Shown: piece by piece, positions 1 through 64,000 of the stretch
Layout: each line of letters opens with the position of its first letter
Numbering within the stretch: the first letter of the stretch is position 1
Origin: Thiomicrorhabdus marina
Lineage (GTDB): Bacteria > Pseudomonadota > Gammaproteobacteria > Thiomicrospirales > Thiomicrospiraceae
Assembly: GCF_017571465.1 (NCBI RefSeq)
Contig: NZ_JAGETV010000004.1
Coordinates: 62,001 to 126,000, forward strand
Reading direction: 5' to 3'
Length of the DNA: 64,000 nt
The notes under the pieces: model-generated
Told to the model about the DNA's origin: nothing
Databases searched by the model: none
The model's input: only the letters and a program-made list of their open reading frames with translations
Made by a program: the position numbers and the translations under genes

Positions 1-1
1 A

Positions 2-3000
2 ATCGCGTCACTTTCCAAAACTTCAGCTATTGGGCGTTCTTGGAAACGAGAGATTGCCGGTCAGTATATTAAAAACCCTGTTCTTGATGAACTTTTAACC
101 AACATAGATCATAACACCAAATCCATCTTAGTCACTGGACAGCCTGGCTCTGGAAAAACTTGCGTGATGCTTGATTTACAAGAAGCACTAGAGGAACGAT
201 TCAAAAGGAAACAAGATTTAATTCCCATCTTCATTCAGTCAAGAGAGTTTGCGGACTTAAGTTCTTCACAAGAACGAGAAGCTCAAGGGCTTCCCAATAA
301 CTGGGTTGAACAGATCGCCCGATTAGCGGACGAATCCAAGGTTGTCGTTGTTATCGACTCCTTGGATGTTCTTTCCATTTCCCGTGAACATCATGCACTA
401 ACCTACTTTTTGGCTCAAATTGACCAACTATTGCTTATACCGAACATCACTGTCATTACAGCATGCCGAGACTTCGACCGAAAATATGATAAACGAATTG
501 CCTCACGAGAATGGGATGCGGAACTCGAATGTGCTTCTCTAGATTGGGGTAACGACATCTATCCGTTACTTTCTGGGCTCCTGATTGGCACCACTTCACT
601 CGATAACGATACGCGAGAATTAATTCAAAACCCCAGAGAACTCGCTTTGTTTGTTGAATTGGCGCAACGACAAGGAAGCTTTAATGTCGTAACCAGTCAA
701 GCACTAGCATTGCTCTATTTAGATACAATCGTTCAATCAGATCTTGAATTGGGTGATGATGCTATACAGGAAATTGAAGCGATTGCTAAAAAAATGTTGG
801 ATACAAGAAGTCTTGCAATCCCTAGACGTCAATGCAATTTACCTGACGTTATGCTTCGCAAACTCCTCAGTTTGAATATCCTTCAGGACATATCTAATAA
901 CCAAATTACTTTTGGGCATCAGACACTACTAGACGTATTGGTTATCAGCGGCACAATCAGAGAAGGAATGACCCTTAATGAATTTATTGCCGGATTACCT
1001 CCGGTTCCCTTTGTTAGGCCAAGCATTCGTAGTTTTATTACTCAACTAGCACTTGGGGATCGAAAAGCATTTCGTAAGCAATTGCGAACCGTTTTAACTG
1101 GTGACAGTGCATTTCATATTCGACGATTGGTAGCAGAAACCTTTTCTCAACAACCGCCAGATCAAGCAGATTGGTCGCTTATTAGAGATTTGCGTGCACA
1201 TCACAAAGATGTTTTTCAAGTGATTTATACGCAAGCAAAGTCCGTTGAATGGTATTTTTTTTGGAATGACAACTTGCTACCTCTACTTAAAGACGATCGA
1301 GATGCGGACGGTTTAACAACTCATGTCTATCGAGTATCAGAGTGGAAAAACGAGGATGCCAAAGGCGTTGTTAGTTTGTGGACAGAGGCATTGGAACTGG
1401 ATTATGTGAATCAGGAGCAAATAGCCCATCAACTCGCCTTTTTTATCTCAGATTTTCACCATGAGAATTTGCCAGAAATAAAACCTTTGCTATTGAAGCT
1501 GCTAAGCATGCCCAAGCCAGATCATAGTTTTTTGGGTAAAGTGCTTGCACGATTAATATCTGCTGACTTACTTGATGAGCAAACTCTGTGGAATTATATA
1601 ACGGGTGACCTTCAATCAGCAGATGTTCAGGAATATGACTTTAAAGATAAATTAAATTGCTCAGCTCATGAATTTGGAAGTAAAAATGAAAATTTTCTTT
1701 CCGAGCAAATGAAACAATCTTCTGCTTTACTTGATCTAGCGATTAATGCCGTTGAACAATGGAGTGAGATTCGAACCAGAGGTTACGATGCAGATAACAA
1801 ATTGCGTTATGGCTTTTTAGATAAAACCACTTATGAAAAAACACACTCTAAGCGCGATATGCACTATCAAAACAATCTTGATTTTCTGTTAGACAGCGTT
1901 GAATTAGGAATACTTCATCAAGCTGCTCTTAATTCTGAATGGTGGCAGCAAAATAGAGAACGTCTAAGTTTTAATCAAGAAAGTGCGCTTTGCTATTTTG
2001 CCATAAATGCCTTAACCACCAATATTGAAAACAATACCGATATCATTGGAATGGTCTTATCCAATAAAAGCCGCTTAGAATCATTGTTGTCATACGAGTT
2101 AAGCGAACTGATGAATAAAAGCTTTGTTCATCTTGACGCACAAGCGCAAGATGAGATCATGACAACTATCATTAATTTGTACGAGAATCGAGAAAAAGAT
2201 CCAACTACGCAAAAGTGGACATTGCGAAATCAAGTTGAATACATTTCTGCGATACCATGTCATTTTCGTTCAACTACTCTCAAAGAGCTTCTCGAGTCCT
2301 ACGAGTATAAGTTTGCGCGATATATTAGACAGCCAGAAATACGCTCTTCAGGGGGATGGGTAAAGGCTCCATTCTCGTATGAAGTCTTTCTAAATATTGA
2401 TAATCAAGGAGTGCTGAAATTACTTTCTCATTACACAGACTATAAACGTGATTACACTGAATTTCTGGTTGGAGGTACAAGAGAAGTTGGCAGACAGCTT
2501 CATGAGACTGCCTCCCGTGACCCTGTTAGATTTCTGAATTTCCTCACCACTCATTGGCAAGAAATTTCTGAAAAATTTCGAAATGAAATTCTGGATGGCG
2601 TCGCTACGCATTTAGCTTATTTATATGGAAACCTGAGTTCAAGTAACAACTGGGAACCCATTGAAAAACCCGACCCTTGGACTCTTACCAATCTTGCCCT
2701 TGAAGAGTTAGAAAGACATCCAGTCTATTGGCGCCACAGAAGATCTGCTGCGAAAGTGTTGCAAGCTGTTGCACATATCATTCAAGATGAACAAAACGCG
2801 CAGCGGCTCTCTTTTTTTGCAATTGGCTTTGCAGACCTAAAAAGTGAAAGCACTATTAGCGGTGATGGTGTTGGTCTTTACGGCAAAGCTATTAATATGG
2901 TTACCGGAAATGTTGCTGAAGCTTTAATTACTTTAGCAAATAAATTCCTGGAAAAAGAACAACCCTTCCCAGAGCTTTTAATTCCTTCGTTAATACGATT

Positions 3001-3847
3001 TGCAAAGCATGAAAATCCAGCTCTCCGAGCGTTACTTCTCGAGCACCTGCCTTTTCTCCAAAGTAAAAATCCTGAATTAGGCTGGAAATTGTTCGATGAA
3101 TTAACTCAAGTACAAGGTCTATGGAAGCATGCAGAGCGTTGTCTGTATTATTCATACGACAAAAACTTTCCAAAAGTTGAATCTTCTTTGCAAAGAATAT
3201 TGGATGAAGGTTCTGCTGATGGAATGCAAACTTGGGGTCGAATTTCAGCCTTGGCGGTATTATCTGGTCATTTAAAACTTGATGATTTTTTAGAACAGTT
3301 ACATTCTCTGGATTCGACTGAAGCCTGGGAAGGCGCATCTAATGTGTTTACCCATAATGAAAATATTTTAGGTCATCAAGAACTCTGCCTGAAAGGGATG
3401 AAAGCAGGTTTGCAAGCAAGTGCTCCAAGCGCCATTGCCATGGCTAAACAAATGGAAAATATTTTTCAGAAGATGAAAATCAGTGTTGTCATTCCAATTG
3501 ATTTAATCCAGACATTCTTTGAGATTTTAGGTTCTGATGAAAATGACAAGCACAACAGAGTATATGCTTTTGGCGAATGGCTAAATTGGCGTATTCAGCG
3601 AAATGTTGAAGAAACACTGGCTGCAACTGAACTCTACGTTAGCTACATTAAGCAAACTGGCGTTCACTTTTATGACCATGACAATAACTTTATCCAACTA
3701 ATGAACCGCTTATTTGCAGAAGCTGAAGAGAGAGAGGAAAGTGATTCTGGCGATATGCTTAAACGAGTTGTTGAGATACAAGATCAGCTATTAAGTATTG
3801 GCTTAAATTCAATCAATGACTGGTTAAAAGCTGCCGAGCGGCCTTAA
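2..3847 (+). CDS. Large STAND-type NTPase, 5' end outside window
   Basis: The frame is open from the first bases of the window, so the gene starts upstream and only 1,281 residues are visible. A Walker A motif (GQPGSGKT, bases 137-160) lies before the first in-frame ATG, so starting the gene at base 164 or 167 would delete the nucleotide-binding site. A Walker B-like stretch (VVVVIDSLDVL) follows, then an ITACRDFDRKY segment like the arginine-bearing strand of STAND/AAA ATPases. The remaining 1,000 or so residues look alpha-helical and repeat-like, as in a sensor domain. Proteins of this shape include antiviral AVAST-type STANDs, in which an effector would sit N-terminal, here out of sight. 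The defence role is inference. The gene ends one base before a convergent recombinase gene. Confidence 0.75.
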   Translation: MASLSKTSAIGRSWKREIAGQYIKNPVLDELLTNIDHNTKSILVTGQPGSGKTCVMLDLQEALEERFKRKQDLIPIFIQSREFADLSSSQEREAQGLPNNWVEQIARLADESKVVVVIDSLDVLSISREHHALTYFLAQIDQLLLIPNITVITACRDFDRKYDKRIASREWDAELECASLDWGNDIYPLLSGLLIGTTSLDNDTRELIQNPRELALFVELAQRQGSFNVVTSQALALLYLDTIVQSDLELGDDAIQEIEAIAKKMLDTRSLAIPRRQCNLPDVMLRKLLSLNILQDISNNQITFGHQTLLDVLVISGTIREGMTLNEFIAGLPPVPFVRPSIRSFITQLALGDRKAFRKQLRTVLTGDSAFHIRRLVAETFSQQPPDQADWSLIRDLRAHHKDVFQVIYTQAKSVEWYFFWNDNLLPLLKDDRDADGLTTHVYRVSEWKNEDAKGVVSLWTEALELDYVNQEQIAHQLAFFISDFHHENLPEIKPLLLKLLSMPKPDHSFLGKVLARLISADLLDEQTLWNYITGDLQSADVQEYDFKDKLNCSAHEFGSKNENFLSEQMKQSSALLDLAINAVEQWSEIRTRGYDADNKLRYGFLDKTTYEKTHSKRDMHYQNNLDFLLDSVELGILHQAALNSEWWQQNRERLSFNQESALCYFAINALTTNIENNTDIIGMVLSNKSRLESLLSYELSELMNKSFVHLDAQAQDEIMTTIINLYENREKDPTTQKWTLRNQVEYISAIPCHFRSTTLKELLESYEYKFARYIRQPEIRSSGGWVKAPFSYEVFLNIDNQGVLKLLSHYTDYKRDYTEFLVGGTREVGRQLHETASRDPVRFLNFLTTHWQEISEKFRNEILDGVATHLAYLYGNLSSSNNWEPIEKPDPWTLTNLALEELERHPVYWRHRRSAAKVLQAVAHIIQDEQNAQRLSFFAIGFADLKSESTISGDGVGLYGKAINMVTGNVAEALITLANKFLEKEQPFPELLIPSLIRFAKHENPALRALLLEHLPFLQSKNPELGWKLFDELTQVQGLWKHAERCLYYSYDKNFPKVESSLQRILDEGSADGMQTWGRISALAVLSGHLKLDDFLEQLHSLDSTEAWEGASNVFTHNENILGHQELCLKGMKAGLQASAPSAIAMAKQMENIFQKMKISVVIPIDLIQTFFEILGSDENDKHNRVYAFGEWLNWRIQRNVEETLAATELYVSYIKQTGVHFYDHDNNFIQLMNRLFAEAEEREESDSGDMLKRVVEIQDQLLSIGLNSINDWLKAAERP

Positions 3848-3848
3848 A

Positions 3849-4409
3849 TCATTTAAGAGCACTTCGCTCTAGGGATTTGTTAAGTGTTACACGACTTACA
3901 CCAAAATGTTCAGCAACTTCTTTTTTAGTAATCAACGGATCTTTGAGCATAGCAGCGGCTTTTTTAACATCTTGGGTTGTCATTGCCAGTTTTCTCCCAC
4001 CCTTACGCCCTCTTGCTCTGGCAGCCGCTAAACCAGCTAAAGTTCTTTCTCGAATTAAATTATGTTCGAATTCTGCCAGCGCGCCAAAAATATGGAAAAT
4101 GAGTTTGCCGCCTGCAGAGGTTGTATCAATTGATTCTGTTAGAGACTTAAAGCCAATTTTCCTCTCGTCCAGTTCGGAAATCATTTCCACTAAGTCTTTT
4201 AAAGATCTTGCTAAACGATCAAGTTTCCAAACAACTAAAACATCACCCTCTCTTAGAGTTCTCAGGCAGACATTTAACTCTGGGCGGTCTTTTTGCTTAC
4301 CAGTAATTTTCTCTTCAAAAATTTCAGAACAGCCAATTTTTTGCAAAGCATCACGCTGGGCATCCAAATTTTGATCTTGTGTGCTGACCCGTGCATATCC
4401 AACCAACAT
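3849..4409 (-). CDS. Serine recombinase (resolvase/invertase family)
   Basis: A 186-residue small serine recombinase. The N-terminal catalytic domain begins with the YARVSTQDQ motif, whose serine at residue 9 would form the covalent DNA link, followed by the conserved arginine-rich segment WKLDRLARSLKDL. The long E helix (FGALAEFEHNLIRERT) and a C-terminal helix-turn-helix of the Hin/resolvase type (EVAEHFGVSRVTLNKSL) complete the fold. Length is normal for Tn3-type resolvases or invertases. No transposase is visible beside it and no clear res or inversion pair was found, so whether it resolves, inverts or is a transposon relic is unknown. It is convergent with the STAND gene and divergent from kfrA. 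Confidence 0.9.
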   Translation of the reverse strand: MLVGYARVSTQDQNLDAQRDALQKIGCSEIFEEKITGKQKDRPELNVCLRTLREGDVLVVWKLDRLARSLKDLVEMISELDERKIGFKSLTESIDTTSAGGKLIFHIFGALAEFEHNLIRERTLAGLAAARARGRKGGRKLAMTTQDVKKAAAMLKDPLITKKEVAEHFGVSRVTLNKSLERSALK

Positions 4410-4732
4410 AAAACGTACCTTTCCTTGTCATAGTTTTCTTTACGGAATTAATTATCACTCAAACCCTGTTTTTGGCTACCAAACCGCTTTCTATCAAGAA
4501 CGTATAAAAAACGACCGTTTGTTTTACTCAACAAAGTTTCACGCATCATCACATATAAAAAATCGAGCCTAACCTTAAACCCCTTCTAAATCTGGCCTGT
4601 TTAGCGGGGAAATAATTTTTTACGCGGTATTTTTCTTATATCGAAAAAATTCGATGAAAAGGTATGAACTATTTTGTGAACGGTTCAGTTCAGTCTAGTT
4701 CAGTGAGTAATCCGTAATAGAAGGAAAAATGA
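4410..4732. promoter_or_regulatory. Divergent recombinase/kfrA control region
   Basis: This 323-bp region between divergent genes must hold both promoters. Visible elements are an inverted repeat ATCGAA-aaaa-TTCGAT (4640-4655) and repeated TTCAGT motifs at 4684-4689, 4689-4694 and 4699-4704, just before kfrA. KfrA proteins are known to bind repeats overlapping their own promoter, so the TTCAGT cluster is a candidate autoregulatory operator. A ribosome binding site AAGGA (4721-4725) sits 7 bases before the kfrA ATG. A recombinase res site could also lie here, but no pair of matching half-sites was recognised. Confidence 0.4.
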
Positions 4733-5665
4733 ATGATTAATAATCGCGAAAGAGATCCCAAAAAAGCGATTCATCAAGCTTTTGAGGAGATTGAATCTGA
4801 TGGATTACATGCGACATATGATGCCATCCAAGATAAGACAGGGCTGGCTCGAGCAACAATTGCAAAATACATAAAAGACGTTAGGCAGGAACGCCTTAAC
4901 CCTGCTGAAATTGATCCTGAAGATCTAGCTAAACAAATTAACCGCCTTGTTAAGCAACAGGTAAACGCTGCTATTATTCAGCAAAAAGAAGCCCATTCTT
5001 TGAGATATGACGCTTTACACACTTCTTTCGATGAGCTTCAGTCTGAATTTGAAACGGCTATTGCCAGTAATGAACAAATATCAAATGAAAACAATGAGCT
5101 ACGCAATGAGAATGCCAAATTAGTCGGCACACTTGAGTCAACAAAAAATCAATTAGAACAATCGAAAGATGAGCATGTACAACAAACAAAACAGCTAAAA
5201 AATGAAAATCAGAAAGAGCTAGAAAAACTCAGTCTGCAACTGGAAACAACCATCGGCAAAAAAGCAACAGCAGAACAAAAAGTTACCGATTCTGAAAAGC
5301 TTGTTAACCATCTAAAAGAACAACTATCGGAACAGCGCTCTCTGTCAGCTCAACAAAGTAGTGAGATAGTGGAGTTATCAAAGCAATTGGCTGTGAGATG
5401 CTCTGAACTGATATCTGAGCAAAGTGCTCACGCCAAATCTGTTGAACTTATCGACAAGCTAAATCAGCAAACTGAATCTCTACAATCAGAAATAAAATTG
5501 CTCGAATCTGAACACAAAAAAACGTACTCTCAAGCTCTCTCAAGCCACGCTAAAATCGCGGCACAAGATGCTACTATCACAGCCTTGAAAGACCAGATTT
5601 CAATGCAGGAAAAACAACTTAGAATTTTGACTTCAGAAATTAAGCCGAAGATTTTACAAAATTAA
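4733..5665 (+). CDS. KfrA-like DNA-binding coiled-coil protein
   Basis: A 310-residue protein. The first 60 or so residues form a helix-turn-helix domain of the KfrA N-terminal type (AIHQAFEEIESDG, then TYDAIQDKTGLARATIAKYIKD). Nearly all of the rest is heptad-rich, charged coiled coil with many E, K, Q and N residues and no membrane segment. KfrA of plasmids is a nucleoid-like DNA-binding protein that autoregulates and supports stable inheritance. Here it is in a chromosomal island, so a role in maintenance or silencing of the element is inference. The ATG at 4733 is favoured over the overlapping ATG 4 bases earlier because it is in frame and well spaced from AAGGA. The 3' end is duplicated in decayed form near 6.1 kb. 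Confidence 0.8.
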   Translation: MINNRERDPKKAIHQAFEEIESDGLHATYDAIQDKTGLARATIAKYIKDVRQERLNPAEIDPEDLAKQINRLVKQQVNAAIIQQKEAHSLRYDALHTSFDELQSEFETAIASNEQISNENNELRNENAKLVGTLESTKNQLEQSKDEHVQQTKQLKNENQKELEKLSLQLETTIGKKATAEQKVTDSEKLVNHLKEQLSEQRSLSAQQSSEIVELSKQLAVRCSELISEQSAHAKSVELIDKLNQQTESLQSEIKLLESEHKKTYSQALSSHAKIAAQDATITALKDQISMQEKQLRILTSEIKPKILQN

Positions 5666-5912
5666 ACACAAAGCTCAGACTTGATTGATTGCCGATTTGT
5701 ATAGGCGACTCTGCTAGGGAAGCGTAGAATAAATCCATAAGGTTTGCGTTACAGAAAAGCATCTCTAGCAATCTGCTACCTGAACGATTTAGCTGGAATC
5801 AATGAGGAATTGTTCTGCATATTCTAATGCTCTTTAACCAAGTTTATTAACGAGGTTACTCGAAGTGCTAAATAGGTATTTGTAAAAATGGCTGTTTCTT
5901 TTTTTTCAGAAC

Positions 5913-6026
5913 TTATTCCCAATATTCATCTTTCTCGGTTGTGGAGTCTCTCTTTGGAGACGCCAAAAGTAGCACGACAAAAATAACAGTGACAATCAGC
6001 AAAAAAATAATTGTTGCGAAGTTCAT
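5913..6026 (-). CDS. Possible 37-residue single-pass membrane peptide
   Basis: A short frame encodes 37 residues: a hydrophobic segment of about 20 residues right after the start (MNFATIIFLLIVTVIFVVLL), then a charged tail (PKRDSTTEKDEYWE). This is the usual form of small inner-membrane peptides. The upstream AGGA is about 10 bases from the ATG, a weak ribosome binding site. It lies in the otherwise gene-free space between kfrA and the decayed kfrA copy. The protein is unrecognised; a chance frame in AT-rich DNA is the main alternative. Confidence 0.35.
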   Translation of the reverse strand: MNFATIIFLLIVTVIFVVLLLASPKRDSTTEKDEYWE

Positions 6027-6087
6027 TACTTACTAGTCCTAGTTTATATCCCTTGGCAGCGACATTTAAATTTTAAACTCTAATTTT

Positions 6088-6188
6088 AGGAAAAACAGCT
6101 CAGAATTTTGACCTCTGAAATTCAGCCGAAGAACCGAAGAACTTACAAGGTTAAGTGCGAAGTTCAGACTTGGTTTGTAAGTACATGA
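6088..6188 (+). pseudogene. Decayed duplicate of the kfrA 3' end
   Basis: Bases 6088-6172 match 5607-5683, covering the last codons of kfrA and its downstream flank, with scattered substitutions and one small insertion. Read in the kfrA frame, the copy still gives EKQLRILTSEIQPK, against EKQLRILTSEIKPK in the intact gene. It is preceded immediately by an in-frame stop, so nothing upstream of the tail survives. The match continues past the kfrA stop codon, so this is a DNA-level duplication, probably what remains of a second tandem kfrA-like gene. Confidence 0.7.
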
Positions 6189-6216
6189 CCAAGCCTGAAA
6201 TAGCATATCAAGCTCC

Positions 6217-7470
6217 TTAAAAGTTTTCTTGTTGTGCTTGATACTGACTATTCTTCTCTGCTTCCGCTTGACGCTTCATTTCTTTCTGTTGAGATCGATA
6301 ATTTTCTGGGTAGATATACGACAGATATGTATCTGTACCAAGCATACCTCTTTCTACCTCAATTTTAATTCCATCCCCTAAATTCCATGAGTATAAAACA
6401 GGTAAATAAGTGATTTTTTCAGGACCTTTATTTGGTTCACCATATTTTGAGCGAACCATATCACGAATTTGTGCGACTTGTTGAATATCTGAATTAGCTG
6501 GAAATGTGTAAGTGGCCAAAGCAACCCCCTTATCATCAACAGTGTATGAAACATACAATTCAGATGAATCCTTCAATAAATTTTCAGAATTATATGAATC
6601 CCCCCAATTATTTAAATTTTCATCAATAACTCGTCCACCAGCAGCTTTGATAGATTTTTGCATTTGAGTTCTATCTACACATCTTAATACAACATCAAAA
6701 AGGCGCGTTGCCGATTCCTCTGGTTTAGAACAATAGATCTTATTTCTTAAGACTTCTAACCTATCATGAGCTTCATTTTGACCAAGGTTTGCAGCTATCA
6801 GATAGAAAATTAGTGCTTTATTTAAGTTTTGCTCAACATCATCAAATCCATTGTCGTATATCCACCCAAGCAGAAATAATGAATTTGGCTCGCGTTTATC
6901 TGCTCCGATCTTTAACAGGTTCATTGCCAGTGTTACATTTTTTTCGCCACCCTCTCCATTTAAATACAACCGAGCAAGTGGATAATACGACTGGTAATAA
7001 TTTTGATCTGCTGACTTTTGGTACCATTGACGCGCTTGTCGATAATCTTGCTTTATTCCATAACCATTTTCATACATTATCCCTAAATAGTACTGGGCGG
7101 CTTTATCATTCCTATTGGCCGCTGTATTAAAATAATTTAAAGCTCTAGCATAATCAGCCTTAACGCCATCACCATATAGAAACATAGTACCTAAATTTTG
7201 TAACGCGGTGAGATCACCGGCTTTAGCAGCAAGTTCGTACCAATAAATTGCGCTTTGAACATTTTGTTGAACTCCCAAGCCCTGATTAAACATTGTACCC
7301 AGCATATTTTGAGCATTTGCATCACCTTGTTTTGCTAAAGGTTCAATCTCCCTAAGAGCCGTCTGAAAATCACCCTCCTGAAAAGCTTTAAAACCTTCAT
7401 CATATCCCGCAAACGCATTACCAGCAAAGCCTATAATAAGTGATGTTATCAAACTTAAGAACCGCTTCAT
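6217..7470 (-). CDS. Exported Sel1-like repeat protein
   Basis: A 417-residue protein with a Sec signal peptide (residues 1-21, cleavage probably after AFA). Six or so Sel1-like/TPR repeats follow over about residues 25-245, shown by recurring units such as AQNMLGTMFNQGLGVQQN, ALQNLGTMFLYGDGVKAD and AQYYLGIMYENGYGIKQD. The C-terminal half (about 250-400) is a separate unrecognised domain with two cysteines, ending in a Q/E/K-rich tail. Sel1 repeats are protein-binding solenoids; in Gram-negative envelopes they often scaffold signalling or secretion. It is followed on the same strand by no close gene, and the cold-shock-domain gene lies 75 bp upstream. The function is not known. Confidence 0.85.
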   Translation of the reverse strand: MKRFLSLITSLIIGFAGNAFAGYDEGFKAFQEGDFQTALREIEPLAKQGDANAQNMLGTMFNQGLGVQQNVQSAIYWYELAAKAGDLTALQNLGTMFLYGDGVKADYARALNYFNTAANRNDKAAQYYLGIMYENGYGIKQDYRQARQWYQKSADQNYYQSYYPLARLYLNGEGGEKNVTLAMNLLKIGADKREPNSLFLLGWIYDNGFDDVEQNLNKALIFYLIAANLGQNEAHDRLEVLRNKIYCSKPEESATRLFDVVLRCVDRTQMQKSIKAAGGRVIDENLNNWGDSYNSENLLKDSSELYVSYTVDDKGVALATYTFPANSDIQQVAQIRDMVRSKYGEPNKGPEKITYLPVLYSWNLGDGIKIEVERGMLGTDTYLSYIYPENYRSQQKEMKRQAEAEKNSQYQAQQENF

Positions 7471-7545
7471 TTACTTACACTCCAAAACTAAAATTAATTC
7501 AAATAAACATACAAAGTATTATTAAAGGGGTATTTTCTTTTTTGC

Positions 7546-8280
7546 CTACCCTTTTTGTAGCCAAGCTCCATGATTTGAAGGACGACCCCATATAAAACCA
7601 GCGATAACAGCTAAGAAAGAAGGCCAAGACATTTGGAAAACAAAAATAGTAACAAGAACAACAGACCAAATTAAAAATGCATTACGCTTACTTTTTGCAT
7701 TCATATTCAGATAACGATTCTTTAAATTTTCAGCCGCTTCATTTAATCCAGTAAATTCGCTTTTGGCATAAGCTCCGCCCGCATGTTTCCTCCCTAATAC
7801 ACAAGGCCTGCCGCAAAAGTTGTGAACAGTATAGTAATACGTGCCATTACCAGTCCCAGCTTCCGAACCTGTAGTTTTGTAGTAATCAAGATAAAGCAAG
7901 GAGTTTGCACCAAGCATCCGAGCACCTTCAATTGCATCACGCTTTGCATGATCTGGAGAATCCCTTGAAGAACCATGAACTATCCAGTCAGCTTGGTTGA
8001 TAATATTCCAGTTGCCAGCGGTACTTGAGCGTGAAGTAATAAATTCATCTGGAACGATATATTTACAAGGACCATTAGCATTTATTAACTTACATTTTTT
8101 TGCCGCATATCCTTTTGGATTGGCCGTAGGCTCAAATTCAACATAAGATTCTTCCGCTAATTTTGATAAATCAGTTGTTCTGGTAAAATCATTGGTATGA
8201 AAAAAATAGTCCTTATCATCTTCTCCTTTAAGGAATCCATATTTTTTCTGAGGTAAAAAAGTACTTACATATCCCTTCAT
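7546..8280 (-). CDS. Cold-shock-domain protein with C-terminal membrane hairpin
   Basis: A 244-residue protein in three parts. Residues 1-65 are an OB-fold like a cold-shock domain, with GYVSTFLPQKKYGFLKGEDD and YFFHTNDF matching the aromatic RNP1/RNP2-type RNA-binding strands. Residues 85-160 form a domain with ADWIVHGSSRD and EGARMLGANSLLYLDYY, loosely like the GAN-containing domain of RcsF/DUF4156 proteins. Residues 200-240 contain two hydrophobic helices, so the protein should be anchored in the inner membrane with the nucleic-acid-binding part in the cytoplasm. Cold-shock-DUF1294 proteins also join this fold to membrane helices, but lack the middle domain. Its role is not known. Confidence 0.7.
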   Translation of the reverse strand: MKGYVSTFLPQKKYGFLKGEDDKDYFFHTNDFTRTTDLSKLAEESYVEFEPTANPKGYAAKKCKLINANGPCKYIVPDEFITSRSSTAGNWNIINQADWIVHGSSRDSPDHAKRDAIEGARMLGANSLLYLDYYKTTGSEAGTGNGTYYYTVHNFCGRPCVLGRKHAGGAYAKSEFTGLNEAAENLKNRYLNMNAKSKRNAFLIWSVVLVTIFVFQMSWPSFLAVIAGFIWGRPSNHGAWLQKG

Positions 8281-8615
8281 TCACATCCTTCTTTGAGGGT
8301 TTTATTTATGCTAACTGCTTGTATAAGCACCACTAGAGTAGTTTTCACTTCATATCAACTACAAGGCTTTATTAAGGAAATGCAAATCAAATCCACATGA
8401 CTTCAAGTACCCTAAACAAATTTCCTAGCAAAGTGAAAATTTGTAGTCATGTCTAGAACTGACAAGAACTCGCAACTCAGCTAGAGAATATTTGGCACTT
8501 CTCACTTGAAATATTAGCAAAAGCTCCAGTTGGCAAAGTCGCTATTAGAATAAAAGAAAATCGCTTGTATAATTTATTCATTGATAATATCCCTACTAAC
8601 TTAACGCTTAGTAAA
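8281..8615. other. Intergenic region with long-range inverted repeat
   Basis: This 335-bp gap between two minus-strand genes holds no recognisable gene. An 8-bp inverted repeat (ACATGACT at 8395-8402, AGTCATGT at 8445-8452) encloses 42 bases and could form a hairpin in DNA or RNA. The cold-shock-domain gene promoter should lie near 8290-8340, but no clear -10/-35 pair was picked out. Confidence 0.4.
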
Positions 8616-9080
8616 TTACTCAGTAACCGTGTAATTAACTGCATTCATTAGAGATAACGCTTCTGTTGGAGACAAGCGAATAAGCTCTGTTTTAGGGCCA
8701 ATAACCAAACGCGGAGTGCGAATCAATTCAAAGTAATATTTTTGTCCTGCAACTAAGTTTACATTTACTTCTGCTTCGGTAGCTGTTAACTGCGGCAGGT
8801 CAACTTGGATAGTTGTATTACCCGGATTAACGTCAACACGCTTAAAAGTCATCCCATAAGTTTCAACTTCGATATCACCAATTTCAACCTGAGTCCCATG
8901 TATTTTGGATTTATCGTTCTCACCACGGATAATGTAGACTGAAGATTTACCAGCTGGCACAAGGCCCTCGATAACCGCTTGTTTTTCCGCTGGAGGCGCG
9001 TAATTTACGGTAGTACATCCACTTGCTGCGAGTCCCAAAGAAATGATGGTAGCGAACCCTAATAATTTAATGTTTTTCAT
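8616..9080 (-). CDS. DUF2846-like outer-membrane lipoprotein
   Basis: A 154-residue lipoprotein. The N-terminus has a signal peptide with a lipobox (LAASGC), placing the acylated cysteine at residue 22; the next residue is threonine, which favours outer-membrane sorting. The mature part has a beta-rich domain with SSVYIIRGEN, the GTQVEIGD strand and GQKYYFELIR, as in DUF2846 lipoproteins. No catalytic residues are recognisable. The gene stands alone on the minus strand with 335 bp below it, and its start is 218 bp from the divergent Xre gene. The biological role is unknown. Confidence 0.75.
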   Translation of the reverse strand: MKNIKLLGFATIISLGLAASGCTTVNYAPPAEKQAVIEGLVPAGKSSVYIIRGENDKSKIHGTQVEIGDIEVETYGMTFKRVDVNPGNTTIQVDLPQLTATEAEVNVNLVAGQKYYFELIRTPRLVIGPKTELIRLSPTEALSLMNAVNYTVTE

Positions 9081-9251
9081 GAAAGCCCTTTTAATGACAA
9101 GTATTCTTAAAAAAATACTATTTGTTATATTTTTATCCCAGAAATTATAATCAACGACAAACGCTATTTTTTGAATTTTTACAGCTTTTAAATCGATTTA
9201 CGTTATATATTGCATGGTTATTTACACTTTTTCTCAAAAAACCAATGCATC

Positions 9252-9272
9252 AATATCCTGAAATGGGATATT
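9252..9272. promoter_or_regulatory. Inverted-repeat operator candidate before xre gene
   Basis: AATATCC (9252-9258) and GGATATT (9266-9272) form a perfect 7-bp inverted repeat with a 7-bp spacer, ending 25 bases before the ATG of the Xre regulator. Size and place suit an autoregulatory operator for a dimeric HTH protein. The link to that protein is inference. Confidence 0.5.
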
Positions 9273-9297
9273 TATAACATAGTCATAAACTGCCTGC

Positions 9298-9543
9298 ATG
9301 AAAAAAAGTGTCTGGCAGAAAAAATATGAACTACTAGCGGGAGAATTGCGTGCAATGCGCCTTGCCGCCGGTTTAACACAAGCTGACTTAGCTAAAAAAC
9401 TAGATAAACCCCAGAGTTACGTTTCAAAGTACGAGGGCTGTGACCGTTATTTGGGATTTATTGAAGTACTTGAGGTATGTGAAGCCTGTGAGTCAGATCC
9501 TACTAGCCTTATCCAAAAACTGGGGTTTTCAGTAAGCCAATAA
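9298..9543 (+). CDS. Xre-family helix-turn-helix regulator
   Basis: An 81-residue protein that is little more than a lambda-repressor-like DNA-binding domain: LRAMRLAAGLTQADLAKKLDKPQSYVSKYE gives helices 1-3 with the recognition helix around residues 37-46. A short C-terminal tail contains two cysteines (EVCEACES) that could be coincidental or redox/metal sensitive. It is read away from the lipoprotein gene. An inverted repeat 25 bases upstream is a likely operator. The ribosome binding site is poor. It probably controls itself and a neighbouring island gene, but its targets cannot be read from the sequence. Confidence 0.85.
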   Translation: MKKSVWQKKYELLAGELRAMRLAAGLTQADLAKKLDKPQSYVSKYEGCDRYLGFIEVLEVCEACESDPTSLIQKLGFSVSQ

Positions 9544-10206
9544 TCGTTTCATTTTTGCCTCCACCCTTCTATCTCCTCGCCACAAGCTCTGCTCAAAACC
9601 GCTCTTCAGTATTAAAATCATTACGGCATTCAGCATTTACCCATACATAATTCCTGCATGATCCAAGTTTAATTAAACTCGAAAATTTTTATTTTTTTCG
9701 GGTTTAGTCATGTTAGAGATTTTATAGGGAGTTCAAGTTTTACCTACCCCTGAAGTAGACTCGAAAATTTTTTTATTTTCGAGTACAGGCTCTTTGAAAC
9801 CATTTATTTTTGGGATCAGATTTCTTAAATTTGTTAATACGCAAAAAATTAAAATTTTCTAGTTTTAATAGATAATGTGGAAATTAAGACAAACCCATTT
9901 CTCTGAAATTTTCAAAGAATCAATAGGGATTTAATCTGGAACATTTTCAAGACATCAAATTCCGTGACTGCAGTAGAAAGAATGATCCAGTGATCAAACC
10001 GCCTACCAAATTAAGCTACTAACAAACGAAAGAACCACAAAATCAACTGCCAGCATCAACCACACATATAAACGCAACGATAAAGATGCATATACGTTAC
10101 ATAAAAGCATTAAATTGTAATTCACTTAGAATTCAGCCCCTTTTAGAGGAGACTCAGTTTTTTCAAAGATATGATTTTCTTCGAATCTTATAAAGGAGAA
10201 AAAACA
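9544..10206. other. Long hairpin-bearing intergenic region, oriT candidate
   Basis: 663 bp without a gene. Two related hairpins stand out: 9674-9706 (12-bp stem with one G-T pair, arms built on AAACTCGAAAA/TTTTCGGGTTT) and 9759-9784 (perfect 10-bp stem, ACTCGAAAAT/ATTTTCGAGT, six-T loop). They share the ACTCGAAAA arm 80 bp apart, so they may bind the same protein. The downstream gene may encode a MobI-like protein, and in SXT/R391 and IncA/C elements oriT lies directly upstream of mobI. An oriT here is therefore a reasonable but unproven reading; simple factor-independent terminators of the Xre transcript are the alternative. Confidence 0.35.
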
Positions 10207-10767
10207 ATGATTGATTGGAACGATTTCATGAAAGACATAGCTGGATCAAACTTAGAGCTTATAGACCATCTGAATAATATGCTTAGAGAAATAGTTACTG
10301 CACAAATTAAACTTAAAGAAAATGCCTATGTCGTCGTTGATTGCTACCAAACTTTCCGTCTTGAGCGGATTCGAAAAGAGTTGAATGAAGCAAGCAGTAG
10401 CAAAAATCCAGTTTACTTTCCTGAAGTAAAACCGAAGATGCACGTCACGGACGATAAATCCTTTGGGGTGTACTGGCGAGATTACTCAAATGTAGCTGCA
10501 AAAAGAAGAATGGCAAAAGTCAAAGGTGTTGAATTTGATCGAAGAAATGCTCATGGGAGCCATGTTCGACCGCTTCAAAAAGGTTACACAGAGCGATGCT
10601 TTAAAAAAGCACCCGATTGGGAACTTGAATTGATTTTAAAAGCAGAAAAAGAATTTCAAATTATCCGAGATCAAACCTTTGAACTAGCCAAAATTGGTAA
10701 AAGTCTTCGAAAACTTTTAAAGGAATTGGATGAATTAGCTCAGACCCAATCTGACACGTCTCCTTAA
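10207..10767 (+). CDS. Possible MobI-like mobilisation protein
   Basis: A 186-residue soluble protein. The start at 10207 is chosen because AAGGAG (10192-10197) is well placed before it; an ATG 12 codons earlier has no such site and overlaps the ribosome binding site. Helical ends flank a basic, aromatic centre (FGVYWRDYSN, HGSHVRPLQKGYTERCF), followed by PDWELELILKAEKEFQIIRDQ. The order of a WxR motif, a K/R-rich patch and a WE-L-AE-EF-IR helix resembles, from memory, the MobI(A/C) family of auxiliary oriT-binding proteins. That assignment is tentative. A long non-coding region precedes it and the integrase gene is convergent, 94 bp on. No relaxase is visible in the window. Confidence 0.5.
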   Translation: MIDWNDFMKDIAGSNLELIDHLNNMLREIVTAQIKLKENAYVVVDCYQTFRLERIRKELNEASSSKNPVYFPEVKPKMHVTDDKSFGVYWRDYSNVAAKRRMAKVKGVEFDRRNAHGSHVRPLQKGYTERCFKKAPDWELELILKAEKEFQIIRDQTFELAKIGKSLRKLLKELDELAQTQSDTSP

Positions 10768-10861
10768 AAAGAGAAGAATCACCAGTTTTGTTAAGGGAGC
10801 GAATCTTAAAATCCAAACAACAAATCTAAACTGACAGTCACCGAATCAAAACCGGCAACTG

Positions 10862-12100
10862 TCAGATAAAGTCTGAACTACTACAATTTAAGTTAGTTGC
10901 CTTTTTTATTGCATCCAAATGATCCGCCCAGGCCTGCATCATCTTGATCCTTTCAGGCATCCATTCAGCCTTATTGTACGCCGCCCTAATGCGGTCTTTA
11001 TCCATATGTGCTAGTTGCGCTTCTATAGCATCTTTATCGAATTTTAGCTCATTGAGTATGGTACTTGCTGTATGTCTCCAACCATGAGGGCTCATCAAGC
11101 CTTTACCTACAGGTTCCCCTGTTTCTGGATGCTTAGTTCTGTTTATCGCACATGAAAGCGTACTTTCAACAGGAGGAATGTCTTTTTTTGCAGTATACGT
11201 AGTAAAAACATAAGTTCTATTACCGTTGATTTCCTGCATATTTCTAAGTATTTCAAGAGCTTGATTAGATAGTGGGACTTTATGGGCGCGATCTTTTTTC
11301 ATATCGCCTTCCTTGTACGTAAGCATCTTGTTTTCCCAATCAATATTTTGCCAAGTAAGGTGCCGGATATTCTTAGGCCGCAAAAAAACATAGGGCATAA
11401 ATTTCAATGCCATTTTGATTGGTAAGCTACCGTGATAATTATCAAAACCTTGCAATAGCAGTTTTAGTGAATTTTCATCATTAGAAGAAGGCATGCTCTT
11501 ACTTGAAGTCCCATTTTTTGCGGGAAATAAGTCATTAAGACCACTGGCTGGGTTTATGCTAATTATCTGAAGAGCAAATAAACGATTAAAGACCTCTTTA
11601 GCGTAGCTAATCGATTTTCGAAGCGTTTCCTGCTTACCAGCATCATATAGTCCCTTAAAATGCTCATAAAGCTGGATAGTTGTAATTTTATCAACTGGTG
11701 TCTTGTCCAAGACGGGAAATAAGTGGAGCTGCATAACTTCAAGCTTTTTTCGTCGGGTAATATCTTTTATCGGTGCATCTTTTAAAAGATCTAATGCATA
11801 AGCACTAAATGGTTTGTATTGAGTACCCTTCAAGCGTTTGAGCTCTACTCTTGGATCAAGCCCTTCCGCAATAAAACCACGGGCTTGTTCATGAAGTTCA
11901 CGAGCTCGTTTTAAGGTAATGTCTGGATATTGGCCAATGGTTAACGTATATCGATTGCCAAATAAAGCAAAGTCATAACGCCATGTCTTAGTTCCAGATG
12001 GTTTTACAAGAAGATAAAGGCCACCACCATCTGATTCTTTAAATTGTTTGTCCTGTGGCTTTAGAGTCAACACTCTTCTGTCAGTTAATTTACGTTTCAT
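10862..12100 (-). CDS. Tyrosine integrase, DUF4102/P4-like
   Basis: A 412-residue site-specific tyrosine recombinase. The N-terminal arm-binding DUF4102 domain starts LTDRRVLTLKPQDKQFKESD and includes GGGLYLLV and ARELHEQARGFIAEG. The core-binding domain spans about 95-200. The catalytic domain shows the first arginine in FLRPKNIRHLTW, the HGWRHTAS box and the tyrosine in RAAYNKAEW. The frame extends 54 codons upstream of the chosen ATG, but those codons run through three tandem 12-bp repeats and encode an improbable FTVPFTVSFTVRN stretch, so the start at 12100 is preferred. It should integrate and excise the left island; its target site cannot be identified because the other end is out of view. 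Confidence 0.9.
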   Translation of the reverse strand: MKRKLTDRRVLTLKPQDKQFKESDGGGLYLLVKPSGTKTWRYDFALFGNRYTLTIGQYPDITLKRARELHEQARGFIAEGLDPRVELKRLKGTQYKPFSAYALDLLKDAPIKDITRRKKLEVMQLHLFPVLDKTPVDKITTIQLYEHFKGLYDAGKQETLRKSISYAKEVFNRLFALQIISINPASGLNDLFPAKNGTSSKSMPSSNDENSLKLLLQGFDNYHGSLPIKMALKFMPYVFLRPKNIRHLTWQNIDWENKMLTYKEGDMKKDRAHKVPLSNQALEILRNMQEINGNRTYVFTTYTAKKDIPPVESTLSCAINRTKHPETGEPVGKGLMSPHGWRHTASTILNELKFDKDAIEAQLAHMDKDRIRAAYNKAEWMPERIKMMQAWADHLDAIKKATNLNCSSSDFI

Positions 12101-12124
12101 AAAAAAGCGCTCAAATTTATTCCG

Positions 12125-12160
12125 TACCGTAAACGATACCGTAAATGGTACCGTAAAATT
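12125..12160. repeat. Three tandem 12-bp repeats in integrase promoter
   Basis: TACCGTAAACGA, TACCGTAAATGG and TACCGTAAAATT follow each other without gaps, sharing TACCGTAAA, 25-60 bases upstream of the integrase ATG. A partial fourth (CCGTA) may lie just before. Spacing close to one helical turn suggests protein binding on one face: arm-type integrase or excisionase sites, or an operator of int. Confidence 0.75.
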
Positions 12161-12315
12161 CGTGATATTGCATGATAGCTGATGAAACGTAATGATACTA
12201 AAAACCCCCATGAATAGGGACTTTGTGGATAGATATGTGGACTCATGAAACTCAAAAAACACCCTCTGATCAGGCGCTTTTTTTATATCTGGAATTTAAG
12301 CAAATCTCTTGTATC

Positions 12316-13290
12316 TTACTCAGAATAGAACTCTTTCTGCACACTGTTAATAGTGTCAACGATCATATTGGTATCCACTTTACCGATAAAGTAATTAGCA
12401 CCAAGTTCGATAACTTCACGCGAGTTATTGTCACTGGTCATCGAGGTGTGCACAATGATCGGTAAGTGTCGTGTTTTTGGATTTTCGCGCAGCTCACGGA
12501 TAACGGTATGTCCAGATGCGACCGGCATCTCTAAATCGGTAAAGACCATTGAAATTTCATTTAGATCGGCCATTGAATTGACGTAATCTAAAAGCAAGCG
12601 GCCATTATTGAATGACTTATAAGCTAAACCTAATTGGTCAAATACCATCCCCATATACTGTTGAATGGATTTAGAATCTTCCGCAAACAGGATGGTGCGT
12701 TCGGTGATATCGGTGCTGAACTGGTTCTGGCTTGCATCGATTTCACGGGCAGAGGTGAAAATCTTTTCTGCCATACTCGGCATAGCTTCAATGAGTAGTT
12801 TTTCAATATCTAGAATAAAACAAAGCGTTTCGCTATTTTCCAAATAAGTGTGATTAATTATCTGATTTGTGTTGACGTTAACATTATAGTTAGAAGCAGG
12901 ATGAATCTCTGACCAGTCTTTTTCTTCAACACCATAGATATGTGAAACACGTAGTCCGACAAAATTATGACTAAAATCCGAGACGATAATAATCGATTTT
13001 TCTCGCTCTTCTTCTGACATTGGAAAGCCCATCCACTGCGGTAAGTCGATAACCGGTAGATAAACACCTCGCAATTCAATCATACCTTCAATAAGTTGAT
13101 TGGTATCCGGCATAGGAGAAATAGGATAACCGCGACCCTCTAATACTTCGCGAACCTTAAAAACATTCATACCGTAATAAGGCGGCTGATAGTCCTCTTT
13201 TGCAAACTGCACCTGAAAAATCATTAAACTCAGTTGATTGTTCTTGCTAAGTTGCGCGGTTTTTTCGACTTGTTCTAATGTTGTGCTCAT
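12316..13290 (-). CDS. cheV: Chemotaxis coupling protein CheV
   Basis: A 324-residue protein with a CheW-like domain (about 15-170, including VFKVREVLEG, MIELRGVYLPVIDLP and VGLRVSHIYGVEEK) and a C-terminal response-regulator receiver domain (about 195-320). In the receiver, the acidic pair follows ILFAEDSKSIQ, the phosphorylated aspartate sits in VFTDLEMP, and the conserved Thr/Ser and Lys fall in VHTSMT and FIGKVD. CheV couples chemoreceptors to CheA and adapts by phosphorylation. It lies between the left island integrase and rnhB, where dnaE usually stands in gammaproteobacteria. It probably works with receptors such as the PAS-type one at 34-36 kb. Confidence 0.93.
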   Translation of the reverse strand: MSTTLEQVEKTAQLSKNNQLSLMIFQVQFAKEDYQPPYYGMNVFKVREVLEGRGYPISPMPDTNQLIEGMIELRGVYLPVIDLPQWMGFPMSEEEREKSIIIVSDFSHNFVGLRVSHIYGVEEKDWSEIHPASNYNVNVNTNQIINHTYLENSETLCFILDIEKLLIEAMPSMAEKIFTSAREIDASQNQFSTDITERTILFAEDSKSIQQYMGMVFDQLGLAYKSFNNGRLLLDYVNSMADLNEISMVFTDLEMPVASGHTVIRELRENPKTRHLPIIVHTSMTSDNNSREVIELGANYFIGKVDTNMIVDTINSVQKEFYSE

Positions 13291-13439
13291 GAGCGAACGG
13301 CTCCAATTTCAGAAATAACTCTACAATATCGTTGCTTGTATTAAGGATATAAGAATTCTAACGAAATGCTGAAATTAATCTCAAGTGAGAAGTGTTTAAC
13401 CTGCGAAGTCTTGATGTAAACCAATAAAATTTGTTTTTA

Positions 13440-14048
13440 TCAGACAGGTTCTAACAACACACGCACCGGTTTAAAGGACCGACGATATTCAGCCAAAATA
13501 GGCAGCGATTTTAGACGTTCTAGGTGCGCAGGGGTCGGATAGCCTTTATGTTGTGCGAAACCATATTCAGGATGTTGTTTATCTAAATCTTTCATTTGTC
13601 GATCACGGTAAACCTTAGCGAGAATGGAAGCGGCTGAGATGGCAGGAACTTTACTGTCACCTTTAACAATCGCAACACATGGATGTGTGGTTTTGGGACA
13701 GCGATTACCATCAATCATCGCTAAGTCAAATGCACTTTGTTGTGCAACCTCTTCTATTGCCCGACTCATTGCTAACATAGTGGCTTGTAGAATATTTAAT
13801 TCATCAATTTCTTGTGGCGATGCCTTTTGGATGCTGTATGCAATCGCTTGCTGTTTTATTTCGGAAAACAGTGCTTCACGTTTTTTTTCACTGAGTTTTT
13901 TCGAGTCGTTCAAAGGCAATTGACAGTCTTCCGGCAGAATTACCGCAGCAGCAACCACATCACCGACTAAAGGGCCACGGCCAACTTCGTCTACCCCGAC
14001 GATGATTTGTGACGATTGATCATTAAACAAATCAATTTGTTTAGTCAT
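13440..14048 (-). CDS. rnhB: Ribonuclease HII
   Basis: RNase HII cuts the RNA strand of RNA-DNA hybrids and removes single ribonucleotides from DNA. The 202-residue protein has the type-2 signature [12 protein letters not shown] (Asp20, Glu21 as metal ligands), a further acidic residue in AMIDGNRC and the [20 protein letters not shown] block. The start at 14048 overlaps the lpxB stop by four bases (ATGA), a typical coupled start; another ATG five codons upstream is possible, with no better ribosome binding site. It is the last gene of the lpx operon. In many relatives dnaE and accA follow, but here cheV does. Confidence 0.94.
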
Positions 14049-15247
14049 GATTTCTGCATCCATGTCTGTAGTGCTTGCACTGCAAGTTTTGCGCTCGGTT
14101 GCTTAAGCTGTTGATACTGTTCAGCAAAGGCGATGAGCTGTTCTTGGCGCATTAAGTCTGAAGCGATTAATTCGGTTAGTTTTGCAGCAATATTTTCCGG
14201 CGTAGCTTCCGCCTGAATTAACTCCGGGACAACGGATTTATTAGCAAGAATATTCGGTAACCCAATCCATTTAGTGGTGGCAAGTTTCGACATTATCCAG
14301 TAAGAAATCGGATGAACTTTAATCGCAAGAATCAGAGGTCTTCGCATAAGCGCACACTCTAACGTTGCAGTACCGGAAGTAACTAGCGCTTGATCACAAG
14401 CTTCTAAAGCCAGTTGTGCCTGTCCATCAAGCAAGTGAATATGCTTGATGAATTGACTCTGTAATTGACCTTTTTCACCAAGTTCTACAATGGTGGTTTC
14501 GATATGTTTTTTGGCTTTTTCATGAACTACCGGTATCACAAAATGCATTTCTGAGTGTTGCTGAAATACCTGCTGTGATGCTAGTAAATACGGTTCTATC
14601 ATTTGTGAAATTTCACTCATGCGAGAACCTGGAAGAATTGCTAATACTTGGGCGTCCTTAGCTAACCCAAAACTGATACAAGCTTTCTGTTTATTCGGTA
14701 ACTCCGGTACCTGTTGCGCAAGGGGGTGTCCGACAAAGGCTACGGGAATTTCATAACGATGATAGTATTTTGGTTCGAAAGGAAAGAGAACCAAAACGCC
14801 ATTAACCGCCTGCTTAATTTTTGCCAAACGTTTTTCACGCCATGCCCACACAGAAGGTCCAACATAATGTGCAGTGGTAATACCCTGCTCTTTAAGTTTA
14901 CGTTCCACAGTAAAATTGAAATCCGGTGCGTCAATTCCAATAAAAATATCCGGCTGTGCGGCAATCAATCTTTCAATCAAATTCTTGCGTAACCTAAGCA
15001 GCTCACGCAGACGTTTGAGAACCTCAAAAAACCCCATAACTGAAAGACGTTCCATCGGATACCAAGATTCCATGCCTTCTGCAATCATCTTTGGTCCACC
15101 AATACCAACAAATTTTGCATTTGGATAAACACACTTTAACTCTTGCAATAAATCTGCCCCGAGCGTGTCTCCCGAAGTTTCACCGGCAACTAAAGCAATG
15201 GTTAATGGTTTAGTAGTAGATATAGAGCTGTGTTTGAGATCGGACAT
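14045..15247 (-). CDS. lpxB: Lipid-A-disaccharide synthase
   Basis: LpxB joins UDP-2,3-diacylglucosamine and lipid X to form the lipid A disaccharide at the inner face of the inner membrane. The 400-residue sequence has the GT19 features [17 protein letters not shown] near the N-terminus, [20 protein letters not shown] in the centre, LPGSRMSEI, and the sugar-nucleotide site [15 protein letters not shown]. Length is normal. It follows lpxA with a hairpin in between and overlaps rnhB. Order lpxD-fabZ-lpxA-lpxB-rnhB is standard in this class. Confidence 0.96.
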
Positions 15248-15261
15248 AACGATATCACTAT

Positions 15262-15290
15262 AGAAAAAACGCAGTAGAAAACTGCGTTAT
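15262..15290 (-). terminator. Intrinsic terminator-like hairpin between lpxA and lpxB
   Basis: An 8-bp stem (AACGCAGT/ACTGCGTT, five-base loop) is followed on the minus strand by a T run. It sits inside the lpx operon, so it may reduce rather than end transcription into lpxB-rnhB. Confidence 0.6.
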
Positions 15291-15312
15291 TTGAAATGAG
15301 TAAATGGATATA

Positions 15313-16086
15313 TTAACGGGTAATGCCGCGGGTTGAAGTGCTTAAGAATTCAATTAAATGATTCAGTGTTCCCGCTTTGTCATTTTGTGCTTCCAATTCA
15401 GCAAGCGCATCCTTAATACTTAAATTACTGCGATAGATAATTTTGTAAGCGCGCTTAACTAAACGACGCTGTTCGCTATCAAAGTCACGACGCTTAAGCC
15501 CTTCCAAATTTACGGTTTTTGCTTCAGCAATATTGCCTGAAACCACAACAAAATCCGGGACATCTTGATTGATTACACTGCCCATTCCGCAAAAAGAATG
15601 TTCGCCGATACGACAGAATTGATGTACCAATGTATAACCACCAAGAATAGCCCAATCTTGAATTTCAACATGACCTGCTAATGCAACATTGTTAGCCATA
15701 ATACAATTATTCCCAACGATACAATCGTGAGCAATGTGGACACCGGCCATAATCCAATTATTATCACCAACTACCGTTTTGGCAATGTCTTGAATGGTGC
15801 CTCGATTTACGGTGACATTTTCACGGAAGGTATTGTTATTACCAATAATTGTGATGGCTTCATCACCCTCAACAAACTTTTTGTCTTGCGGGGCTGCGCC
15901 AATACAGCCGAAAGGATAAAAACGATTACCCTTGCCAATTACGCATGGACCATAGACAACAACATGCGATTCCAATTTACAGCCGGAATCGATTTGCACA
16001 TCCCCTTCAATAACACAATAAGGACCGATCTCAACGTCGTCAGCAATCCGTGCTTTAGGGTCAATAATCGCAGTTGAATGAATCAA
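15313..16086 (-). CDS. lpxA: UDP-N-acetylglucosamine acyltransferase
   Basis: LpxA transfers a 3-hydroxyacyl chain from acyl carrier protein to UDP-GlcNAc, the first step of lipid A synthesis. The 257-residue protein has the left-handed beta-helix of hexapeptide repeats from residue 1 to about 190 (IHSTAIIDPKARIADDVEIG and on), the active-site histidine in MAGVHIAHDCIVG, the VNRGT segment, and a helical C-terminal domain (LKRRDFDSEQRRLVKRAYK). It is two bases from fabZ, and the two compete for the same hydroxyacyl-ACP pool. All expected features are present. Confidence 0.96.
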   Translation of the reverse strand: MIHSTAIIDPKARIADDVEIGPYCVIEGDVQIDSGCKLESHVVVYGPCVIGKGNRFYPFGCIGAAPQDKKFVEGDEAITIIGNNNTFRENVTVNRGTIQDIAKTVVGDNNWIMAGVHIAHDCIVGNNCIMANNVALAGHVEIQDWAILGGYTLVHQFCRIGEHSFCGMGSVINQDVPDFVVVSGNIAEAKTVNLEGLKRRDFDSEQRRLVKRAYKIIYRSNLSIKDALAELEAQNDKAGTLNHLIEFLSTSTRGITR

Positions 16087-16088
16087 TT

Positions 16089-16526
16089 TTATACCTTACG
16101 TTCAGCACACATTAAATCAGCAGAGGCAATAATTTTACCGTCAACCTTTGTGGTACATTCGAATTTCCAGATCCCACGCTTATTGCCTAGCGCCTTAACT
16201 TCAAAATCAAGACGGTCACCCGGTACCGCCGGCTTACGGAATCGTGCATTATCGACTGCGGCAAGATAGTACATTGAAGAACCATCCGGTTTTTCACCTT
16301 GGCTACGGAAGGCTAAAATACCAGTGCATTGCGCCATAGCTTCAATAATCATAACACCAGGCATAATTGGATTATTCGGGAAGTGACCTGTGAATTGCGG
16401 CTCATTAAAGGTAACATTTTTGAAACCTTTCAAACTTTCATTCGGGGTAAATTCAGTGACGCGGTCTACCAACAGGAACGGGTAGCGATGCGGTAAGTAA
16501 TCAAAAATATCTTTCACTTCCATCAT
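16089..16526 (-). CDS. fabZ: 3-hydroxyacyl-ACP dehydratase FabZ
   Basis: FabZ dehydrates 3-hydroxyacyl-ACP in fatty acid elongation. The 145-residue hot-dog-fold protein has the [13 protein letters not shown] start motif and the [20 protein letters not shown] active-site helix, placing the catalytic pair at His48 and Glu62. The second ATG (MEVKD) one codon on is equally possible. It sits between lpxD and lpxA, the usual place, tying fatty acid elongation to lipid A output. Confidence 0.96.
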
Positions 16527-16563
16527 GAGGAATCCAATTTTCTCTAATTCTATTTATTTGTAA

Positions 16564-17592
16564 TTATTGTAATTCATTAAGTTGCTTTTGCAGCGCTTTA
16601 ACTTGTCGAGCCAATTTATCTAAGGTTCTTTGTCGTACGATTTGTTTTTGCCATTTTGCCGTTTCTTGAGTAGGGAAACCGGAGTAAGCTCCCGATTCCT
16701 TAATATCGTGAGTAACGCCAGCCTTAGCAGCAAAATGACAATGATCGGTTGTAACTAAATGACCGGCAAAACCGACTTGGCCAGCAACGATATTGTGTTT
16801 ACCTAATTTGGTCGTGCCGGCAAACCCTGTTTGTCCTGCAATAGCTGAACCTTCACCGATTACAACATTATGCGCGATGTGTACTAAATTATCGATAATA
16901 CAGTGGTCTTCGATAATAGTATCTTCAATTGCACCACGATCAATAGTGCAGTTATTGCCGATAGAAACATAGTTGCCGATAACAACTCTTCCAACTTGGG
17001 GGATTTTCGACCATTTTCCCTGATGTGGAGCCCAACCAAAGCCATCGCCACCAATCACAGTTCCGGCTTCGATATACACATTATTGCCAATTTGACAATC
17101 ATGATGGATTACAACATTTGCCCCGATCACGCAATTGCTGCCAATTTTGACTTTTGGATAAATAACGCAACCCGGAGCAATCCATGTGTTTTGCCCGACA
17201 GTCACTTCATCTTGTAATACACTGTTTGCTTCGACGCAAACATCCTCGGCCATCTTTGCCGTTAAGGATACCGTGGCACTTTCGGCAACACCAATAAATG
17301 GTAAAGGCTGACGATAAAGCACTTGCGCTAACAAGGAATAGGCATAATAAGGGTCTTTAACAATAATGCATGGCTGCGGACATTCTTCAGCAAATTGCTC
17401 GGTAAGCAAAACCAGTCCAGCCTGAGTATTCATTAAAGATGAGATAAATTTGTGGGAGTTTAGAAAGCTTAAGTTCTCTGCCATCGCTTTATCTAAAGGA
17501 GCAACGCTTACAATATCACTAGAAGCGTCGCCATTAAATTGAAAATCAACCTGATGTTGCTGTAAAACCGCAAGCAGAGAGTCAATGCGCAC
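16564..17592 (-). CDS. lpxD: UDP-3-O-acylglucosamine N-acyltransferase
   Basis: LpxD adds the second hydroxyacyl chain in lipid A synthesis. The 342-residue protein starts with a uridine-binding domain (about 1-100, with ENLSFLNSHKF), then a hexapeptide-repeat beta-helix (about 105-300) carrying the catalytic histidine region DNLVHIAHNVVIG, and ends in a helical coiled tail (LDKLARQVKALQKQLNEL). The start is a GTG. It lies 16 bases below skp, in the standard bamA-skp-lpxD order. Confidence 0.95.
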   Translation of the reverse strand: MRIDSLLAVLQQHQVDFQFNGDASSDIVSVAPLDKAMAENLSFLNSHKFISSLMNTQAGLVLLTEQFAEECPQPCIIVKDPYYAYSLLAQVLYRQPLPFIGVAESATVSLTAKMAEDVCVEANSVLQDEVTVGQNTWIAPGCVIYPKVKIGSNCVIGANVVIHHDCQIGNNVYIEAGTVIGGDGFGWAPHQGKWSKIPQVGRVVIGNYVSIGNNCTIDRGAIEDTIIEDHCIIDNLVHIAHNVVIGEGSAIAGQTGFAGTTKLGKHNIVAGQVGFAGHLVTTDHCHFAAKAGVTHDIKESGAYSGFPTQETAKWQKQIVRQRTLDKLARQVKALQKQLNELQ

Positions 17593-17608
17593 GAAGTAGC
17601 CTTATTTT

Positions 17609-18151
17609 TTATTTATTAAAATCTGAACGCTTTTTCTTGGATTGAGATTGTAAGAACTCTAAAACGTCTTTTGTGATATCAATACGATTGTTAGTGTAAG
17701 CAATACCTTCATACATAATCAGATCAAAGCCTTCTTTTTCACCGATGGTTTGAATCGCTTCATTGACCAGATTTTGAATTTTAGCTAGCTCTTCATTACG
17801 TCGAAGATTAATAAGTTCTTGCACATCGTTACGTCGACGTTGGATTTCACGCGTCATCATCGTGAGTTCACGTTCTTTAGTCGCGCGTTGCGTATTGCTC
17901 ATTACACTCTTGTTTTTCTCATAGTTCTTCTGTTCTGAATCCAGTTTTGTAGCAAGCGATTTCAGCTCTTTTTGCTCTTGTGCAAACTCTTCTTTAAGCT
18001 TTTCTGTTGCAACACCTGCCTGCGGTGCTTGTTCCAACAATAATGCAACATTAACAACACCTAGTTTTACCGGCGCATCTTCTGCCGCTTGCAGTTGCGT
18101 AGTGATCAAAGAAAAAGCCATTGCAAAAATGACAAAAAGTGGTTTAAACAT
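17609..18151 (-). CDS. skp: Periplasmic chaperone Skp/OmpH
   Basis: Skp is a trimeric jellyfish-like periplasmic chaperone that holds unfolded outer-membrane proteins on the way to BamA. The 180-residue protein has a signal peptide (about 1-22, ending LQAA), a short beta strand with VKLGVVNVALLLEQAP, then long charged helices (about 50-130) that form the tentacles, and a lysine-rich tail. It is 120 bases downstream of bamA and ahead of lpxD, the usual context. Confidence 0.93.
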   Translation of the reverse strand: MFKPLFVIFAMAFSLITTQLQAAEDAPVKLGVVNVALLLEQAPQAGVATEKLKEEFAQEQKELKSLATKLDSEQKNYEKNKSVMSNTQRATKERELTMMTREIQRRRNDVQELINLRRNEELAKIQNLVNEAIQTIGEKEGFDLIMYEGIAYTNNRIDITKDVLEFLQSQSKKKRSDFNK

Positions 18152-18271
18152 TGAACCGTCCTGTATACGAAGTTTTATCGGATTTTACCGTATTTTTTTA
18201 ATAACAAGGCAGTATTTTATTAACTACTGAATCTGCCACTGCCATAACTCATGTCTCATATGAGGGATCTT

Positions 18272-20575
18272 TTAAAATGCTGTTCCCAGCGTAAACTGGA
18301 AGGTTTGAGTCTCATCCCCTTCTTGCTCATTAAGCGGTTGAGCTACACTAAATGTCAGTGGGCCAACAGGTGTAATCCAAGAATAACCAACACCAACCGA
18401 AGCACGCATATCATTGAATTTAGCATTACTAAGACCGTTAAACGCATAACCAGCATCAAAGAACCAACTGATTCTTTGGTTTGATGAGTCTTCAACAAAA
18501 GGAACCGGCGAAATCATTTCAACGGTTGTCAATACTCTGGTATTTCCTCCAACCGGACGGTCACTTCCATCGGTATCAAGATCATAATTAGCACTCAATG
18601 AGTTAGGCTCATAACCGCGCACCGTACCGATACCACCGGCATAGAAATTCTCATAGAACGGTAAAATATCAATATCACCATAGCCATCACCATAAGCCAA
18701 GCCGCCTTTCAAATGCAACGACAAGTTTTTAGTCATTGGCAGATACAGGTTCTCTTCAGCAAATACTTTATAGAAAGGCGCATCGGAAGTACCAGGAACA
18801 ACCGCTTCTAAAGTTAGTGTGGTTTTCTGTCCTTTACTAGGGAAATAGAAGCTGTTGGTCGTATTATGAATCCAACTTAAAGATGCTTGCACAGAATTGG
18901 TTTTGTCGCCAAAGTCATCAATGTAATCTTTACAGTAATTAAACGTATTCGCACAAACTAGTTCTTGAGCATCAAACTTAAGACCATAACGTAATGTATT
19001 GTTTTCACTTAATGGATACCCTAGGCTGGTTCTAAAGCCGAAATTATTCGTTGTATAGTCGGCAACATCGAGTTCTTCTGCATCGATCTCACGGAAATAC
19101 AGACCCATTCCCAAACTGACATTATCTTCGGTAAAGTATGGATTAGTAATACCTATGTCAGCCGTTTTACGTGCCGAGGAAGTATTAATTTGCAAATCCA
19201 GTTTATTACCGCTACCGATGAAATTTCGTTCGGATAAGCCGATATTGAAACTAACACCATCAACCTGGGAGTAACCAACACCAGCAGTAAAAGAACCGGT
19301 TGGCTGTTCTTCGATTTTGACAATCAGATCAACTTGGTCATCAGAAATGCGTTTGGTTTCAATCTTACTGGACTTAAAGAAGCCTAAGCGCTCAAGACGC
19401 GATTGAGATTGACGCACTGCTTTTAAAGAATAAGGCGCACTCTCTAACTGACGCAGTTCTCGGCGAATAACGTGGTCACGGGTACGCGTATTACCTTCAA
19501 AATCTACATAACGAATATAGACTCGATCTTTCGGCTCAATTTTAAAGGTTACATCCATTGTTTTGTCGGTCGGATTGATAATCGTGTCCGGTTCCACTTC
19601 GGCGAAAGCATAGCCTTCTTCACTCAATCTTTCGCGGATGATATTAACCGCATCAATGATTTTACTCCGGGAGAAAATGTCACCTGCTTGTACGTCTGTA
19701 ATGCGATCAATCTCTTCCTGACTGATAATGGTTTCGCCGGTAAAAGCAACTTTACTTAAGGTAAAGCGATCACCTTCTTTCATGTTAATGGTGGTGAAAA
19801 CTTTGGTTTTATCGGTTGATAGAGAAACCTGAGAGGAATCGATTTTAAATTGCGCATAACCGCGATCAAGATAAAACGAACGGATTTTTTCCATATCCGC
19901 TTCTAGCTTCGGTTTTGAGTAAGAATCACCTAAACCAAAAACACCGGTTTCTGAAAGTGCCATAATGCCTTTCAGACGACGGTCTGAGTAAACTTCGTTA
20001 CCAACCAAAGCGATTCGTCCCATTGACGCCGGTTCGCCTTCGACAATCTTAATTAACAAATCAACACGGTTACGAGCTAGTTCCGTGCTTTCGATACTAA
20101 CACTGGCTGCATAATAACCTTGGTTTTGGTAACGGCGTTTTAGGTCGATAATGATACGATCTAAATCGAGTTGGTTATAGATCCGCCCTTTTTTGATACC
20201 CAGAGTCTGTAATGCATCCTCGAGTACTTCAGTTTCTATGAGTTTATTCCCCTCAATTTTAACTTCCGAAATCGAAGGACGCTCAACCACGTCAATAACA
20301 AGTTCACCCTGACCACGTTGGTAAATCGAGACATTATCAAAAAAACCAGTCTTATAAAGGCGCTCGATGGTCTGTTTGGTTAAGGTGGAACTTAGAAACT
20401 CCCCTTTAGTCACCGGCAAATAGCTATTGATGGTTTCATAACCGATACGATTAGCCCCTTCTACCGTAATTTTCTCTACGACAAAAGCGTTGGCAATTGA
20501 AGGAATGATAAGCGCTGTGCTCAACGCTGTAGCAAGTGCGGTTTTGTTAAATTTCAGTGGATTCATCTTAACCAT
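18272..20575 (-). CDS. bamA: Outer-membrane assembly factor BamA
   Basis: BamA folds and inserts beta-barrel proteins into the outer membrane. The 767-residue precursor has a signal peptide (about 1-30, ending ANA), five POTRA domains to about residue 425 (first VVEKITVEGANRI, later YIRYVDFEGNTRTRDHVIRRELRQ), and a 16-strand Omp85 barrel. The conserved loop motif appears as GTVRGYEPNSL, and the C-terminus ends in phenylalanine (FQFTLGTAF), the signal for barrel insertion. Two ATGs fit, at 20575 (overlapping rseP) and at 20566 just after its stop; neither has a strong ribosome binding site, which suggests coupling to rseP. Confidence 0.96.
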   Translation of the reverse strand: MVKMNPLKFNKTALATALSTALIIPSIANAFVVEKITVEGANRIGYETINSYLPVTKGEFLSSTLTKQTIERLYKTGFFDNVSIYQRGQGELVIDVVERPSISEVKIEGNKLIETEVLEDALQTLGIKKGRIYNQLDLDRIIIDLKRRYQNQGYYAASVSIESTELARNRVDLLIKIVEGEPASMGRIALVGNEVYSDRRLKGIMALSETGVFGLGDSYSKPKLEADMEKIRSFYLDRGYAQFKIDSSQVSLSTDKTKVFTTINMKEGDRFTLSKVAFTGETIISQEEIDRITDVQAGDIFSRSKIIDAVNIIRERLSEEGYAFAEVEPDTIINPTDKTMDVTFKIEPKDRVYIRYVDFEGNTRTRDHVIRRELRQLESAPYSLKAVRQSQSRLERLGFFKSSKIETKRISDDQVDLIVKIEEQPTGSFTAGVGYSQVDGVSFNIGLSERNFIGSGNKLDLQINTSSARKTADIGITNPYFTEDNVSLGMGLYFREIDAEELDVADYTTNNFGFRTSLGYPLSENNTLRYGLKFDAQELVCANTFNYCKDYIDDFGDKTNSVQASLSWIHNTTNSFYFPSKGQKTTLTLEAVVPGTSDAPFYKVFAEENLYLPMTKNLSLHLKGGLAYGDGYGDIDILPFYENFYAGGIGTVRGYEPNSLSANYDLDTDGSDRPVGGNTRVLTTVEMISPVPFVEDSSNQRISWFFDAGYAFNGLSNAKFNDMRASVGVGYSWITPVGPLTFSVAQPLNEQEGDETQTFQFTLGTAF

Positions 20576-21977
20576 TGGATATTCTTAGAATGTCATTAAA
20601 AACTGCCAACAAGGTCAGACTAATTATCAAAAATAGCCCGATTGATTGACCATAAAGCATTATACGCTCGCTAACCGGCGAGCCCTTAACAATTTCGACG
20701 AGGTAATATAGCAAATGCCCGCCGTCTAAAACAGGGATAGGCAATAAATTTAAAATACCAATACTTAAACTTAATAACCCAAGCAAACTTAAAAAGTTAA
20801 TTAAACCGCTCTGTACAGCCTGACCTGACATTTGCGCAATCGTTATTGGCCCTGAAAGATGTTGCAAGCTAATTTCACCAAACAACATCTTTTTCAACAT
20901 TTGCAAGCTCAAGTAGGTCAAGTCCTGCATTCGCTGCCAACCCTGCGAGATGGCATCTACAAAACCATATTGAATGGTGTTGCTAAATGGTGCCATAGTT
21001 TGCTGATCAACCAACAGACCTAAACCAATCCGCCCTAGGGTTTTATCACCATTCTCGATAGAGCCTAAAGTAATTTTTTCCGAAAATTCAATATCTTGTC
21101 GTAAGTATTTAACTAATACTGTCTGATTAGGCCTATCTTGTACGGTATGCACCAATTGAGACCAATTTTGAATCGCAACACCGTCAATCTCAATGATTTG
21201 ATCACCAATTTGCAATGCAGAATTATTTGCCGGGGCATCAATAGAAATATGACCAATAATAGCCGGAACTTTAGGGGCAGCTGGGTGAAAACCTAACGCT
21301 GTCAGCCAGTTTTCATCGGGTTTATTTAAATCGAGTAACGTCAGTGGTAGTTGTTCAATAAACAGAGTTTCGCCGTTACTGAGACTTTTTAAAGCGAAAG
21401 AGGCACTTGGCTGATGGCCCACCAAAGCAATCATTAATTTTTGGTTAACCTCATTCCATGCTTGAATCGGTTTATTATCGAATTCAACCAATTCCCATTG
21501 CTGAATATCATGATTAGCATTTTTTTGTAGCTGCTCGGTACTCAGAACTTGTGCCAACGGCGTATTATTAGGAACATCTTCGATAATCGGTTTTAGAGTT
21601 GAAACACCTAGCAAAAAGATGACGGTAAAAACAAGCCATGCAAATAATAAATTAATCAATGGTCCTGCTGCGACAATTGCAATTCTTTTATACACACTCT
21701 GACGATTGAAGGCGCGAGGTAAATCTTCCGTTGCGACTTCCCCTTCACGCTCATCAACAAAGCGCACAAAACCACCTAATGGAATGGCACAGATTTTATA
21801 TAGCGTCTCGCCTTTCTGTTTTTGCCAAAGCGGTTTACCAAAACCAATAGAAAATTCTAGAACTTTGACATTAAAAGAGCGTGCAACTTGAAAATGCCCC
21901 CATTCATGAATGGTGACTAAGACACCAATCACAATGATGAAACCAACAAGTGACCAGAGAAAATCCATCAGCTGCAT
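20568..21977 (-). CDS. rseP: Site-2 metalloprotease RseP
   Basis: RseP is an inner-membrane zinc protease that cuts anti-sigma-E factor RseA and clears signal peptides. The 469-residue protein has the HEWGH zinc site (residues 24-28) in the first membrane helix, two PDZ domains in the periplasmic part (about 115-300), and the second metal motif VLDGGH close to the C-terminus between membrane helices. The ATG three codons in (MDFLW) is an alternative start. The position between cdsA and bamA is standard, except that dxr, often beside it, is missing here. Confidence 0.95.
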   Translation of the reverse strand: MQLMDFLWSLVGFIIVIGVLVTIHEWGHFQVARSFNVKVLEFSIGFGKPLWQKQKGETLYKICAIPLGGFVRFVDEREGEVATEDLPRAFNRQSVYKRIAIVAAGPLINLLFAWLVFTVIFLLGVSTLKPIIEDVPNNTPLAQVLSTEQLQKNANHDIQQWELVEFDNKPIQAWNEVNQKLMIALVGHQPSASFALKSLSNGETLFIEQLPLTLLDLNKPDENWLTALGFHPAAPKVPAIIGHISIDAPANNSALQIGDQIIEIDGVAIQNWSQLVHTVQDRPNQTVLVKYLRQDIEFSEKITLGSIENGDKTLGRIGLGLLVDQQTMAPFSNTIQYGFVDAISQGWQRMQDLTYLSLQMLKKMLFGEISLQHLSGPITIAQMSGQAVQSGLINFLSLLGLLSLSIGILNLLPIPVLDGGHLLYYLVEIVKGSPVSERIMLYGQSIGLFLIISLTLLAVFNDILRISNG

Positions 21978-21996
21978 TTACCTTTATTTGTAAATA

Positions 21997-22806
21997 TCAA
22001 AAATACCAAAGCCATAGCAAATAGCTTAATGGCATCGCCACCAATAAACTATCTATTCGATCAAGAATACCACCATGACCCGGTAAAATTTTGCCACTAT
22101 CTTTGAGATTTGCTTGGCGTTTTAAAACGCTTTCGAACAGATCGCCAAATACCGAGAGTAAAGCGATAAAAGTTAGCATGGCTGAGAGCCCGACTAGCGA
22201 CTGAATTGATATTTCTGGGAGTAAAAAATACAAGCTAAGCAAAGAAAGAACAAAGGCACTTAAGGCACCACCCCAAACCCCTTCCCAACTTTTTCCCGGA
22301 CTGACAAATTTGGCTAATTTTCGCTTGCCAAACGCACGTCCTGAGAAATAAGCACCGGTATCCATCGCCCAAACAATTGCCATGCTTAACAATAGCAAGC
22401 CAGCGCTAACTTTACCTTGTAACTGAAGCATAGCGTTAGTAAAAACTAGTACAAGCAGAAAATTCAACCCAAGCATTAGAAAACGAGATTGCAAACCAAT
22501 TCGTCCTTGAGTACGTTGATAGCGGTACACGACAAAAATCATTGTCGATAAAACGATAATGGTTAGCAAGACAAAGGTTAAAACTGAAAGGTATTGCAAG
22601 GAAAAGTAGAGAGTAATGCTCCCCAGAACAGCGAAGAGAACCTGAACACTAAAATGGTTTATTTGGGAAAGTCTTGCCGACTCGAACAGTGCAATTAAGG
22701 CCAGTGCAATAATGCCATATAGCCATGTTTGTCCTGAAGCGTAAAACAGGCCGCCGAGAACAATTGCGACCAATATTAATGCGGTAAAAATTCTTGGTAT
22801 CAGCAC
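21997..22806 (-). CDS. cdsA: Phosphatidate cytidylyltransferase
   Basis: CdsA makes CDP-diacylglycerol from CTP and phosphatidic acid, the branch point of phospholipid synthesis. The 269-residue protein is almost all membrane helix (about eight segments) and has the family signature near the C-terminus: SPGKSWEGVWGG, then GDLFESVLKR, KDSGKILPGHGGILDRIDSL with the metal-binding aspartates. The start is a GTG overlapping the uppS stop by seven bases, so translation is probably coupled. PgsA, which uses its product, is also in the window at 49 kb. Confidence 0.95.
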   Translation of the reverse strand: MLIPRIFTALILVAIVLGGLFYASGQTWLYGIIALALIALFESARLSQINHFSVQVLFAVLGSITLYFSLQYLSVLTFVLLTIIVLSTMIFVVYRYQRTQGRIGLQSRFLMLGLNFLLVLVFTNAMLQLQGKVSAGLLLLSMAIVWAMDTGAYFSGRAFGKRKLAKFVSPGKSWEGVWGGALSAFVLSLLSLYFLLPEISIQSLVGLSAMLTFIALLSVFGDLFESVLKRQANLKDSGKILPGHGGILDRIDSLLVAMPLSYLLWLWYF

Positions 22807-23531
22807 TTCCGTACCTGCTCACTGGTTTTACCAAAACGGCGTTCTCTGGCCGCATAAGAATCAATTGCAGCATCAATATCATCAGCACCAAAGTCAGGCC
22901 AAAGGGTATCGGTAAAATACAGTTCAGAATAAGCCATTTGCCAAATCAAAAAATTACTAATACGCTGTTCACCACCGGTACGGATTAATAAATCAGGTAA
23001 TGGCAAATCGGCGTTAGCGACATGTCGACTAATATCATCAACCGTTAATTCTTGTACTGATTTTTCGGGATTCTCCATTTGCCATGCTTTTACCGCTTCA
23101 ACAACATCCATCTGTCCGCCATAATTAGCAGCAATATTCAACACCAAACCGGTATTGTCATGCGTTAGCGCTTCCGCTTTAGCAATATGCGCTTGGATCT
23201 CTTCACTAAAAGCACTACGTAAACCAATAATGCGAAGTTGAACATTATTACTATGCAATTTTTTAACTTCTTTCTGTAAAGCGGTTAAAAATATCGACAT
23301 CAGTTTATTGACTTCTTCCGGTGGACGGCGCCAATTCTCGGTACTAAAAGCAAACAAAGTGATCGCTTCAACGTTACGTTTAGCGCAATGAGTAATGACT
23401 CTCTTAACCGCATTCAAGCCTTTTTGATGACCAATAAAACGCGGTAAAAAGCGTTTTTTGGCCCAACGACCATTACCATCCATAATGATTGCGATATGCT
23501 TGGGAATCTGAGCGACTGCTTCTTCAGACAA
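22800..23531 (-). CDS. uppS: Undecaprenyl diphosphate synthase
   Basis: UppS makes the C55 cis-prenyl diphosphate that carries peptidoglycan and O-antigen precursors. The 243-residue sequence contains all cis-prenyltransferase blocks: HIAIIMDGNGRWAKKR with the metal-binding aspartate, GHQKGLNAVKR, LFAFSTENWRRP, NIAANYGGQMD and DLLIRTGGEQRISNFLIWQMAYSE. It follows frr after a strong terminator-like hairpin and overlaps cdsA. In E. coli dxr lies between frr and uppS; it is absent here. Confidence 0.96.
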   Translation of the reverse strand: MSEEAVAQIPKHIAIIMDGNGRWAKKRFLPRFIGHQKGLNAVKRVITHCAKRNVEAITLFAFSTENWRRPPEEVNKLMSIFLTALQKEVKKLHSNNVQLRIIGLRSAFSEEIQAHIAKAEALTHDNTGLVLNIAANYGGQMDVVEAVKAWQMENPEKSVQELTVDDISRHVANADLPLPDLLIRTGGEQRISNFLIWQMAYSELYFTDTLWPDFGADDIDAAIDSYAARERRFGKTSEQVRKC

Positions 23532-23585
23532 AACAAGAGTTCCTATTGTTTTTATAGTAGTAATCGGTGTGCAGGCCGATAGAAA

Positions 23586-23622
23586 ATAAAAAAGCCAAAA
23601 ACCGTGACGATTTTTGGCTTTT
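23586..23622 (-). terminator. Strong intrinsic terminator after frr
   Basis: AAAAGCCAAAAA pairs with TTTTTGGCTTTT around a loop of about 9 bases, followed on the minus strand by T6-A-T4. It lies between frr and uppS, so the translation genes (pyrH-frr) and envelope genes (uppS onward) are probably separate units, with the uppS promoter in 23532-23586. Confidence 0.8.
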
Positions 23623-23700
23623 GAAAGTACACCAAAGACGCTAATTATGCCCTATTTAAGAGCAAATAGCGAATGATGATTCCTTCGCAAATGAAGGCAA

Positions 23701-24258
23701 TTACACTTCCATCAAAGAGCTTTCTTTTTCAGCGAGAAGTGCATCAACTTTTTTCACCATTTCATCAGTGATTTTTTGAATACCATCCTCCGCACCACGT
23801 GCTTCGTCTTCGGTGATGTCCTTATCTTTCAGTAAAGACTTAATATCACCATTTGCATCACGGCGAACATTACGAATGGCAACACGCGCTTGCTCGGCTT
23901 CTGCGCGCGCCACTTTGGTTAGTTCAACACGACGCTCTTCCGTAAGCGGTGGCATAGGAATACGAATCAAGTTGCCAGTCGTATTCGGATTAACACCAAG
24001 ATCAGACATCATAATTGCCTTTTCAACCTTCGCAACCATTGGTTGCTCCCATGGCTGAACCGTTAAAGTACGCGCATCTTCAACACCTACATTCGCTACC
24101 TGGCTAAGAGGAACGTCTGAACCGTAGTATTCAACTAGAACCGAATCCAAAATAGATGGGTGTGCACGACCAGTACGGATTTTAGCGAAGTTACTCTCTA
24201 GGTTTTCATAAGACTTCTGCATTCTTTGCTTAGCGTCTTGCTGGATTTCATTTAGCAT
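23701..24258 (-). CDS. frr: Ribosome recycling factor
   Basis: RRF splits the post-termination ribosome together with EF-G. The 185-residue protein shows the expected sequence throughout: [29 protein letters not shown] in the first long helix, [16 protein letters not shown], the [10 protein letters not shown]-type strand, [16 protein letters not shown], and the final helices. It is three bases below pyrH. Confidence 0.97.
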
Positions 24259-24261
24259 CTG

Positions 24262-24984
24262 TTATTCTCCTGAACTTACCAAGGTACCTTCGTCTTCGCC
24301 TTTTACTATGCGAATAACCGCTTGGTCTTTAAACATATCAAAAACTCGAATTGGCATATTATGGTCACGACAAAGCACAAACGCCGTCATATCCATAACT
24401 TGTAGATTTTTCTGAATGACTTCATCATAACTTAACGCACTGTAACGTTCAGCGGTAGGATCTTTCATTGGATCCGCTGTATAGATACCGTCAACCTTAG
24501 TGGCTTTCAAAACTATATCCGCCTCAATTTCCACACCACGTAGCGCGGCAGCGGTATCAGTGGTAAAGAATGGGCTGCCGGTACCGGCTGCAAAAATAAC
24601 AACCTCGCCGTCAGCCAGCTGTTTTTTCGCCATATTGGCGTTAAAACCGTCGGTCGCAATCCCTTCAATAGACATCGCCGATAGTACGCGCGCATGCATA
24701 CCCATTGATTCGATTACATCACGCAGTGCCAAAGCATTAATCACCGTTGCCATCATTCCCATGTGATCACCCGTTGTACGGGCAATCCCTGAACCTTGAA
24801 TCTGTGCACCGCGGAAAATATTACCGCCACCGACAACAATACCGACTTCGACACCTAAATCACGAAGGTCTTTAACCTGTTTAACCACTTGTTGCAGCGT
24901 GTTTGAACATAGACCAAAGTCACCTTCCCCCATTAAGGCTTCACCACTAAATTTTAACAGTATGCGGTTATATTTAAGTGTCAT
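24262..24984 (-). CDS. pyrH: Uridylate kinase
   Basis: PyrH phosphorylates UMP to UDP. The 240-residue amino-acid-kinase-fold protein has the N-terminal KFSGEALMG loop, the VGGGNIFRG glycine-rich nucleotide loop, DHMGMMATVINALAL, and AAGTGSPFFTTDTAAALR, all typical for bacterial UMP kinases. It is between tsf and frr, the standard order, with its own 136-bp leader after the tsf terminator. Confidence 0.97.
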   Translation of the reverse strand: MTLKYNRILLKFSGEALMGEGDFGLCSNTLQQVVKQVKDLRDLGVEVGIVVGGGNIFRGAQIQGSGIARTTGDHMGMMATVINALALRDVIESMGMHARVLSAMSIEGIATDGFNANMAKKQLADGEVVIFAAGTGSPFFTTDTAAALRGVEIEADIVLKATKVDGIYTADPMKDPTAERYSALSYDEVIQKNLQVMDMTAFVLCRDHNMPIRVFDMFKDQAVIRIVKGEDEGTLVSSGE

Positions 24985-25080
24985 TTCTCTTCCTGAAGTA
25001 TCGTAAAACCATTTTTAAATCATTAAGTTACAGTCTAATTTAAAAATAATTCTACTGCAAAGCAGTGTAGTAAAGTTATA

Positions 25081-25113
25081 AAAAAACCACAGTCAAGATT
25101 AACTCGACTATGG
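25081..25113 (-). terminator. Intrinsic terminator after tsf
   Basis: On the minus strand an 8-bp stem (CCATAGTC/GACTGTGG with one G-U pair, 11-base loop) is followed by seven Ts. It ends the rpsB-tsf transcript ahead of pyrH. Confidence 0.8.
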
Positions 25114-25126
25114 CTTTTAGGCAGGA

Positions 25127-26014
25127 TTAGTTACCTTGTGCTACACGCGCAGCTTCAGCAACTTCATCTGCGAAGTTAGTTTCTTCGATTTCGATACCTT
25201 CACCTACTTCAAGGCGAATGAAAGAAGTTACGTTTGCAGAGTTAGCTTTAAGAAGCTTCTCAACAGTTTGGTCCGGGTCTTTAACGAAAGACTGACCTAG
25301 TAGCGTAATCTCACCAACAAACTTACGCATACGACCTTCGATCATCTTCTCGATGATTTCCATCGGCTTACCTGAAGACTGCGCTTGTTCGATTTGGAAG
25401 TTACGTTCTTTCTCGATAACTTCTTGGTCTAGATCTTCAGAAGAAACTGCCTGTGGTTTCGCCGCAGCAACATGCATAGCAACATCACGTACTAATGCTT
25501 CATCACCACCGTCCATTGCAACCACAACACCGATCTTCTCACCATGTTGGTACTGACCGATCTCACCCTTAGTTTCGATGATTTCTAGACGACGAACACC
25601 CATGTTCTCACCGATTTTAGCGATTAGCTCACGACGACGCTCGTCAACGGTTTTACCGTCGGCCATTGCCATACCCATAACAGCTTCAATATCAGTTGCG
25701 TTATTAGCTAGTGCGATAGCAGCGATTTCGTCAGCAAAACTCTTAAACTCGTCACCTTTAGCAACAAAGTCAGTTTCACAGTTAACTTCTGCGATTGCAG
25801 CGGTTTTCTTGTCGTCAGCGATTGCGATTGCAATACGACCTTCTGCAGCGATACGGCCTGCTTTCTTATCAGCACCCGCCATACCTTTTTTACGAAGGAA
25901 TTCAATCGCCGCATCCATGTCACCGTCAGTTTCATTTAGGGCTTTTTTACAATCCATCATCCCTGCGCTAGTGATTTGACGCAGTTCTTTTACCATTGCA
26001 GCAGTAATTGCCAT
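25127..26014 (-). CDS. tsf: Elongation factor Ts
   Basis: EF-Ts is the nucleotide exchange factor for EF-Tu. The 295-residue protein starts with a UBA-like domain containing MVKELRQITSAGMMDCKKAL, then EVNCETDFVAKGDEF and the paired core and coiled-coil domains. The ATG at 26014 is chosen over a TTG two codons upstream because AAGGA lies nine bases ahead of it. It follows rpsB on the same strand, with a terminator after. Confidence 0.97.
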   Translation of the reverse strand: MAITAAMVKELRQITSAGMMDCKKALNETDGDMDAAIEFLRKKGMAGADKKAGRIAAEGRIAIAIADDKKTAAIAEVNCETDFVAKGDEFKSFADEIAAIALANNATDIEAVMGMAMADGKTVDERRRELIAKIGENMGVRRLEIIETKGEIGQYQHGEKIGVVVAMDGGDEALVRDVAMHVAAAKPQAVSSEDLDQEVIEKERNFQIEQAQSSGKPMEIIEKMIEGRMRKFVGEITLLGQSFVKDPDQTVEKLLKANSANVTSFIRLEVGEGIEIEETNFADEVAEAARVAQGN

Positions 26015-26145
26015 GTTCAATATTCCTTAGATCTTTATTAAGAGGGTTTTGAACCTATTCATTCAATTCAACTATGAATAATAGATTTTAGAAATCTGGG
26101 TAGAATTATCTGCCCATGAGACTGGGCAGATAATAAGCTCAGAGA

Positions 26146-26886
26146 TTATTCAGCTGCTTGTTCTTCAGCTTCAACAAAATCATCACCTTCAACTGCAGTA
26201 GTAATTGAAGCAACACCTTCGTTAATTGCGTCAGCTGCAGAGCTTAGGTATAGCTTGATCGAACGGATCGCATCGTCGTTACCAGGGATAACATAGTCAA
26301 CGTTACGTGGATCATTGTTAGTGTCAACAACACCAACAACTGGAATACCTAGCGTTTTCGCTTCTTGAATAGCAATTTTTTCGTTACCGGTATCGATAAT
26401 GAAAATTGCTTCTGGCATAGCGCGCATATCTTTAATACCACCAAGAGACAGCTCAAGCTTTTGCTTTTGACGAGACATCATCAATGCTTCTTTCTTAGTG
26501 ATTTTTTCGAAAGTACCGTCTTGCTCCATCGCTTCAAGTTCTTTTAGACGCTTGATAGACTGCTTGATGGTTTTAAAGTTAGTCAACATACCACCTAACC
26601 AACGGTAGTCAACATAAGGCATGCCACAACGCTCAGCTTCTTGCTTAACGATTTCGCTTGCCGCTTTCTTAGTACCAACAAAAAGAACTTTACCTTTGTT
26701 TGCTGCGATGCCGCCCATGAAGTTAAGCGCGTCGTTGAACATAGGAAGTGACTTCTCTAGGTTAACGATATGAATCTTGTTGCGCTCACCAAAGATGTAC
26801 TCAGACATCTTAGGGTTCCAATAACGAGTCTGGTGACCGAAATGAACACCAGCTTCTAGCATTTGACGCATGGTAACTTTTGCCAT
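26146..26886 (-). CDS. rpsB: 30S ribosomal protein S2
   Basis: S2 sits on the back of the 30S subunit and is needed to load S1. The 246-residue protein has the typical blocks [22 protein letters not shown], the [10 protein letters not shown] segment, [17 protein letters not shown], and PDAIFIIDT-like [20 protein letters not shown]. The ribosome binding site GGAGA precedes the ATG. A strong promoter lies about 155 bases upstream, leaving a leader that could carry S2 autoregulation. Confidence 0.97.
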
Positions 26887-27041
26887 GATTTAATTCTCCA
26901 AATAGTGGGTTAAGCCTCCGAATACCCATAAAAACGAACCTTGAATTTAATTCCAATATTAAATCCATCGGCACCCCGTTTTATGTGTCGGTAAACGTGC
27001 GGATTTTCTGTTAAAATTCACCTCATTTACGAGGCGCGGCA

Positions 27042-27070
27042 TTTATACCATATTTTGTACAATTGCTCAA
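27042..27070 (-). promoter_or_regulatory. Sigma-70 promoter of rpsB-tsf
   Basis: On the minus strand TTGAGC (27065-27070) and TATAAA (27042-27047) are separated by exactly 17 bases, followed by a GC-rich start region (GCCGCGCC) like a stringent discriminator. The resulting leader of about 150 bases before rpsB is long enough for ribosomal protein feedback control. The site lies between divergent rpsB and map. Confidence 0.7.
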
Positions 27071-27141
27071 TTAAAAAAGCCCTCACAGTGGATATTTACC
27101 GCTAAAATTCCTTTATTCAGAGAACAACAAAGAATCGCTTC

Positions 27142-27924
27142 ATGGCCATTAAAATCAAAACTGCTGAAGAAATCCAAAAAATGCGCGTTGCCGGCCAGTT
27201 AGCCGCCAATGTTTTAGACATGATCACTCCACACGTTCAACCCGGCGTCAGCACCGGTGAGCTGAATGAAATCATGCACAAATACATGACCGAAGAACAA
27301 GGTACGATTCCAGCCACATTGAACTATCACGGGTTTCCTGCATCAAGTTGTATTTCCATTAACCAAGTGGTTTGCCACGGCATTCCCGATAAAAGTAAAA
27401 AGCTTAAAAAAGGCGATATCGTCAATATCGACGTTACCGTGATCAAGGACGGTTACCACGGCGATACCAGTATGATGTTTGAGGTCGGCGAAGTGAAACC
27501 TTTCGCAGCTCGTCTTTGCAAAGTTGCACATGAATGCATGTGGTTAGGTATTCAGCAAGTTAAACCTGACAATACGCTTTATGATGTTGCTAAGGCGATT
27601 CAAGATCACGCCGAAGCCAATAACTATTCGGTGGTTCGTGAATACTGTGGTCACGGTGTCGGCGCTGAATTTCATGAAGAGCCGCAAGTGCTGCACTATG
27701 CCGCCCCTGAATTGAAAGAGATCGTTCTAAAACCGGGCATGGTCTTTACTATCGAGCCAATGATTAATCTTGGTAAGGCTGATATTAAATTGCTGCCAGA
27801 TAACTGGACGGTCGTCACCAAAGACCGCAAACTTTCAGCACAATGGGAGCATACCTTAGCGGTTACTGAAGACGGCTACGAAATTTTCACCTTGCGCCAG
27901 AATGAAACGCCAACAAACCTGTAA
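27142..27924 (+). CDS. map: Methionine aminopeptidase type I
   Basis: Map removes the initiator methionine from new proteins. The 260-residue pita-bread-fold enzyme shows the five metal ligands: two aspartates in VNIDVTVIKDGYHGDTS, the histidine in CGHGVGAEFHEEP, the glutamate in FTIEPMI, and the glutamate in WEHTLAVTEDG. It is divergent from rpsB and 30 bases ahead of glnD, as in E. coli. Confidence 0.96.
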   Translation: MAIKIKTAEEIQKMRVAGQLAANVLDMITPHVQPGVSTGELNEIMHKYMTEEQGTIPATLNYHGFPASSCISINQVVCHGIPDKSKKLKKGDIVNIDVTVIKDGYHGDTSMMFEVGEVKPFAARLCKVAHECMWLGIQQVKPDNTLYDVAKAIQDHAEANNYSVVREYCGHGVGAEFHEEPQVLHYAAPELKEIVLKPGMVFTIEPMINLGKADIKLLPDNWTVVTKDRKLSAQWEHTLAVTEDGYEIFTLRQNETPTNL

Positions 27925-27954
27925 ACAAAACCGACTTACGGAAAACTGAAGCAA

Positions 27955-30594
27955 ATGACCGATACGCACCGTCCATCCTTGCCGCAATTTGTTAACTCTT
28001 TAAATGACAATGATGTTGCCTTAGCCGATAAAATCAAGGCTGGACGCGAGGTTATTAAACGCTTTACCGATTACCAATTCCTGCAATATGAAGAAGGGGC
28101 TCCGGTTGCGGAATTAATCAAAGAGCGCGCCACTTTTGTCGATCAGTTGCTAAAAAAGATATGGAGTCATTTCATTGCCGATGATAGTGCCGCCTTAGTC
28201 GCAGTGGGTGGCTATGGGCGCGGTGAATTACACCCTTACTCCGATATCGACCTGCTTATTATCAGTGAACACCCGGATGCAATTCAGCAAGCTCTATCAT
28301 CCTTTATTACTTTTTTATGGGATTTAGGTTTTGATGTTGGTCATTCCATTCGTACCCATGACGAATGTTATCAAGAAGGGTTAAAAGACGTCACCACTGC
28401 CACCAACTTGTTAGAGGCACGATGGATTACCGGTAGTTATGAAGCATTCCAAGACTTAATCAGCCTATGGGCTCGAGATGATTTTTGGCCTGTCAAAACC
28501 TTTTTCTCTGCCAAGTTGGAAGAACAGCGAAGACGCCACCATCGTTTCCAAGACACCACTTATCAGCTGGAACCGAATATCAAAGAAAGTCCTGGTGGAT
28601 TGCGTGATATTCATATGATTTACTGGGTTGCCAAGCGTTATTTTCGCGTCAACTCAATCAATGAATTGGTACAGCGTAATTTTTTGACTACCGAAGAGTA
28701 TGTTGAAATTGAGGCGGCTAATAAATACTTAAACCGCATTCGTTTCGCTTTACAGCATCTGCGCCGCAGACGTGAAGATCGCCTGCAATTTGATCATCAA
28801 CAGCAAATTGCGGAAATCTTTGGCTATATCGACAATCCCGAAAGAATGGCAGTTGAAGCTTTTATGAGCGGTTATTACCGCAATGTCCAAAGCGTGGTTA
28901 AACTCAACGAAATTCTGCTACAACATTTTCGAGAGGAATTGTTTGAGAACTTTAGTGATGATATTAAACCGATCAATAATCGCTTTTGCATTGTTAATGA
29001 CTATCTCGATATTACTCACCCAGATGTTTTCGAAATCAACCCGACAGCCCTACTGGAAGTTTTCGTTGCCTTAGCAAATTTACCGCACGTAAAAGGCTTG
29101 CGTTCCAATGCAATCCGTTCAATTCGTGATCATCTACATTTTATTAATGACCAATTCCGTTCGGACCCGATTAATCGCGCCTTGTTTATTGAAATTTTTC
29201 GGCAACCATCCGGCGTTAATGCTTCGGTTCGTAGAATGCATAGTTACGGTATTTTGGAAAGCTACTTACCGGTGTTTAAAAAGATTACCGGGTTAATGCA
29301 ATTCAATATTTTCCACGCCTATACCGTGGATGATCACACTATTTTAGTGATTCGCAATCTACGCCGTTTCTTTGTTGAAGAATATGCTTACGAATTTCCA
29401 ACAGCGCATCAAATCGCAAAACAAATTTGCCGTCCTGAGGTTTTGTTTTTGGCCGGCTTGTTTCATGACATCGCGAAAGGCCGAAACGGTGACCACGAAA
29501 TCCTCGGCGCGATGGACGCTGCAGAGTTTGCAAACTCTCACAATATGCCTAAAAAAGATCAGGAGATGATTGAGTGGTTGGTACGTTATCACCTTGAATT
29601 TTCGCATGTTGCACAACGCAAAGATTTAAGCGACCCGCAAACCATTAGCGATTTTGCCAAATTGGTCAAAGATCAAGACCATCTGAATCACCTATATCTG
29701 TTAACCGTTGCTGATGTTTGCGCAACTTCTGAAGACGTCTGGAATGATTGGAAAAACTCGTTGTTCCTAGAGCTATATCATGAAACCACGAAAGCATTAG
29801 AATTACGCTCTAATATCCCTAAGGATAAATCAATTAAAGCGTTGCAAACGCAAGAGAAAGCTAAAGAACAGCTGGCTAAATGCGAACTTAAAACAGCAGA
29901 CTACCAACAGTTCTGGGATTCTATGGCTGACAGTGACTTCTTTAGTCGACAAAGCCCGGCTGAAGTGACTCGAATTACTCAAGAGTTATATCAAGCGGAT
30001 ACATCTGAAATCCACATTAAGGTGCATCCAAAAACAGCCCGTGGCGCTTCAGAACTAAAAATCTATATGCAGGATCGTGACTTCCTGTTTGCCAATATTA
30101 CGCATGCACTGGATAAGCTTAAACTAGACATTATGGAAGCACGGATTTTCGGTGGTAATGATGGCATGACTTTAGTCATTATGTACTTCTTAAACCGTGA
30201 AGATCATCAAAGTGTCTCAACCGATAATTTGGAGATGATTGTCGAGACAATCCATCAACAAATGTTGAAAGACGAGGTGGAGCCGATAAAACACAATAGC
30301 TTCTTAAATCGTCGCATGCGTTGCTTTGAGACCCCTACTGAAATTCAATTTACGACCGTTAACGATACCCGCAGCGAACTGCATATTACCACCAAAGATA
30401 GCCCGGGGCTTTTATCACGCATAGGCTGTGCACTGAAAAATTGTCAAATTCGTCTGCATGATGCTCGTGTTACCACAGTCGGCGAGAAAGCCGAAGACTG
30501 GTTTATTATTAGCGACACCGATGACCATGCAATTAATAATAAAGAGCTAAAAAAACGCTTACGTGAAGCGCTAATTGAAAATTTAGAAAACTAG
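27955..30594 (+). CDS. glnD: PII uridylyltransferase/uridylyl-removing enzyme
   Basis: GlnD senses glutamine and adds or removes UMP on PII proteins, setting nitrogen metabolism. The 879-residue protein has the nucleotidyltransferase motif GGYGRGELHPYSDIDLLI (about residue 85), a GlnD/PII-UTase linker, the HD hydrolase motif LFHDIAKGRNGDHE (about 500), and two C-terminal ACT domains (from about 695 and about 800, the second starting with ELHITTKDSPGLL). Full length. Downstream genes face the other way. Confidence 0.96.
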   Translation: MTDTHRPSLPQFVNSLNDNDVALADKIKAGREVIKRFTDYQFLQYEEGAPVAELIKERATFVDQLLKKIWSHFIADDSAALVAVGGYGRGELHPYSDIDLLIISEHPDAIQQALSSFITFLWDLGFDVGHSIRTHDECYQEGLKDVTTATNLLEARWITGSYEAFQDLISLWARDDFWPVKTFFSAKLEEQRRRHHRFQDTTYQLEPNIKESPGGLRDIHMIYWVAKRYFRVNSINELVQRNFLTTEEYVEIEAANKYLNRIRFALQHLRRRREDRLQFDHQQQIAEIFGYIDNPERMAVEAFMSGYYRNVQSVVKLNEILLQHFREELFENFSDDIKPINNRFCIVNDYLDITHPDVFEINPTALLEVFVALANLPHVKGLRSNAIRSIRDHLHFINDQFRSDPINRALFIEIFRQPSGVNASVRRMHSYGILESYLPVFKKITGLMQFNIFHAYTVDDHTILVIRNLRRFFVEEYAYEFPTAHQIAKQICRPEVLFLAGLFHDIAKGRNGDHEILGAMDAAEFANSHNMPKKDQEMIEWLVRYHLEFSHVAQRKDLSDPQTISDFAKLVKDQDHLNHLYLLTVADVCATSEDVWNDWKNSLFLELYHETTKALELRSNIPKDKSIKALQTQEKAKEQLAKCELKTADYQQFWDSMADSDFFSRQSPAEVTRITQELYQADTSEIHIKVHPKTARGASELKIYMQDRDFLFANITHALDKLKLDIMEARIFGGNDGMTLVIMYFLNREDHQSVSTDNLEMIVETIHQQMLKDEVEPIKHNSFLNRRMRCFETPTEIQFTTVNDTRSELHITTKDSPGLLSRIGCALKNCQIRLHDARVTTVGEKAEDWFIISDTDDHAINNKELKKRLREALIENLEN

Positions 30595-30605
30595 CAATCC
30601 GTTTT

Positions 30606-30995
30606 TTATACCTGCGTTAGCTCAATCGCATTACCATCCGGGTCACGAAAGAACAGTGCCTGACGCCCTGATTTGCTCTTAGTGTAGTCAATTTCATGAT
30701 CATTCAATCTTTCAATAAACGGCGCTAACTCTTTGACTCGCAATGCAAAATGAAAATCACGGCCACCATGACTCGGCAATATCTGAGCATCAATGTGTTG
30801 GCGAGAAACTTCCAAAAGATGCAGTGCTTGCCCTGCGCCAAGATTCAACCATACGCCTGGAAAACCCAAATCCGGTCTTTGCTGTACTTCAAGCCCAAGT
30901 ATAGATTGATAAAACTGTTGTGCTTGCTGACTGTCATGAACAATCAAACTGACATGATCTATTCCCAGTACCTGAGAAGTATTTAATGCTGTCAT
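30606..30995 (-). CDS. VOC-family (glyoxalase/dioxygenase fold) protein
   Basis: A 129-residue single-module vicinal-oxygen-chelate protein with two beta-alpha-beta-beta-beta repeats. The first starts GIDHVSLIVHDSQQAQQFYQSILGLEV, and the second ends in ALFFRDPDGNAIELTQ, the usual terminal strand with a metal-binding glutamate; His at the start of each half (IDHVSL, DFHFALRV) gives the other ligands. Substrates of this superfamily range from methylglyoxal adducts to catechols and fosfomycin, and the sequence does not decide. It is convergent with glnD, 11 bases apart. Confidence 0.85.
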   Translation of the reverse strand: MTALNTSQVLGIDHVSLIVHDSQQAQQFYQSILGLEVQQRPDLGFPGVWLNLGAGQALHLLEVSRQHIDAQILPSHGGRDFHFALRVKELAPFIERLNDHEIDYTKSKSGRQALFFRDPDGNAIELTQV

Positions 30996-31020
30996 CTTTA
31001 TCCCTCTAAGAAATCAATAA

Positions 31021-31054
31021 AAAACCCAGAGCGATTTAATCTGCTCTGGGTTTT
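31021..31054 (-). terminator. Terminator between dapD and the VOC gene
   Basis: AAAACCCAGAGC pairs with GCTCTGGGTTTT around a 10-base loop, followed on the minus strand by T-rich sequence. It ends the dapD transcript. Confidence 0.75.
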
Positions 31055-31084
31055 GTACAAAACAATAAAATCGTTTAGACAATC

Positions 31085-31984
31085 TTAGTCGTTTTTGTGC
31101 AACTCCGAGTTCAAGCCACCCCATAGTGTACCGTCAGTCATAATAGCCTGAACCTTACCTGTCTGGCTGTGGCGACGGAATAGTAGCTTGTTCTGACCAG
31201 ACAAATCACGTGCTGAAACAACCGAACCGTCAGGCATTTCAACTTTTGTCCCCGCGGTTAGGTATAGACCAGATTCAACGATACAGTCATCACCAAGAGA
31301 AATACCTAAACCTGCGTTTGCACCTAGCAGATTACGTTGTCCCATTGAGATAACTTGCTTGCCGCCACCGGATAGCGTTCCCATAATGGAAGCACCGCCA
31401 CCGATATCCGTGTGATCATCAACCACGACACCCGCTGAAATACGGCCTTCAACCATTGAATGGCCAAGCGTACCGGCATTAAAGTTTACAAAACCTTCAT
31501 GCATGATAGTCGTACCAGATGCCAAGTGAGCACCTAGACGCACACGATCGGCATCACCAATACGTACGCCTTCCGGAACCACATAGTCGACCATACGCGG
31601 GAATTTGTCGATTGAAGTAATCATTAATTGAATTGGTTCTTCCTGAATGGCTTCACGCAGATTTTCCACTTCAGCTGGTAGACATGGCCCAGCATTAGTC
31701 CATGCAACATTGCTTAATAGGCCGAATACGCCATCCAGATTAATTTCATGTGGTTTGTACGCACATTCAGAAAGTAGGTGTAAGCGAAGGTAAGCCTCTT
31801 CTGCTGATTGTGGCGCAGCGTCAACTGATTTGATTTCTACGGTAACAAAATCGCTTTTGATAATACCGGCTTTAAGTGCCAAGCAATTACGTGCGATTTC
31901 TTTATTAGAACGCGGGAACCAAACATCTAGGGTTGCACCAGAGTTAGCATCGGTATAACGGTGGCCAATTCGCTTAATGGTCAT
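31085..31984 (-). CDS. dapD: Tetrahydrodipicolinate N-succinyltransferase
   Basis: DapD uses succinyl-CoA to succinylate tetrahydrodipicolinate in lysine and diaminopimelate synthesis. The 299-residue protein has an N-terminal helical domain, a middle domain with YKPHEINLDGVFGLL, and a left-handed beta-helix from about 140 to 240 (VRIGDADRVRLGAHLASGTTIMHEGFVNFNAGTLG, then GGGASIMGTLSGGGK). The form is the longer DapD with a DapD_M-like middle region, as seen in actinobacteria and some Pseudomonas, rather than the 274-residue E. coli type. It lies near dapE, which removes the same succinyl group two steps later. Confidence 0.9.
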   Translation of the reverse strand: MTIKRIGHRYTDANSGATLDVWFPRSNKEIARNCLALKAGIIKSDFVTVEIKSVDAAPQSAEEAYLRLHLLSECAYKPHEINLDGVFGLLSNVAWTNAGPCLPAEVENLREAIQEEPIQLMITSIDKFPRMVDYVVPEGVRIGDADRVRLGAHLASGTTIMHEGFVNFNAGTLGHSMVEGRISAGVVVDDHTDIGGGASIMGTLSGGGKQVISMGQRNLLGANAGLGISLGDDCIVESGLYLTAGTKVEMPDGSVVSARDLSGQNKLLFRRHSQTGKVQAIMTDGTLWGGLNSELHKND

Positions 31985-32218
31985 AATTCTTTCTCTCTAA
32001 AAATGGATGAAATGCGGATGAAAATTTTAAAAACAGAAGTATACCCTCTTGCACAAATAGATACAAAGCTATGACACAAAACCTAAGGCTATGCTTATCA
32101 AACGCTGCCTAGAATTTACCTCTTCAAACTCATCGCTGAAGTCAATGGGGACTTATTCTGTGTTTCCGTAAGTTAAACCGCTATAATTGCGCCTGTATAA
32201 TTTTGACTGGAGTTGTTA

Positions 32219-32569
32219 ATGAAAATCTATGGCATAAGTAATTGCGATACAGTTCGTAAAGCGCGAAAGTTTCTGGAAAACAAGCAATGTAATTTTGAAT
32301 TCATCGACTTTCGTAAAGACGGTTTAAGCATAGAAACCGTTCAAGAATGGCTTAAATTCGCTGACTTTTCAGTCGTAGTCAATAAGCGAAGCACCAGCTG
32401 GCGTGGTCTTGATGGCTCACAAAAGGCATTATTAAGTTCTGATACTGCAACCGATGATGCACTCGCCCTTTTGGTCGAGCAACCAACCCTAATTAAACGA
32501 CCGGTGCTGCAAACAGGCGATACTGTCTTATTCGGGTTCAAAGAAGCTGAATACCAACAAATTATCTAG
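32219..32569 (+). CDS. ArsC/Spx-family reductase (YffB-like)
   Basis: A 116-residue thioredoxin-fold protein of the ArsC/Spx/YffB group. The redox cysteine is in ISNCDTVRKARKFLE, followed by FIDFRKDGLS and the cis-proline strand LIKRPVL before a short C-terminal helix. The start at 32219 is preferred because GGAG sits six bases ahead; an in-frame TTG two codons earlier is possible. In E. coli the homologue yffB directly precedes dapE, as here. The true substrate is unknown; a glutathione-dependent thiol reductase has been suggested for the family. Confidence 0.88.
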   Translation: MKIYGISNCDTVRKARKFLENKQCNFEFIDFRKDGLSIETVQEWLKFADFSVVVNKRSTSWRGLDGSQKALLSSDTATDDALALLVEQPTLIKRPVLQTGDTVLFGFKEAEYQQII

Positions 32570-32652
32570 TATCAATCATACCTTGTTCTAAAGTAGAACA
32601 GTTACACGTAAAATAGCCGTTTACTAAACGAAAAGTAAAATAGAGAAATCTC

Positions 32653-33786
32653 ATGAGCGAAACCATTGATTTAGCCCAAGCCTTAATTCGTATCGATTCG
32701 GTTACCCCTGACGACAAAGGTTGTCAACAATTGATCGCCGATTACCTTAGTCCGTTAGGTTTCAATAACGAATCTATGCCGTTCGCTGAAGTCACAAATT
32801 TATGGTCTCGCCGCGGTAGCGAAAGTCCGTGTTTGGTTTTTGCCGGTCATACCGATGTCGTGCCAACCGGCCCTGAAAATGAATGGACTTACCCTCCTTT
32901 TTCGGCGCATATTGAAGGTGACATGATGTATGGTCGTGGCACAGCAGACATGAAAAGTTCGATCGCCTGTTTTATGGCAGCGACCAAACGTTTTGTCGAA
33001 GCTTACCCTGACCACAAGGGCTCTATCGCTTATTTAATTACCAGTGATGAAGAAGGTCCTGCCGTAAATGGTACGCTTAAGGTTATTGAAACGCTTGAAG
33101 AACGCAGTGAGAAATTTGAATACTGTATTGTTGGCGAACCTTCCAGTTCAACTAAATTGGCAGACTCCATTAAGAACGGGCGCCGCGGCTCTTTAAACGG
33201 CAAACTAACGGTTAAAGGGATTCAGGGGCATATTGCCTATCCGGACTTAGCCGATAATCCGATTCACAATCTCGCGCCGGCTCTAGAACAGCTTGTTAAT
33301 GTAGGTTGGGATCACGGCAATGAATATTTTCCACCGACCTCTTTCCAGATCTCCAATATTCATGCCGGAACGGGGACAACTAACGTAATTCCCGGTCAGG
33401 TAGAAATGCTGTTCAATTTCCGTTTCTCAACGGAGCACACTGCAGAGAGTTTACAAGAGAGCGTACATGCTATTCTTGACCACCATAATTTAGATTATGA
33501 TTTGGAATGGAATCTCTCTGGCAACCCGTTTATCACAGAAGGTGACGGTGAACTGATCCAAGCAATTAAACAGGCTTGTGATGCCATCGTCGGTTATCAA
33601 CCGGAACTTTCTACTGGCGGCGGTACTTCAGACGGACGCTTTATTGCTCCGACCGGTGCACAGACCATTGAACTCGGTCCACTGAATGACACCATCCACA
33701 AAGTTAATGAATGTGTTAGTGTTTCCGATTTGAATAAACTGACTGATATTTACTACCAAACCATGATTAACCTGTTAGCGAAATAA
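32653..33786 (+). CDS. dapE: Succinyl-diaminopimelate desuccinylase
   Basis: DapE hydrolyses N-succinyl-LL-diaminopimelate. The 377-residue M20 zinc peptidase shows the metal and catalytic residues in [34 protein letters not shown] (catalytic glutamate), [12 protein letters not shown], and the dimerisation domain (about 180-290) followed by [16 protein letters not shown]. All features normal. With DapD it shows that the succinylase route is used for lysine. Confidence 0.95.
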
Positions 33787-33796
33787 AGGGATTTTT

Positions 33797-34042
33797 ATGC
33801 AAGAAACCGATTTACCGGCTGGTGTTCAATATTTTCTTATCGCTTTACAAGTTCTCGCTCTCGGCATTTTCCTGTATTTCGTTTGGCCGTTGGTCAAATC
33901 GGAAAAATGGCGAGAGAAGTTTATCGAGAATAAAACAGCGCGTTCAATCCTGATTGTTTTTGTGCTGATATTTGTCTTTGTCTACGGCATTGGTTTTGTG
34001 TTTGATAGTTTATTTCCGGTTGAGCGCTTGGACCAAAACTGA
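33797..34042 (+). CDS. Small two-helix inner-membrane protein
   Basis: An 81-residue protein with two hydrophobic helices (about 11-32 and 48-70) joined by a short basic cytoplasmic-type loop (KSEKWREKFIENK). It starts 10 bases after dapE on the same strand, behind AAAGGGA, so it is co-transcribed. No catalytic residues are recognisable, and its role is unknown. In E. coli a different small gene also follows dapE. Confidence 0.75.
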   Translation: MQETDLPAGVQYFLIALQVLALGIFLYFVWPLVKSEKWREKFIENKTARSILIVFVLIFVFVYGIGFVFDSLFPVERLDQN

Positions 34043-34286
34043 ATTTGCAAATTATCCTTTAAATATCACATACTGCTAATGCCTTAAAAAGGCATCATTT
34101 CTCTTGCTGAATTGCTATAAAGCAATCAAAAAACGCAATGTAGTTTTTGCTTACTCGGCAGCAAGCAGTAGCCCTCACATTCTATTACTTAGCCAATACA
34201 CAACCGCCCTTATTGGCTTCCCCCTTTTAAGTCGACATAATACTTTTTAACTGGACATAATGTCTTTAAGTTCTGGGGGAAGAGCT

Positions 34287-35999
34287 ATGTTTGTCAGCGC
34301 TAAACAACACCAAGCTGCAATACTGGAAAAACAACAGTTGCAAAATACAATGGATGCCTTGCAGCGTTCAATGGCTATTATTGAATTCGATCTACAAGGC
34401 AATATCCTCACCGCCAATGACAATTTCCTAAATACGGTTGGTTACCAATTGTCTGAAATCCAAAATCAAAAACATGCCATTTTTATGCCGCCAGAACAGG
34501 TAGACTCAATTGAATACCAACAATTTTGGGAACGCTTACGTAAAGGAGAATTTTTTTCCGGCCAATTTATGCGCACCGGGAAAAATAATAAACGCATTTG
34601 GATTGAAGCTACCTATAACCCGATTTTAGATGAAAACGGCAAACCATATAAAGTCGTTAAATTCGCTACTGACATCACCGTTCGTAAAGAGCAAGAAATT
34701 GAAGCTGAAGCAAAACTGCACGCGATTGACCAATCGTACGCGGTGATTGAATTCACCCCAGATGGAACAATTCTTGATGCGAATGCTAATTTCTGTTCCA
34801 CGCTTAATTATGATCTTGATGAAATCCGTCAACAAAAACACAGTATGTTCGTAGACAATGAATACGCTTCTTCTAATGAATATAAACAATTCTGGATCGC
34901 CTTACAGCAAGGTGAAGAGCAAATTGGCAGCTTTAAACGCATTGGCAAAAATGGTAAAGAAGTTTGGATACAAGCAGCTTATATTCCTGTGGCGCATGAC
35001 AATCAACTGCCTCATAAAGTCATTAAAATCGCAACGGATATCACAGAGCAGAAACAACAAGAAATGAACTTGGCTCGAATGGTTCATGAAGCCGGTGAAG
35101 TACTTCAAGCCATGGCGAGTGGTGACTTAACATTAATGGTCAATGGAGACTATAACGGTGATTTATTGAAACTTAAAGATGACTTAAACCATAGCATCAA
35201 TAATCTCGCCGATGCGATGGGAGAAATTAATCAATCGGTGCGCTCGGTCTCAAATTCAGCCAGTGAAGTTTCAAGCGCCTCGATGAGTTTATCCGATCGT
35301 ACTCAACAAACCGCTAACTCAGTTGAACAGACAGTTTCGGTTATGCAAGAAACCATGCAACAAGTTCAGCAGACTCGCAATAAAGTACAAGAAGCGCGTC
35401 AATCAAGCAGAGAGCAACAAGCCCTTATCTCTGCCGGCAATGACTTAATGGGGATTTCCTTGCAATCAATGCAACAGATTAAAGATTCCTCGGAAGAGAT
35501 TACCAACATTGTTGCCCTAATTGACGGCATCGCTTTTCAGACTAATTTACTCGCGCTCAATGCTGCCGTTGAAGCGGCTCGTGCCGGCGAGCATGGTCGT
35601 GGTTTTGCCGTCGTCGCCGGCGAAGTTCGCAATCTTGCACAAAAATCGGCGGATGCAGCCAAGGAAATCAAACATTTGATTGACCAAGCGGTCGAACAAT
35701 CGCAATCCGGTGTCGAAGTCGTTGGCCGACTTGCCGACAATCTCAACCAAATTCGCCAAAAATCAACCGAAGTCAGCGACATTATCGATACGGTAGGTTC
35801 TCTAGCAGAACACCAGACTGAAAGCGTTGGCAGAATCGGTAATGAAATATCAAATATCGACAGCTCAACTCAAGAAAATGCCGCTTTTGTCGAGCAGACT
35901 TCCGCTACGGCCGAAAGCTTGTCTGGCCAAGCACACGACGTTTTACAAGTACTACAGCAGTTCCAAATTGCCACTTCACACCGACTAACCCACCACTGA
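34287..35999 (+). CDS. Cytoplasmic PAS-PAS chemoreceptor
   Basis: A 570-residue methyl-accepting chemotaxis protein with no membrane helix. Two PAS domains come first (about 25-130 and 145-255), each with the [20 protein letters not shown]-type start and an [20 protein letters not shown] strand and a C-terminal PAC-like KFATDIT/KIATDIT. The signalling helix ends with the highly conserved hairpin [20 protein letters not shown] and [14 protein letters not shown]. Such Aer-like soluble receptors often sense redox or oxygen through heme or flavin. The start at 34287 follows GGGGGAAGAG; an ATG nine codons upstream overlaps that site. It may signal through CheV at 12-13 kb. Confidence 0.92.
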
Positions 36000-36082
36000 T
36001 TAATATGGCGTTGAAAGACGCCATTCTTTTGCGCAAATGCGTAAAATACTTGCCATACAAACAGCCGCAAGGAAGCTGACTA

Positions 36083-36292
36083 ATGTCAATGTTATCGATT
36101 TTAATTAAAGACGCTGAAGGGACACAAATTCCGGTAATCTCTTATAAGGGGCTGGATGACATTATTATGGATTTGTTCATTCAGAAACGCTGGGATATTG
36201 TTGAAGTGACCGACAATGCCGGCAGTTTTTTCTTTAAGGTTAAAGACGGTGTCGTTTTAAAAGAGCAGCAAGGTGAAGAAGGAGCCAACTAA
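36083..36292 (+). CDS. Small conserved-looking hypothetical protein
   Basis: A 69-residue soluble protein (IPVISYKGLDDIIMDLFIQKRW in the centre, FFFKVKDGVVLKEQQ near the end), probably a small alpha/beta fold. It lies 83 bases after the chemoreceptor on the same strand, following AAGGAAGCTG. A second ATG two codons in is also possible. The family is not recognised and no function is proposed. Confidence 0.6.
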   Translation: MSMLSILIKDAEGTQIPVISYKGLDDIIMDLFIQKRWDIVEVTDNAGSFFFKVKDGVVLKEQQGEEGAN

Positions 36293-36317
36293 CTTCACCC
36301 TGCCAATCCAGAGTCTT

Positions 36318-36947
36318 TTAATCCTGTAATTTGCCCGAATTAAGTTGTTCTTCGATCATCTCTCTTAATACATCAGGATGCATTATCTTCAGTATTTGGC
36401 CGTTAACAAAAAATCCTGGTGTTTTTTGGACGCCTAAAGCGATTCGATCTTTTTCATCTTGCGTAATCACTGCATCAATTGTTTCTGCCTTAGCATCGAT
36501 TTTTGCTTGATCCAGATTCAAATCCCCACGAATCATCACTTCCCATAAATCAACGCCCTCGTGACCATGAGGCGCCCAGACCGGTTGAAATGCCAACATC
36601 AACTCTAAAGTCTCTGCAAATTTACCTTGTTTTCGCGAGGCTTCAAGAATTTGAATCGCCTGCTTTGACTGTTTATGAAAATCGACATAGCGAATAACCA
36701 GTTTTATCTTATTTGGATTTTCACTGATAATCTGTTTTACATAAGGATACATTGCACGGCATGCTTCGCAGGCTGGATCGATAAATTCAACCAAAGTAAC
36801 AGGAGCATCCTGCGGCCCGATAATAGGTGAATGCGCCCTTATTAGATTCGTATCCGAATCGGAATTTTTGTCAGCTTGTAGCAAAAAAGTCGCTGCAATC
36901 ACCGCAACGACCAGCATGACGCCTAAGCCTATCAGCGTTTTTTTCAT
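36318..36947 (-). CDS. DsbA-family thioredoxin-like protein
   Basis: A 209-residue exported protein. It has an N-terminal hydrophobic segment (about 5-24) that may be an uncleaved anchor or signal peptide. The thioredoxin-fold domain starts with VTLVEFIDPACEACRAMYP (CxxC redox pair CEAC) and, after a helical insertion, has VQKTPGFFVNGQIL with the cis-proline. The arrangement resembles DsbA/DsbG or BdbD disulfide proteins. It would act in the periplasm on disulfide bonds; no DsbB-like partner is nearby. Convergent with the 69-residue gene. Confidence 0.85.
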   Translation of the reverse strand: MKKTLIGLGVMLVVAVIAATFLLQADKNSDSDTNLIRAHSPIIGPQDAPVTLVEFIDPACEACRAMYPYVKQIISENPNKIKLVIRYVDFHKQSKQAIQILEASRKQGKFAETLELMLAFQPVWAPHGHEGVDLWEVMIRGDLNLDQAKIDAKAETIDAVITQDEKDRIALGVQKTPGFFVNGQILKIMHPDVLREMIEEQLNSGKLQD

Positions 36948-37178
36948 CTTGTTTTTCCTCCTCTAAAGTGAGGCATATCATAACAAGGAAAGGATTTTCA
37001 TAGGCATTTTAGGGAAACGCAGAATAAGCCTTAGTTGCTTTACATCTCTCTTAGCCAATAAAAACCGAAGCTAGGAATAACAAGAGAGTTATTAAAAATT
37101 TCAGGCTGCTGGCGACTATGTAAATCGAACAACTGCCCTTTACGTGTAAATTCACCAATTGGTTGCCATATAGAATTG

Positions 37179-38144
37179 CTAGCAAAAACGATTACTGATT
37201 AAATGATTCATCTCTAGTGATTGTTTGAGCAACCCTTTCTCTAACATTATTTGCTGTACTTCATTAGCAGCAATATGCAGACGGCTACCGAGTTGCAATA
37301 AGCGACAATTTTCTTGTCGATTTGGCAATCGAATCCCTTTAATGGAATGAATAACTTCCGTATAACCAATATTTTGATGAGAAGCAATACGGTGAATCGC
37401 ATCGCCGTAATTAACATTGATATATTGCAGTGCGGAAAAGTGCCCTGCAATAAGTTGCTTTAATTGTGACTGAATAGCAGGTAACCGATCTGTTCTCACC
37501 GCAAGAACGTCAAATATCATGTCTGGGAAATCTCGGCTATCAAGTAAAACTCGACCGGATTCCGCTGTTAATAGCGACGCTGTTGGTTCATAGGTGATCA
37601 CAGCATCAACCACTTCATTACGCCATAACGCCACTTGTTCTTCACCAACAGCGGCGTCTACAGGAATCACATTCTCTAAGCGTAACCCAGCTAATTGCAA
37701 AGATTTTTGTAACATTAGCGAACCAACGGTATTGGCTTCATAAGCAATACGCTTGCCGCGCAGATCACCTAATGTCCTAATGCTATCGCGGCTAATAAGT
37801 TTATCCGCACCGGCAGAAATATCAAAAACCAAAACAATTGTTAAATCAGTGCCTTGATCAAGAAGTGTGAGCACTTCATCCAATGTTAAGGCACCCGCAT
37901 CAAGAACACCATTTGCCAAGCTTTCGATAGTCGACGATGCACTTGCATTTCGAATAAGTTCAATATTGTTTCTGAAGTAACCAAGGTCTTGAGCCAACTG
38001 CAATGACTCATAGCCAATCCAAGGATGAACCCCGACCTTTATTGGAATTTTTTCTGAACAAGCAGGCAGGAATAGAGAAGCCACACCCAGCAAACTCTTT
38101 TTTAGAGCAGCTCTTCTTCCGATCACAATAAACTTCCCTATCAA
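37179..38144 (-). CDS. NMT1/SsuA-like solute-binding lipoprotein
   Basis: A 321-residue periplasmic binding protein of the NMT1/ThiY/SsuA type. The signal region contains GRRAALKKSLLGVASLFLPAC, where LFLPAC is a lipobox-like site placing a lipidated cysteine near residue 29, and the RR could be a twin-arginine remnant. The mature domain has IKVGVHPWIGYESLQLAQDLGYF, SSTIESLANGVLDAGALTLDEVL and GKRIAYEANTVGSLM. Ligands in this family include thiamine precursors, sulfonates, nitrate and bicarbonate. No permease or ATPase is adjacent, so it is an orphan here. It lies 134 bases from the attachment site of the leuZ element. Confidence 0.8.
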   Translation of the reverse strand: MIGKFIVIGRRAALKKSLLGVASLFLPACSEKIPIKVGVHPWIGYESLQLAQDLGYFRNNIELIRNASASSTIESLANGVLDAGALTLDEVLTLLDQGTDLTIVLVFDISAGADKLISRDSIRTLGDLRGKRIAYEANTVGSLMLQKSLQLAGLRLENVIPVDAAVGEEQVALWRNEVVDAVITYEPTASLLTAESGRVLLDSRDFPDMIFDVLAVRTDRLPAIQSQLKQLIAGHFSALQYINVNYGDAIHRIASHQNIGYTEVIHSIKGIRLPNRQENCRLLQLGSRLHIAANEVQQIMLEKGLLKQSLEMNHLISNRFC

Positions 38145-38278
38145 TAGTAAGCAAATAAAATATTACAGTAAGCGGTTGTTATAGAATTAATTGAAATCAA
38201 GCTACGTGCTTGCTAAACAGTCTAAATCAAAATCAGTGGATCTATGAGAAAAGCGATATGAAATTTTTTAGATAAATA

Positions 38279-38294
38279 AATGGTGCCCAGGGCC
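38279..38294. repeat. Left attachment repeat of leuZ element
   Basis: AATGGTGCCCAGGGCC is identical to bases 48550-48565 at the 3' end of tRNA-Leu, including the encoded CCA end. It marks the distal end of the element; beyond it the tRNA similarity stops at once. Confidence 0.9.
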
Positions 38295-38340
38295 TGCACC
38301 AAACCTGCCTATAAACAGGTAGCTTGAAGAGCAACACCTC

Positions 38341-38400
38341 AAATTTACCCCACTTTTTACCCCATTTAATCCAAATTTTTTAATCGCTATGTTTTACCCC
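38341..38400. promoter_or_regulatory. Arm-type TTTACCCC sites, left end
   Basis: TTTACCCC occurs at 38344-38351, 38356-38363 and 38393-38400. The first two lie in a 23-bp block (38341-38363) identical to 48403-48425 at the other end of the element. Shared short repeats inside both att ends are typical arm-type binding sites of tyrosine integrases. Confidence 0.65.
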
Positions 38401-38416
38401 CATTTGTTTTTTTTGA

Positions 38417-38444
38417 CGGGATTTAGCGGTTAATTCCGGTTATT
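38417..38444. repeat. Left copy of 28-bp inverted repeat
   Basis: A perfect 28-bp match, inverted, to 47021-47048; after a 2-base mismatch another TGGTA also matches. The two copies enclose all cargo from hicA to the 314-residue gene but exclude the integrase. Confidence 0.85.
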
Positions 38445-38481
38445 TTTGGTATTTTTCAAGGTCTGCACCCAGTTGTTTACA

Positions 38482-38491
38482 GTAGTACTAC
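38482..38491. promoter_or_regulatory. Palindromic operator candidate of hicAB
   Basis: GTAGTACTAC is a perfect 10-bp palindrome 20 bases before the hicA ATG. HicB antitoxins with a C-terminal DNA-binding domain repress their own promoter, so this is a likely operator. No ribosome binding site precedes the ATG, so hicA mRNA may be leaderless or nearly so. Confidence 0.5.
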
Positions 38492-38510
38492 AATTTAGTA
38501 CCATAATCAC

Positions 38511-38765
38511 ATGAAAGCCAAACACCGTAAAACCATAGAGTTAATTTTTAAGCGCCCAGTTAGTGCAAATATCAAGTGGAAGGATATTGAATCCCTTTTT
38601 ATTGCGCTCGGGGGTGAAGTCGAAGAACGTGAAGGCTCTCGGGTTGGCGTGTTTCTCTTTAATGAAGTGCGTATTTTCCACCGCCCCCACCCAACACCAG
38701 ATACGGATAAGGGCGCGGTTGCCAGTGTTAGGAAATGGCTTGAATTGAACGGGGTGAAACCATGA
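38511..38765 (+). CDS. hicA: HicA-family mRNA interferase toxin
   Basis: An 84-residue HicA toxin with a dsRNA-binding-like fold. It opens with KHRKTIELIFKRPVSANIKWKDIESL, has GGEVEEREGSRVGVFLF in the middle, and the histidine-bearing RIFHRPHPTPDTDKGAVASVRKWL, typical for the longer HicA group. HicA cleaves mRNA unless bound by HicB. It overlaps hicB by four bases (ATGA). It is the only plus-strand operon of the leuZ element, at the end away from the integrase, where it may stabilise the element or act in defence. Confidence 0.9.
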   Translation: MKAKHRKTIELIFKRPVSANIKWKDIESLFIALGGEVEEREGSRVGVFLFNEVRIFHRPHPTPDTDKGAVASVRKWLELNGVKP

Positions 38766-39097
38766 AGAACATTTTAGAAATTGACGGCTACAAAGCCCAC
38801 ATTGATTACGACCCAGATATTGAACTATTCCGCGGTGAATTTATCGGCCTAAATGGGGGCGCGGATTTTTACGCCTCAGATATTGAAGGTTTGAAAACTG
38901 AGGCTAGACAATCTCTAACCGCCTTTCTTGATATGTGCAAAGAAAAAGGCATTGAGCCTAAGAAACAATATTCAGGGCGTTTTAACGTGCGCATTGCCTC
39001 TGATCTGCACGAAAGAATTGCCGCTGTTGCCGTTGCTGAAAATAAAAGCCTTAACCAATTGATTGAAGAAAGCTTGTCTAAGGTCGTTTTAGGTTAA
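38762..39097 (+). CDS. hicB: HicB-family antitoxin
   Basis: A 111-residue antitoxin. Residues 1-65 form the partial RNase-H-like HicB fold (DGYKAHIDYDPDIELFRGEFIGL, then LKTEARQSLTAFLDMCKEKG), and residues 75-110 a ribbon-helix-helix DNA-binding domain (GRFNVRIASDLHERIAAVAVAENKSLNQLIEESL). It neutralises HicA and probably represses the operon through the palindrome at 38482-38491. It starts inside the hicA stop codon. Confidence 0.92.
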   Translation: MKNILEIDGYKAHIDYDPDIELFRGEFIGLNGGADFYASDIEGLKTEARQSLTAFLDMCKEKGIEPKKQYSGRFNVRIASDLHERIAAVAVAENKSLNQLIEESLSKVVLG

Positions 39098-39394
39098 ACC
39101 GTTTCCATATTGTTCAAATGCTATAGAATGGCACTTAATGGGAAATGAGGCGTGGGAATTTTCGGAGTCCACGCTACCCCGTTCACTTTGTGAACTTGCT
39201 GTATTGTCGTGAACTTCTCGGCATTATGGAGGGACGTCCGGCCTCCCGTTTCTCATTACTGGCAATCCTGCGCTTGCTGGATTGCTTTTTAATTAGCTTT
39301 TAGGTGGGGTTACCCACTCTGTGGAGTTCTTTGCATAACGGTACACAGGCATAGGCGATTTAATTCTGCGGAATGGCCGCCTTTTTTATGACAG
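39098..39394 (+). ncRNA. Hairpin-rich region after hicB, candidate small RNA
   Basis: 297 bp without a gene between convergent hicB and the RusA gene. On the plus strand several stems follow each other: GCGTGG/CCACGC (39150-39174), GTTCAC/GTGAAC (39181-39195), GGAGG/CCTCC (39228-39246), then an intrinsic terminator GCAATCC/GGATTGC plus T5 (39262-39290) and a second short GCGG/CCGC hairpin plus T6 (39368-39387). The density of stems and two terminators suggests a structured transcript; it may be only the hicAB 3' end. No promoter was confirmed. Confidence 0.4.
39262..39290 (+). terminator. Intrinsic terminator downstream of hicAB
   Basis: A 7-bp stem (GCAATCC/GGATTGC) with a 10-base loop is followed by T5-AATT on the plus strand. 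It would end hicAB or a small RNA. Confidence 0.7.
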
Positions 39395-39775
39395 CTAATC
39401 ATTCACTTCTCTAAGCAAAATTTCACAATAACCGGACTTATCAGGGTCTTTGCCGTGGCGTTGCACCGTTAGCCGGTCTATTTGCCCATCGTCCAGAATT
39501 AGACCGCCATCCTGTAAAGCATCAAGCACCGGCTTAACGCGGTTATCAATATCAAACGCCCGTCTATTGGGTGGATAGAGTCCGATAGTGACCGATAATC
39601 GGCATTTAAGCCCCTCTCCATGTAGATTTAGGGCTTTGAGTTGTTGGGCTACCAGTTTCTTAAACAACCTGCCCTTGGCGCTTAAATAGATCACGGTACC
39701 GGCACGGCGGTAATAGGTATTTGCCGTGGGAGGCCATGCAATCACAAAGCTGTATTCACGACTCAATCGCTTCAC
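39395..39775 (-). CDS. RusA-family Holliday junction resolvase
   Basis: A 126-residue RusA-like endonuclease. RusA cuts Holliday junctions and is common in lambdoid phages. It shows AWPPTANTYYRRAG, YLSAKGRLFKK, and the acidic active-site blocks NRRAFDIDNRVKPVLDAL and LILDDGQIDRLTVQRH. The start is GTG and overlaps the upstream coiled-coil gene by 20 bases; a TTG three codons in has a better placed GAGG. It is the last gene of the minus-strand operon of the leuZ element and would resolve recombination intermediates made by the SSB/annealing genes upstream. Confidence 0.9.
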   Translation of the reverse strand: MKRLSREYSFVIAWPPTANTYYRRAGTVIYLSAKGRLFKKLVAQQLKALNLHGEGLKCRLSVTIGLYPPNRRAFDIDNRVKPVLDALQDGGLILDDGQIDRLTVQRHGKDPDKSGYCEILLREVND

Positions 39776-40019
39776 CCTCGCAACGTAGATAGCTTTCGAT
39801 AAGATTAAGCCGGTTTCGAGTGCGTAATAACTCCCCCTCTATCGCCTTGTTTTCTTCCAACTTGATAAAGATTTGCTCTTTGAGCACCTTGGTAAGTTCA
39901 TCTAGCCGCGCGTTATGTTCTTCAAGCTGTGATACTCGTTGAAATAGTTGTGCTATCGGTTCACTTGTTGCGGCATTGCAGGCCGCTTTAATCGCTTGTA
40001 GGTCGTTATCGGTCATCAT
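39756..40019 (-). CDS. Small coiled-coil hypothetical protein
   Basis: An 87-residue soluble protein that is nearly all helical, with a heptad-like centre (RVSQLEEHNARLDELTKVLKE and more). It lies between the Gp157-like gene (8 bases upstream) and the RusA gene (20-base overlap) on the minus strand, so it belongs to the replication operon. No family was recognised and no function is proposed; phage operons often contain such short coiled-coil genes. Confidence 0.65.
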   Translation of the reverse strand: MMTDNDLQAIKAACNAATSEPIAQLFQRVSQLEEHNARLDELTKVLKEQIFIKLEENKAIEGELLRTRNRLNLIESYLRCEGEAIES

Positions 40020-40027
40020 TGCGCCCC

Positions 40028-40531
40028 CTACTTGATTCTTAGGCTTGGTTTGCTCGTTGTCAGGCGTGCACCGGCAATCTCTAGCCCATCCTTTAACGCC
40101 TTGGTTAAGGCGGCCTTATCCGGTTTTATTTCGGTCTTAACGCTCATGTATTCATCCGGTAGCGCGGCTTCGTCTGTTACTTCACAGATAGCACGGCCTT
40201 TTACCAGTGAAATAGTGAATAGCGGGCTTTCAATCTTGGTGATTTCACTGGCTTCCATGTTGTTGCGTAAATAGTCTTTTAACGCCGTCTGTCGATTAAC
40301 AATGGTTTTTTTACGGGCTTGCAGGCGTTTGATTTCGGCATCAATCGCGGTGGTGTTCGCCCCCAATGTTTCAGCAACCTTTACTAAGGCTTCTGCCTTG
40401 TCGTTAAACTGCATTTGCAGGGCTTCCATCGTATCGGCTATAGCTAATGCAAAACTCTGATCGTCTTCCACTTCAAAGGCTAGGTGTGACAGTTCGTTTA
40501 GTTCGGTTGTTAGTTCATAGAGTTTGGTCAT
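40028..40531 (-). CDS. Siphovirus Gp157-like protein
   Basis: A 167-residue protein with a long helical first half (LYELTTELNELSHLAFEVEDD, then AEIKRLQARKKTIVNRQTALKDYLRNNME) and a C-terminal domain containing LFTISLVKGR and KTEIKPDKAALTKALKDG, the layout of the Siphovirus Gp157 family. That family usually sits in phage recombination modules; its biochemical role is not settled. The start at 40531 is chosen for AAGGA nine bases ahead; an ATG 14 codons upstream is at the stop of the previous gene. It lies after the annealing-like gene and before RusA. Confidence 0.8.
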   Translation of the reverse strand: MTKLYELTTELNELSHLAFEVEDDQSFALAIADTMEALQMQFNDKAEALVKVAETLGANTTAIDAEIKRLQARKKTIVNRQTALKDYLRNNMEASEITKIESPLFTISLVKGRAICEVTDEAALPDEYMSVKTEIKPDKAALTKALKDGLEIAGARLTTSKPSLRIK

Positions 40532-40572
40532 TTTCTTATTCCTTTCCGGTCTTTCTGTAGGGTGTGGGGGCA

Positions 40573-41361
40573 TTAATGTGCCGCCGTTGTTACATTGCCT
40601 TGATTTGACATTAATTCGCCGTGTACGGCCTTAGAATCAGTCGTTTCTTGATTGGGTTTTGATTCGTCTGTTACGGCTTCAATTTCGGCCTTGCGTTTAT
40701 CCTTGGCGCGTTCAAGTTTGATTAGCCATTGATTCGCTTTTTTCAAATTGGCCTTTCTTACCGCCATCGTATAAAGCCCCTTAAGTTCTCCCATACTGGG
40801 GGCGGCGGTCACTCGTTCCAGTAGATCCGCCATTTCTGACTCAAAGGCCTGTGCCTGTTTGAGTTTTTCCGCTTCATGGTCAATGGCCTTTTCTGCCTTG
40901 GCCTCTTGCGCACGGTGCTCTGTGTAGTGCACGTCCTCAAACATCCCTAGGTAAACGTCTGCATTGAATCCAGGCTTTGAAAGCGCCTTGCTTAGGGTGT
41001 TGGTTTCCAGTTTCTTGAGTGCGTCCGCGTCCACAAATTCACCGTTTCGGGTTTGCTGTCGAATATGAATGGCGTTACCGATTTCAAACGCGCCCCACGG
41101 GTACCAGAAAACAGCCTTGAGCGTTACCAGTCCTAACGACTCCACTAGGCTGTAATCGTGCTCAATGTCTTTAAGTCCCCATGTCGAACCGTATAGACCG
41201 AAAACCTTAGTCGCGGTCTTGAGTTGGTACATCGGGTCAATGGAGGTAAAGCCGCCGCGTTGCTTACTGAATTTGGTGAAATCAGGGTCGGTCTTACTGA
41301 CTGAATCCCATAACGCCAAATTATCGGCCTGCATTGCGTATTGTTGCTGTGTTGGTTGCAT
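40573..41361 (-). CDS. Putative phage ssDNA-annealing/recombination protein
   Basis: A 262-residue protein. The first 150 residues include LWDSVSKTDPDFTKFSKQRG, TSIDPMYQLKTATKVFGLYGSTWGLKD and ALSKPGFNADVYLGMFED, a pattern seen in phage proteins lying beside SSB and probably related to Rad52/Sak-like annealing proteins. The remainder is helical and charged. The annealing role is inferred mainly from context: SSB is immediately upstream, Gp157 and RusA downstream. The residue pattern alone does not prove it. Confidence 0.55.
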   Translation of the reverse strand: MQPTQQQYAMQADNLALWDSVSKTDPDFTKFSKQRGGFTSIDPMYQLKTATKVFGLYGSTWGLKDIEHDYSLVESLGLVTLKAVFWYPWGAFEIGNAIHIRQQTRNGEFVDADALKKLETNTLSKALSKPGFNADVYLGMFEDVHYTEHRAQEAKAEKAIDHEAEKLKQAQAFESEMADLLERVTAAPSMGELKGLYTMAVRKANLKKANQWLIKLERAKDKRKAEIEAVTDESKPNQETTDSKAVHGELMSNQGNVTTAAH

Positions 41362-41374
41362 CGTTCACCCCCTG

Positions 41375-41893
41375 CTAAAAATTCACGTCATCGTCTTCAA
41401 AATCGTTATAACCGCCATTCACCGTGGGCGGTTGTTGATTCTGATAGGCGGCTTGGTGTTGTGGATTGTGAAAGCCGTTTTGATTGGATTGCATAGAATG
41501 CCCTGTATGCCCTCCGTTTTGGTTTTGGCTATGGTTACCCATGTTTGGTGGTGTTTGAGGCGTGTACCCCTGTTTATTTTCGTTTCTTACCTGTTTTGTG
41601 CTGTTCTTACCGGCAATCCCCTCAAGGGTAATTTGCATTTGCTCCACTTCTTGGTTTTGCTGATTGGTGTAGCTGTTGATCTTGAGCGTACCGGCCACGT
41701 TTACGCCGTCCCCCTTGGAATAGGTCATTAACTCGTTAGCGACTTCACCAAAGGCAACCAGTGACAAGGCTAGGTCTTTGGAGTCCTCCCCCAACTTGGC
41801 AAACCCAAAACCGGTAGCCATGAAATTGTTGTTTCGAGTCGTTCGGCTCTGAGGCTCTTTTGCTAATCGAATGTTTGCGCTAATGAAAGCCAT
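41375..41893 (-). CDS. Single-stranded DNA-binding protein (phage-type)
   Basis: A 172-residue SSB-like protein. Residues 1-100 form an OB-fold (ISANIRLAKEPQSRTTRNN, FMATGFGFAKLGEDSKDLALSLVAFG, KGDGVNVAGTLKINSY). A Q/N/G-rich disordered linker follows, and the acidic tip ends DFEDDDVNF, close to the DDDIPF-type tail through which SSBs recruit partners. The start at 41893 has GAGGA upstream; another start 16 codons earlier has none and gives an atypical N-terminus. It heads the recombination part of the operon; about 225 bases of non-coding, repeat-rich DNA separate it from the replication genes. Confidence 0.88.
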   Translation of the reverse strand: MAFISANIRLAKEPQSRTTRNNNFMATGFGFAKLGEDSKDLALSLVAFGEVANELMTYSKGDGVNVAGTLKINSYTNQQNQEVEQMQITLEGIAGKNSTKQVRNENKQGYTPQTPPNMGNHSQNQNGGHTGHSMQSNQNGFHNPQHQAAYQNQQPPTVNGGYNDFEDDDVNF

Positions 41894-42118
41894 TTTTTTA
41901 ATCCTCGTTTCAATTACTAATTTCAGTTTGATTAGTAGCAATTCAGTAGATGACCACTTACCCTAAACTTTAGTATCTCTAGCTTTTTTCTCCCCCCTAG
42001 ATGGATACTAGAAGATATACAGTTTCTGTATCTATGACCTCTCTAAAAACCCCGTTTTAAAGTACAGTTTCTGTATCTATGATCGGGTGATGACTTTCCA
42101 TAGATACAGTTCCTGTAG
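41894..42118. promoter_or_regulatory. Repeat-rich gap before ssb
   Basis: Between the winged-helix gene and ssb, the motif TACAGTTTCTGTA (or ACAGTTCCTGTA) recurs at about 42,017, 42,063, 42,105 and, inside the end of the upstream gene, 42,128, each followed or preceded by TCTA-T-GA-like bases. The core ACAGTTTCTGT is an imperfect dyad. Four copies in about 125 bp suggest an operator or replication-protein binding site. Confidence 0.55.
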
Positions 42119-42562
42119 CTAGATAGATACAGTTTCTGTACAGGAGGGGTTATTATTTTCTAAGTGATTTATCCCTAAAGTTTTGCCTACTAATTCACGT
42201 GCTGTTGGGTCATATTTGTAACTGGGTTTTTCATCAATTCTGAGCCATGTAACAGCAAATAAAGAGCACGTTTTAGGGAAAAATCCCTGTCTGGTTTTGT
42301 AGAGCAAGCCAGAATTAATTAACTCATCTATACACTTTTGAAGAGTTACAGGGGACTTCCAACCTCTGGCCTTAAAAATATTAAAAGAGGCCTGTAGGTC
42401 ACCGTTATTCCCACCTTTGAATTGGTCACAAATCTGAGTCAAAAGTTTTGCGGCATTGCCGCTTAAGCCTTGGTAGTTTTTTGAGTTAATGACACTTGAC
42501 GGCATTTTAAAAAACGCACCGTGCGCCTTTCTTCCCTTAGCATTTCCCTGTTTACTTGTCAT
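42119..42562 (-). CDS. Winged-helix protein, replication-type (paralogue B)
   Basis: A 147-residue basic protein. Its central 90 residues (FFKMPSSVINSKNYQGLSGN through RGWKSPVTLQKCIDELINSGLL) form a winged helix-turn-helix that is clearly related to the C-terminal half of the gene just upstream: both share LSxxAKxLLxxIxxQ, GxNNGxL, RGWKSxxTxxKxxDEL and SGL. The start at 42562 follows AGGG and does not overlap the upstream gene; an ATG 14 codons earlier would. Role inferred: DNA binding in replication initiation or operon control. TACAGTTTCTGTA repeats overlap its 3' end. Confidence 0.7.
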   Translation of the reverse strand: MTSKQGNAKGRKAHGAFFKMPSSVINSKNYQGLSGNAAKLLTQICDQFKGGNNGDLQASFNIFKARGWKSPVTLQKCIDELINSGLLYKTRQGFFPKTCSLFAVTWLRIDEKPSYKYDPTARELVGKTLGINHLENNNPSCTETVSI

Positions 42563-42573
42563 GCAGTGCCCTA

Positions 42574-43182
42574 CTAAATTGCTCTTTGTTGGCGGTCTAC
42601 CCACGTTAGGCCGTAGTTATTCGGCTCCCCGTATCTTGTGCTTTTGACGCAGAAAGCAAGGCCGCTATAAACCAGTTCATCAAGATGTTTTTTAATGGTG
42701 TTTTTGGACTTCCAACCGCGCCCCTTTAGTTCTTTGTGCGTTGCAGTTAATTCACCATTATTTGAGCCGTCATACTGGTTAATAAGTTCCCATAGCAAAG
42801 CCTTTGCCCCATGACTCAAGTTCTCGTATTTCTTTAACCCTAAGAGGCGTTTCGTTACGATGATCGTTTTCTCGGGGTTGTCTTTCGGCTTAATCTGCTC
42901 CCATCCGTTAGCCTTTGCCATCGCTACAAATTGCATAAAATCCGCTCGTGTTACAGGTTGGGGGCGGTTTAAAACGTAGTCCGTAAATTCGACCTCTGAA
43001 AAATCACGGTCATCAATCCAGTAAAAAACAACCAAGTGCGCGCCCCGTCCGTAAATTCTGCTGATACAACTAAAAAGCGTATCTTTTTGCTCTCTGTCTA
43101 TCCCTCTAGGGATATAGGTAAGCATTCGTTCAAGCTGTTCAACCGGCGGCGGTGTATCAGGTCTCACAATTCCCCCTCCCAA
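42574..43182 (-). CDS. PriCT-like plus winged-helix protein (paralogue A)
   Basis: A 202-residue two-domain protein. Residues 10-95 (VEQLERMLTYIPRGIDREQKD, ending in MAKANGWEQI) resemble the PriCT-2 domain found at the C-terminus of phage and plasmid primase-polymerases. Residues 105-200 are a winged helix-turn-helix paralogous to the next gene downstream. No primase or helicase active site is present. The gene overlaps the upstream PriCT-only gene by 19 bases. It looks like part of a split replication initiator, a reading that is inference. Confidence 0.6.
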   Translation of the reverse strand: MGGGIVRPDTPPPVEQLERMLTYIPRGIDREQKDTLFSCISRIYGRGAHLVVFYWIDDRDFSEVEFTDYVLNRPQPVTRADFMQFVAMAKANGWEQIKPKDNPEKTIIVTKRLLGLKKYENLSHGAKALLWELINQYDGSNNGELTATHKELKGRGWKSKNTIKKHLDELVYSGLAFCVKSTRYGEPNNYGLTWVDRQQRAI

Positions 43183-43442
43183 CCGTTTGCCTTAGCTTCA
43201 AAGTACAAACCGACACAGTTCACACCGTCCACCGGCTGTATGTTTTGCCAAGTCGTAGAGAAACTCGCTGAATGGAAATTAGGTGCGCGTCTAGCCCATT
43301 GGTGGGCGGCTGTCTTACCGCTGATACCAAACTCGGATTTAATCGCCGTCAGTATGGCTAGAAATCGGTTGTGGTCGTTCGGTATCGGGGTATAATCGAG
43401 AACGCCTTCAAGCTGTTGGGGAGTTAGTGCTTTGCTTTGCAT
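43164..43442 (-). CDS. Stand-alone PriCT-2-like domain protein
   Basis: A 92-residue protein that consists only of a PriCT-2-like domain: LTPQQLEGVLDYTPIPND, FLAILTAIKSEFGISGKTAA, WARRAPNFHSASFSTTWQNI and the closing AKANGWEGEL. In most elements this domain is fused to a primase or helicase; here it stands alone and overlaps both neighbours (19 bases on each side). It may bind DNA or a host primase. The assignment rests on pattern memory, with no active site to confirm it. Confidence 0.6.
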   Translation of the reverse strand: MQSKALTPQQLEGVLDYTPIPNDHNRFLAILTAIKSEFGISGKTAAHQWARRAPNFHSASFSTTWQNIQPVDGVNCVGLYFEAKANGWEGEL

Positions 43443-43924
43443 GGTGCTTCCTCCCCATCATCTTTCAAACTCGCAAAACTCTTGAGCATTTGCCCCTTTA
43501 CCGCTAGATAAATATCTTCATCCATCAAAACGGCGGCCTCTCTTGCAAGGGCTTGGCTAAGCGGTTCAATCAACTGGAACAGTCGTAAAGCGTTCTTTAG
43601 GCGGTCAATTTCAAATTTCGTGTCTTCCTCTGATAACTCAATGACATTCATCAAATCAGATAGGCTTAAATCCTTGCCATGTGTTGCGCCGTAATTCAGG
43701 CCGCCTTGTAGCTTTCCTAGGCTAATGATTGTGTAAGTGAGCGCGTCCTCAATCTCTTTAAGTGCCAATTTGCGCAAGGTAAACGCCGCTTGGTATTCTT
43801 CAAGAGAAGTGAATAAAGGCTCTCTATTGTCGATGCGCTTTTGTAGTTCGGCCTCGGTGATCGTGCCGTCCAAAACGTCAAAATTCACCTTGCGCACTAA
43901 TTCCGCAAATTTAAGCCAGTCCAT
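43424..43924 (-). CDS. Hypothetical helical protein of the leuZ element
   Basis: A 166-residue soluble, acidic, helical protein (WLKFAELVRKVNFDVLDGTITEAEL near the start, LSEEDTKFEIDRLKNALRLFQLIEPLSQAL later). It overlaps the PriCT-like gene by 19 bases and shares its start base with the stop of the next gene upstream, so it belongs to the tightly packed minus-strand operon. No family was recognised and no function is proposed. Confidence 0.7.
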   Translation of the reverse strand: MDWLKFAELVRKVNFDVLDGTITEAELQKRIDNREPLFTSLEEYQAAFTLRKLALKEIEDALTYTIISLGKLQGGLNYGATHGKDLSLSDLMNVIELSEEDTKFEIDRLKNALRLFQLIEPLSQALAREAAVLMDEDIYLAVKGQMLKSFASLKDDGEEAPCKAKH

Positions 43925-44190
43925 TACGCCCCCTCGTATTCTGATTCAGGTGCAATAATCTCTAGCAGTTCGCGGCTATCCATTGCTAAACGGTTTAGGT
44001 GGTAGGCGTGGTCGCTTACTTTGACCTGTTGAGCGGTGGTATGCAGTGACATATCGGAAATATCGCAACTAATCGCTCTGATTGCGGTTAGGTTGTCAGC
44101 TAGCATAAGGCGGCTAAGTTCGGCCAATTCTTGGCGGTCTTGCGGTTCTTTGGCGTTGTAGAGTTCGGCAAACTGAATTAAACGGCTCAT
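43924..44190 (-). CDS. Small hypothetical helical protein
   Basis: An 88-residue protein, largely helical (RLIQFAELYNAKEPQDRQELAELSRLM). The start at 44190 overlaps the stop of the upstream gene (TAATG), a typical coupled start; the frame is open further upstream, but that part lies inside the other gene. The family is unknown. It is the second gene of the operon after the structured leader. Confidence 0.65.
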   Translation of the reverse strand: MSRLIQFAELYNAKEPQDRQELAELSRLMLADNLTAIRAISCDISDMSLHTTAQQVKVSDHAYHLNRLAMDSRELLEIIAPESEYEGA

Positions 44191-44483
44191 TAGTCGCGCC
44201 CTCCCATGCTTAAAGCAGGTAGGAAAACGCTCATTTCTGGCACGCCTTGGGTAGAAAGCCATAAGGCAAGGCTGTCTAGGTCTTCAAAGTAACGAGTAAA
44301 GCCGTTAGATGGATTGCATATTGTGGCAACTTGTCCGGATTCGGTCTCAATCATGAGCGACCATCCGCAAGCAGGCGAATAGACGGCAATAAACCGCTTA
44401 ATAAAACTGTGTTGTGGGAGTTCGATAGAAAAGGAAAAATCCGCGGGGGTGAATTTACCGCGTGTTTGAGAAGTATTAGCCAT
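44190..44483 (-). CDS. 97-residue first gene of replication operon
   Basis: A 97-residue protein (ADFSFSIELPQHSFIKRFIAVYSP, ACGWSLMIETESGQVATICNP, YFEDLDSLALWLSTQGVPEM) likely of mixed alpha/beta fold. The start at 44483 is set by a perfect AAGGAGG seven bases ahead, the strongest ribosome binding site in the element. The reading frame stays open for 111 codons further upstream to an ATG at 44816, but that part covers a region of stable hairpins. Function unknown; position recalls small regulatory proteins at the head of P4-like operons. Confidence 0.75.
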   Translation of the reverse strand: MANTSQTRGKFTPADFSFSIELPQHSFIKRFIAVYSPACGWSLMIETESGQVATICNPSNGFTRYFEDLDSLALWLSTQGVPEMSVFLPALSMGGRD

Positions 44484-44858
44484 GTGGTGGCCTCCTTGGG
44501 ATTCTAGCTTAGTTTTCCCACCTGCGATTTTTACAGGTGGACGGGTATCACTAATCGTCCCAAGACGACTGAACATATTCCCCCACGAATGGGGTCTTTT
44601 ATTTTGTTCATTAACCCGTCCATATTTTGAAATACGGTTACGGTTTTTCATGCCCATAGCGCAAAGAAATGCACGGATTTTAGGCACAAAAAAAGCACTG
44701 TTTAAGACTTTGCTCTGTCTCTTGGGATTTTTAGTTAGGCCGCCAATGTTAGCGGCTTTGGTTGTTCCATGCAAGCCCATAGAGCCACATAGCGCGTTTT
44801 TTATTGCTGTTGTCATCTGATTGCCTTCAAGCTATTTAAATGGTCATTAACTGCCGTT
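44484..44858 (-). promoter_or_regulatory. Structured leader between alpA and replication operon
   Basis: 375 bp without a confident gene. Stems include CCACCTG/CAGGTGG (44519-44541, 7 bp), a long-range GGACGGGT (44539-44546) with ACCCGTCC (44614-44621), GGACG/CGTCC just inside it, and CCCC/GGGG (44581-44594). In phage P4 an RNA with complementary repeats in the operon leader gives immunity by terminating transcription early. This region sits in the matching place after alpA and before the replication genes, so an RNA switch is plausible but unproven. The frame of the downstream gene remains open through it. Confidence 0.45.
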
Positions 44859-45050
44859 TTAAGCGGCGCCAACGTTTGAGCATTGGTTAATCCACGCTGT
44901 TACATCGCTTTCAAGCCATCCCACTGAACGCGCGCTAAGTTGCTTGCGCTGAGGGAACTCCCCCGCCTTTACTTTTCGGTAGATCGTTGTGCGTGAAAGC
45001 CCTGTTGCTTCAATGACTTCTTTAAGTCTCATAATCTTTGCTTGGCTCAT
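44859..45050 (-). CDS. AlpA-family transcriptional regulator
   Basis: A 63-residue AlpA/excisionase-like MerR-type helix-turn-helix: IMRLKEVIEATGLSRTTIYRKVKAGEFPQRKQLSARSVGWLESDVTAWI. In E. coli AlpA activates a prophage integrase; in Gram-negative PICI satellites AlpA is the main inducer; in other elements it acts as an excisionase. The start abuts the stop of the Mor-like gene, so the two are coupled. It probably controls the operon below or excision of the element. Confidence 0.92.
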   Translation of the reverse strand: MSQAKIMRLKEVIEATGLSRTTIYRKVKAGEFPQRKQLSARSVGWLESDVTAWINQCSNVGAA

Positions 45051-45475
45051 TATCGTCCCCCTTTTCTTACTTCTGTCATTAGTGCCTTTTGGCGTTTTAT
45101 TGCCGTTCTAATCGTCATTTCTGAAACCCTGTATTTCTTAGCTAATTCAGGGTAGTTAAAGCCTGTAAAGTCCTTGGAAATACGTAAATCCTGTATGGCT
45201 TGTTTAAGCCCACTGGATGCCGGTAAATAAAAGGATTTCCCACCCATATAAAGCGAAATCGCGGTGCAAATCGAAGCGGCTAAAGCCTTTTGTGCATCCT
45301 CGTTATTGAGGCCGCTCTTTTCGATTTCGTTAAGTGCTACCTCGTAAAATTCTTGGATGCGTCTAGGCCAAAGTTTCAAGTGCACGCCTTGGTATTCTGC
45401 CGCCAAGAGTTTCAACCCCTCTTCATGCTCGTTAATTTCGCCTTGTGTTAGTCCTGCTACTTCGATATTTGCCAC
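45050..45475 (-). CDS. Mor-like middle-operon activator
   Basis: A 141-residue protein resembling the Mor/C transcription activators of phage Mu: a helical dimerisation half (AASICTAISLYMGGKSFYLPASSGLKQAI) and a C-terminal helix-turn-helix (DFTGFNYPELAKKYRVSEMTIRTAIKRQ). The start is GTG with AAAGGTG ahead. Mor-type proteins turn on phage operons together with host RNA polymerase, so this may activate the element or sense a helper phage. It shares its stop region with the alpA start. Confidence 0.8.
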   Translation of the reverse strand: MANIEVAGLTQGEINEHEEGLKLLAAEYQGVHLKLWPRRIQEFYEVALNEIEKSGLNNEDAQKALAASICTAISLYMGGKSFYLPASSGLKQAIQDLRISKDFTGFNYPELAKKYRVSEMTIRTAIKRQKALMTEVRKGGR

Positions 45476-45714
45476 GGTGTCACCTTTAACCTCTATGAAT
45501 TGAAGCGCCTCAAGCCATGTTTCAAGAGTGTAAAAACGGTGCCGGCATGGTTGTATTTCAAGTGTTTGAGAAGAAATACCAGTAACGCCCTATTTGCCCC
45601 GTGACGTACCGTGTTGGCTTGGGGGTAATTAAAGCGCGTTGATCTGGCAAAGTGAGAGCCACCTACAGGTAGCACCTAGGTAGCAGTTAGGCTATTTTTT
45701 GGGGAGTTAAAACG
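45476..45714. promoter_or_regulatory. Control region upstream of mor-like gene
   Basis: This non-coding stretch before the mor-like gene contains AGGTAGCA twice, at 45667-45674 and 45678-45685, 11 bp apart (one helical turn), inside a CTAC/GTAG-rich palindromic patch. It is the natural place for the promoter and operator of the mor-alpA-replication operon. A 60-codon frame on the minus strand (45493-45675) looks like chance. Confidence 0.45.
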
Positions 45715-45740
45715 AAAAAAGCCCCATGATTAGGGGCTTT
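45715..45740 (-). terminator. Terminator after 314-residue cargo gene
   Basis: AAAGCCCC and GGGGCTTT form an 8-bp stem around ATGATTA, followed by T6 on the minus strand. It separates the cargo gene from the mor-like operon. Confidence 0.8.
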
Positions 45741-45764
45741 AACAGGTGTTAGTAAAAAGTTGAA

Positions 45765-46709
45765 TTAATTACGTTTATTTGGGTTTGCAGTTATGGCTAT
45801 TCGTCCGGCTCGGGTTGTTGATTCAATGCCTTTTTTATTCATCAACCAGTCAGTCATACCCTTAACGCTTTGGTGGGCTACATTGTCGATAAATGCCGCT
45901 TTATGCGCTTGAATCGCTAAATCAATATCGGGGGCGTAAATCGGGCTGTTTGGGTCAAGGTATGGGGGCGTATCTGTCTGCTGATCGGTGGATGTTGGTG
46001 CTTCAAGATAGGCGGCCACTTCTTCACGGCTAATAAATAAATCAGCGCTTTTTGATTGTTGTTTCATCGCTTCATAATTCCAAAAAAAGCGACCGTTCTC
46101 AATGTCGAAAATAGTAGGCTCTATCGGAATAAAACAGGCCTGCCCATTCTGTAAATAATAAGCGCCTGTTTCGTGTGCCTCGATTATGAAGCCGTCCGTA
46201 CTCTTTGGCGTTCCATATGCTGTAAACGGCTCTTTATTGAATACACTACCTATAATGAAAGGCTCCCCCCATCCCTCTGAATTTTCAAGCCTTTCTGCTT
46301 TGATTGGTGTCAGATTTATTTCTGAAATCTCTAAGCCGTGCTTAATAAATGGCTTTGAATAAGTAACGTTCTTTACAAACGATAAGCCTTTATGAATCGG
46401 CTTTATATAGGCTCGATACATATCCAGAAAATAGGCCTTATCTGAATCTTCTAGGCTGTTGTAGTGTCTTCTTGCTGTGTTCTGAATGTCTTTTAATTTG
46501 GAAAATATAAAGCGGTTTTCATCCATCTGAGACGCATTAACAACCATAAAAAAATCACTTGTAACGCTTGCGACTACATTAAATACTCCCTGCTCTGCAA
46601 GATATCGCACGTCTTCAACCGTTACCGCTCCTACAAGGTCGTACTTACTTAATATTTTCGCCACTTCTTCAAGGCTGTAATAAGGTCTTTCAAGCCCAAG
46701 AGATTTCAT
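45765..46709 (-). CDS. Unrecognised 314-residue cargo protein
   Basis: A 314-residue soluble protein. The N-terminus (ERPYYSLEEVAKILSKYDLVGAVTVEDVRYLAEQG) looks like a helix-turn-helix of the excisionase/MerR kind, followed by a mixed domain (FFMVVNASQMDENRFIFSKL), a central part with ENSEGWGEPFIIGSVF and TDGFIIEAHETGAYYLQNG, and a helical C-terminus ending in lysine and asparagine residues. No family was recognised. It is a single-gene unit between int and the mor operon with its own structured leader and terminator, the usual slot for accessory genes (for example defence) in satellites; that role is speculation. Confidence 0.75.
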   Translation of the reverse strand: MKSLGLERPYYSLEEVAKILSKYDLVGAVTVEDVRYLAEQGVFNVVASVTSDFFMVVNASQMDENRFIFSKLKDIQNTARRHYNSLEDSDKAYFLDMYRAYIKPIHKGLSFVKNVTYSKPFIKHGLEISEINLTPIKAERLENSEGWGEPFIIGSVFNKEPFTAYGTPKSTDGFIIEAHETGAYYLQNGQACFIPIEPTIFDIENGRFFWNYEAMKQQSKSADLFISREEVAAYLEAPTSTDQQTDTPPYLDPNSPIYAPDIDLAIQAHKAAFIDNVAHQSVKGMTDWLMNKKGIESTTRAGRIAITANPNKRN

Positions 46710-46753
46710 TTTGCACGGCCTCCCGACCTCTCCACTACTGAATAAGGTGGCAC

Positions 46754-46803
46754 GGTCTGGGGCGGGTGGATAGTCCGCCTTTTCGGGTGATCTGCCCTAG
46801 ACC
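46754..46803. promoter_or_regulatory. Stem-loop in leader of cargo gene
   Basis: GGTCT-GGGC (46754-46763) pairs with GCCC-AGACC (46794-46803), with single-base bulges. An alternative inner stem GGCGG/CCGCC (46761-46779) uses part of the same bases, so two exclusive folds are possible. It lies 45 bases upstream of the 314-residue gene on its transcript strand. Confidence 0.45.
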
Positions 46804-46830
46804 ATGCCAATAATGTTCTGTATACGGCTT

Positions 46831-47019
46831 AAATTACCGCCAACTATAAGCGCTGTTAGTTTCTCCGGTACCAGACAGAAATTAAGGCATCATTCGAGCT
46901 CAAACTAATTTCTCCGGAAGTAGACACAAATTAGTGCCAACTACAACCGCCGCTATTTTCTTCCGTATCTGGCACAAATTACCGCCAACTATAAGCGCTG
47001 TTAGTTTCTCCGGTACCAG
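46831..47019. repeat. Four-unit tandem array, period 48-49 bp
   Basis: Units begin AAATTA at 46831, 46880, 46928 and 46976. The first and last share 44 identical bases (46831-46874 and 46976-47019), while the two middle units are diverged. Each intact unit holds a near-palindrome AACTATAAGCGCTGTTAGTT. Regular phase and conserved dyads point to protein binding, such as a replication origin or recombination accessory sites. Spacers are only 4-5 bp, so this is not a CRISPR array. Confidence 0.85.
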
Positions 47020-47020
47020 T

Positions 47021-47048
47021 AATAACCGGAATTAACCGCTAAATCCCG
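47021..47048. repeat. Right copy of 28-bp inverted repeat
   Basis: The perfect reverse complement of 38417-38444, lying directly after the tandem array and 16 bases from the end of the integrase gene. Confidence 0.85.
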
Positions 47049-47064
47049 CCTAAATTAATCACCG

Positions 47065-48330
47065 TTACGCCGTTCCTCGATTAATTGGGATAACATCGCC
47101 ACCGGCTTTGATTCCGTCTAGGTAGTCGCTCCAATGTTGGAGCATTTTGCGGCGTTGTTCGAGTTTCTGAGCCTTGTTATACACGCCCCGAACGCCCCCG
47201 ATAACGTGATTTAATTGCAGTTCGATTTCATCGGCGTTAAAGCCTATCTCGTTTAGCATGGTGCTAGCTGTATGCCTAAAGCCGTGGGGAACTATCAGCG
47301 TATTGAGGCCGTTATCCCTTACATTCTTGTTTATCGAACCGCTTGTAATATGGCTGTTGGTCATTGGCGATTTGAATACATACGGGGTTTCACCAGTCAG
47401 GGCATACAACTCATTGAGCATCGTTTCAACTTGGCGGCTCATTGGAATAATGATTATTTTGCCCTCCCCTGTTTGGTCTCCCTTGGTGGTTATGCGGTGT
47501 ATTTCCTTGGCTTTGAAATCGACTTCATCCCAACGCATTGCCACTAATTCGCTCGGTCTAAGGAAAACGTGAAGCCCAAGCCGTAAACAGCTTAATACCT
47601 CGAAAGTACCGCGCATGGCGTCCAGTTTACTGAGAACGGTTTTTAGTTCTTTGGGGGTGGTAACGTGCTTTAACTGCTTGGCAACGTGTTTAACGAATAG
47701 CGCCCGTGAAATGTATAAGGCAGGGTCGCGGTCTATGTAGCGTTTTCCCTTGGCATACTCAAATAACAGCTTAAACACGCTGTAGACCTTATCCCGATTC
47801 TCTAGGGTGCCGTGCTCTTGGATTCTTAACAGACAATCTTCTAGCTGTTGCTCGTTGATCTGCACAACCGGCACAGTGCCAAGCAGTGGCAAAACGTGCT
47901 TTTCAAATCTAAGCTTATGCTTTTGGTAGGTGCTTAATGCCCATTCTGGTTTGCGGTCACCATAGCTTTTAGTCTTATGGGTGTAGAACTCATCCAATAA
48001 CAGGGAAAAGGTCATCAAATCACTTTCGGCCTGTTGCCTTGCCGCTTGTTCTGCAATTTGTTGCTTTTGGTGGCGCTTATGGTCATTCGGATTAATACCG
48101 GCCTTAACCAGTTGGCGTGCTTCGTCTCTAAGTGTTCGAGCTTCCAGTAGGCTAATTGCAGGGTATTCGCCTATCGTGTGATCTGAGTCTTTTCCGTCCA
48201 TCTTAAAGCGGTATTTGAAAACCTTGGTACCGGCCTTAGTGATTTCCAAGCGCAAGCCGCCGCCGTCCGATAACTTTTGAACTTTACCGGTGGGTTTGGT
48301 CTTTCTGATTTTGGTATCGGTAAGCGCCAT
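47065..48330 (-). CDS. Tyrosine integrase of the leuZ element
   Basis: A 421-residue P4/DUF4102-type integrase. It has the arm-binding domain (LTDTKIRKTKPTGKVQKLSDGGGLRLEI, then ARTLRDEARQLVKAGINP), a core-binding domain (about 105-215), and the catalytic domain with arginine in HVFLRPSELVAMRW, HGFRHTAS, and tyrosine in RGVYNKAQK. The gene lies next to the tRNA-Leu attachment site and reads away from it. It is related to the left island integrase but clearly distinct. TTTACCCC sites in its promoter region and at the far end are likely its arm-type sites. Confidence 0.95.
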   Translation of the reverse strand: MALTDTKIRKTKPTGKVQKLSDGGGLRLEITKAGTKVFKYRFKMDGKDSDHTIGEYPAISLLEARTLRDEARQLVKAGINPNDHKRHQKQQIAEQAARQQAESDLMTFSLLLDEFYTHKTKSYGDRKPEWALSTYQKHKLRFEKHVLPLLGTVPVVQINEQQLEDCLLRIQEHGTLENRDKVYSVFKLLFEYAKGKRYIDRDPALYISRALFVKHVAKQLKHVTTPKELKTVLSKLDAMRGTFEVLSCLRLGLHVFLRPSELVAMRWDEVDFKAKEIHRITTKGDQTGEGKIIIIPMSRQVETMLNELYALTGETPYVFKSPMTNSHITSGSINKNVRDNGLNTLIVPHGFRHTASTMLNEIGFNADEIELQLNHVIGGVRGVYNKAQKLEQRRKMLQHWSDYLDGIKAGGDVIPINRGTA

Positions 48331-48366
48331 TGCTAACCCCCTAATAACGGTGGAATTAGTGAAAAT

Positions 48367-48425
48367 GGGGTAAATAAGGGGGGTTAATTGAATTGGGGTT
48401 AGAAATTTACCCCACTTTTTACCCC
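48367..48425. promoter_or_regulatory. Arm-type TTTACCCC sites, right end/int promoter
   Basis: TTTACCCC occurs at 48406-48413 and 48418-48425 inside a 23-bp block identical to 38341-38363, plus the inverted GGGGTAAA at 48367-48374. The sites lie between int and the tRNA att repeat, so integrase bound here could also repress its own promoter. Confidence 0.65.
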
Positions 48426-48549
48426 CTAAAATCCTGCGCTTTTATGGTACAACGTGAAACACTGTGAAACAACTAAAACGCTGAAACGACGTATAGAGAA
48501 GGGTTTGAATGGGGTATTTGGAATGATTTGAAACTTGCTGAAACGTAAG

Positions 48550-48565
48550 AATGGTGCCCAGGGCC
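48550..48565. repeat. Right attachment repeat inside leuZ
   Basis: AATGGTGCCCAGGGCC, covering the CCA end and acceptor 3' strand of tRNA-Leu plus two flanking bases, is repeated at 38279-38294. Confidence 0.9.
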
Positions 48566-48638
48566 GGAGTCGAACCGGCACAGTGTTTCCACCGGGGGAT
48601 TTTAAGTCCCCTGCGTCTACCAATTTCGCCACCTGGGC
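48552..48638 (-). tRNA. leuZ: tRNA-Leu(TAA)
   Basis: An 87-base class II tRNA with a seven-base acceptor stem GCCCAGG/CCTGGGC, the GGTTCGACTCC T-arm, a long variable arm, anticodon loop CTTAAAA giving UAA, and encoded CCA. Third in a Gly-Cys-Leu operon as in E. coli. The leuZ element is inserted at its 3' end, and the tRNA is kept intact by the repeat. Confidence 0.96.
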
Positions 48639-48714
48639 ATGGTGTTCAGTAAAGTCTAATGAAGAATTGCTTTACTGAGTAATTCACAATTTAGATATTG
48701 TGAATGAAATAATA

Positions 48715-48788
48715 TGGAGGCGCGACCCGGAGTCGAACCGAGGTCCACGGATTTGCAATCCGCTGCATAGCCACTCTGCCATCGCGCC
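48715..48788 (-). tRNA. cysT: tRNA-Cys(GCA)
   Basis: 74 bases with acceptor GGCGCGA/TCGCGCC, discriminator U (the usual identity base for cysteine), anticodon GCA in GGATTGCAAATCC, the GGTTCGACTCC T-arm and encoded CCA. Middle gene of the glyW-cysT-leuZ operon. Confidence 0.96.
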
Positions 48789-48796
48789 ATATTTTT

Positions 48797-48872
48797 TGGA
48801 GCGGGAAACGAGGTTCGAACTCGCGACCTCAACCTTGGCAAGGTTGCGCTCTACCAGCTGAGCTATTCCCGC
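48797..48872 (-). tRNA. glyW: tRNA-Gly(GCC)
   Basis: 76 bases with acceptor GCGGGAA/TTCCCGC, anticodon GCC in CAACCTTGCCAAGGTTG, T-arm GAGTTCGAACCTC, discriminator U and encoded CCA. First gene of the tRNA operon downstream of pgsA. Confidence 0.96.
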
Positions 48873-48885
48873 TTGAATGCGGCGT

Positions 48886-48913
48886 ATTATAGGGGTTGAG
48901 CGTAAAAGGTCAA
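48886..48913 (-). promoter_or_regulatory. Strong promoter of the tRNA operon
   Basis: TTGACC (48908-48913) and a perfect TATAAT (48886-48891), 16 bases apart on the minus strand, are followed by ACGCCGC, a GC-rich start region typical of stringently controlled stable RNA genes. The tRNA-Gly gene starts 14 bases downstream of the -10 box. Confidence 0.85.
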
Positions 48914-48988
48914 GCAATTTACTGCAATTTTTTACGACTTTTTTAGTATCCCCTCATACGTCGATTTAGATTCAATAATATCAATGAT

Positions 48989-49570
48989 TTATGAATTTTC
49001 TTCTTTAGTTGATTCAATGATTTGTGGCAATGCCGCCTTGGTATATTGCACCCAAGTAATCAATGTTAATGCCGCAGCAAAATACAGCATCGGGAAGCCA
49101 AGTTCACCCCAGTTAATACCCCAAAGTTCACCGCCGTATAACAACCAAGTTAAAGCTGCTAGTTGTGAAGCGGTTTTGACTTTACCTAATGAAGACACTG
49201 CCACCACATCACGAGCATTATTTTCCGCCATCCATTCACGAAGCGCTGAAATCGCTACTTCGCGCATCATAATAATAACCGCAGAAATAATGACCAAAAG
49301 ATTATCGTTGTATTCTGCCGCAACCACAATCAGTGCTGCTGCCACAATTAACTTGTCGGCTACCGGATCCAAGAAGGCTCCAAGCTTACTCGACGAACCA
49401 AGCTTACGCGCCAGGTAGCCGTCAAACCAATCCGTGATGGCGGCAACCATAAATGCCAAAGCCCCCCAGAAACGAGCGTCTTCAATGGGCGCGTAGTAAC
49501 AGATTAAAAATACTGGTATTAGAATGACTCGACTCCAAGTCATCATCATTGGCAAGGATTGCAAATTCAT
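48989..49570 (-). CDS. pgsA: Phosphatidylglycerophosphate synthase
   Basis: PgsA joins CDP-diacylglycerol and glycerol-3-phosphate, the first step to phosphatidylglycerol. The 193-residue inner-membrane protein has the CDP-alcohol phosphatidyltransferase signature TDWFDGYLARKLGSSSKLGAFLDPVADK (two DxxD-type metal sites) and about five membrane helices. It lies between uvrC and the tRNA operon, the same as E. coli, and uses CdsA product. Confidence 0.95.
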   Translation of the reverse strand: MNLQSLPMMMTWSRVILIPVFLICYYAPIEDARFWGALAFMVAAITDWFDGYLARKLGSSSKLGAFLDPVADKLIVAAALIVVAAEYNDNLLVIISAVIIMMREVAISALREWMAENNARDVVAVSSLGKVKTASQLAALTWLLYGGELWGINWGELGFPMLYFAAALTLITWVQYTKAALPQIIESTKEENS

Positions 49571-49659
49571 TAGTTATCTTAATTCTAGAGTTTGGAATAA
49601 TGCAAAATACTAACATATTTTGCCGAACGGCTCTTTATTAAAAGCAAGTCTGCTGGCGC

Positions 49660-51561
49660 TTATTCCCCATGAAAGAAATCATAAATTGCCTGTGCTTTAT
49701 CTTGGCTAACGCCTTTTACTTTTTGTAACTCATTAACAGCAGCATTTTTAACTTCATTTAAACCACCAAAATGTACCAGTAAGGATTTACGGGTTTTTGG
49801 GCCTATTCCGGGAATATCTTCCAATCGTGAATGCGTCAGGGCTTTATTACGTTTTTTACGATGCGAGGTAATCGCAAAACGATGCGCTTCATCACGGATA
49901 TGGTTAATTAGATGCAATGCGATATCTTCATCAGAAAGGTCAATGCCCTCCATATTATATGGCGTGTACAGAACTTCTAAACCAGCTTTGCGCCCTTCAC
50001 CCTTCGCGACCGACACCAAAGGCAGAAAATCGAGTTGCAAAGACTTTAAAACATCAACCGCTTGATTTAGCTGCCCTTTGCCACCGTCAATAACAATTAA
50101 ACTTGGGAAGTTTGCATTTTCCTGTTTTAAACGTGCGTATCGTCGACTTAATACCTGATGCATTGCCGCATAATCATCTCCCGGCGTAATCCCTTCGATA
50201 TTAAACTTTCGATAGTCCCGGTTACTTGGAACGCCCTCTTTAAAGACCACGCAGCTGGCAATCGTCATTTCACCTTGGGTATGACTGATATCAAAACATT
50301 CCATATGCTCCGGTACTTCAGCCAAAGCCAGCACTTCCTGCAACGCCTGTAAACGCTGTTGCTGGTTACTCTTTTGTGTTAGATGCTGTTTTAAACCGGC
50401 TTCAGCATTGGTTTTCGCTAAAGAAAAAAGACTCTTATCAGTTTGCAATTTCGGCTGTTTAAAACCGGTACGGCGCTGATACTTTTCCAATAACAATGCT
50501 TGAATTGCCGATTGTTCAGCCAAGCTCTGCTCCAATAAAATTGTATGCGGTGACGGGTGTTCTTGATAATGCTGCAAGATAAACGCGCTCAGAATCTCTT
50601 CTTCAGACGAACCGGCAACCAGTTTCGGGTAATAGGTTTCGCTGCCCCAAAGATTACCGGCACGATACATCATTAAACATAAACAGACCTGATTTCCGTT
50701 TACAGCCACTGCCAAAACATCAATATCGCGATTACCCGGTTGATTGATCAGGTGTTGTGATTGAATCGAACGTAGCGCGGATATCCGGTCTCGGAACATC
50801 GCAGCTGTCTCAAACTCTAATTGCTCGGAAGCCTGCTCCATCTGCTTGCCAAGTTCATCGATTACCTGAAAACTTTTCCCTTCCAAAAACATCAAGGTAT
50901 GGCGCACATCGCGCTGATAATCGGCATCGGTGACTAAACCCTCAATGCAAGGGCCGGAACAGCGTTTAATTTGGTACTGCAAACAAGGTCGCGAACGGTG
51001 TTGAAAAACGCTTTCGGCACACTGACGCACCGGAAAAATCTTCTGTAAAGCATGCAAGGTGTGATGCACCGCCGACGCATTTGGAAAAGGCCCGTAATAT
51101 TCACCTTTACGTCTCTTCACTCCACGGTGAAAACTCAATGCAGGATATTCTTTTGCCGTAGAAACAAAGATATATGGGTAAGATTTGTCATCGCGAAACA
51201 GAATATTGTATTTCGGCTTATGGCGTTTAATCAGCGTACTTTCGAGTATATAGGCTTCCGATTCGGTATCGGTAATAGTGACTTCAACACGAGCGATCTG
51301 CTCGACCATTTTGGCCGTTTTAATGTCGTCGTGACGCTTTTTAAAATAACTGCTAACCCTTCTTTTTAAGTTTTTTGCCTTGCCAACGTAGATAATCTGC
51401 TGATCCTTATCCAACATGCGATATACGCCCGGACGCTGAGTAAGATGCTTAAGGAAGTCATCAATATCAAACCGTGCCGTGCTTTCATTGCTCGTTTCGT
51501 TGTCTTCCATAATGTCTTCAGGCTGTTTTGGCGGATTCTGCGTGCTCTTGGCTTGGGTCAT
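49660..51561 (-). CDS. uvrC: Excinuclease ABC subunit C
   Basis: UvrC makes the two cuts in nucleotide excision repair. The 633-residue protein has the GIY-YIG nuclease domain (RPGVYRMLDKDQQIIYVGKA), a cysteine cluster region (CLQYQIKRCSGPCIEG), a UVR motif in the middle (about 230-260), the RNase-H-like 5' nuclease (ECFDISHTQG, VIDGGKGQLNQA), and two C-terminal helix-hairpin-helix motifs (LEDIPGIGPKTRKSLL). The N-terminus is about 17 residues longer than needed; a second ATG (MEDNETS) is an alternative start. Divergent from the S49 peptidase gene. Confidence 0.96.
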   Translation of the reverse strand: MTQAKSTQNPPKQPEDIMEDNETSNESTARFDIDDFLKHLTQRPGVYRMLDKDQQIIYVGKAKNLKRRVSSYFKKRHDDIKTAKMVEQIARVEVTITDTESEAYILESTLIKRHKPKYNILFRDDKSYPYIFVSTAKEYPALSFHRGVKRRKGEYYGPFPNASAVHHTLHALQKIFPVRQCAESVFQHRSRPCLQYQIKRCSGPCIEGLVTDADYQRDVRHTLMFLEGKSFQVIDELGKQMEQASEQLEFETAAMFRDRISALRSIQSQHLINQPGNRDIDVLAVAVNGNQVCLCLMMYRAGNLWGSETYYPKLVAGSSEEEILSAFILQHYQEHPSPHTILLEQSLAEQSAIQALLLEKYQRRTGFKQPKLQTDKSLFSLAKTNAEAGLKQHLTQKSNQQQRLQALQEVLALAEVPEHMECFDISHTQGEMTIASCVVFKEGVPSNRDYRKFNIEGITPGDDYAAMHQVLSRRYARLKQENANFPSLIVIDGGKGQLNQAVDVLKSLQLDFLPLVSVAKGEGRKAGLEVLYTPYNMEGIDLSDEDIALHLINHIRDEAHRFAITSHRKKRNKALTHSRLEDIPGIGPKTRKSLLVHFGGLNEVKNAAVNELQKVKGVSQDKAQAIYDFFHGE

Positions 51562-51622
51562 AGATGATTAAAGGTTAAAATGCGAAACACAATATTATAG
51601 CGAATCTCTAAAGGGAATTACG

Positions 51623-52615
51623 ATGGAACAAGAAAACCAATCGGCACCTAGCTCAAATGAAAGCTCAAAACAATCGGTTCCGACAATGCAAAACTTCGAC
51701 CGCTTAGCCGGCGCAGTTGAATCTTTAGTCAAACAAGAGCGCTGGAGCCGCCGTTTTGCGAATTTATTAAAACTGGCTATTGCCGGTTATATCGTCTTTT
51801 TCATTTACATTGCAATTGACAATATGGGCGCTGCAAAAGAGTTAAAAGAGATGAACAATGACCAAGAGCACATTGCGGTAGTTCGCTTAGAAGGTCCAAT
51901 TATGGCGCAAACCGAAAACAGTGCGGAATACATGATTCCATTACTTCGAGAAGCCTTTAGCAATGACGCTGCCAAGGTGGTAGTGATCAAAGCCAACTCA
52001 CCTGGCGGAAGCCCGGTGCAATCAGCACTGATTAATGATGAAATCACGCGCCTGAAGAAAAAATACAATAAGCCGGTCATCGCTGTAGTTGAAGATCTAT
52101 GTGCTTCAGGCTGTTACTACATCACCGTCGCAGCCGATAAGATTATCGCCAATAAAGGTTCACTAATAGGGTCAATTGGGGTGCGCATGGATTCATTCGG
52201 TTTTACAGGGCTCATGGAGAAAGTTGGTATCGAAAACCGTTCAATGCATGCTGGCGAACATAAAACCTTTATCAACCCTTTTGCGGAAAAAGATGAAGAA
52301 GGCCGTGAATTCTTCCGTACTAAAGTCTTAGAACGCACTCATCAGCAATTTATCCAAGCAGTTCGTGACGGGCGTGGCGATCGCATTAAAGAAACCGAAG
52401 ATACTTACACCGGACTGGTTTGGCTCGGCGATGAAGCAGTTGAAAATGGTATGATTGACGGACTAGGTGATATGGGTTCAGTCGGCCGCGAATATATGGA
52501 TGAGCCAAAATATCGTTACTATGAAGTAGAGAAAACCATTTTTGAACAACTACTTGGTGATATCAGCACGCAAACGGCAAGCCGTTTAGCGATGTTCTTC
52601 ACCACCATGCATTAA
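51623..52615 (+). CDS. S49-family signal peptide peptidase
   Basis: A 330-residue SppA/SohB-like serine protease that degrades left-over signal peptides in the inner membrane. It has a soluble acidic N-terminus, one membrane helix (about 50-70), and a crotonase-like protease domain with IKANSPGGSPVQSALINDEI, the nucleophile region VEDLCASGCYYITVAADKI (serine in ASG) and GSLIGSIGV. It is the single-domain size, about half of E. coli SppA. The gene is followed by a bidirectional terminator shared with the ABC-F gene. Confidence 0.9.
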   Translation: MEQENQSAPSSNESSKQSVPTMQNFDRLAGAVESLVKQERWSRRFANLLKLAIAGYIVFFIYIAIDNMGAAKELKEMNNDQEHIAVVRLEGPIMAQTENSAEYMIPLLREAFSNDAAKVVVIKANSPGGSPVQSALINDEITRLKKKYNKPVIAVVEDLCASGCYYITVAADKIIANKGSLIGSIGVRMDSFGFTGLMEKVGIENRSMHAGEHKTFINPFAEKDEEGREFFRTKVLERTHQQFIQAVRDGRGDRIKETEDTYTGLVWLGDEAVENGMIDGLGDMGSVGREYMDEPKYRYYEVEKTIFEQLLGDISTQTASRLAMFFTTMH

Positions 52616-52636
52616 TCCATTCGTTTGAATTTACGA

Positions 52637-52667
52637 CAAAAAAGGCGAGTCAAAACTCGCCTTTTTT
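52637..52667. terminator. Bidirectional terminator
   Basis: AAAAAAGGCGAGT and ACTCGCCTTTTTT form a stem around CAAA, with T runs on both strands. It ends the convergent S49 peptidase and ABC-F transcripts. Confidence 0.9.
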
Positions 52668-52683
52668 ATTTCTTGTACATTCT

Positions 52684-54618
52684 TTATAGCCCTGATTCAA
52701 ATTCATCACGTTTGGCTTGGATCGTTTCTTCAACTTCCATCCATTCCATTTCCAGTGCTTCAATAAGCGCCTGACAATCGGCTTCCTGTTGTAAGCATTG
52801 GCTTAATTCGTCTTTATTGGCATCGTCATACAGAGAGCTGTCTTCCATTTTTTGATGCAGCTTGCCAAGTTTACCTTGCGCCTTATCCAGCTCCTTTTCC
52901 AACTTACGGCTACGCTGCAAATCGGCTTTAATCAATTGATCAAGCTGTTTGCGCAGGTTGGCATTTTCAATTCGTTGCTGTTTTTTATTCTGACTCTTGT
53001 TGGCGTCATCAGCGCCTTCCATCTGCTTCTGTGCTTCAGCGGACTGTTTGATTCGCTTTAATTGCTCAGACAGATACTGATCCAAATCGCCATAGAACAA
53101 CTCAACCATACCTTGATGCACCCACCAATATTGGTCGGCAATCGATGCCAACAGGTGCTTATCATGGCTGACTAACAACAGCGCCCCACTATAATCATTC
53201 AGCGCCATTTCCAAGGCATCACGAGTTTCCATATCCAAATGGTTAGTCGGTTCATCAAGGATAATAAGATTAGGTTCTTGGAAAACAATTATTGCTAGCG
53301 CTAATCGTGCTTTCTCGCCACCGGAAAACGGTGCGATCGATTCCAGACATTGCTCATTACTAAACCCGAACCCACCCAGAAAATCTCGTGCTTGCTGGTC
53401 ACTAGGCGCATCTTCCAAAGCCAATAGATGTTTTAACGGACTCCATTCCGGGCGCAAAGTTTCTAACTGATGCTGAGAGAAATAACCGACTTTAACACCA
53501 CGGGCAGAAATTACCTTACCGTTAACCGGTTTTAATTCTCCGACAATTAACTTTAATAAGGTGGTTTTACCGGAGCCATTGACCCCGACCAGACCGATGC
53601 GATCACCGGAACGCAAGGTAAGATTGGCCTCGTTAATAATCGGCTTATCCGGATAAGCGAAACTTAAATTTTCGATTTTCAACATCGGATCCGGCTGAGA
53701 TTTCGGCTCGGCAAACTCAAAATGAAATGGATTACTGGCCTGAACGGCGGCAACCATTTCCATCCGCTCCAAAGCTTTGACCCGACTTTGCGCCTGCTTG
53801 GCTTTGGATGCCTTGGCTTTAAAACGGCTAATAAAGGTTTTCAGATGTTGCATCTGTTGTTTTTGCTTATCATGCAACGCTTGTTGTTGCATTAGGCGTT
53901 CATTGCGCTGACGTTCAAAAGCAGCGAAATTCCCTTGGTAGAAATTGATTTTTTGATTATCAATATGGGCAATACCTTGCACTACTTGATCTAGAAAATC
54001 GCGGTCATGGGAAATAACCAGTACCGCGCCATCAAAAGATTTGAGCCACTGCTTTAACCATGAAACGGCTTCGATATCCAAGTGGTTGGTCGGTTCGTCC
54101 AGTAACAGTAAATCGGAACGTTGCATTAACGCACGCGCCAGTTTTAGGCGGACTTGCCAACCACCGGAAAAGGCATCGATACTTTTGCTGAAGTCTTCTT
54201 CGCTAAAACCTAAACCATACAACAACTGCTTGGTTTGGTTCTCTACCGCATAACCATGTAATTTATCCAACTGGTCATAGGCTGCGACAATCGCATTGTC
54301 ATTATGCTCGGCCTCGGCTTTTTTCAAAGACGCAATCGCTTTAGCATAAAGCTCATCGCCAAAACTGACATACTCGATGACCGTCTGTTGCTTGGCATCG
54401 GTTTCTTGTTCGACATAACCGATAACCCATTCCGCCGGCATGCCGAGATTACCGGCATCGATGGTGACTTGTCCAAGAATGGCTCGAAAAAGCGTAGTCT
54501 TGCCGGCACCGTTTTGGCCAACAAGACCGATTTTCTGACCTGGATGAATGGCGAGATTAGCACTGTCAAGCAAGGGTTTGACACCGGCACGTAATGAAAG
54601 GTTTTGAATATTAATCAT
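52684..54618 (-). CDS. ABC-F ATPase (YheS-like)
   Basis: A 644-residue soluble ABC-F protein with two nucleotide-binding domains. Walker A motifs are GLVGQNGAGKTTLF (about residue 33) and GLVGVNGSGKTTLL (about 345); signature motifs are FSGGWQVRLKLARAL and FSGGEKARLALAI; Walker B strands end LLLDEPTNHLD and IILDEPTNHLD. A Q/R-rich linker (about 240-290) and a long C-terminal coiled coil (about 550-640) fit YheS, a translation factor acting on stalled ribosomes. No membrane part, so it is not a transporter. It is nine bases below lolD. Confidence 0.92.
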   Translation of the reverse strand: MINIQNLSLRAGVKPLLDSANLAIHPGQKIGLVGQNGAGKTTLFRAILGQVTIDAGNLGMPAEWVIGYVEQETDAKQQTVIEYVSFGDELYAKAIASLKKAEAEHNDNAIVAAYDQLDKLHGYAVENQTKQLLYGLGFSEEDFSKSIDAFSGGWQVRLKLARALMQRSDLLLLDEPTNHLDIEAVSWLKQWLKSFDGAVLVISHDRDFLDQVVQGIAHIDNQKINFYQGNFAAFERQRNERLMQQQALHDKQKQQMQHLKTFISRFKAKASKAKQAQSRVKALERMEMVAAVQASNPFHFEFAEPKSQPDPMLKIENLSFAYPDKPIINEANLTLRSGDRIGLVGVNGSGKTTLLKLIVGELKPVNGKVISARGVKVGYFSQHQLETLRPEWSPLKHLLALEDAPSDQQARDFLGGFGFSNEQCLESIAPFSGGEKARLALAIIVFQEPNLIILDEPTNHLDMETRDALEMALNDYSGALLLVSHDKHLLASIADQYWWVHQGMVELFYGDLDQYLSEQLKRIKQSAEAQKQMEGADDANKSQNKKQQRIENANLRKQLDQLIKADLQRSRKLEKELDKAQGKLGKLHQKMEDSSLYDDANKDELSQCLQQEADCQALIEALEMEWMEVEETIQAKRDEFESGL

Positions 54619-54626
54619 TGAATTTT

Positions 54627-55310
54627 TTAAGTATTTTCAACCAAGCAGCCATCTTTAAGATGCAGTTGGCGATCCATTCGATTGGCAAGTTGTAAGTCGT
54701 GAGTAACGATTAATAAGGCGGTATTCAGCTCGTGGTTTAATTCTAGCAACAGTTCAAATACCTGCTCTGCTGATTGTTGATCAAGATTACCCGTTGGTTC
54801 ATCAGCAAGGATACATTCCGGCTCGGTAATCAAGGCTCGGGCAATAGCAACACGCTGACGTTCACCACCAGATAGTTCAGACGGCTTATGCAACATACGA
54901 TGTCCTAAACCGACTCGCTCCAATAACTTAATCGCTTTTTGTTTAGCTTCATTCAGGTTACTACGCCGAATTCGTAACGGCATAATGACATTATCTAACG
55001 CAGTGAATTCCGGCAATAGATGATGGAATTGATAAACGAAACCCATCGACCGATTACGAATTTTGCCACGCTTGCGCTCATTTAATTGTGAAAACTCCGC
55101 ATCTAAGAGTTGTACTGAACCGTTCGTTGGCTTATCTAATCCAGCCAATAGATGCAACAAAGTACTTTTACCTGAACCGGAAGTGCCAACAATCGCCAAT
55201 TTTTCACCGGCAAAAAGTTCAAAATCAATCTGTTTAAAGACTTGGGTTTGGATATCCCCCTCTTTATAGGTCTTACTCAACCCCTGTGCATGCAAGACTC
55301 GTTTACTCAT
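54627..55310 (-). CDS. lolD: Lipoprotein-releasing ATPase LolD
   Basis: LolD powers release of outer-membrane lipoproteins to LolA. The 227-residue ABC ATPase has Walker [19 protein letters not shown], the MacB/LolD-type [15 protein letters not shown] stretch after the Q-loop, signature [15 protein letters not shown], and Walker [11 protein letters not shown]. It overlaps the membrane subunit gene upstream by eight bases. Confidence 0.95.
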
Positions 55311-56553
55311 AACGTAACGCCTCCGCCGGTTGGACTTTGGCTGCTTTACGCGCCGGATAAAGGGTTGCTAACAACGTCAAAATAAAGGCGATACCGGAAA
55401 CCGAGTAGACATCATTCCAATCGATTTTCGACGGCACTTGGCTGATGTAGTAAACATCCGGTGGAAAGAACTGAATACCTAAAAGCTTTTCAATAAACGG
55501 CACAATAACATCAATATTGGATGCCAAAGATACTCCGCCAATCAAGCCCAAAAGTGCGCCAAGCAAACCGATAACTAAACCTTGAATAATGAAAATCCAT
55601 TGAATGCTGTTCGGTGTTGCCCCCAGCGTCCTCAAAACCGCAATATCCGCTTGTTTATCGGTAACCACCATCACCATGGTGGAAACGATATTAAATGCTG
55701 CGACCATAATAATGAGTGCTAAAACAATAAACATCATCTTTTTTTCCATCTCAATGGCTTTAAAGAAATTCATATGTTGCTGGCGCCAATCTTTGACATA
55801 CAGGGTTTGAGCTAAATGATTAGCAACCTCTTGCTTCACTTCACCGACCCGAAAAAGGTTATCTATCTTTAACTGTAGGCCGGAGATTTGCTCGTCATAC
55901 TTAAAAAGTTTCTGAGCATCTTTAATATGAATTAATGCTAAATTAGCATCATATTCATGCATACCCGCACTAAAAATGCCTACTACCGTGAAACGTTTGA
56001 TACGTGGGACAATGCCAACAGCGGTTACCGTTCCCTGTGGAGCGATAACGGTAACCTTATCACCAACTGATAGGCCAAGTGATGACGCCAGCTCGTTGCC
56101 GATAACCATTGAAAACTGATTCGGCTTTAGACTCGTAAGATCGCCAATCACCATCTTACCGTTGATATTGCTGACTTCTTTCTCATACACTGGCATTACC
56201 CCACGGATCGCCACGCCTTGCACTGAACCACGATTGGTCAACATCCCTTGCTCCATAATATTTGGAGCTGCACCTTCAATATCCGGTAATTCCTTCACTT
56301 TTTCATACAAGGATGACCAGTTGCTCAACTTGCCGTTCTCTTGAGAAATGGTCATATGGGCAGTCATGCCAAGAATCCGGTCGCGCAATTCATGTTGGAA
56401 ACCGTTCATAATCGATAGCACGGTAATTAAAGCGGTAACACCGAGTGCAATACCAATCATTGACGATAGAGAAATAAATGAGATGAAACCGTTACGTCGC
56501 TTTGCTCGGGTGTACCGCAAACCGACGAAGAGTTCAAAAGGGAGTTTGGACAT
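55303..56553 (-). CDS. Lipoprotein-releasing permease LolC/E
   Basis: A 416-residue membrane subunit with four membrane helices: one at about 22-48 ([21 protein letters not shown]), then the large periplasmic MacB-like domain (about 50-270), then three helices at the C-terminus ([20 protein letters not shown] and on). Because only one LolC/E-type gene accompanies lolD, it may be the single-subunit form (LolF-like homodimer) used by some gammaproteobacteria, unless a second gene lies elsewhere. Operon with lolD. Confidence 0.92.
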
Positions 56554-56570
56554 AAATACTAAATTCAGTT

Positions 56571-57266
56571 TTATTTTTCGGAGTTGGCCGATGATTCATC
56601 ATCAAATTTCTTGCTTCTTCGCTTGTTTTGCCGAATTGGCGGTAAATTAGCTTTATAGGAGATGAAAACCGGTAATTCAATTTTATAAACGATAGCAGAA
56701 ACTCGCATAATAATAGTAATCAGAATCGACACAAAAATTGCCAGTTCCTGAGAGACATCATTGTGCAGTAACAATAAAAGAACACTCGCTCCGATAAAAG
56801 AAGCGGTTGCATAAATCTCTTTACGCAAAACGAGCGGAATTTCATCAACTAAAACATCGCGAATCATGCCGCCAACCACACCGGTCATGACACCAGTCAT
56901 TATCGCAATCGGATCGGAAAAACCAAGTTCCATTGCCTTCTGCGTACCGATAACGGTAAAAACAGCTAAACCCAGTGCATCCAAGAACAATAATAACTTC
57001 ACCGGTAAACGGCGAAAACGTGCCAGAAAGAAAAACGCTAAGGTTGTGCAGACAACAATATAAATATAAATATCATTTTGCGTCCAGAAAACCGGCTCAC
57101 CGATAATGAGGTCTCGCAAGGTTCCACCGCCAATCGCGGTTACCATAGCGATGACAATAGCACCGAACAGATCCAAATGTTTTCGACGTGCGGCCAAAAG
57201 CCCAGTGATTGCAAAAACCACTGTGCCGAGGAAATCCAGATATTGCAATGTCATCGTTATTTTCAT
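56571..57266 (-). CDS. TRIC-type/UPF0126 membrane channel
   Basis: A 231-residue inner-membrane protein with seven helices and two related halves, each with a glycine-rich bend: AIVIAMVTAIGGGTLRDLIIGEP and GVMTGVVGGMIRDVLVDEIP. This is the bacterial TRIC/YicG family of potassium-type cation channels. The frame extends 16 codons upstream, but a perfect TATAAT (57274-57279, minus strand) lies inside that extension, so the transcript should start at about 57267 and the first usable ATG is 57266 (leaderless) or 57254. The last residues are basic and soluble. Confidence 0.85.
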   Translation of the reverse strand: MKITMTLQYLDFLGTVVFAITGLLAARRKHLDLFGAIVIAMVTAIGGGTLRDLIIGEPVFWTQNDIYIYIVVCTTLAFFFLARFRRLPVKLLLFLDALGLAVFTVIGTQKAMELGFSDPIAIMTGVMTGVVGGMIRDVLVDEIPLVLRKEIYATASFIGASVLLLLLHNDVSQELAIFVSILITIIMRVSAIVYKIELPVFISYKANLPPIRQNKRRSKKFDDESSANSEK

Positions 57267-57314
57267 GCGCTGTATTATAAAAGAGCCTTGAGTTTGCAAA
57301 CATAAATTTTTCAC

Positions 57315-57716
57315 AAACTTACAGGACTTCGCGTCTATAACCTTTTATTCCTTAAGGTAAAGTATTTTAAGGCGGTATTTTCTTCTTAAAGGCATTGTGA
57401 TTAATTAAATTTAAAATTAGGCGAAAATATTTCACTAGCACTGCCATTATCTCAACTTAATGCACTCCCCGATAGAGATTTCTAATATTGGGTAATAACG
57501 ATATTTAAACTCAATGCTGCATTATTGATTTTTTTAATTACTCAACAAAATTCGTATTTGCTATAACTCTCAGCCGTTCGCAAAACTTGATATAGGTAGG
57601 CAAAGTCCCGCTCAAACTCAAGCTTTCCAGACAGCCAATAGCGGTAAGACGCAATGATAGCGTCATCCGCTTTATGAAAAATATAAATACAATTATTGTT
57701 ATAGGACGCAGTCTTT
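57315..57716. other. AT-rich intergenic region before delta-CA
   Basis: 402 bp between divergent genes. No gene is supported; a 72-codon minus-strand frame (57542-57760) runs into the carbonic anhydrase start and is doubtful. The carbonic anhydrase promoter must lie near 57680; a T/A-rich stretch is present, but no clear pair of boxes. Possible CO2-responsive control cannot be judged. Confidence 0.4.
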
Positions 57717-58574
57717 ATGAAAAAAACACTTTTAACTCTTGCTATCGCATCTATCTTCACAGCCCCTATTGCATTTGCAGCAGACCATGCTCACGAAGGT
57801 GTTGCTAACAGTGTTATCGAAAAACAACGAGCAGCGCTACAAAACAATACTCAAGGCAAAGGCTTTGGTCCACAGTCACCGCGTAATATCGATAACCTAG
57901 ATGGAGCCAACCCAATTAAATTCCAAGAAGCTCCGCCGTATCAAGAAATGAATCTATGTAACATCCACTTCCATAAAAACGCAGAACACCAAGGTGGAGA
58001 GTTCACTACATACGCAGGCAATGGCGATGGACATGGCTATCAGAGCGGATTCAAATATGACGGTACACTTAGCAAAGCCGAGTCAAAACCTTATAAAGGC
58101 CAAGTCTGTCCTAGTAAACATGGCGGATTAAATGTTGGTGACACGATCGAAGTTCACTATGTACATTCAACTGCCCAAATCAAACCGGGTCCGACATTAG
58201 GTTCATGTTTGAATAAGAGCATCGGCAACCCGCAACTTCGCGTTGAGACTCAAGTTTACGTATTAGTGAATGATAAAAATGCTCTAGACTTCAAGAAAAT
58301 GACAGAGCATGGAATTCGCGGCGGACGCCACCAAGCTTTGAACATTCCAACCAATATGGGGGCTCCAGTTCAATACACAGGCTCTACAACCGGACCTAAA
58401 TACAACGAAAAAGGTTCACCATTCCAAGTTTCTTGGAGCGTTCGTCCAAAAGTGGCAAAAGTCGATATCTCAAGCGTTGGTGAATGGTGTAAAGGCAATA
58501 CTTTTGATGAAGATCACGCACACGGTGTTCGTAACTTAGTTATCAACCCTCGCCTACTCTCAACAATTAAATAA
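57717..58574 (+). CDS. Periplasmic delta-class carbonic anhydrase
   Basis: A 285-residue exported protein. It has a signal peptide (residues 1-21, cleavage after AFA) and then a domain with the delta-carbonic anhydrase signature LCNIHFHKNAEHQGGEF, in which the histidines of HFH and AEH are the expected zinc ligands, followed by DTIEVHYVHSTAQ and GEWCKGNTFDEDHAHG. Several cysteines may form disulfides. Delta-CAs were first described in diatoms and are also found in sulfur-oxidising gammaproteobacteria. In the periplasm it would interconvert CO2 and bicarbonate for carbon fixation. It has a weak AGGA 11 bases ahead and its own terminator. Confidence 0.85.
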   Translation: MKKTLLTLAIASIFTAPIAFAADHAHEGVANSVIEKQRAALQNNTQGKGFGPQSPRNIDNLDGANPIKFQEAPPYQEMNLCNIHFHKNAEHQGGEFTTYAGNGDGHGYQSGFKYDGTLSKAESKPYKGQVCPSKHGGLNVGDTIEVHYVHSTAQIKPGPTLGSCLNKSIGNPQLRVETQVYVLVNDKNALDFKKMTEHGIRGGRHQALNIPTNMGAPVQYTGSTTGPKYNEKGSPFQVSWSVRPKVAKVDISSVGEWCKGNTFDEDHAHGVRNLVINPRLLSTIK

Positions 58575-58632
58575 TCATTAGATAACAATAAATTAAGCCA
58601 TAAAACTTGATTTAACTTATCATCTAAATTAG

Positions 58633-58665
58633 CCGCTAATAGTTATTGCTACTAGCGGTTTTTTT
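58633..58665 (+). terminator. Terminator of delta-CA gene
   Basis: CCGCTA-a-TAG pairs with CTA-c-TAGCGG, followed by T7 on the plus strand. Confidence 0.85.
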
Positions 58666-58692
58666 ATTGCCTAGCATTTTGTTCAGACAATA

Positions 58693-58718
58693 AAAAACCC
58701 GCCATAATGACGGGTTTT
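58693..58718 (-). terminator. Terminator of SQR gene
   Basis: AAAACCCG and CGGGTTTT pair around a loop of about 9 bases (CCATAATGA region), followed by T-rich sequence on the minus strand. Confidence 0.8.
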
Positions 58719-58739
58719 CTACTACCAAATAATCAGTGA

Positions 58740-60056
58740 TTATTTATCCGATTTTAGACGATTAATGCCTAGCATCTTCATAATGTATTTCTGATAAATC
58801 GGCTCTGAGTTACCGGCTTTCATATTACGAATAAAGTATTTCTCAAACGCAATCTTAGCTAAGTGAACCCACTTACCTTTTTTCGCCCACGTTAAGTTAC
58901 GCGGTGGAATCTGTGGCAGAGCAACAAACGCAGCACCAGAATCACCCATATCTGCAAGACATACGGTATTCCAAGTCGGCTCTTCGTGAGGCTCTTTGCC
59001 TTCTAGGTTTGCTTCGATATTGTGACAAATCGCTGTGACCATTGACTCGATCATTAGACCGGTTTTCGGCGTACCACAAGGAACTGGACAAGTTGTATCA
59101 ACCGGAGGAATCGCGATACCAACACCGAGTGCATAGATGTTTTTGTAAGTCGGGTTACGGCTAAATTGATCAACCTTAACAAAACCGCGCGGGTTAACCA
59201 ACGGGCCACCCATTTTCTCAGGATCGCCATCAACCATATCGCAAAGGAATTTCGAGCCTTTGAATGCCGGAAGCATCATCGAGTATTTAAATGGTAATTC
59301 GTGTTGTTTGATAACGTTACCATGCATATCGTGCTCGTCGACATACATTGTGCCATCTTCAATTTTGGTGGTTTTAGCGTTACAAATCCAGTTGATATGA
59401 CGATTACGCAACTCAGATTCCATTAGCCCTTTAGAATCACCAACACCGCCTAAACCTAGGTGACCAATGTAAGGCTCTGCCGTAACAAAAGTCATTGGAA
59501 CGTCTTTACGGATTTTGCGCTTACGAAGATCCGTTTCCATAATCATTGCGAATTCATACGCAGGACCGAAACATGATGCACCTTGTACCGCACCAACAAT
59601 GATCGGACCCGGATCATTACAAAACTCTTCCCACTGCTCATAAGCTTCCGCAGCATGAGGAGTCGTACAAACCGAAACGGTATTACCACCGTGACTCTTT
59701 GGACCAAAACCTTCAACTTCGTTGAACGCTAGAGAAGGACCTGTCGAAAGGATTAGGTAGTCATAATCCATGGTAGAACCGTCATCCAGAGTAATTTGAT
59801 TATTGTCTGGATCAAGCGCAGTACAAATTTGGTTGTAAAACTCAATCCCTTTGCGCGTTAGATGCGGCTCTAATTTGAAAGAGATATCTTCCGGCTTACG
59901 CCAGCCCACTGCAACCCAAGGGTTTGATGGAACGAAATTAAATTCATCAACGGCATTTACAACTTTAACGGTATGCCCTTTATCAAGATGCTTACGGATA
60001 TCGTAAGACATTGGTAGACCACCCGTGCTAGATCCAACTACAACAACTGTTGCCAT
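58740..60056 (-). CDS. sqr: Sulfide:quinone oxidoreductase
   Basis: A 438-residue flavoprotein of the SQR family, which oxidises sulfide to sulfur or polysulfide at the membrane and passes electrons to quinone. The FAD-binding Rossmann motif VVVVGSSTGGLP is at the N-terminus. Redox cysteines occur in GAVQGASCFGPAYEF (about 160) and DTTCPVPCGTPKTG (about 345), matching the pair that forms the sulfide-binding bridge. The C-terminal amphipathic region (KIAFEKYFIRNM) would hold it to the membrane. The type (probably not type I) was not assigned. The ATG at 60056 follows GAGGTG; a GTG two codons earlier overlaps that site. Upstream is AT-rich DNA of 300 bp. Confidence 0.9.
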   Translation of the reverse strand: MATVVVVGSSTGGLPMSYDIRKHLDKGHTVKVVNAVDEFNFVPSNPWVAVGWRKPEDISFKLEPHLTRKGIEFYNQICTALDPDNNQITLDDGSTMDYDYLILSTGPSLAFNEVEGFGPKSHGGNTVSVCTTPHAAEAYEQWEEFCNDPGPIIVGAVQGASCFGPAYEFAMIMETDLRKRKIRKDVPMTFVTAEPYIGHLGLGGVGDSKGLMESELRNRHINWICNAKTTKIEDGTMYVDEHDMHGNVIKQHELPFKYSMMLPAFKGSKFLCDMVDGDPEKMGGPLVNPRGFVKVDQFSRNPTYKNIYALGVGIAIPPVDTTCPVPCGTPKTGLMIESMVTAICHNIEANLEGKEPHEEPTWNTVCLADMGDSGAAFVALPQIPPRNLTWAKKGKWVHLAKIAFEKYFIRNMKAGNSEPIYQKYIMKMLGINRLKSDK

Positions 60057-60062
60057 GTTCAC

Positions 60063-60371
60063 CTCATATTTTTGTTTTGAGTCATAACGAAGCTGACTCT
60101 TATTTTGTTCTAATAACTCTGATTTATGCAGTTACCAAAGATATTTTTATAACCAGATACGGATATAAAATTGTTAGGAAATACTGCAGTAATGAAGGAT
60201 AAATTGAAAATAAAATTTTTATATCCAGAATAAATCGAACTTATTAGAATAGAAATAAAACTTATTAGCAACCCCATAGGGCTTTTTAATAATTTAAATA
60301 ACGTGATGTAATTTAACCATAAAGTATATATAAACAATTGGTTATGAAAAAAGCAGTATTAAAAACACTCT
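60063..60371. other. AT-rich region between SQR and permease genes
   Basis: About 310 bp. It holds the upstream DNA of sqr and perhaps its promoter. AACTTATTAG occurs at 60238-60247 and nearly again at 60257-60266. A 75-codon minus-strand frame is likely chance. No RNA gene was seen. Confidence 0.35.
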
Positions 60372-61607
60372 TTAATGACCTTTTGTCAGCAATAACGGTA
60401 ACCAAAAAAGCACCATAAAGGTAATAAAAATAATTGAGATAATCGTTAGAAAAGCGCCCATCACCACTAAAACATGATGACTAAAGAGTAAAACAGCCAT
60501 GCCAATCAGTAATAGCCAAGAGCTTATCCAAATTGGCCGCGCTACACTTGCCATAGCAAACGCTACTGCATCAAACCCTTGGGCAAACATGGTTAGCTGT
60601 GCTCGTTGATAACGGCTAAAGAAATGCACAACATCGTCAATAATCAAACCGAGACTTAACATCAGTAGTACCGGTAATAGCTGTTCTGGCATGTTAAATC
60701 CGGTTGCTCCAGTCAACATTGGTAAAAGTACTTCTTGAATAGCCATACTGATTAACCACGCCAACATGGTTAGCCAGAGTGCGAACAAAACCACTCTTGC
60801 AGAACGCCAATACAACATAAAGAGCCCAGCAAACAACAGTAGCATCAAACCAAATTGATAATTTAACAATACCGCTTGGTAGTACCAGGCTAGGACTATT
60901 GAAGTCAACAGGCTGGCAACCAATAAAGGAGTGCGCCATTTCCCTTTAGTTTTTAATGTTTCAATCCAACCACGAAATCCATTTCTGTCACTGGTATTGC
61001 CGACACGGAATTCCAAGAAATAACTCAATAAAATCAATGGCAGCAAAGTAATACTGAAAAATACGCTCAAAATTGCGCCAATGGTCACCACCCAAGCCAT
61101 CTGCGCGTAATCGCCGTTAAACCAAGCAGCGAAAATAAAGCCTAAAGAAGTCGTTAAATTGGAGAGCACAATAGGAGTAAAGTTCAGCTTAAGCGCTTCC
61201 GCTACCGCATCAAACTGATACAGCCCACGTGCCATTTCCCGTAACAAGGTACTTAATTGATGAATCAAATTCGACGACAGCATTATCACGATTACCAGTA
61301 ATGCTAATAAACCGGTTTCATCCAGCACAATATCCAGCCATCCCAAAACACCGAAACTGCTAATCAAAATTAACCAACTTAATGCGAACTGAATCAGTGC
61401 AGTACGTTTTGAATCCGCCAACCAGGCTAAAACTAAACTCATCAAAACCGTGGCAATCAATAGTGATAACAGAATCGGTGTTAAGCTATGCCATGCAAAA
61501 TCAAGTAATCCATACAGCAGTACTGCCAAAATTACACCAAAACGAATCGCCAACGATCTTTTGTTGTGGGCAATGATTTGTACCCAGCTAAACGCCCAAT
61601 TTCCCAT
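60372..61607 (-). CDS. MMPL/RND-superfamily permease-like membrane protein
   Basis: A 411-residue inner-membrane protein with about 12 hydrophobic helices and almost no periplasmic domain. SSNLIHQLSTLLREMARGLYQFDAVAEAL and GLIIDDVVHFFSRYQRA are the RND/MMPL-type helix-4-like motifs, once in each half, and ALKLNFTPIVLSNLTTSLGF / ASVARPIWISSW follow each, showing an internal duplication. It is thus a reduced RND-like protein without the large porter loops. Substrate unknown. It is oriented away from mfd. Confidence 0.75.
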   Translation of the reverse strand: MGNWAFSWVQIIAHNKRSLAIRFGVILAVLLYGLLDFAWHSLTPILLSLLIATVLMSLVLAWLADSKRTALIQFALSWLILISSFGVLGWLDIVLDETGLLALLVIVIMLSSNLIHQLSTLLREMARGLYQFDAVAEALKLNFTPIVLSNLTTSLGFIFAAWFNGDYAQMAWVVTIGAILSVFFSITLLPLILLSYFLEFRVGNTSDRNGFRGWIETLKTKGKWRTPLLVASLLTSIVLAWYYQAVLLNYQFGLMLLLFAGLFMLYWRSARVVLFALWLTMLAWLISMAIQEVLLPMLTGATGFNMPEQLLPVLLMLSLGLIIDDVVHFFSRYQRAQLTMFAQGFDAVAFAMASVARPIWISSWLLLIGMAVLLFSHHVLVVMGAFLTIISIIFITFMVLFWLPLLLTKGH

Positions 61608-61717
61608 GCAGATTTTTGTCCTTTTGTTGCATTGTTTAGATTCATGCCATAAGCGAATCCGGCTGGTTTAAAATACGCCTCTAATTTTCATAAACTAAGC
61701 ATATTCAGCAAGATTTC

Positions 61718-64000
61718 ATGGCAGCTCTAAAAGTTCCGTTTTTTCCGTTAGGCGAATTTACACTCACCGGTCATCGTTCGCGTACTAGTGCACTTAATCT
61801 ATCCAGTGCCGCCCTATTTATTAGTCAGCTTCAGCAACAACACCCATTTTGTGTGGTGCTCGCTAGCGATTCGCAAAAAGCCAATCAATTACAGCAACAA
61901 ATCGAATTTTTCAGTGCCGCTCAAAAAACGCCGATTTTGACCTTTCCAGAATGGGAAACTCTACCATACGATCAATTCTCGCCGCACCAAGACTTGGTAT
62001 CGGAACGATTAAAAACGCTTTATAAACTGCCAAATAGCCAACAAGGTATTCTAGTGATTCCGGCGTCGCTTTTGGCGCAGAAGTTAATCCCGCAAGAATA
62101 TTTAGCGAAATTTACTTTTTTATTTAAAGCCGGTGACAACCTCAACCCTGAGCAATTAATCGAGCAACTCAGTGTTTCCGGTTATCAGCGCGTCAGCACG
62201 GTTATGGAACATGGTGATTATGCAGTTCGCGGCGGAATTATCGATCTCTTCCCAATGGGATCGAAGAAACCATTCCGTCTCGACCTGTTCGATGACGAAA
62301 TTGAATCGATTCGTAGTTTTGACCCGGAAACCCAACTTACGATTGATACGATCGACTCAGTAGAGCTATTACCCGCCAAAGAATTTAATCTTAGTCGCGA
62401 AGGTATTGATCTCTTTAAACAGAATTTCCGTCAATATTTCGGTGAAAATGCCCATCAAAGCCAGCTGTATAAACAGGTAAGCAGCGCTGAAGCCGTTGGT
62501 GGTTTGGAATACTACCTGCCGTTTTTCCACCAACAGACAGCAACTTTGTATGACTATCTGCCGGAAAATACCGTGTTTATCGATTTTGATGATATGGAAT
62601 CCGCGATTGAGCGCAATCTAAAAGACTATCAGGAACGCTACCAAATTGCCCAGCACAACAGCGATTACCCGGTAATTCAACCACAAGACTTGCTAATTAG
62701 TGAAAGCGCTGTCATGGCAGGTATGAAAGATTACCACCGTATTTCGATTGAAGCTGAAGACCAAAAGTCCAGCAAGCTTAGCCATCAATTCAAACGTCAT
62801 ACCTTGCCGAATCTGGCGATTGATTCCAATAGCGACTACCCATTGGCAAACCTGAATAGCTTCTTAGATATCGAACAGCATCCGGTCGTGTTCTGTGCAG
62901 AGTCAACCGGTCGTCGTGAAACCTTGATGACAGTGCTAAGTAAACACTTAAACCAAAAACAAGCTGCTAAACCGGTCATTTGTCAGAACTGGGCAGAGGT
63001 TAGCGAATGGGTCAATAGTGCTAAAAAATCCCAAGCAGCAATTCTGGTCGGCCCTATCGAGCAGTCGATTTGGTTACAAGAGCTGTGCTTAATCACCGAA
63101 GCGGATATTTTCGGACAAACCGTACTACAACGCCGTCGCCGTAAAAGCCGTCATCAAGACTTCGACAGCGCAATCTCCAACCTTGTAGAGCTTGATGAAG
63201 GCAGTCCGATTGTGCATATTGATCACGGCGTCGGTCGCTATCTCGGTTTGGAAACCATGGACATTCGCGGCACATCCCACGAGTTCTTAAAAATTGAATA
63301 CGCTAAGCAAGCAATGCTCTATGTACCGGTCAGCTCATTGCATCTGGTCAGCCGCTATACCGGAGCTACGCCGGAAACTGCACCGCTGCATCAACTCGGT
63401 TCCGATAAATGGGATAAAGCCAAACAGAAAGCCGCTCAAAAAGCACATGATGTTGCTGCCGAACTGCTTGATATTTATGCGCAACGTGCGGCGAGAAAAG
63501 GCTTGGCATTCGAAACCGATGAAGAGGCTTATGCTCGATTCGCTGCTAGTTTTCCATTTGAAGAGACACCGGATCAATTTATTGCCATTGAATCGGTTAT
63601 CGCAGACATGAAATCCGATAAACCGATGGATCGTTTGGTGTGTGGTGATGTCGGTTTCGGTAAAACCGAAGTGGCGATGCGCGCCGCCTTTATTGCCGCT
63701 CATGCAGGAAAACAAGTGGCGATGCTAGTACCAACTACCCTATTGGCACAACAGCACTTTGAAAACTTCCGCAACCGTTTTTCTGAGTGGCCGATTCGTA
63801 TCGAGGTGCTGTCTCGTTTCCAAAGCGCTAAAGAACAGAAAATCATTCTGGCTGATTTAGCGGAAGGTAAAATCGATATTATTATCGGCACTCATAAGCT
63901 GATTCGTAAAGAGATTGTCTACAAACAACTCGGGCTGATTATCATTGACGAAGAACATCGTTTTGGCGTGCGTCAAAAAGAACAGCTAAAGAAAGTGCGT
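61718..64000 (+). CDS. mfd: Transcription-repair coupling factor Mfd (3' end outside window)
   Basis: The frame is open from ATG at 61718 to the end of the window (761 residues seen of about 1,150). Mfd pushes stalled RNA polymerase off lesions and recruits UvrA. Visible are the UvrB-homology modules (FLVVLASDSQKANQL-like start, GGIIDLFPMGSKKPFRLDLFDDEIESIRSFD), the RNA-polymerase interaction domain (VHIDHGVGRYLGLETMDIRG, KIEYAKQAMLYVPVSSLHLV), and the helicase motifs GDVGFGKTEVAMRAAF and IIIDEEHRFGVRQKEQ. It fits with uvrC in the same window. Divergent from the permease gene. Confidence 0.97.
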   Translation, partial: MAALKVPFFPLGEFTLTGHRSRTSALNLSSAALFISQLQQQHPFCVVLASDSQKANQLQQQIEFFSAAQKTPILTFPEWETLPYDQFSPHQDLVSERLKTLYKLPNSQQGILVIPASLLAQKLIPQEYLAKFTFLFKAGDNLNPEQLIEQLSVSGYQRVSTVMEHGDYAVRGGIIDLFPMGSKKPFRLDLFDDEIESIRSFDPETQLTIDTIDSVELLPAKEFNLSREGIDLFKQNFRQYFGENAHQSQLYKQVSSAEAVGGLEYYLPFFHQQTATLYDYLPENTVFIDFDDMESAIERNLKDYQERYQIAQHNSDYPVIQPQDLLISESAVMAGMKDYHRISIEAEDQKSSKLSHQFKRHTLPNLAIDSNSDYPLANLNSFLDIEQHPVVFCAESTGRRETLMTVLSKHLNQKQAAKPVICQNWAEVSEWVNSAKKSQAAILVGPIEQSIWLQELCLITEADIFGQTVLQRRRRKSRHQDFDSAISNLVELDEGSPIVHIDHGVGRYLGLETMDIRGTSHEFLKIEYAKQAMLYVPVSSLHLVSRYTGATPETAPLHQLGSDKWDKAKQKAAQKAHDVAAELLDIYAQRAARKGLAFETDEEAYARFAASFPFEETPDQFIAIESVIADMKSDKPMDRLVCGDVGFGKTEVAMRAAFIAAHAGKQVAMLVPTTLLAQQHFENFRNRFSEWPIRIEVLSRFQSAKEQKIILADLAEGKIDIIIGTHKLIRKEIVYKQLGLIIIDEEHRFGVRQKEQLKKVR

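Follow-up and report, generated by a model that had tools for sequence, protein, structure and literature searches.

A virion-less, satellite-like element in a tRNA-Leu gene of Thiomicrorhabdus marina with a putative initiator and a candidate replication origin

Satellites are usually recognized through primases or packaging genes. P4-like satellites, at about 10 kb, combine a tRNA site, an AlpA/Vis-type regulator and a C4/cI-type RNA with the alpha primase-helicase, sid, delta and psu. Gram-negative PICIs (EcCICFT073 type) have a specific attachment site, AlpA and iterons immediately 3′ of the initiator gene; they encode a primase-type Pri-Rep, and their iterons flank an AT-rich region on both sides (PMC6092414). 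PLE of Vibrio cholerae, an ~18-kb satellite with a large serine recombinase, encodes neither a primase nor a helicase and carries iterons and a RepA_N-fold initiator, RepA, with an extra C-terminal domain; RepA_N proteins are reported to be very rare among Gram-negative bacteria (PMC7145576). PICMIs are marine and minimal, with an integrase and AlpA but no capsid-remodelling genes, and they occupy a fis site and encode a DUF3987/DUF5906 primase (PMC10803314).

Here we describe a 10,287-bp element (38279–48565) of Thiomicrorhabdus marina, found in a 64,000-nt stretch of DNA that we call the window; coordinates are those of the window, and stranded features lie on the reverse strand unless marked (+). 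Thiomicrorhabdus is a marine sulfur-oxidizing bacterium. The element resembles P4-like satellites in site type, regulator and size, with a candidate C4-type RNA, but lacks the alpha primase-helicase, sid, delta and psu. It shares with Gram-negative PICIs the specific site, AlpA and iterons immediately 3′ of the putative initiator gene; unlike them it has no primase-helicase, and its iterons lie on one side only. With PLE it shares a putative initiator whose predicted fold may be RepA_N-like, iterons and the absence of its own primase and helicase, and with PICMIs the marine setting, the minimal content, integrase and AlpA, while it sits at tRNA-Leu and has no primase family. Earlier, the sequence-only reading had judged the element to be neither a standard PICI nor P4, and this holds: Pfam and PHROG searches found no primase-helicase family and no sid, delta or psu. 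We propose, with a probability of roughly 0.7, that it is an integrated, replication-competent, virion-less satellite moved in helper-phage particles, with PICI/P4-like regulation and a RepA_N-like origin. Since it has neither primase nor packaging genes, satellite models based on these would miss it.

The borders and integration site are those of a site-specific element. An exact 16-bp direct repeat, AATGGTGCCCAGGGCC, lies at both ends (38279–38294 and 48550–48565), and the second copy overlaps the 3′ end of the target, tRNA-Leu(UAA) (48552–48638; ARAGORN, Rfam). At the tRNA end stands a tyrosine integrase (47065–48330; PF00589, PF13356, PHROG_1), so the attachment repeats and integrase first read from the sequence are both borne out, and site-specific integration, att repeats and an integrase of its own, as expected of a satellite, are all present. 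Just inside both ends we found a 32-nt direct repeat (AAATTTACCCCACTTTTTACCCC...) with 91% identity between its copies (38341–38372, TTTACCCCACTTTTTACCCC, and 48403–48434), along with a related inverted copy at 48363–48391; from their sequence and position, these are placed as integrase arm sites would be and are putatively such. Three copies of a 59-nt repeat containing GCGCTTATAGTTGGCGGTAATT (46816–47019; repeat search) lie next to the integrase gene; the 22-nt motif also appears in further elements integrated in genomes of this genus and did not occur in the viral contigs searched. The outer flank in the window is 90% alike to that of another genome (G017) over 38 nt, and most genomes of the genus have no matching integrase or element at the tRNA-Leu site. 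A search for the same gene order, which the earlier reading had proposed, found it in a second Thiomicrorhabdus species (G024), where an intact sister element occupies the same tRNA, also lacks virion genes and has most genes 84–97% identical to those of the window (94% for the integrase); its distal end retains the 32-nt repeat.

The putative replication initiator is a 161-aa winged-helix protein (42119–42604) that matches the O-like family PHROG_18020. The first five chains in a Foldseek search were RepA_N entries (4pt7, 4pql, 5kbj, with 4pta lower) and the sixth was 4ro3, the PLE RepA; the best RepA_N matches reached E 7e-3 and probability 0.99, but their Z scores were only 7.0–7.9, tied with unrelated winged helices. 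A profile comparison with 4pta gave E 8.8e-4. PF06970, the Pfam RepA_N family, did not match the protein at E 0.1, and the only Pfam match of its counterpart in the sister element was HTH_36. These predicted-fold and profile likenesses suggest that the protein resembles RepA_N initiators such as pSK41 RepA and the PLE satellite RepA. Given the described rarity of RepA_N in Gram-negatives (PMC7145576), a RepA_N-like initiator across proteobacterial islands would extend the hint from PLE.

Locus-specific repeats lie directly 3′ of the winged-helix gene across loci and abut a conserved AT-rich motif, ACCTTTATA(T/G)ATCTACCAT. Repeats were found downstream of the gene in 29/43 loci, against 2/42 upstream controls, and the motif was recovered in held-out loci. 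A reverse, motif-only scan of viral contigs gave mostly chance matches but yielded three more winged-helix genes, directly upstream of 3/64 hits. In the window, the palindromic iterons TACAGTT(T/C)CTGTA (42018, 42063, 42105 and 42128; span 42018–42140; repeat search) adjoin a degenerate copy of the motif (41993–42018; 5.8 bits, P = 0.2), and because of this degeneracy the window's origin may be weak; the sister element's copy scores 25.6 bits. Winged helix and iterons differ together between these two elements amid neighbors that are mostly 84–97% identical; candidate binding sequences of the winged-helix protein are TACAGTTTCTGTA and CGTAATTTTTACG. We regard the repeats and AT-rich motif as a candidate replication origin for the winged-helix initiator. 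The sequence-only reading did not recognize the gene and the intergenic repeats as a putative initiator and its candidate origin.

This arrangement recurs well beyond the genus. An integrase lies just upstream in 30/32 loci of the winged-helix family, and several loci resemble capsid-forming PICIs. These viral contigs (L208, L212–L217, L223–L225), of about 10–12 kb, share with the window's element an integrase, AlpA (a clear match in L208, weaker in the others), several small genes and then the winged-helix gene, behind which lie palindromic iterons and the AT-rich motif; L208 also has a C4 RNA. Beyond this shared part they encode HK97 capsid, protease, portal, HNH, TerS and TerL, where the window has SSB, Sak, Gp157, RusA and hicAB instead; Pfam and PHROG searches of the element found no capsid and packaging genes of its own, which capsid-forming PICIs have. 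We give about even odds that winged helix, locus-specific iterons and motif together form an unrecognized origin type in satellites and integrase islands across Proteobacteria, capsid-forming ones included, in which initiator and iterons form a single unit of evolution and exchange. If so, the module would explain how many integrase islands without a primase-helicase, including the capsid-forming PICI-like ones, could replicate after excision, and it would offer a short cis signature and a small protein by which to find them; with initiator and iterons moving as one cassette, the motif could reveal cryptic satellites and replication boundaries.

The same features could instead reflect transcription, with the winged helix as a regulator and the palindromes and TATA-like motif as operators and promoter of the downstream module. 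The motif does resemble a −10 element (TAGAAT, TAGATT), and the module downstream varies by locus (capsid genes, restriction-modification or recombination). We nevertheless consider this explanation unlikely: the center of the abutting palindrome is ~16 bp from the TATA-like center and overlaps the −10/−35 spacer, a poor geometry for an activator, no −35 is evident, and both the fold comparison and the O-like family assignment point to initiators. An origin immediately 3′ of rep is, moreover, the published PICI layout (PMC6092414).

Under the proposed satellite reading, the remaining early genes would support replication and recombination. The "paired winged-helix proteins" of the earlier reading are indeed two, which we refine to the 161-aa protein and a 202-aa PriCT-like/winged-helix fusion (42574–43182) homologous to it in the winged-helix part and with no counterpart in the sister element. 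The PriCT-like call stands on a 92-aa PriCT_2-like protein (43164–43442; 93% identical in the sister) that matches PF08707 only at its cut-off; besides the PriCT_2 domain and winged helices, Pfam and PHROG found no primase-helicase in the element. SSB (41375–41893; PF00436; 90%), Gp157 of the Gam-like end-protection family (40028–40573; PF05565, E 4.7e-44; PHROG_253) and the Holliday-junction resolvase RusA (39395–39775; PF05866, PHROG_34) have family support, as do HicA and HicB, and the annealing-like protein stood as a Sak-like recombination protein (40573–41361; PHROG_7838, E 1e-37), a phage relative of which carries a RAD52-like annotation. Between Gp157 and RusA lies an 87-aa coiled-coil-like protein (39756–40019; 62%). 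The winged-helix protein would bind the palindromic iterons, open the AT-rich site beside them and, together with the PriCT protein(s), bring in a host or helper replisome; SSB, the Sak-like protein, Gp157 and RusA could then generate recombination-dependent concatemers and resolve them, giving DNA packageable by a helper terminase.

Regulation appears to follow PICI and P4 patterns. The AlpA regulator/excisionase (44859–45050; PF05930, E 8.3e-19; PHROG_2790; 97% in the sister) and the Mor-family transcription activator (45050–45475; PF08765, E 7.7e-20; PHROG_532; 88%) are as first read; the Mor alignment found no relative in viral contigs. Just downstream of alpA lies a below-threshold match to an sRNA-Xcc1/C4-type structured RNA, a candidate immunity RNA (44532–44620; 42.8 bits against a gathering threshold of 53, E 5.5e-5), whose orthologue in the sister exceeds the threshold at 57.6 bits and which has compensatory pairs. 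P4 and P1 immunity RNAs limit transcriptional read-through, and this RNA may likewise limit read-through into the replication operon in a latent state. A search for its antisense targets gave only a 9-bp complementary stretch within the PriCT gene, which the sister element shares but which is no more than chance would yield in a search of this size. A 208-aa ORF overlapping the RNA (44190–44816) is doubtful as a real protein. The integrase would insert the element into the tRNA-Leu 3′ end and, with AlpA, excise it, and helper infection would raise mor-alpA expression, as PICI and PICMI work suggests.

The original interpretation, a phage satellite dependent on a helper, stood in part. The satellite rather than decayed-prophage character is well upheld by the sister element and by the lack of Sak in any prophage found in the order; the suggested search for a helper prophage turned up none in the host among the types covered. 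Portals PF05136 and PF04860 and capsid PF05065 had no match in the host genome, G024 or G020, with working controls. Within the genus, GpA terminases occur only in a host element at ssrA (contig C28; the host's sole copy), in one full prophage (G009), on a short contig that also carries a capsid-like gene (G002) and as a below-cut-off match (G006); in the full prophage, the one of GpA type examined in the genus, nothing matched the proteins for recombination or replication of the element. A non-phage island of the defense or toxin-antitoxin type, relying for its spread on natural competence, on vesicles, on generalized transduction or on a conjugative helper, and using its replication genes only to stabilize the excised circle, would be consistent with the lack of a helper of the tested types and of a packaging site (in the element we recognized neither a cos/pac site nor a gene for a terminase, capsid remodelling or interference), and winged-helix/iteron modules also occur in three restriction-modification islands (L021, L024, L025) and one Rhs island. 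We judge it improbable: no relaxase family, as an integrative mobilizable element would have, was recognized among the element's ORFs with Pfam and PHROG, nor were conjugation genes found in it, and TerS/TerL in the C28 cousin together with capsid-forming relatives built on the winged-helix backbone point to phage packaging.

The satellite reading also fits the relatives of the recombination block. Pfam and PHROG gave no convincing capsid, portal, terminase or tail match among the element's ORFs, bearing out the description of a 10.3-kb element without virion genes, and two distant cousins, in G020 and on C28 in the same genome as the window, keep SSB-Sak-Gp157-RusA without capsid genes. It is very improbable that the element arose from a temperate phage by loss of everything but the early region (integration, replication, recombination): Sak and Gp157 are phage-type and are neighbors in complete phages, Pseudoalteromonas phage HS2 among them, but the same compact content stands at one site in two species, the two cousins are likewise virion-less, phages and plasmids almost never carry the winged-helix/iteron module (family in 1/50,697 phage and 1/72,556 plasmid records), the site shows no late-gene remnants or full-length relatives, and Sak, among 63 genomes of the order, matched only in the host (two copies), G024 and G020 and in no prophage found, leaving the module inside a full prophage, the refutation first named, sought and not found. 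Alignments of Sak against genome and viral contigs gave distant relatives only, T. cannonii excepted.

The rest of the element comprises likely cargo and small conserved features. The large cargo gene called unknown is a 314-aa gene adjoining int (45765–46709) with no family matches; its ~30% homologue at the same position in the sister marks it as fast-diverging, and its structure prediction (pLDDT 36) was discarded. Together with the hicA-hicB toxin-antitoxin cassette (38511–39097, +; PF07927, PF05534; 94%), it may be exchangeable maintenance or interference cargo. PADLOC and NCBIfam added nothing useful for genes of no known family, except a PD-T7-4-like DUF4145 in C28. Two further conserved genes encode 112 aa (43924–44262; 85%) and 166 aa (43424–43924; 90%). 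A non-coding, terminator-like element after rusA (39285–39389; 73% conserved) lies on the opposite side of hicAB in the sister. An int-alpA RNA (RF02996; 46736–46807) scored 32.2 bits, below the curated gathering threshold of 35.8 (E 0.0015), and 46.6 bits in the G020 element. At the same tRNA, another genome (G003) carries a P4-like element (L067) with an 893-aa TOPRIM-type protein.

The element at 38279-48565 is probably a phage satellite. Its boundaries can be read directly: both ends carry an exact 16-bp repeat (AATGGTGCCCAGGGCC), as the sequence-only reading had claimed, and the right-hand copy forms the 3′ end of tRNA-Leu(UAA). Copies of TTTACCCCACTTTTTACCCC sit just within both ends, an arrangement that would be expected for integrase arm sites. 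All genes except hicAB point inward from the integrase, with the tRNA behind them. Family searches recovered the proposed set of integrase, AlpA, Mor, SSB, annealing-like (Sak-like, PHROG_7838), Gp157, RusA and HicAB proteins along with PriCT_2 and winged helices, and found no virion or packaging gene among the element's genes, upholding the claim that capsid, portal, terminase and tail genes are missing.

A search for the same gene order in other genomes, suggested at the outset, revealed a sister element at the same tRNA in the complete chromosome of another species (G024), with an att-like end near 15.3 kb of that locus (L018). Identity between the two is 94% for the integrase, 97% for AlpA, 88% for Mor, 93% for PriCT, 90% for both SSB and Sak, 95% for Gp157, 88% for RusA and 94% for HicAB, and just ~30% for a 314-aa gene. 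The position of hicAB relative to a conserved noncoding element is shifted, and the winged-helix/iteron part is not alike. In most genus genomes this tRNA-Leu is present without the element's integrase, and in one genome (G017) a 38-nt stretch of the flank downstream of the tRNA is 90% identical to the outer flank in the window. Comparison of these loci indicates that the element constitutes a unit. The site is a hotspot, since in another species the same tRNA holds another kind of element, P4-like, with an integrase and an 893-aa TOPRIM-type protein (G003:C1:1352000-1371500). Between the distal attachment site and a DsbA-like gene, the window also has an NMT1-like substrate-binding protein gene (37179-38144) that the corresponding G024 interval lacks.

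Cousins of the element combine its recombination genes with other replication fronts. A 14-kb stretch on another contig of the host genome (C28, about 930-15120), flanked by the repeat CCCAGCTCCACCA, encodes integrase, HigBA, AlpA, TOPRIM and AAA proteins, then SSB, Sak, Gp157, RusA, TerS (Nu1) and TerL (GpA), and ends in a 176-aa protein and a DUF4145 (PD-T7-4-like) protein; no capsid, portal or tail genes were seen in it. Judged by that end sequence, this second satellite-like element of the genome is apparently inserted at the ssrA 3′ end. In Thiomicrorhabdus cannonii HH3, of the same genus, an integrase, an int-alpA RNA, a 323-aa gene, a TOPRIM protein and a large helicase-like protein without family matches precede SSB, Sak, Gp157 and RusA; a homologue of the 176-aa protein comes next, and the element terminates at a tRNA. 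By these gene orders, SSB-Sak-Gp157-RusA is a stable block that accompanies differing replication fronts, with no virion genes alongside. Among 63 genomes of the order, Sak was found in none beyond those carrying these four elements. A full HK97/GpA-type prophage within the genus (G009:C1:1928000-1962000) represents a plausible helper type; the element's recombination/replication module has no match in it.

The winged-helix gene (42119-42604, minus strand) encodes a putative RepA_N-like replication initiator. Besides its own genome, the 161-aa family occurs in 17 class genomes (369 searched) and 29 phylum genomes (398 searched), but in only one plasmid record and only one phage record, the latter a 16-kb integrase island without an annotated virion gene. 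Among winged-helix loci with enough flank, 30/32 have a tyrosine integrase 0.4–4.9 kb upstream on the same strand, frequently with AlpA. Several viral contigs that carry the gene resemble capsid-forming PICIs: an integrase and small genes come before the winged helix, and HK97 capsid, protease, portal, HNH, TerS and TerL after it. The AlphaFold2 model is a confident winged helix (pLDDT 83.6) whose top Foldseek matches are the RepA_N initiators 4pt7, 4pql and 5kbj, followed by 4ro3, the N-terminal domain of the PLE satellite RepA (PMC7145576). A profile search matched 4pta with E 8.8e-4 along the greater part of the domain. Because VIA-align Z scores to RepA_N (7.0–7.9) are inseparable from those to other winged helices, the modeled fold is supportive, not decisive. 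In three small islands (L025, L021 and L024 in G060, G014 and G007), winged helix and iterons accompany restriction-modification genes, with integrase seen in L021 and L025 and AlpA in L025; SSB, Sak and Gp157 are absent from all three.

Repeats downstream of the winged-helix gene mark a candidate origin. Four 13-bp palindromes, TACAGTT(T/C)CTGTA, lie directly 3′ of the gene in the window, and several copies of CGTAATTTTTACG lie at the corresponding place in G024; other loci carry GTCCAATAATTGGAC (L025), GATTCGnnnnnCGAAC (L024) or GACCGATTATCGAAC (L021), and capsid-forming relatives GTTCAAAAATTGAAC or GCGCAGAAACTGCGC. Counting all distinct loci, significant locus-specific repeats occur in 29/43 downstream regions versus 2/42 upstream controls. 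At most loci, the final repeat borders directly on a conserved motif that resembles ACCTTTATATATCTACCATAGGG. A matrix from ten loci finds this motif in most held-out loci (top score 25.6 bits), while upstream controls mostly score 0–5 bits (maximum 8.3), and a simpler regular expression, drawn up after inspecting the regions, matches 31/69 downstream versus 0/69 upstream regions. In the reverse direction, exact motif searches over 2.9 million viral contigs returned 64 stretches, most attributable to chance, including three new ones with a winged-helix gene 73–190 nt upstream in the correct orientation; in all three a palindrome adjoins the motif. With 5.8 bits and p 0.2, the window's own copy is degenerate, a point against an origin there. 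Iterons and initiator gene (about 40–53% identity, by window copy compared) differ jointly between window and G024, whereas most flanking genes are 84–97% identical, as would be expected if a binding protein and the sites it recognises had been swapped together as a cassette. The window's initiator region (PriCT, PriCT-winged-helix fusion, winged helix) looks duplicated relative to that of G024 (PriCT, winged helix).

The sequence data establish the boundaries, the pattern of site occupancy, the gene content, its conservation, and the RNA and repeat statistics; from these we infer excision, immunity, initiator–iteron binding, recombination-dependent concatemers and helper packaging. Replication by an initiator without its own primase or helicase has a precedent in PLE, whose initiator depends on the helper's replisome (PMC7145576). 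Since the helpers of PLE and PICMI are virulent phages (PMC10803314), absence of a resident helper would be unremarkable. Priority for the winged-helix/iteron/motif module is uncertain, because the literature search, which found no description of it, missed key capsid-forming-PICI papers.

Immediately downstream of alpA comes an sRNA-Xcc1-type RNA, which scores below threshold in the window (42.8 bits) and above it in G024 (57.6 bits); in a consensus fold of these two sequences, substitutions in both partners preserve three pairs, a substitution in one partner preserves two, and none is broken. In L208, one of the capsid-forming relatives, the corresponding position is taken by a C4 antisense RNA. 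P4 and P1 immunity is set by RNA of this kind at this place, and because place and kind match, a premature-termination switch is likely here, by analogy. A 208-aa ORF (44190-44816) overlaps the sRNA-Xcc1/C4-type structure (44532-44620), and the apparent protein conservation of such ORFs may in truth be RNA conservation. Between int and the next gene the window has a sub-threshold match to int-alpA RNA; this RNA also occurs in T. cannonii and two other winged-helix loci. Published work has AlpA activating PICIs as well as the excision of PICMI (PMC6092414, PMC10803314); an adjoining Mor is unusual, and it may act on the element itself or on late genes of a helper. Finally, the 22-nt motif GCGCTTATAGTTGGCGGTAATT, with no occurrence in the viral contigs searched, recurs in three distinct integrated elements within the genus, three times in the window (46816-47019; chance expectation 0.01), twice in L065 (19065 and 19162) and once in L010 (5708), and may serve a common helper factor as an operator or packaging site.
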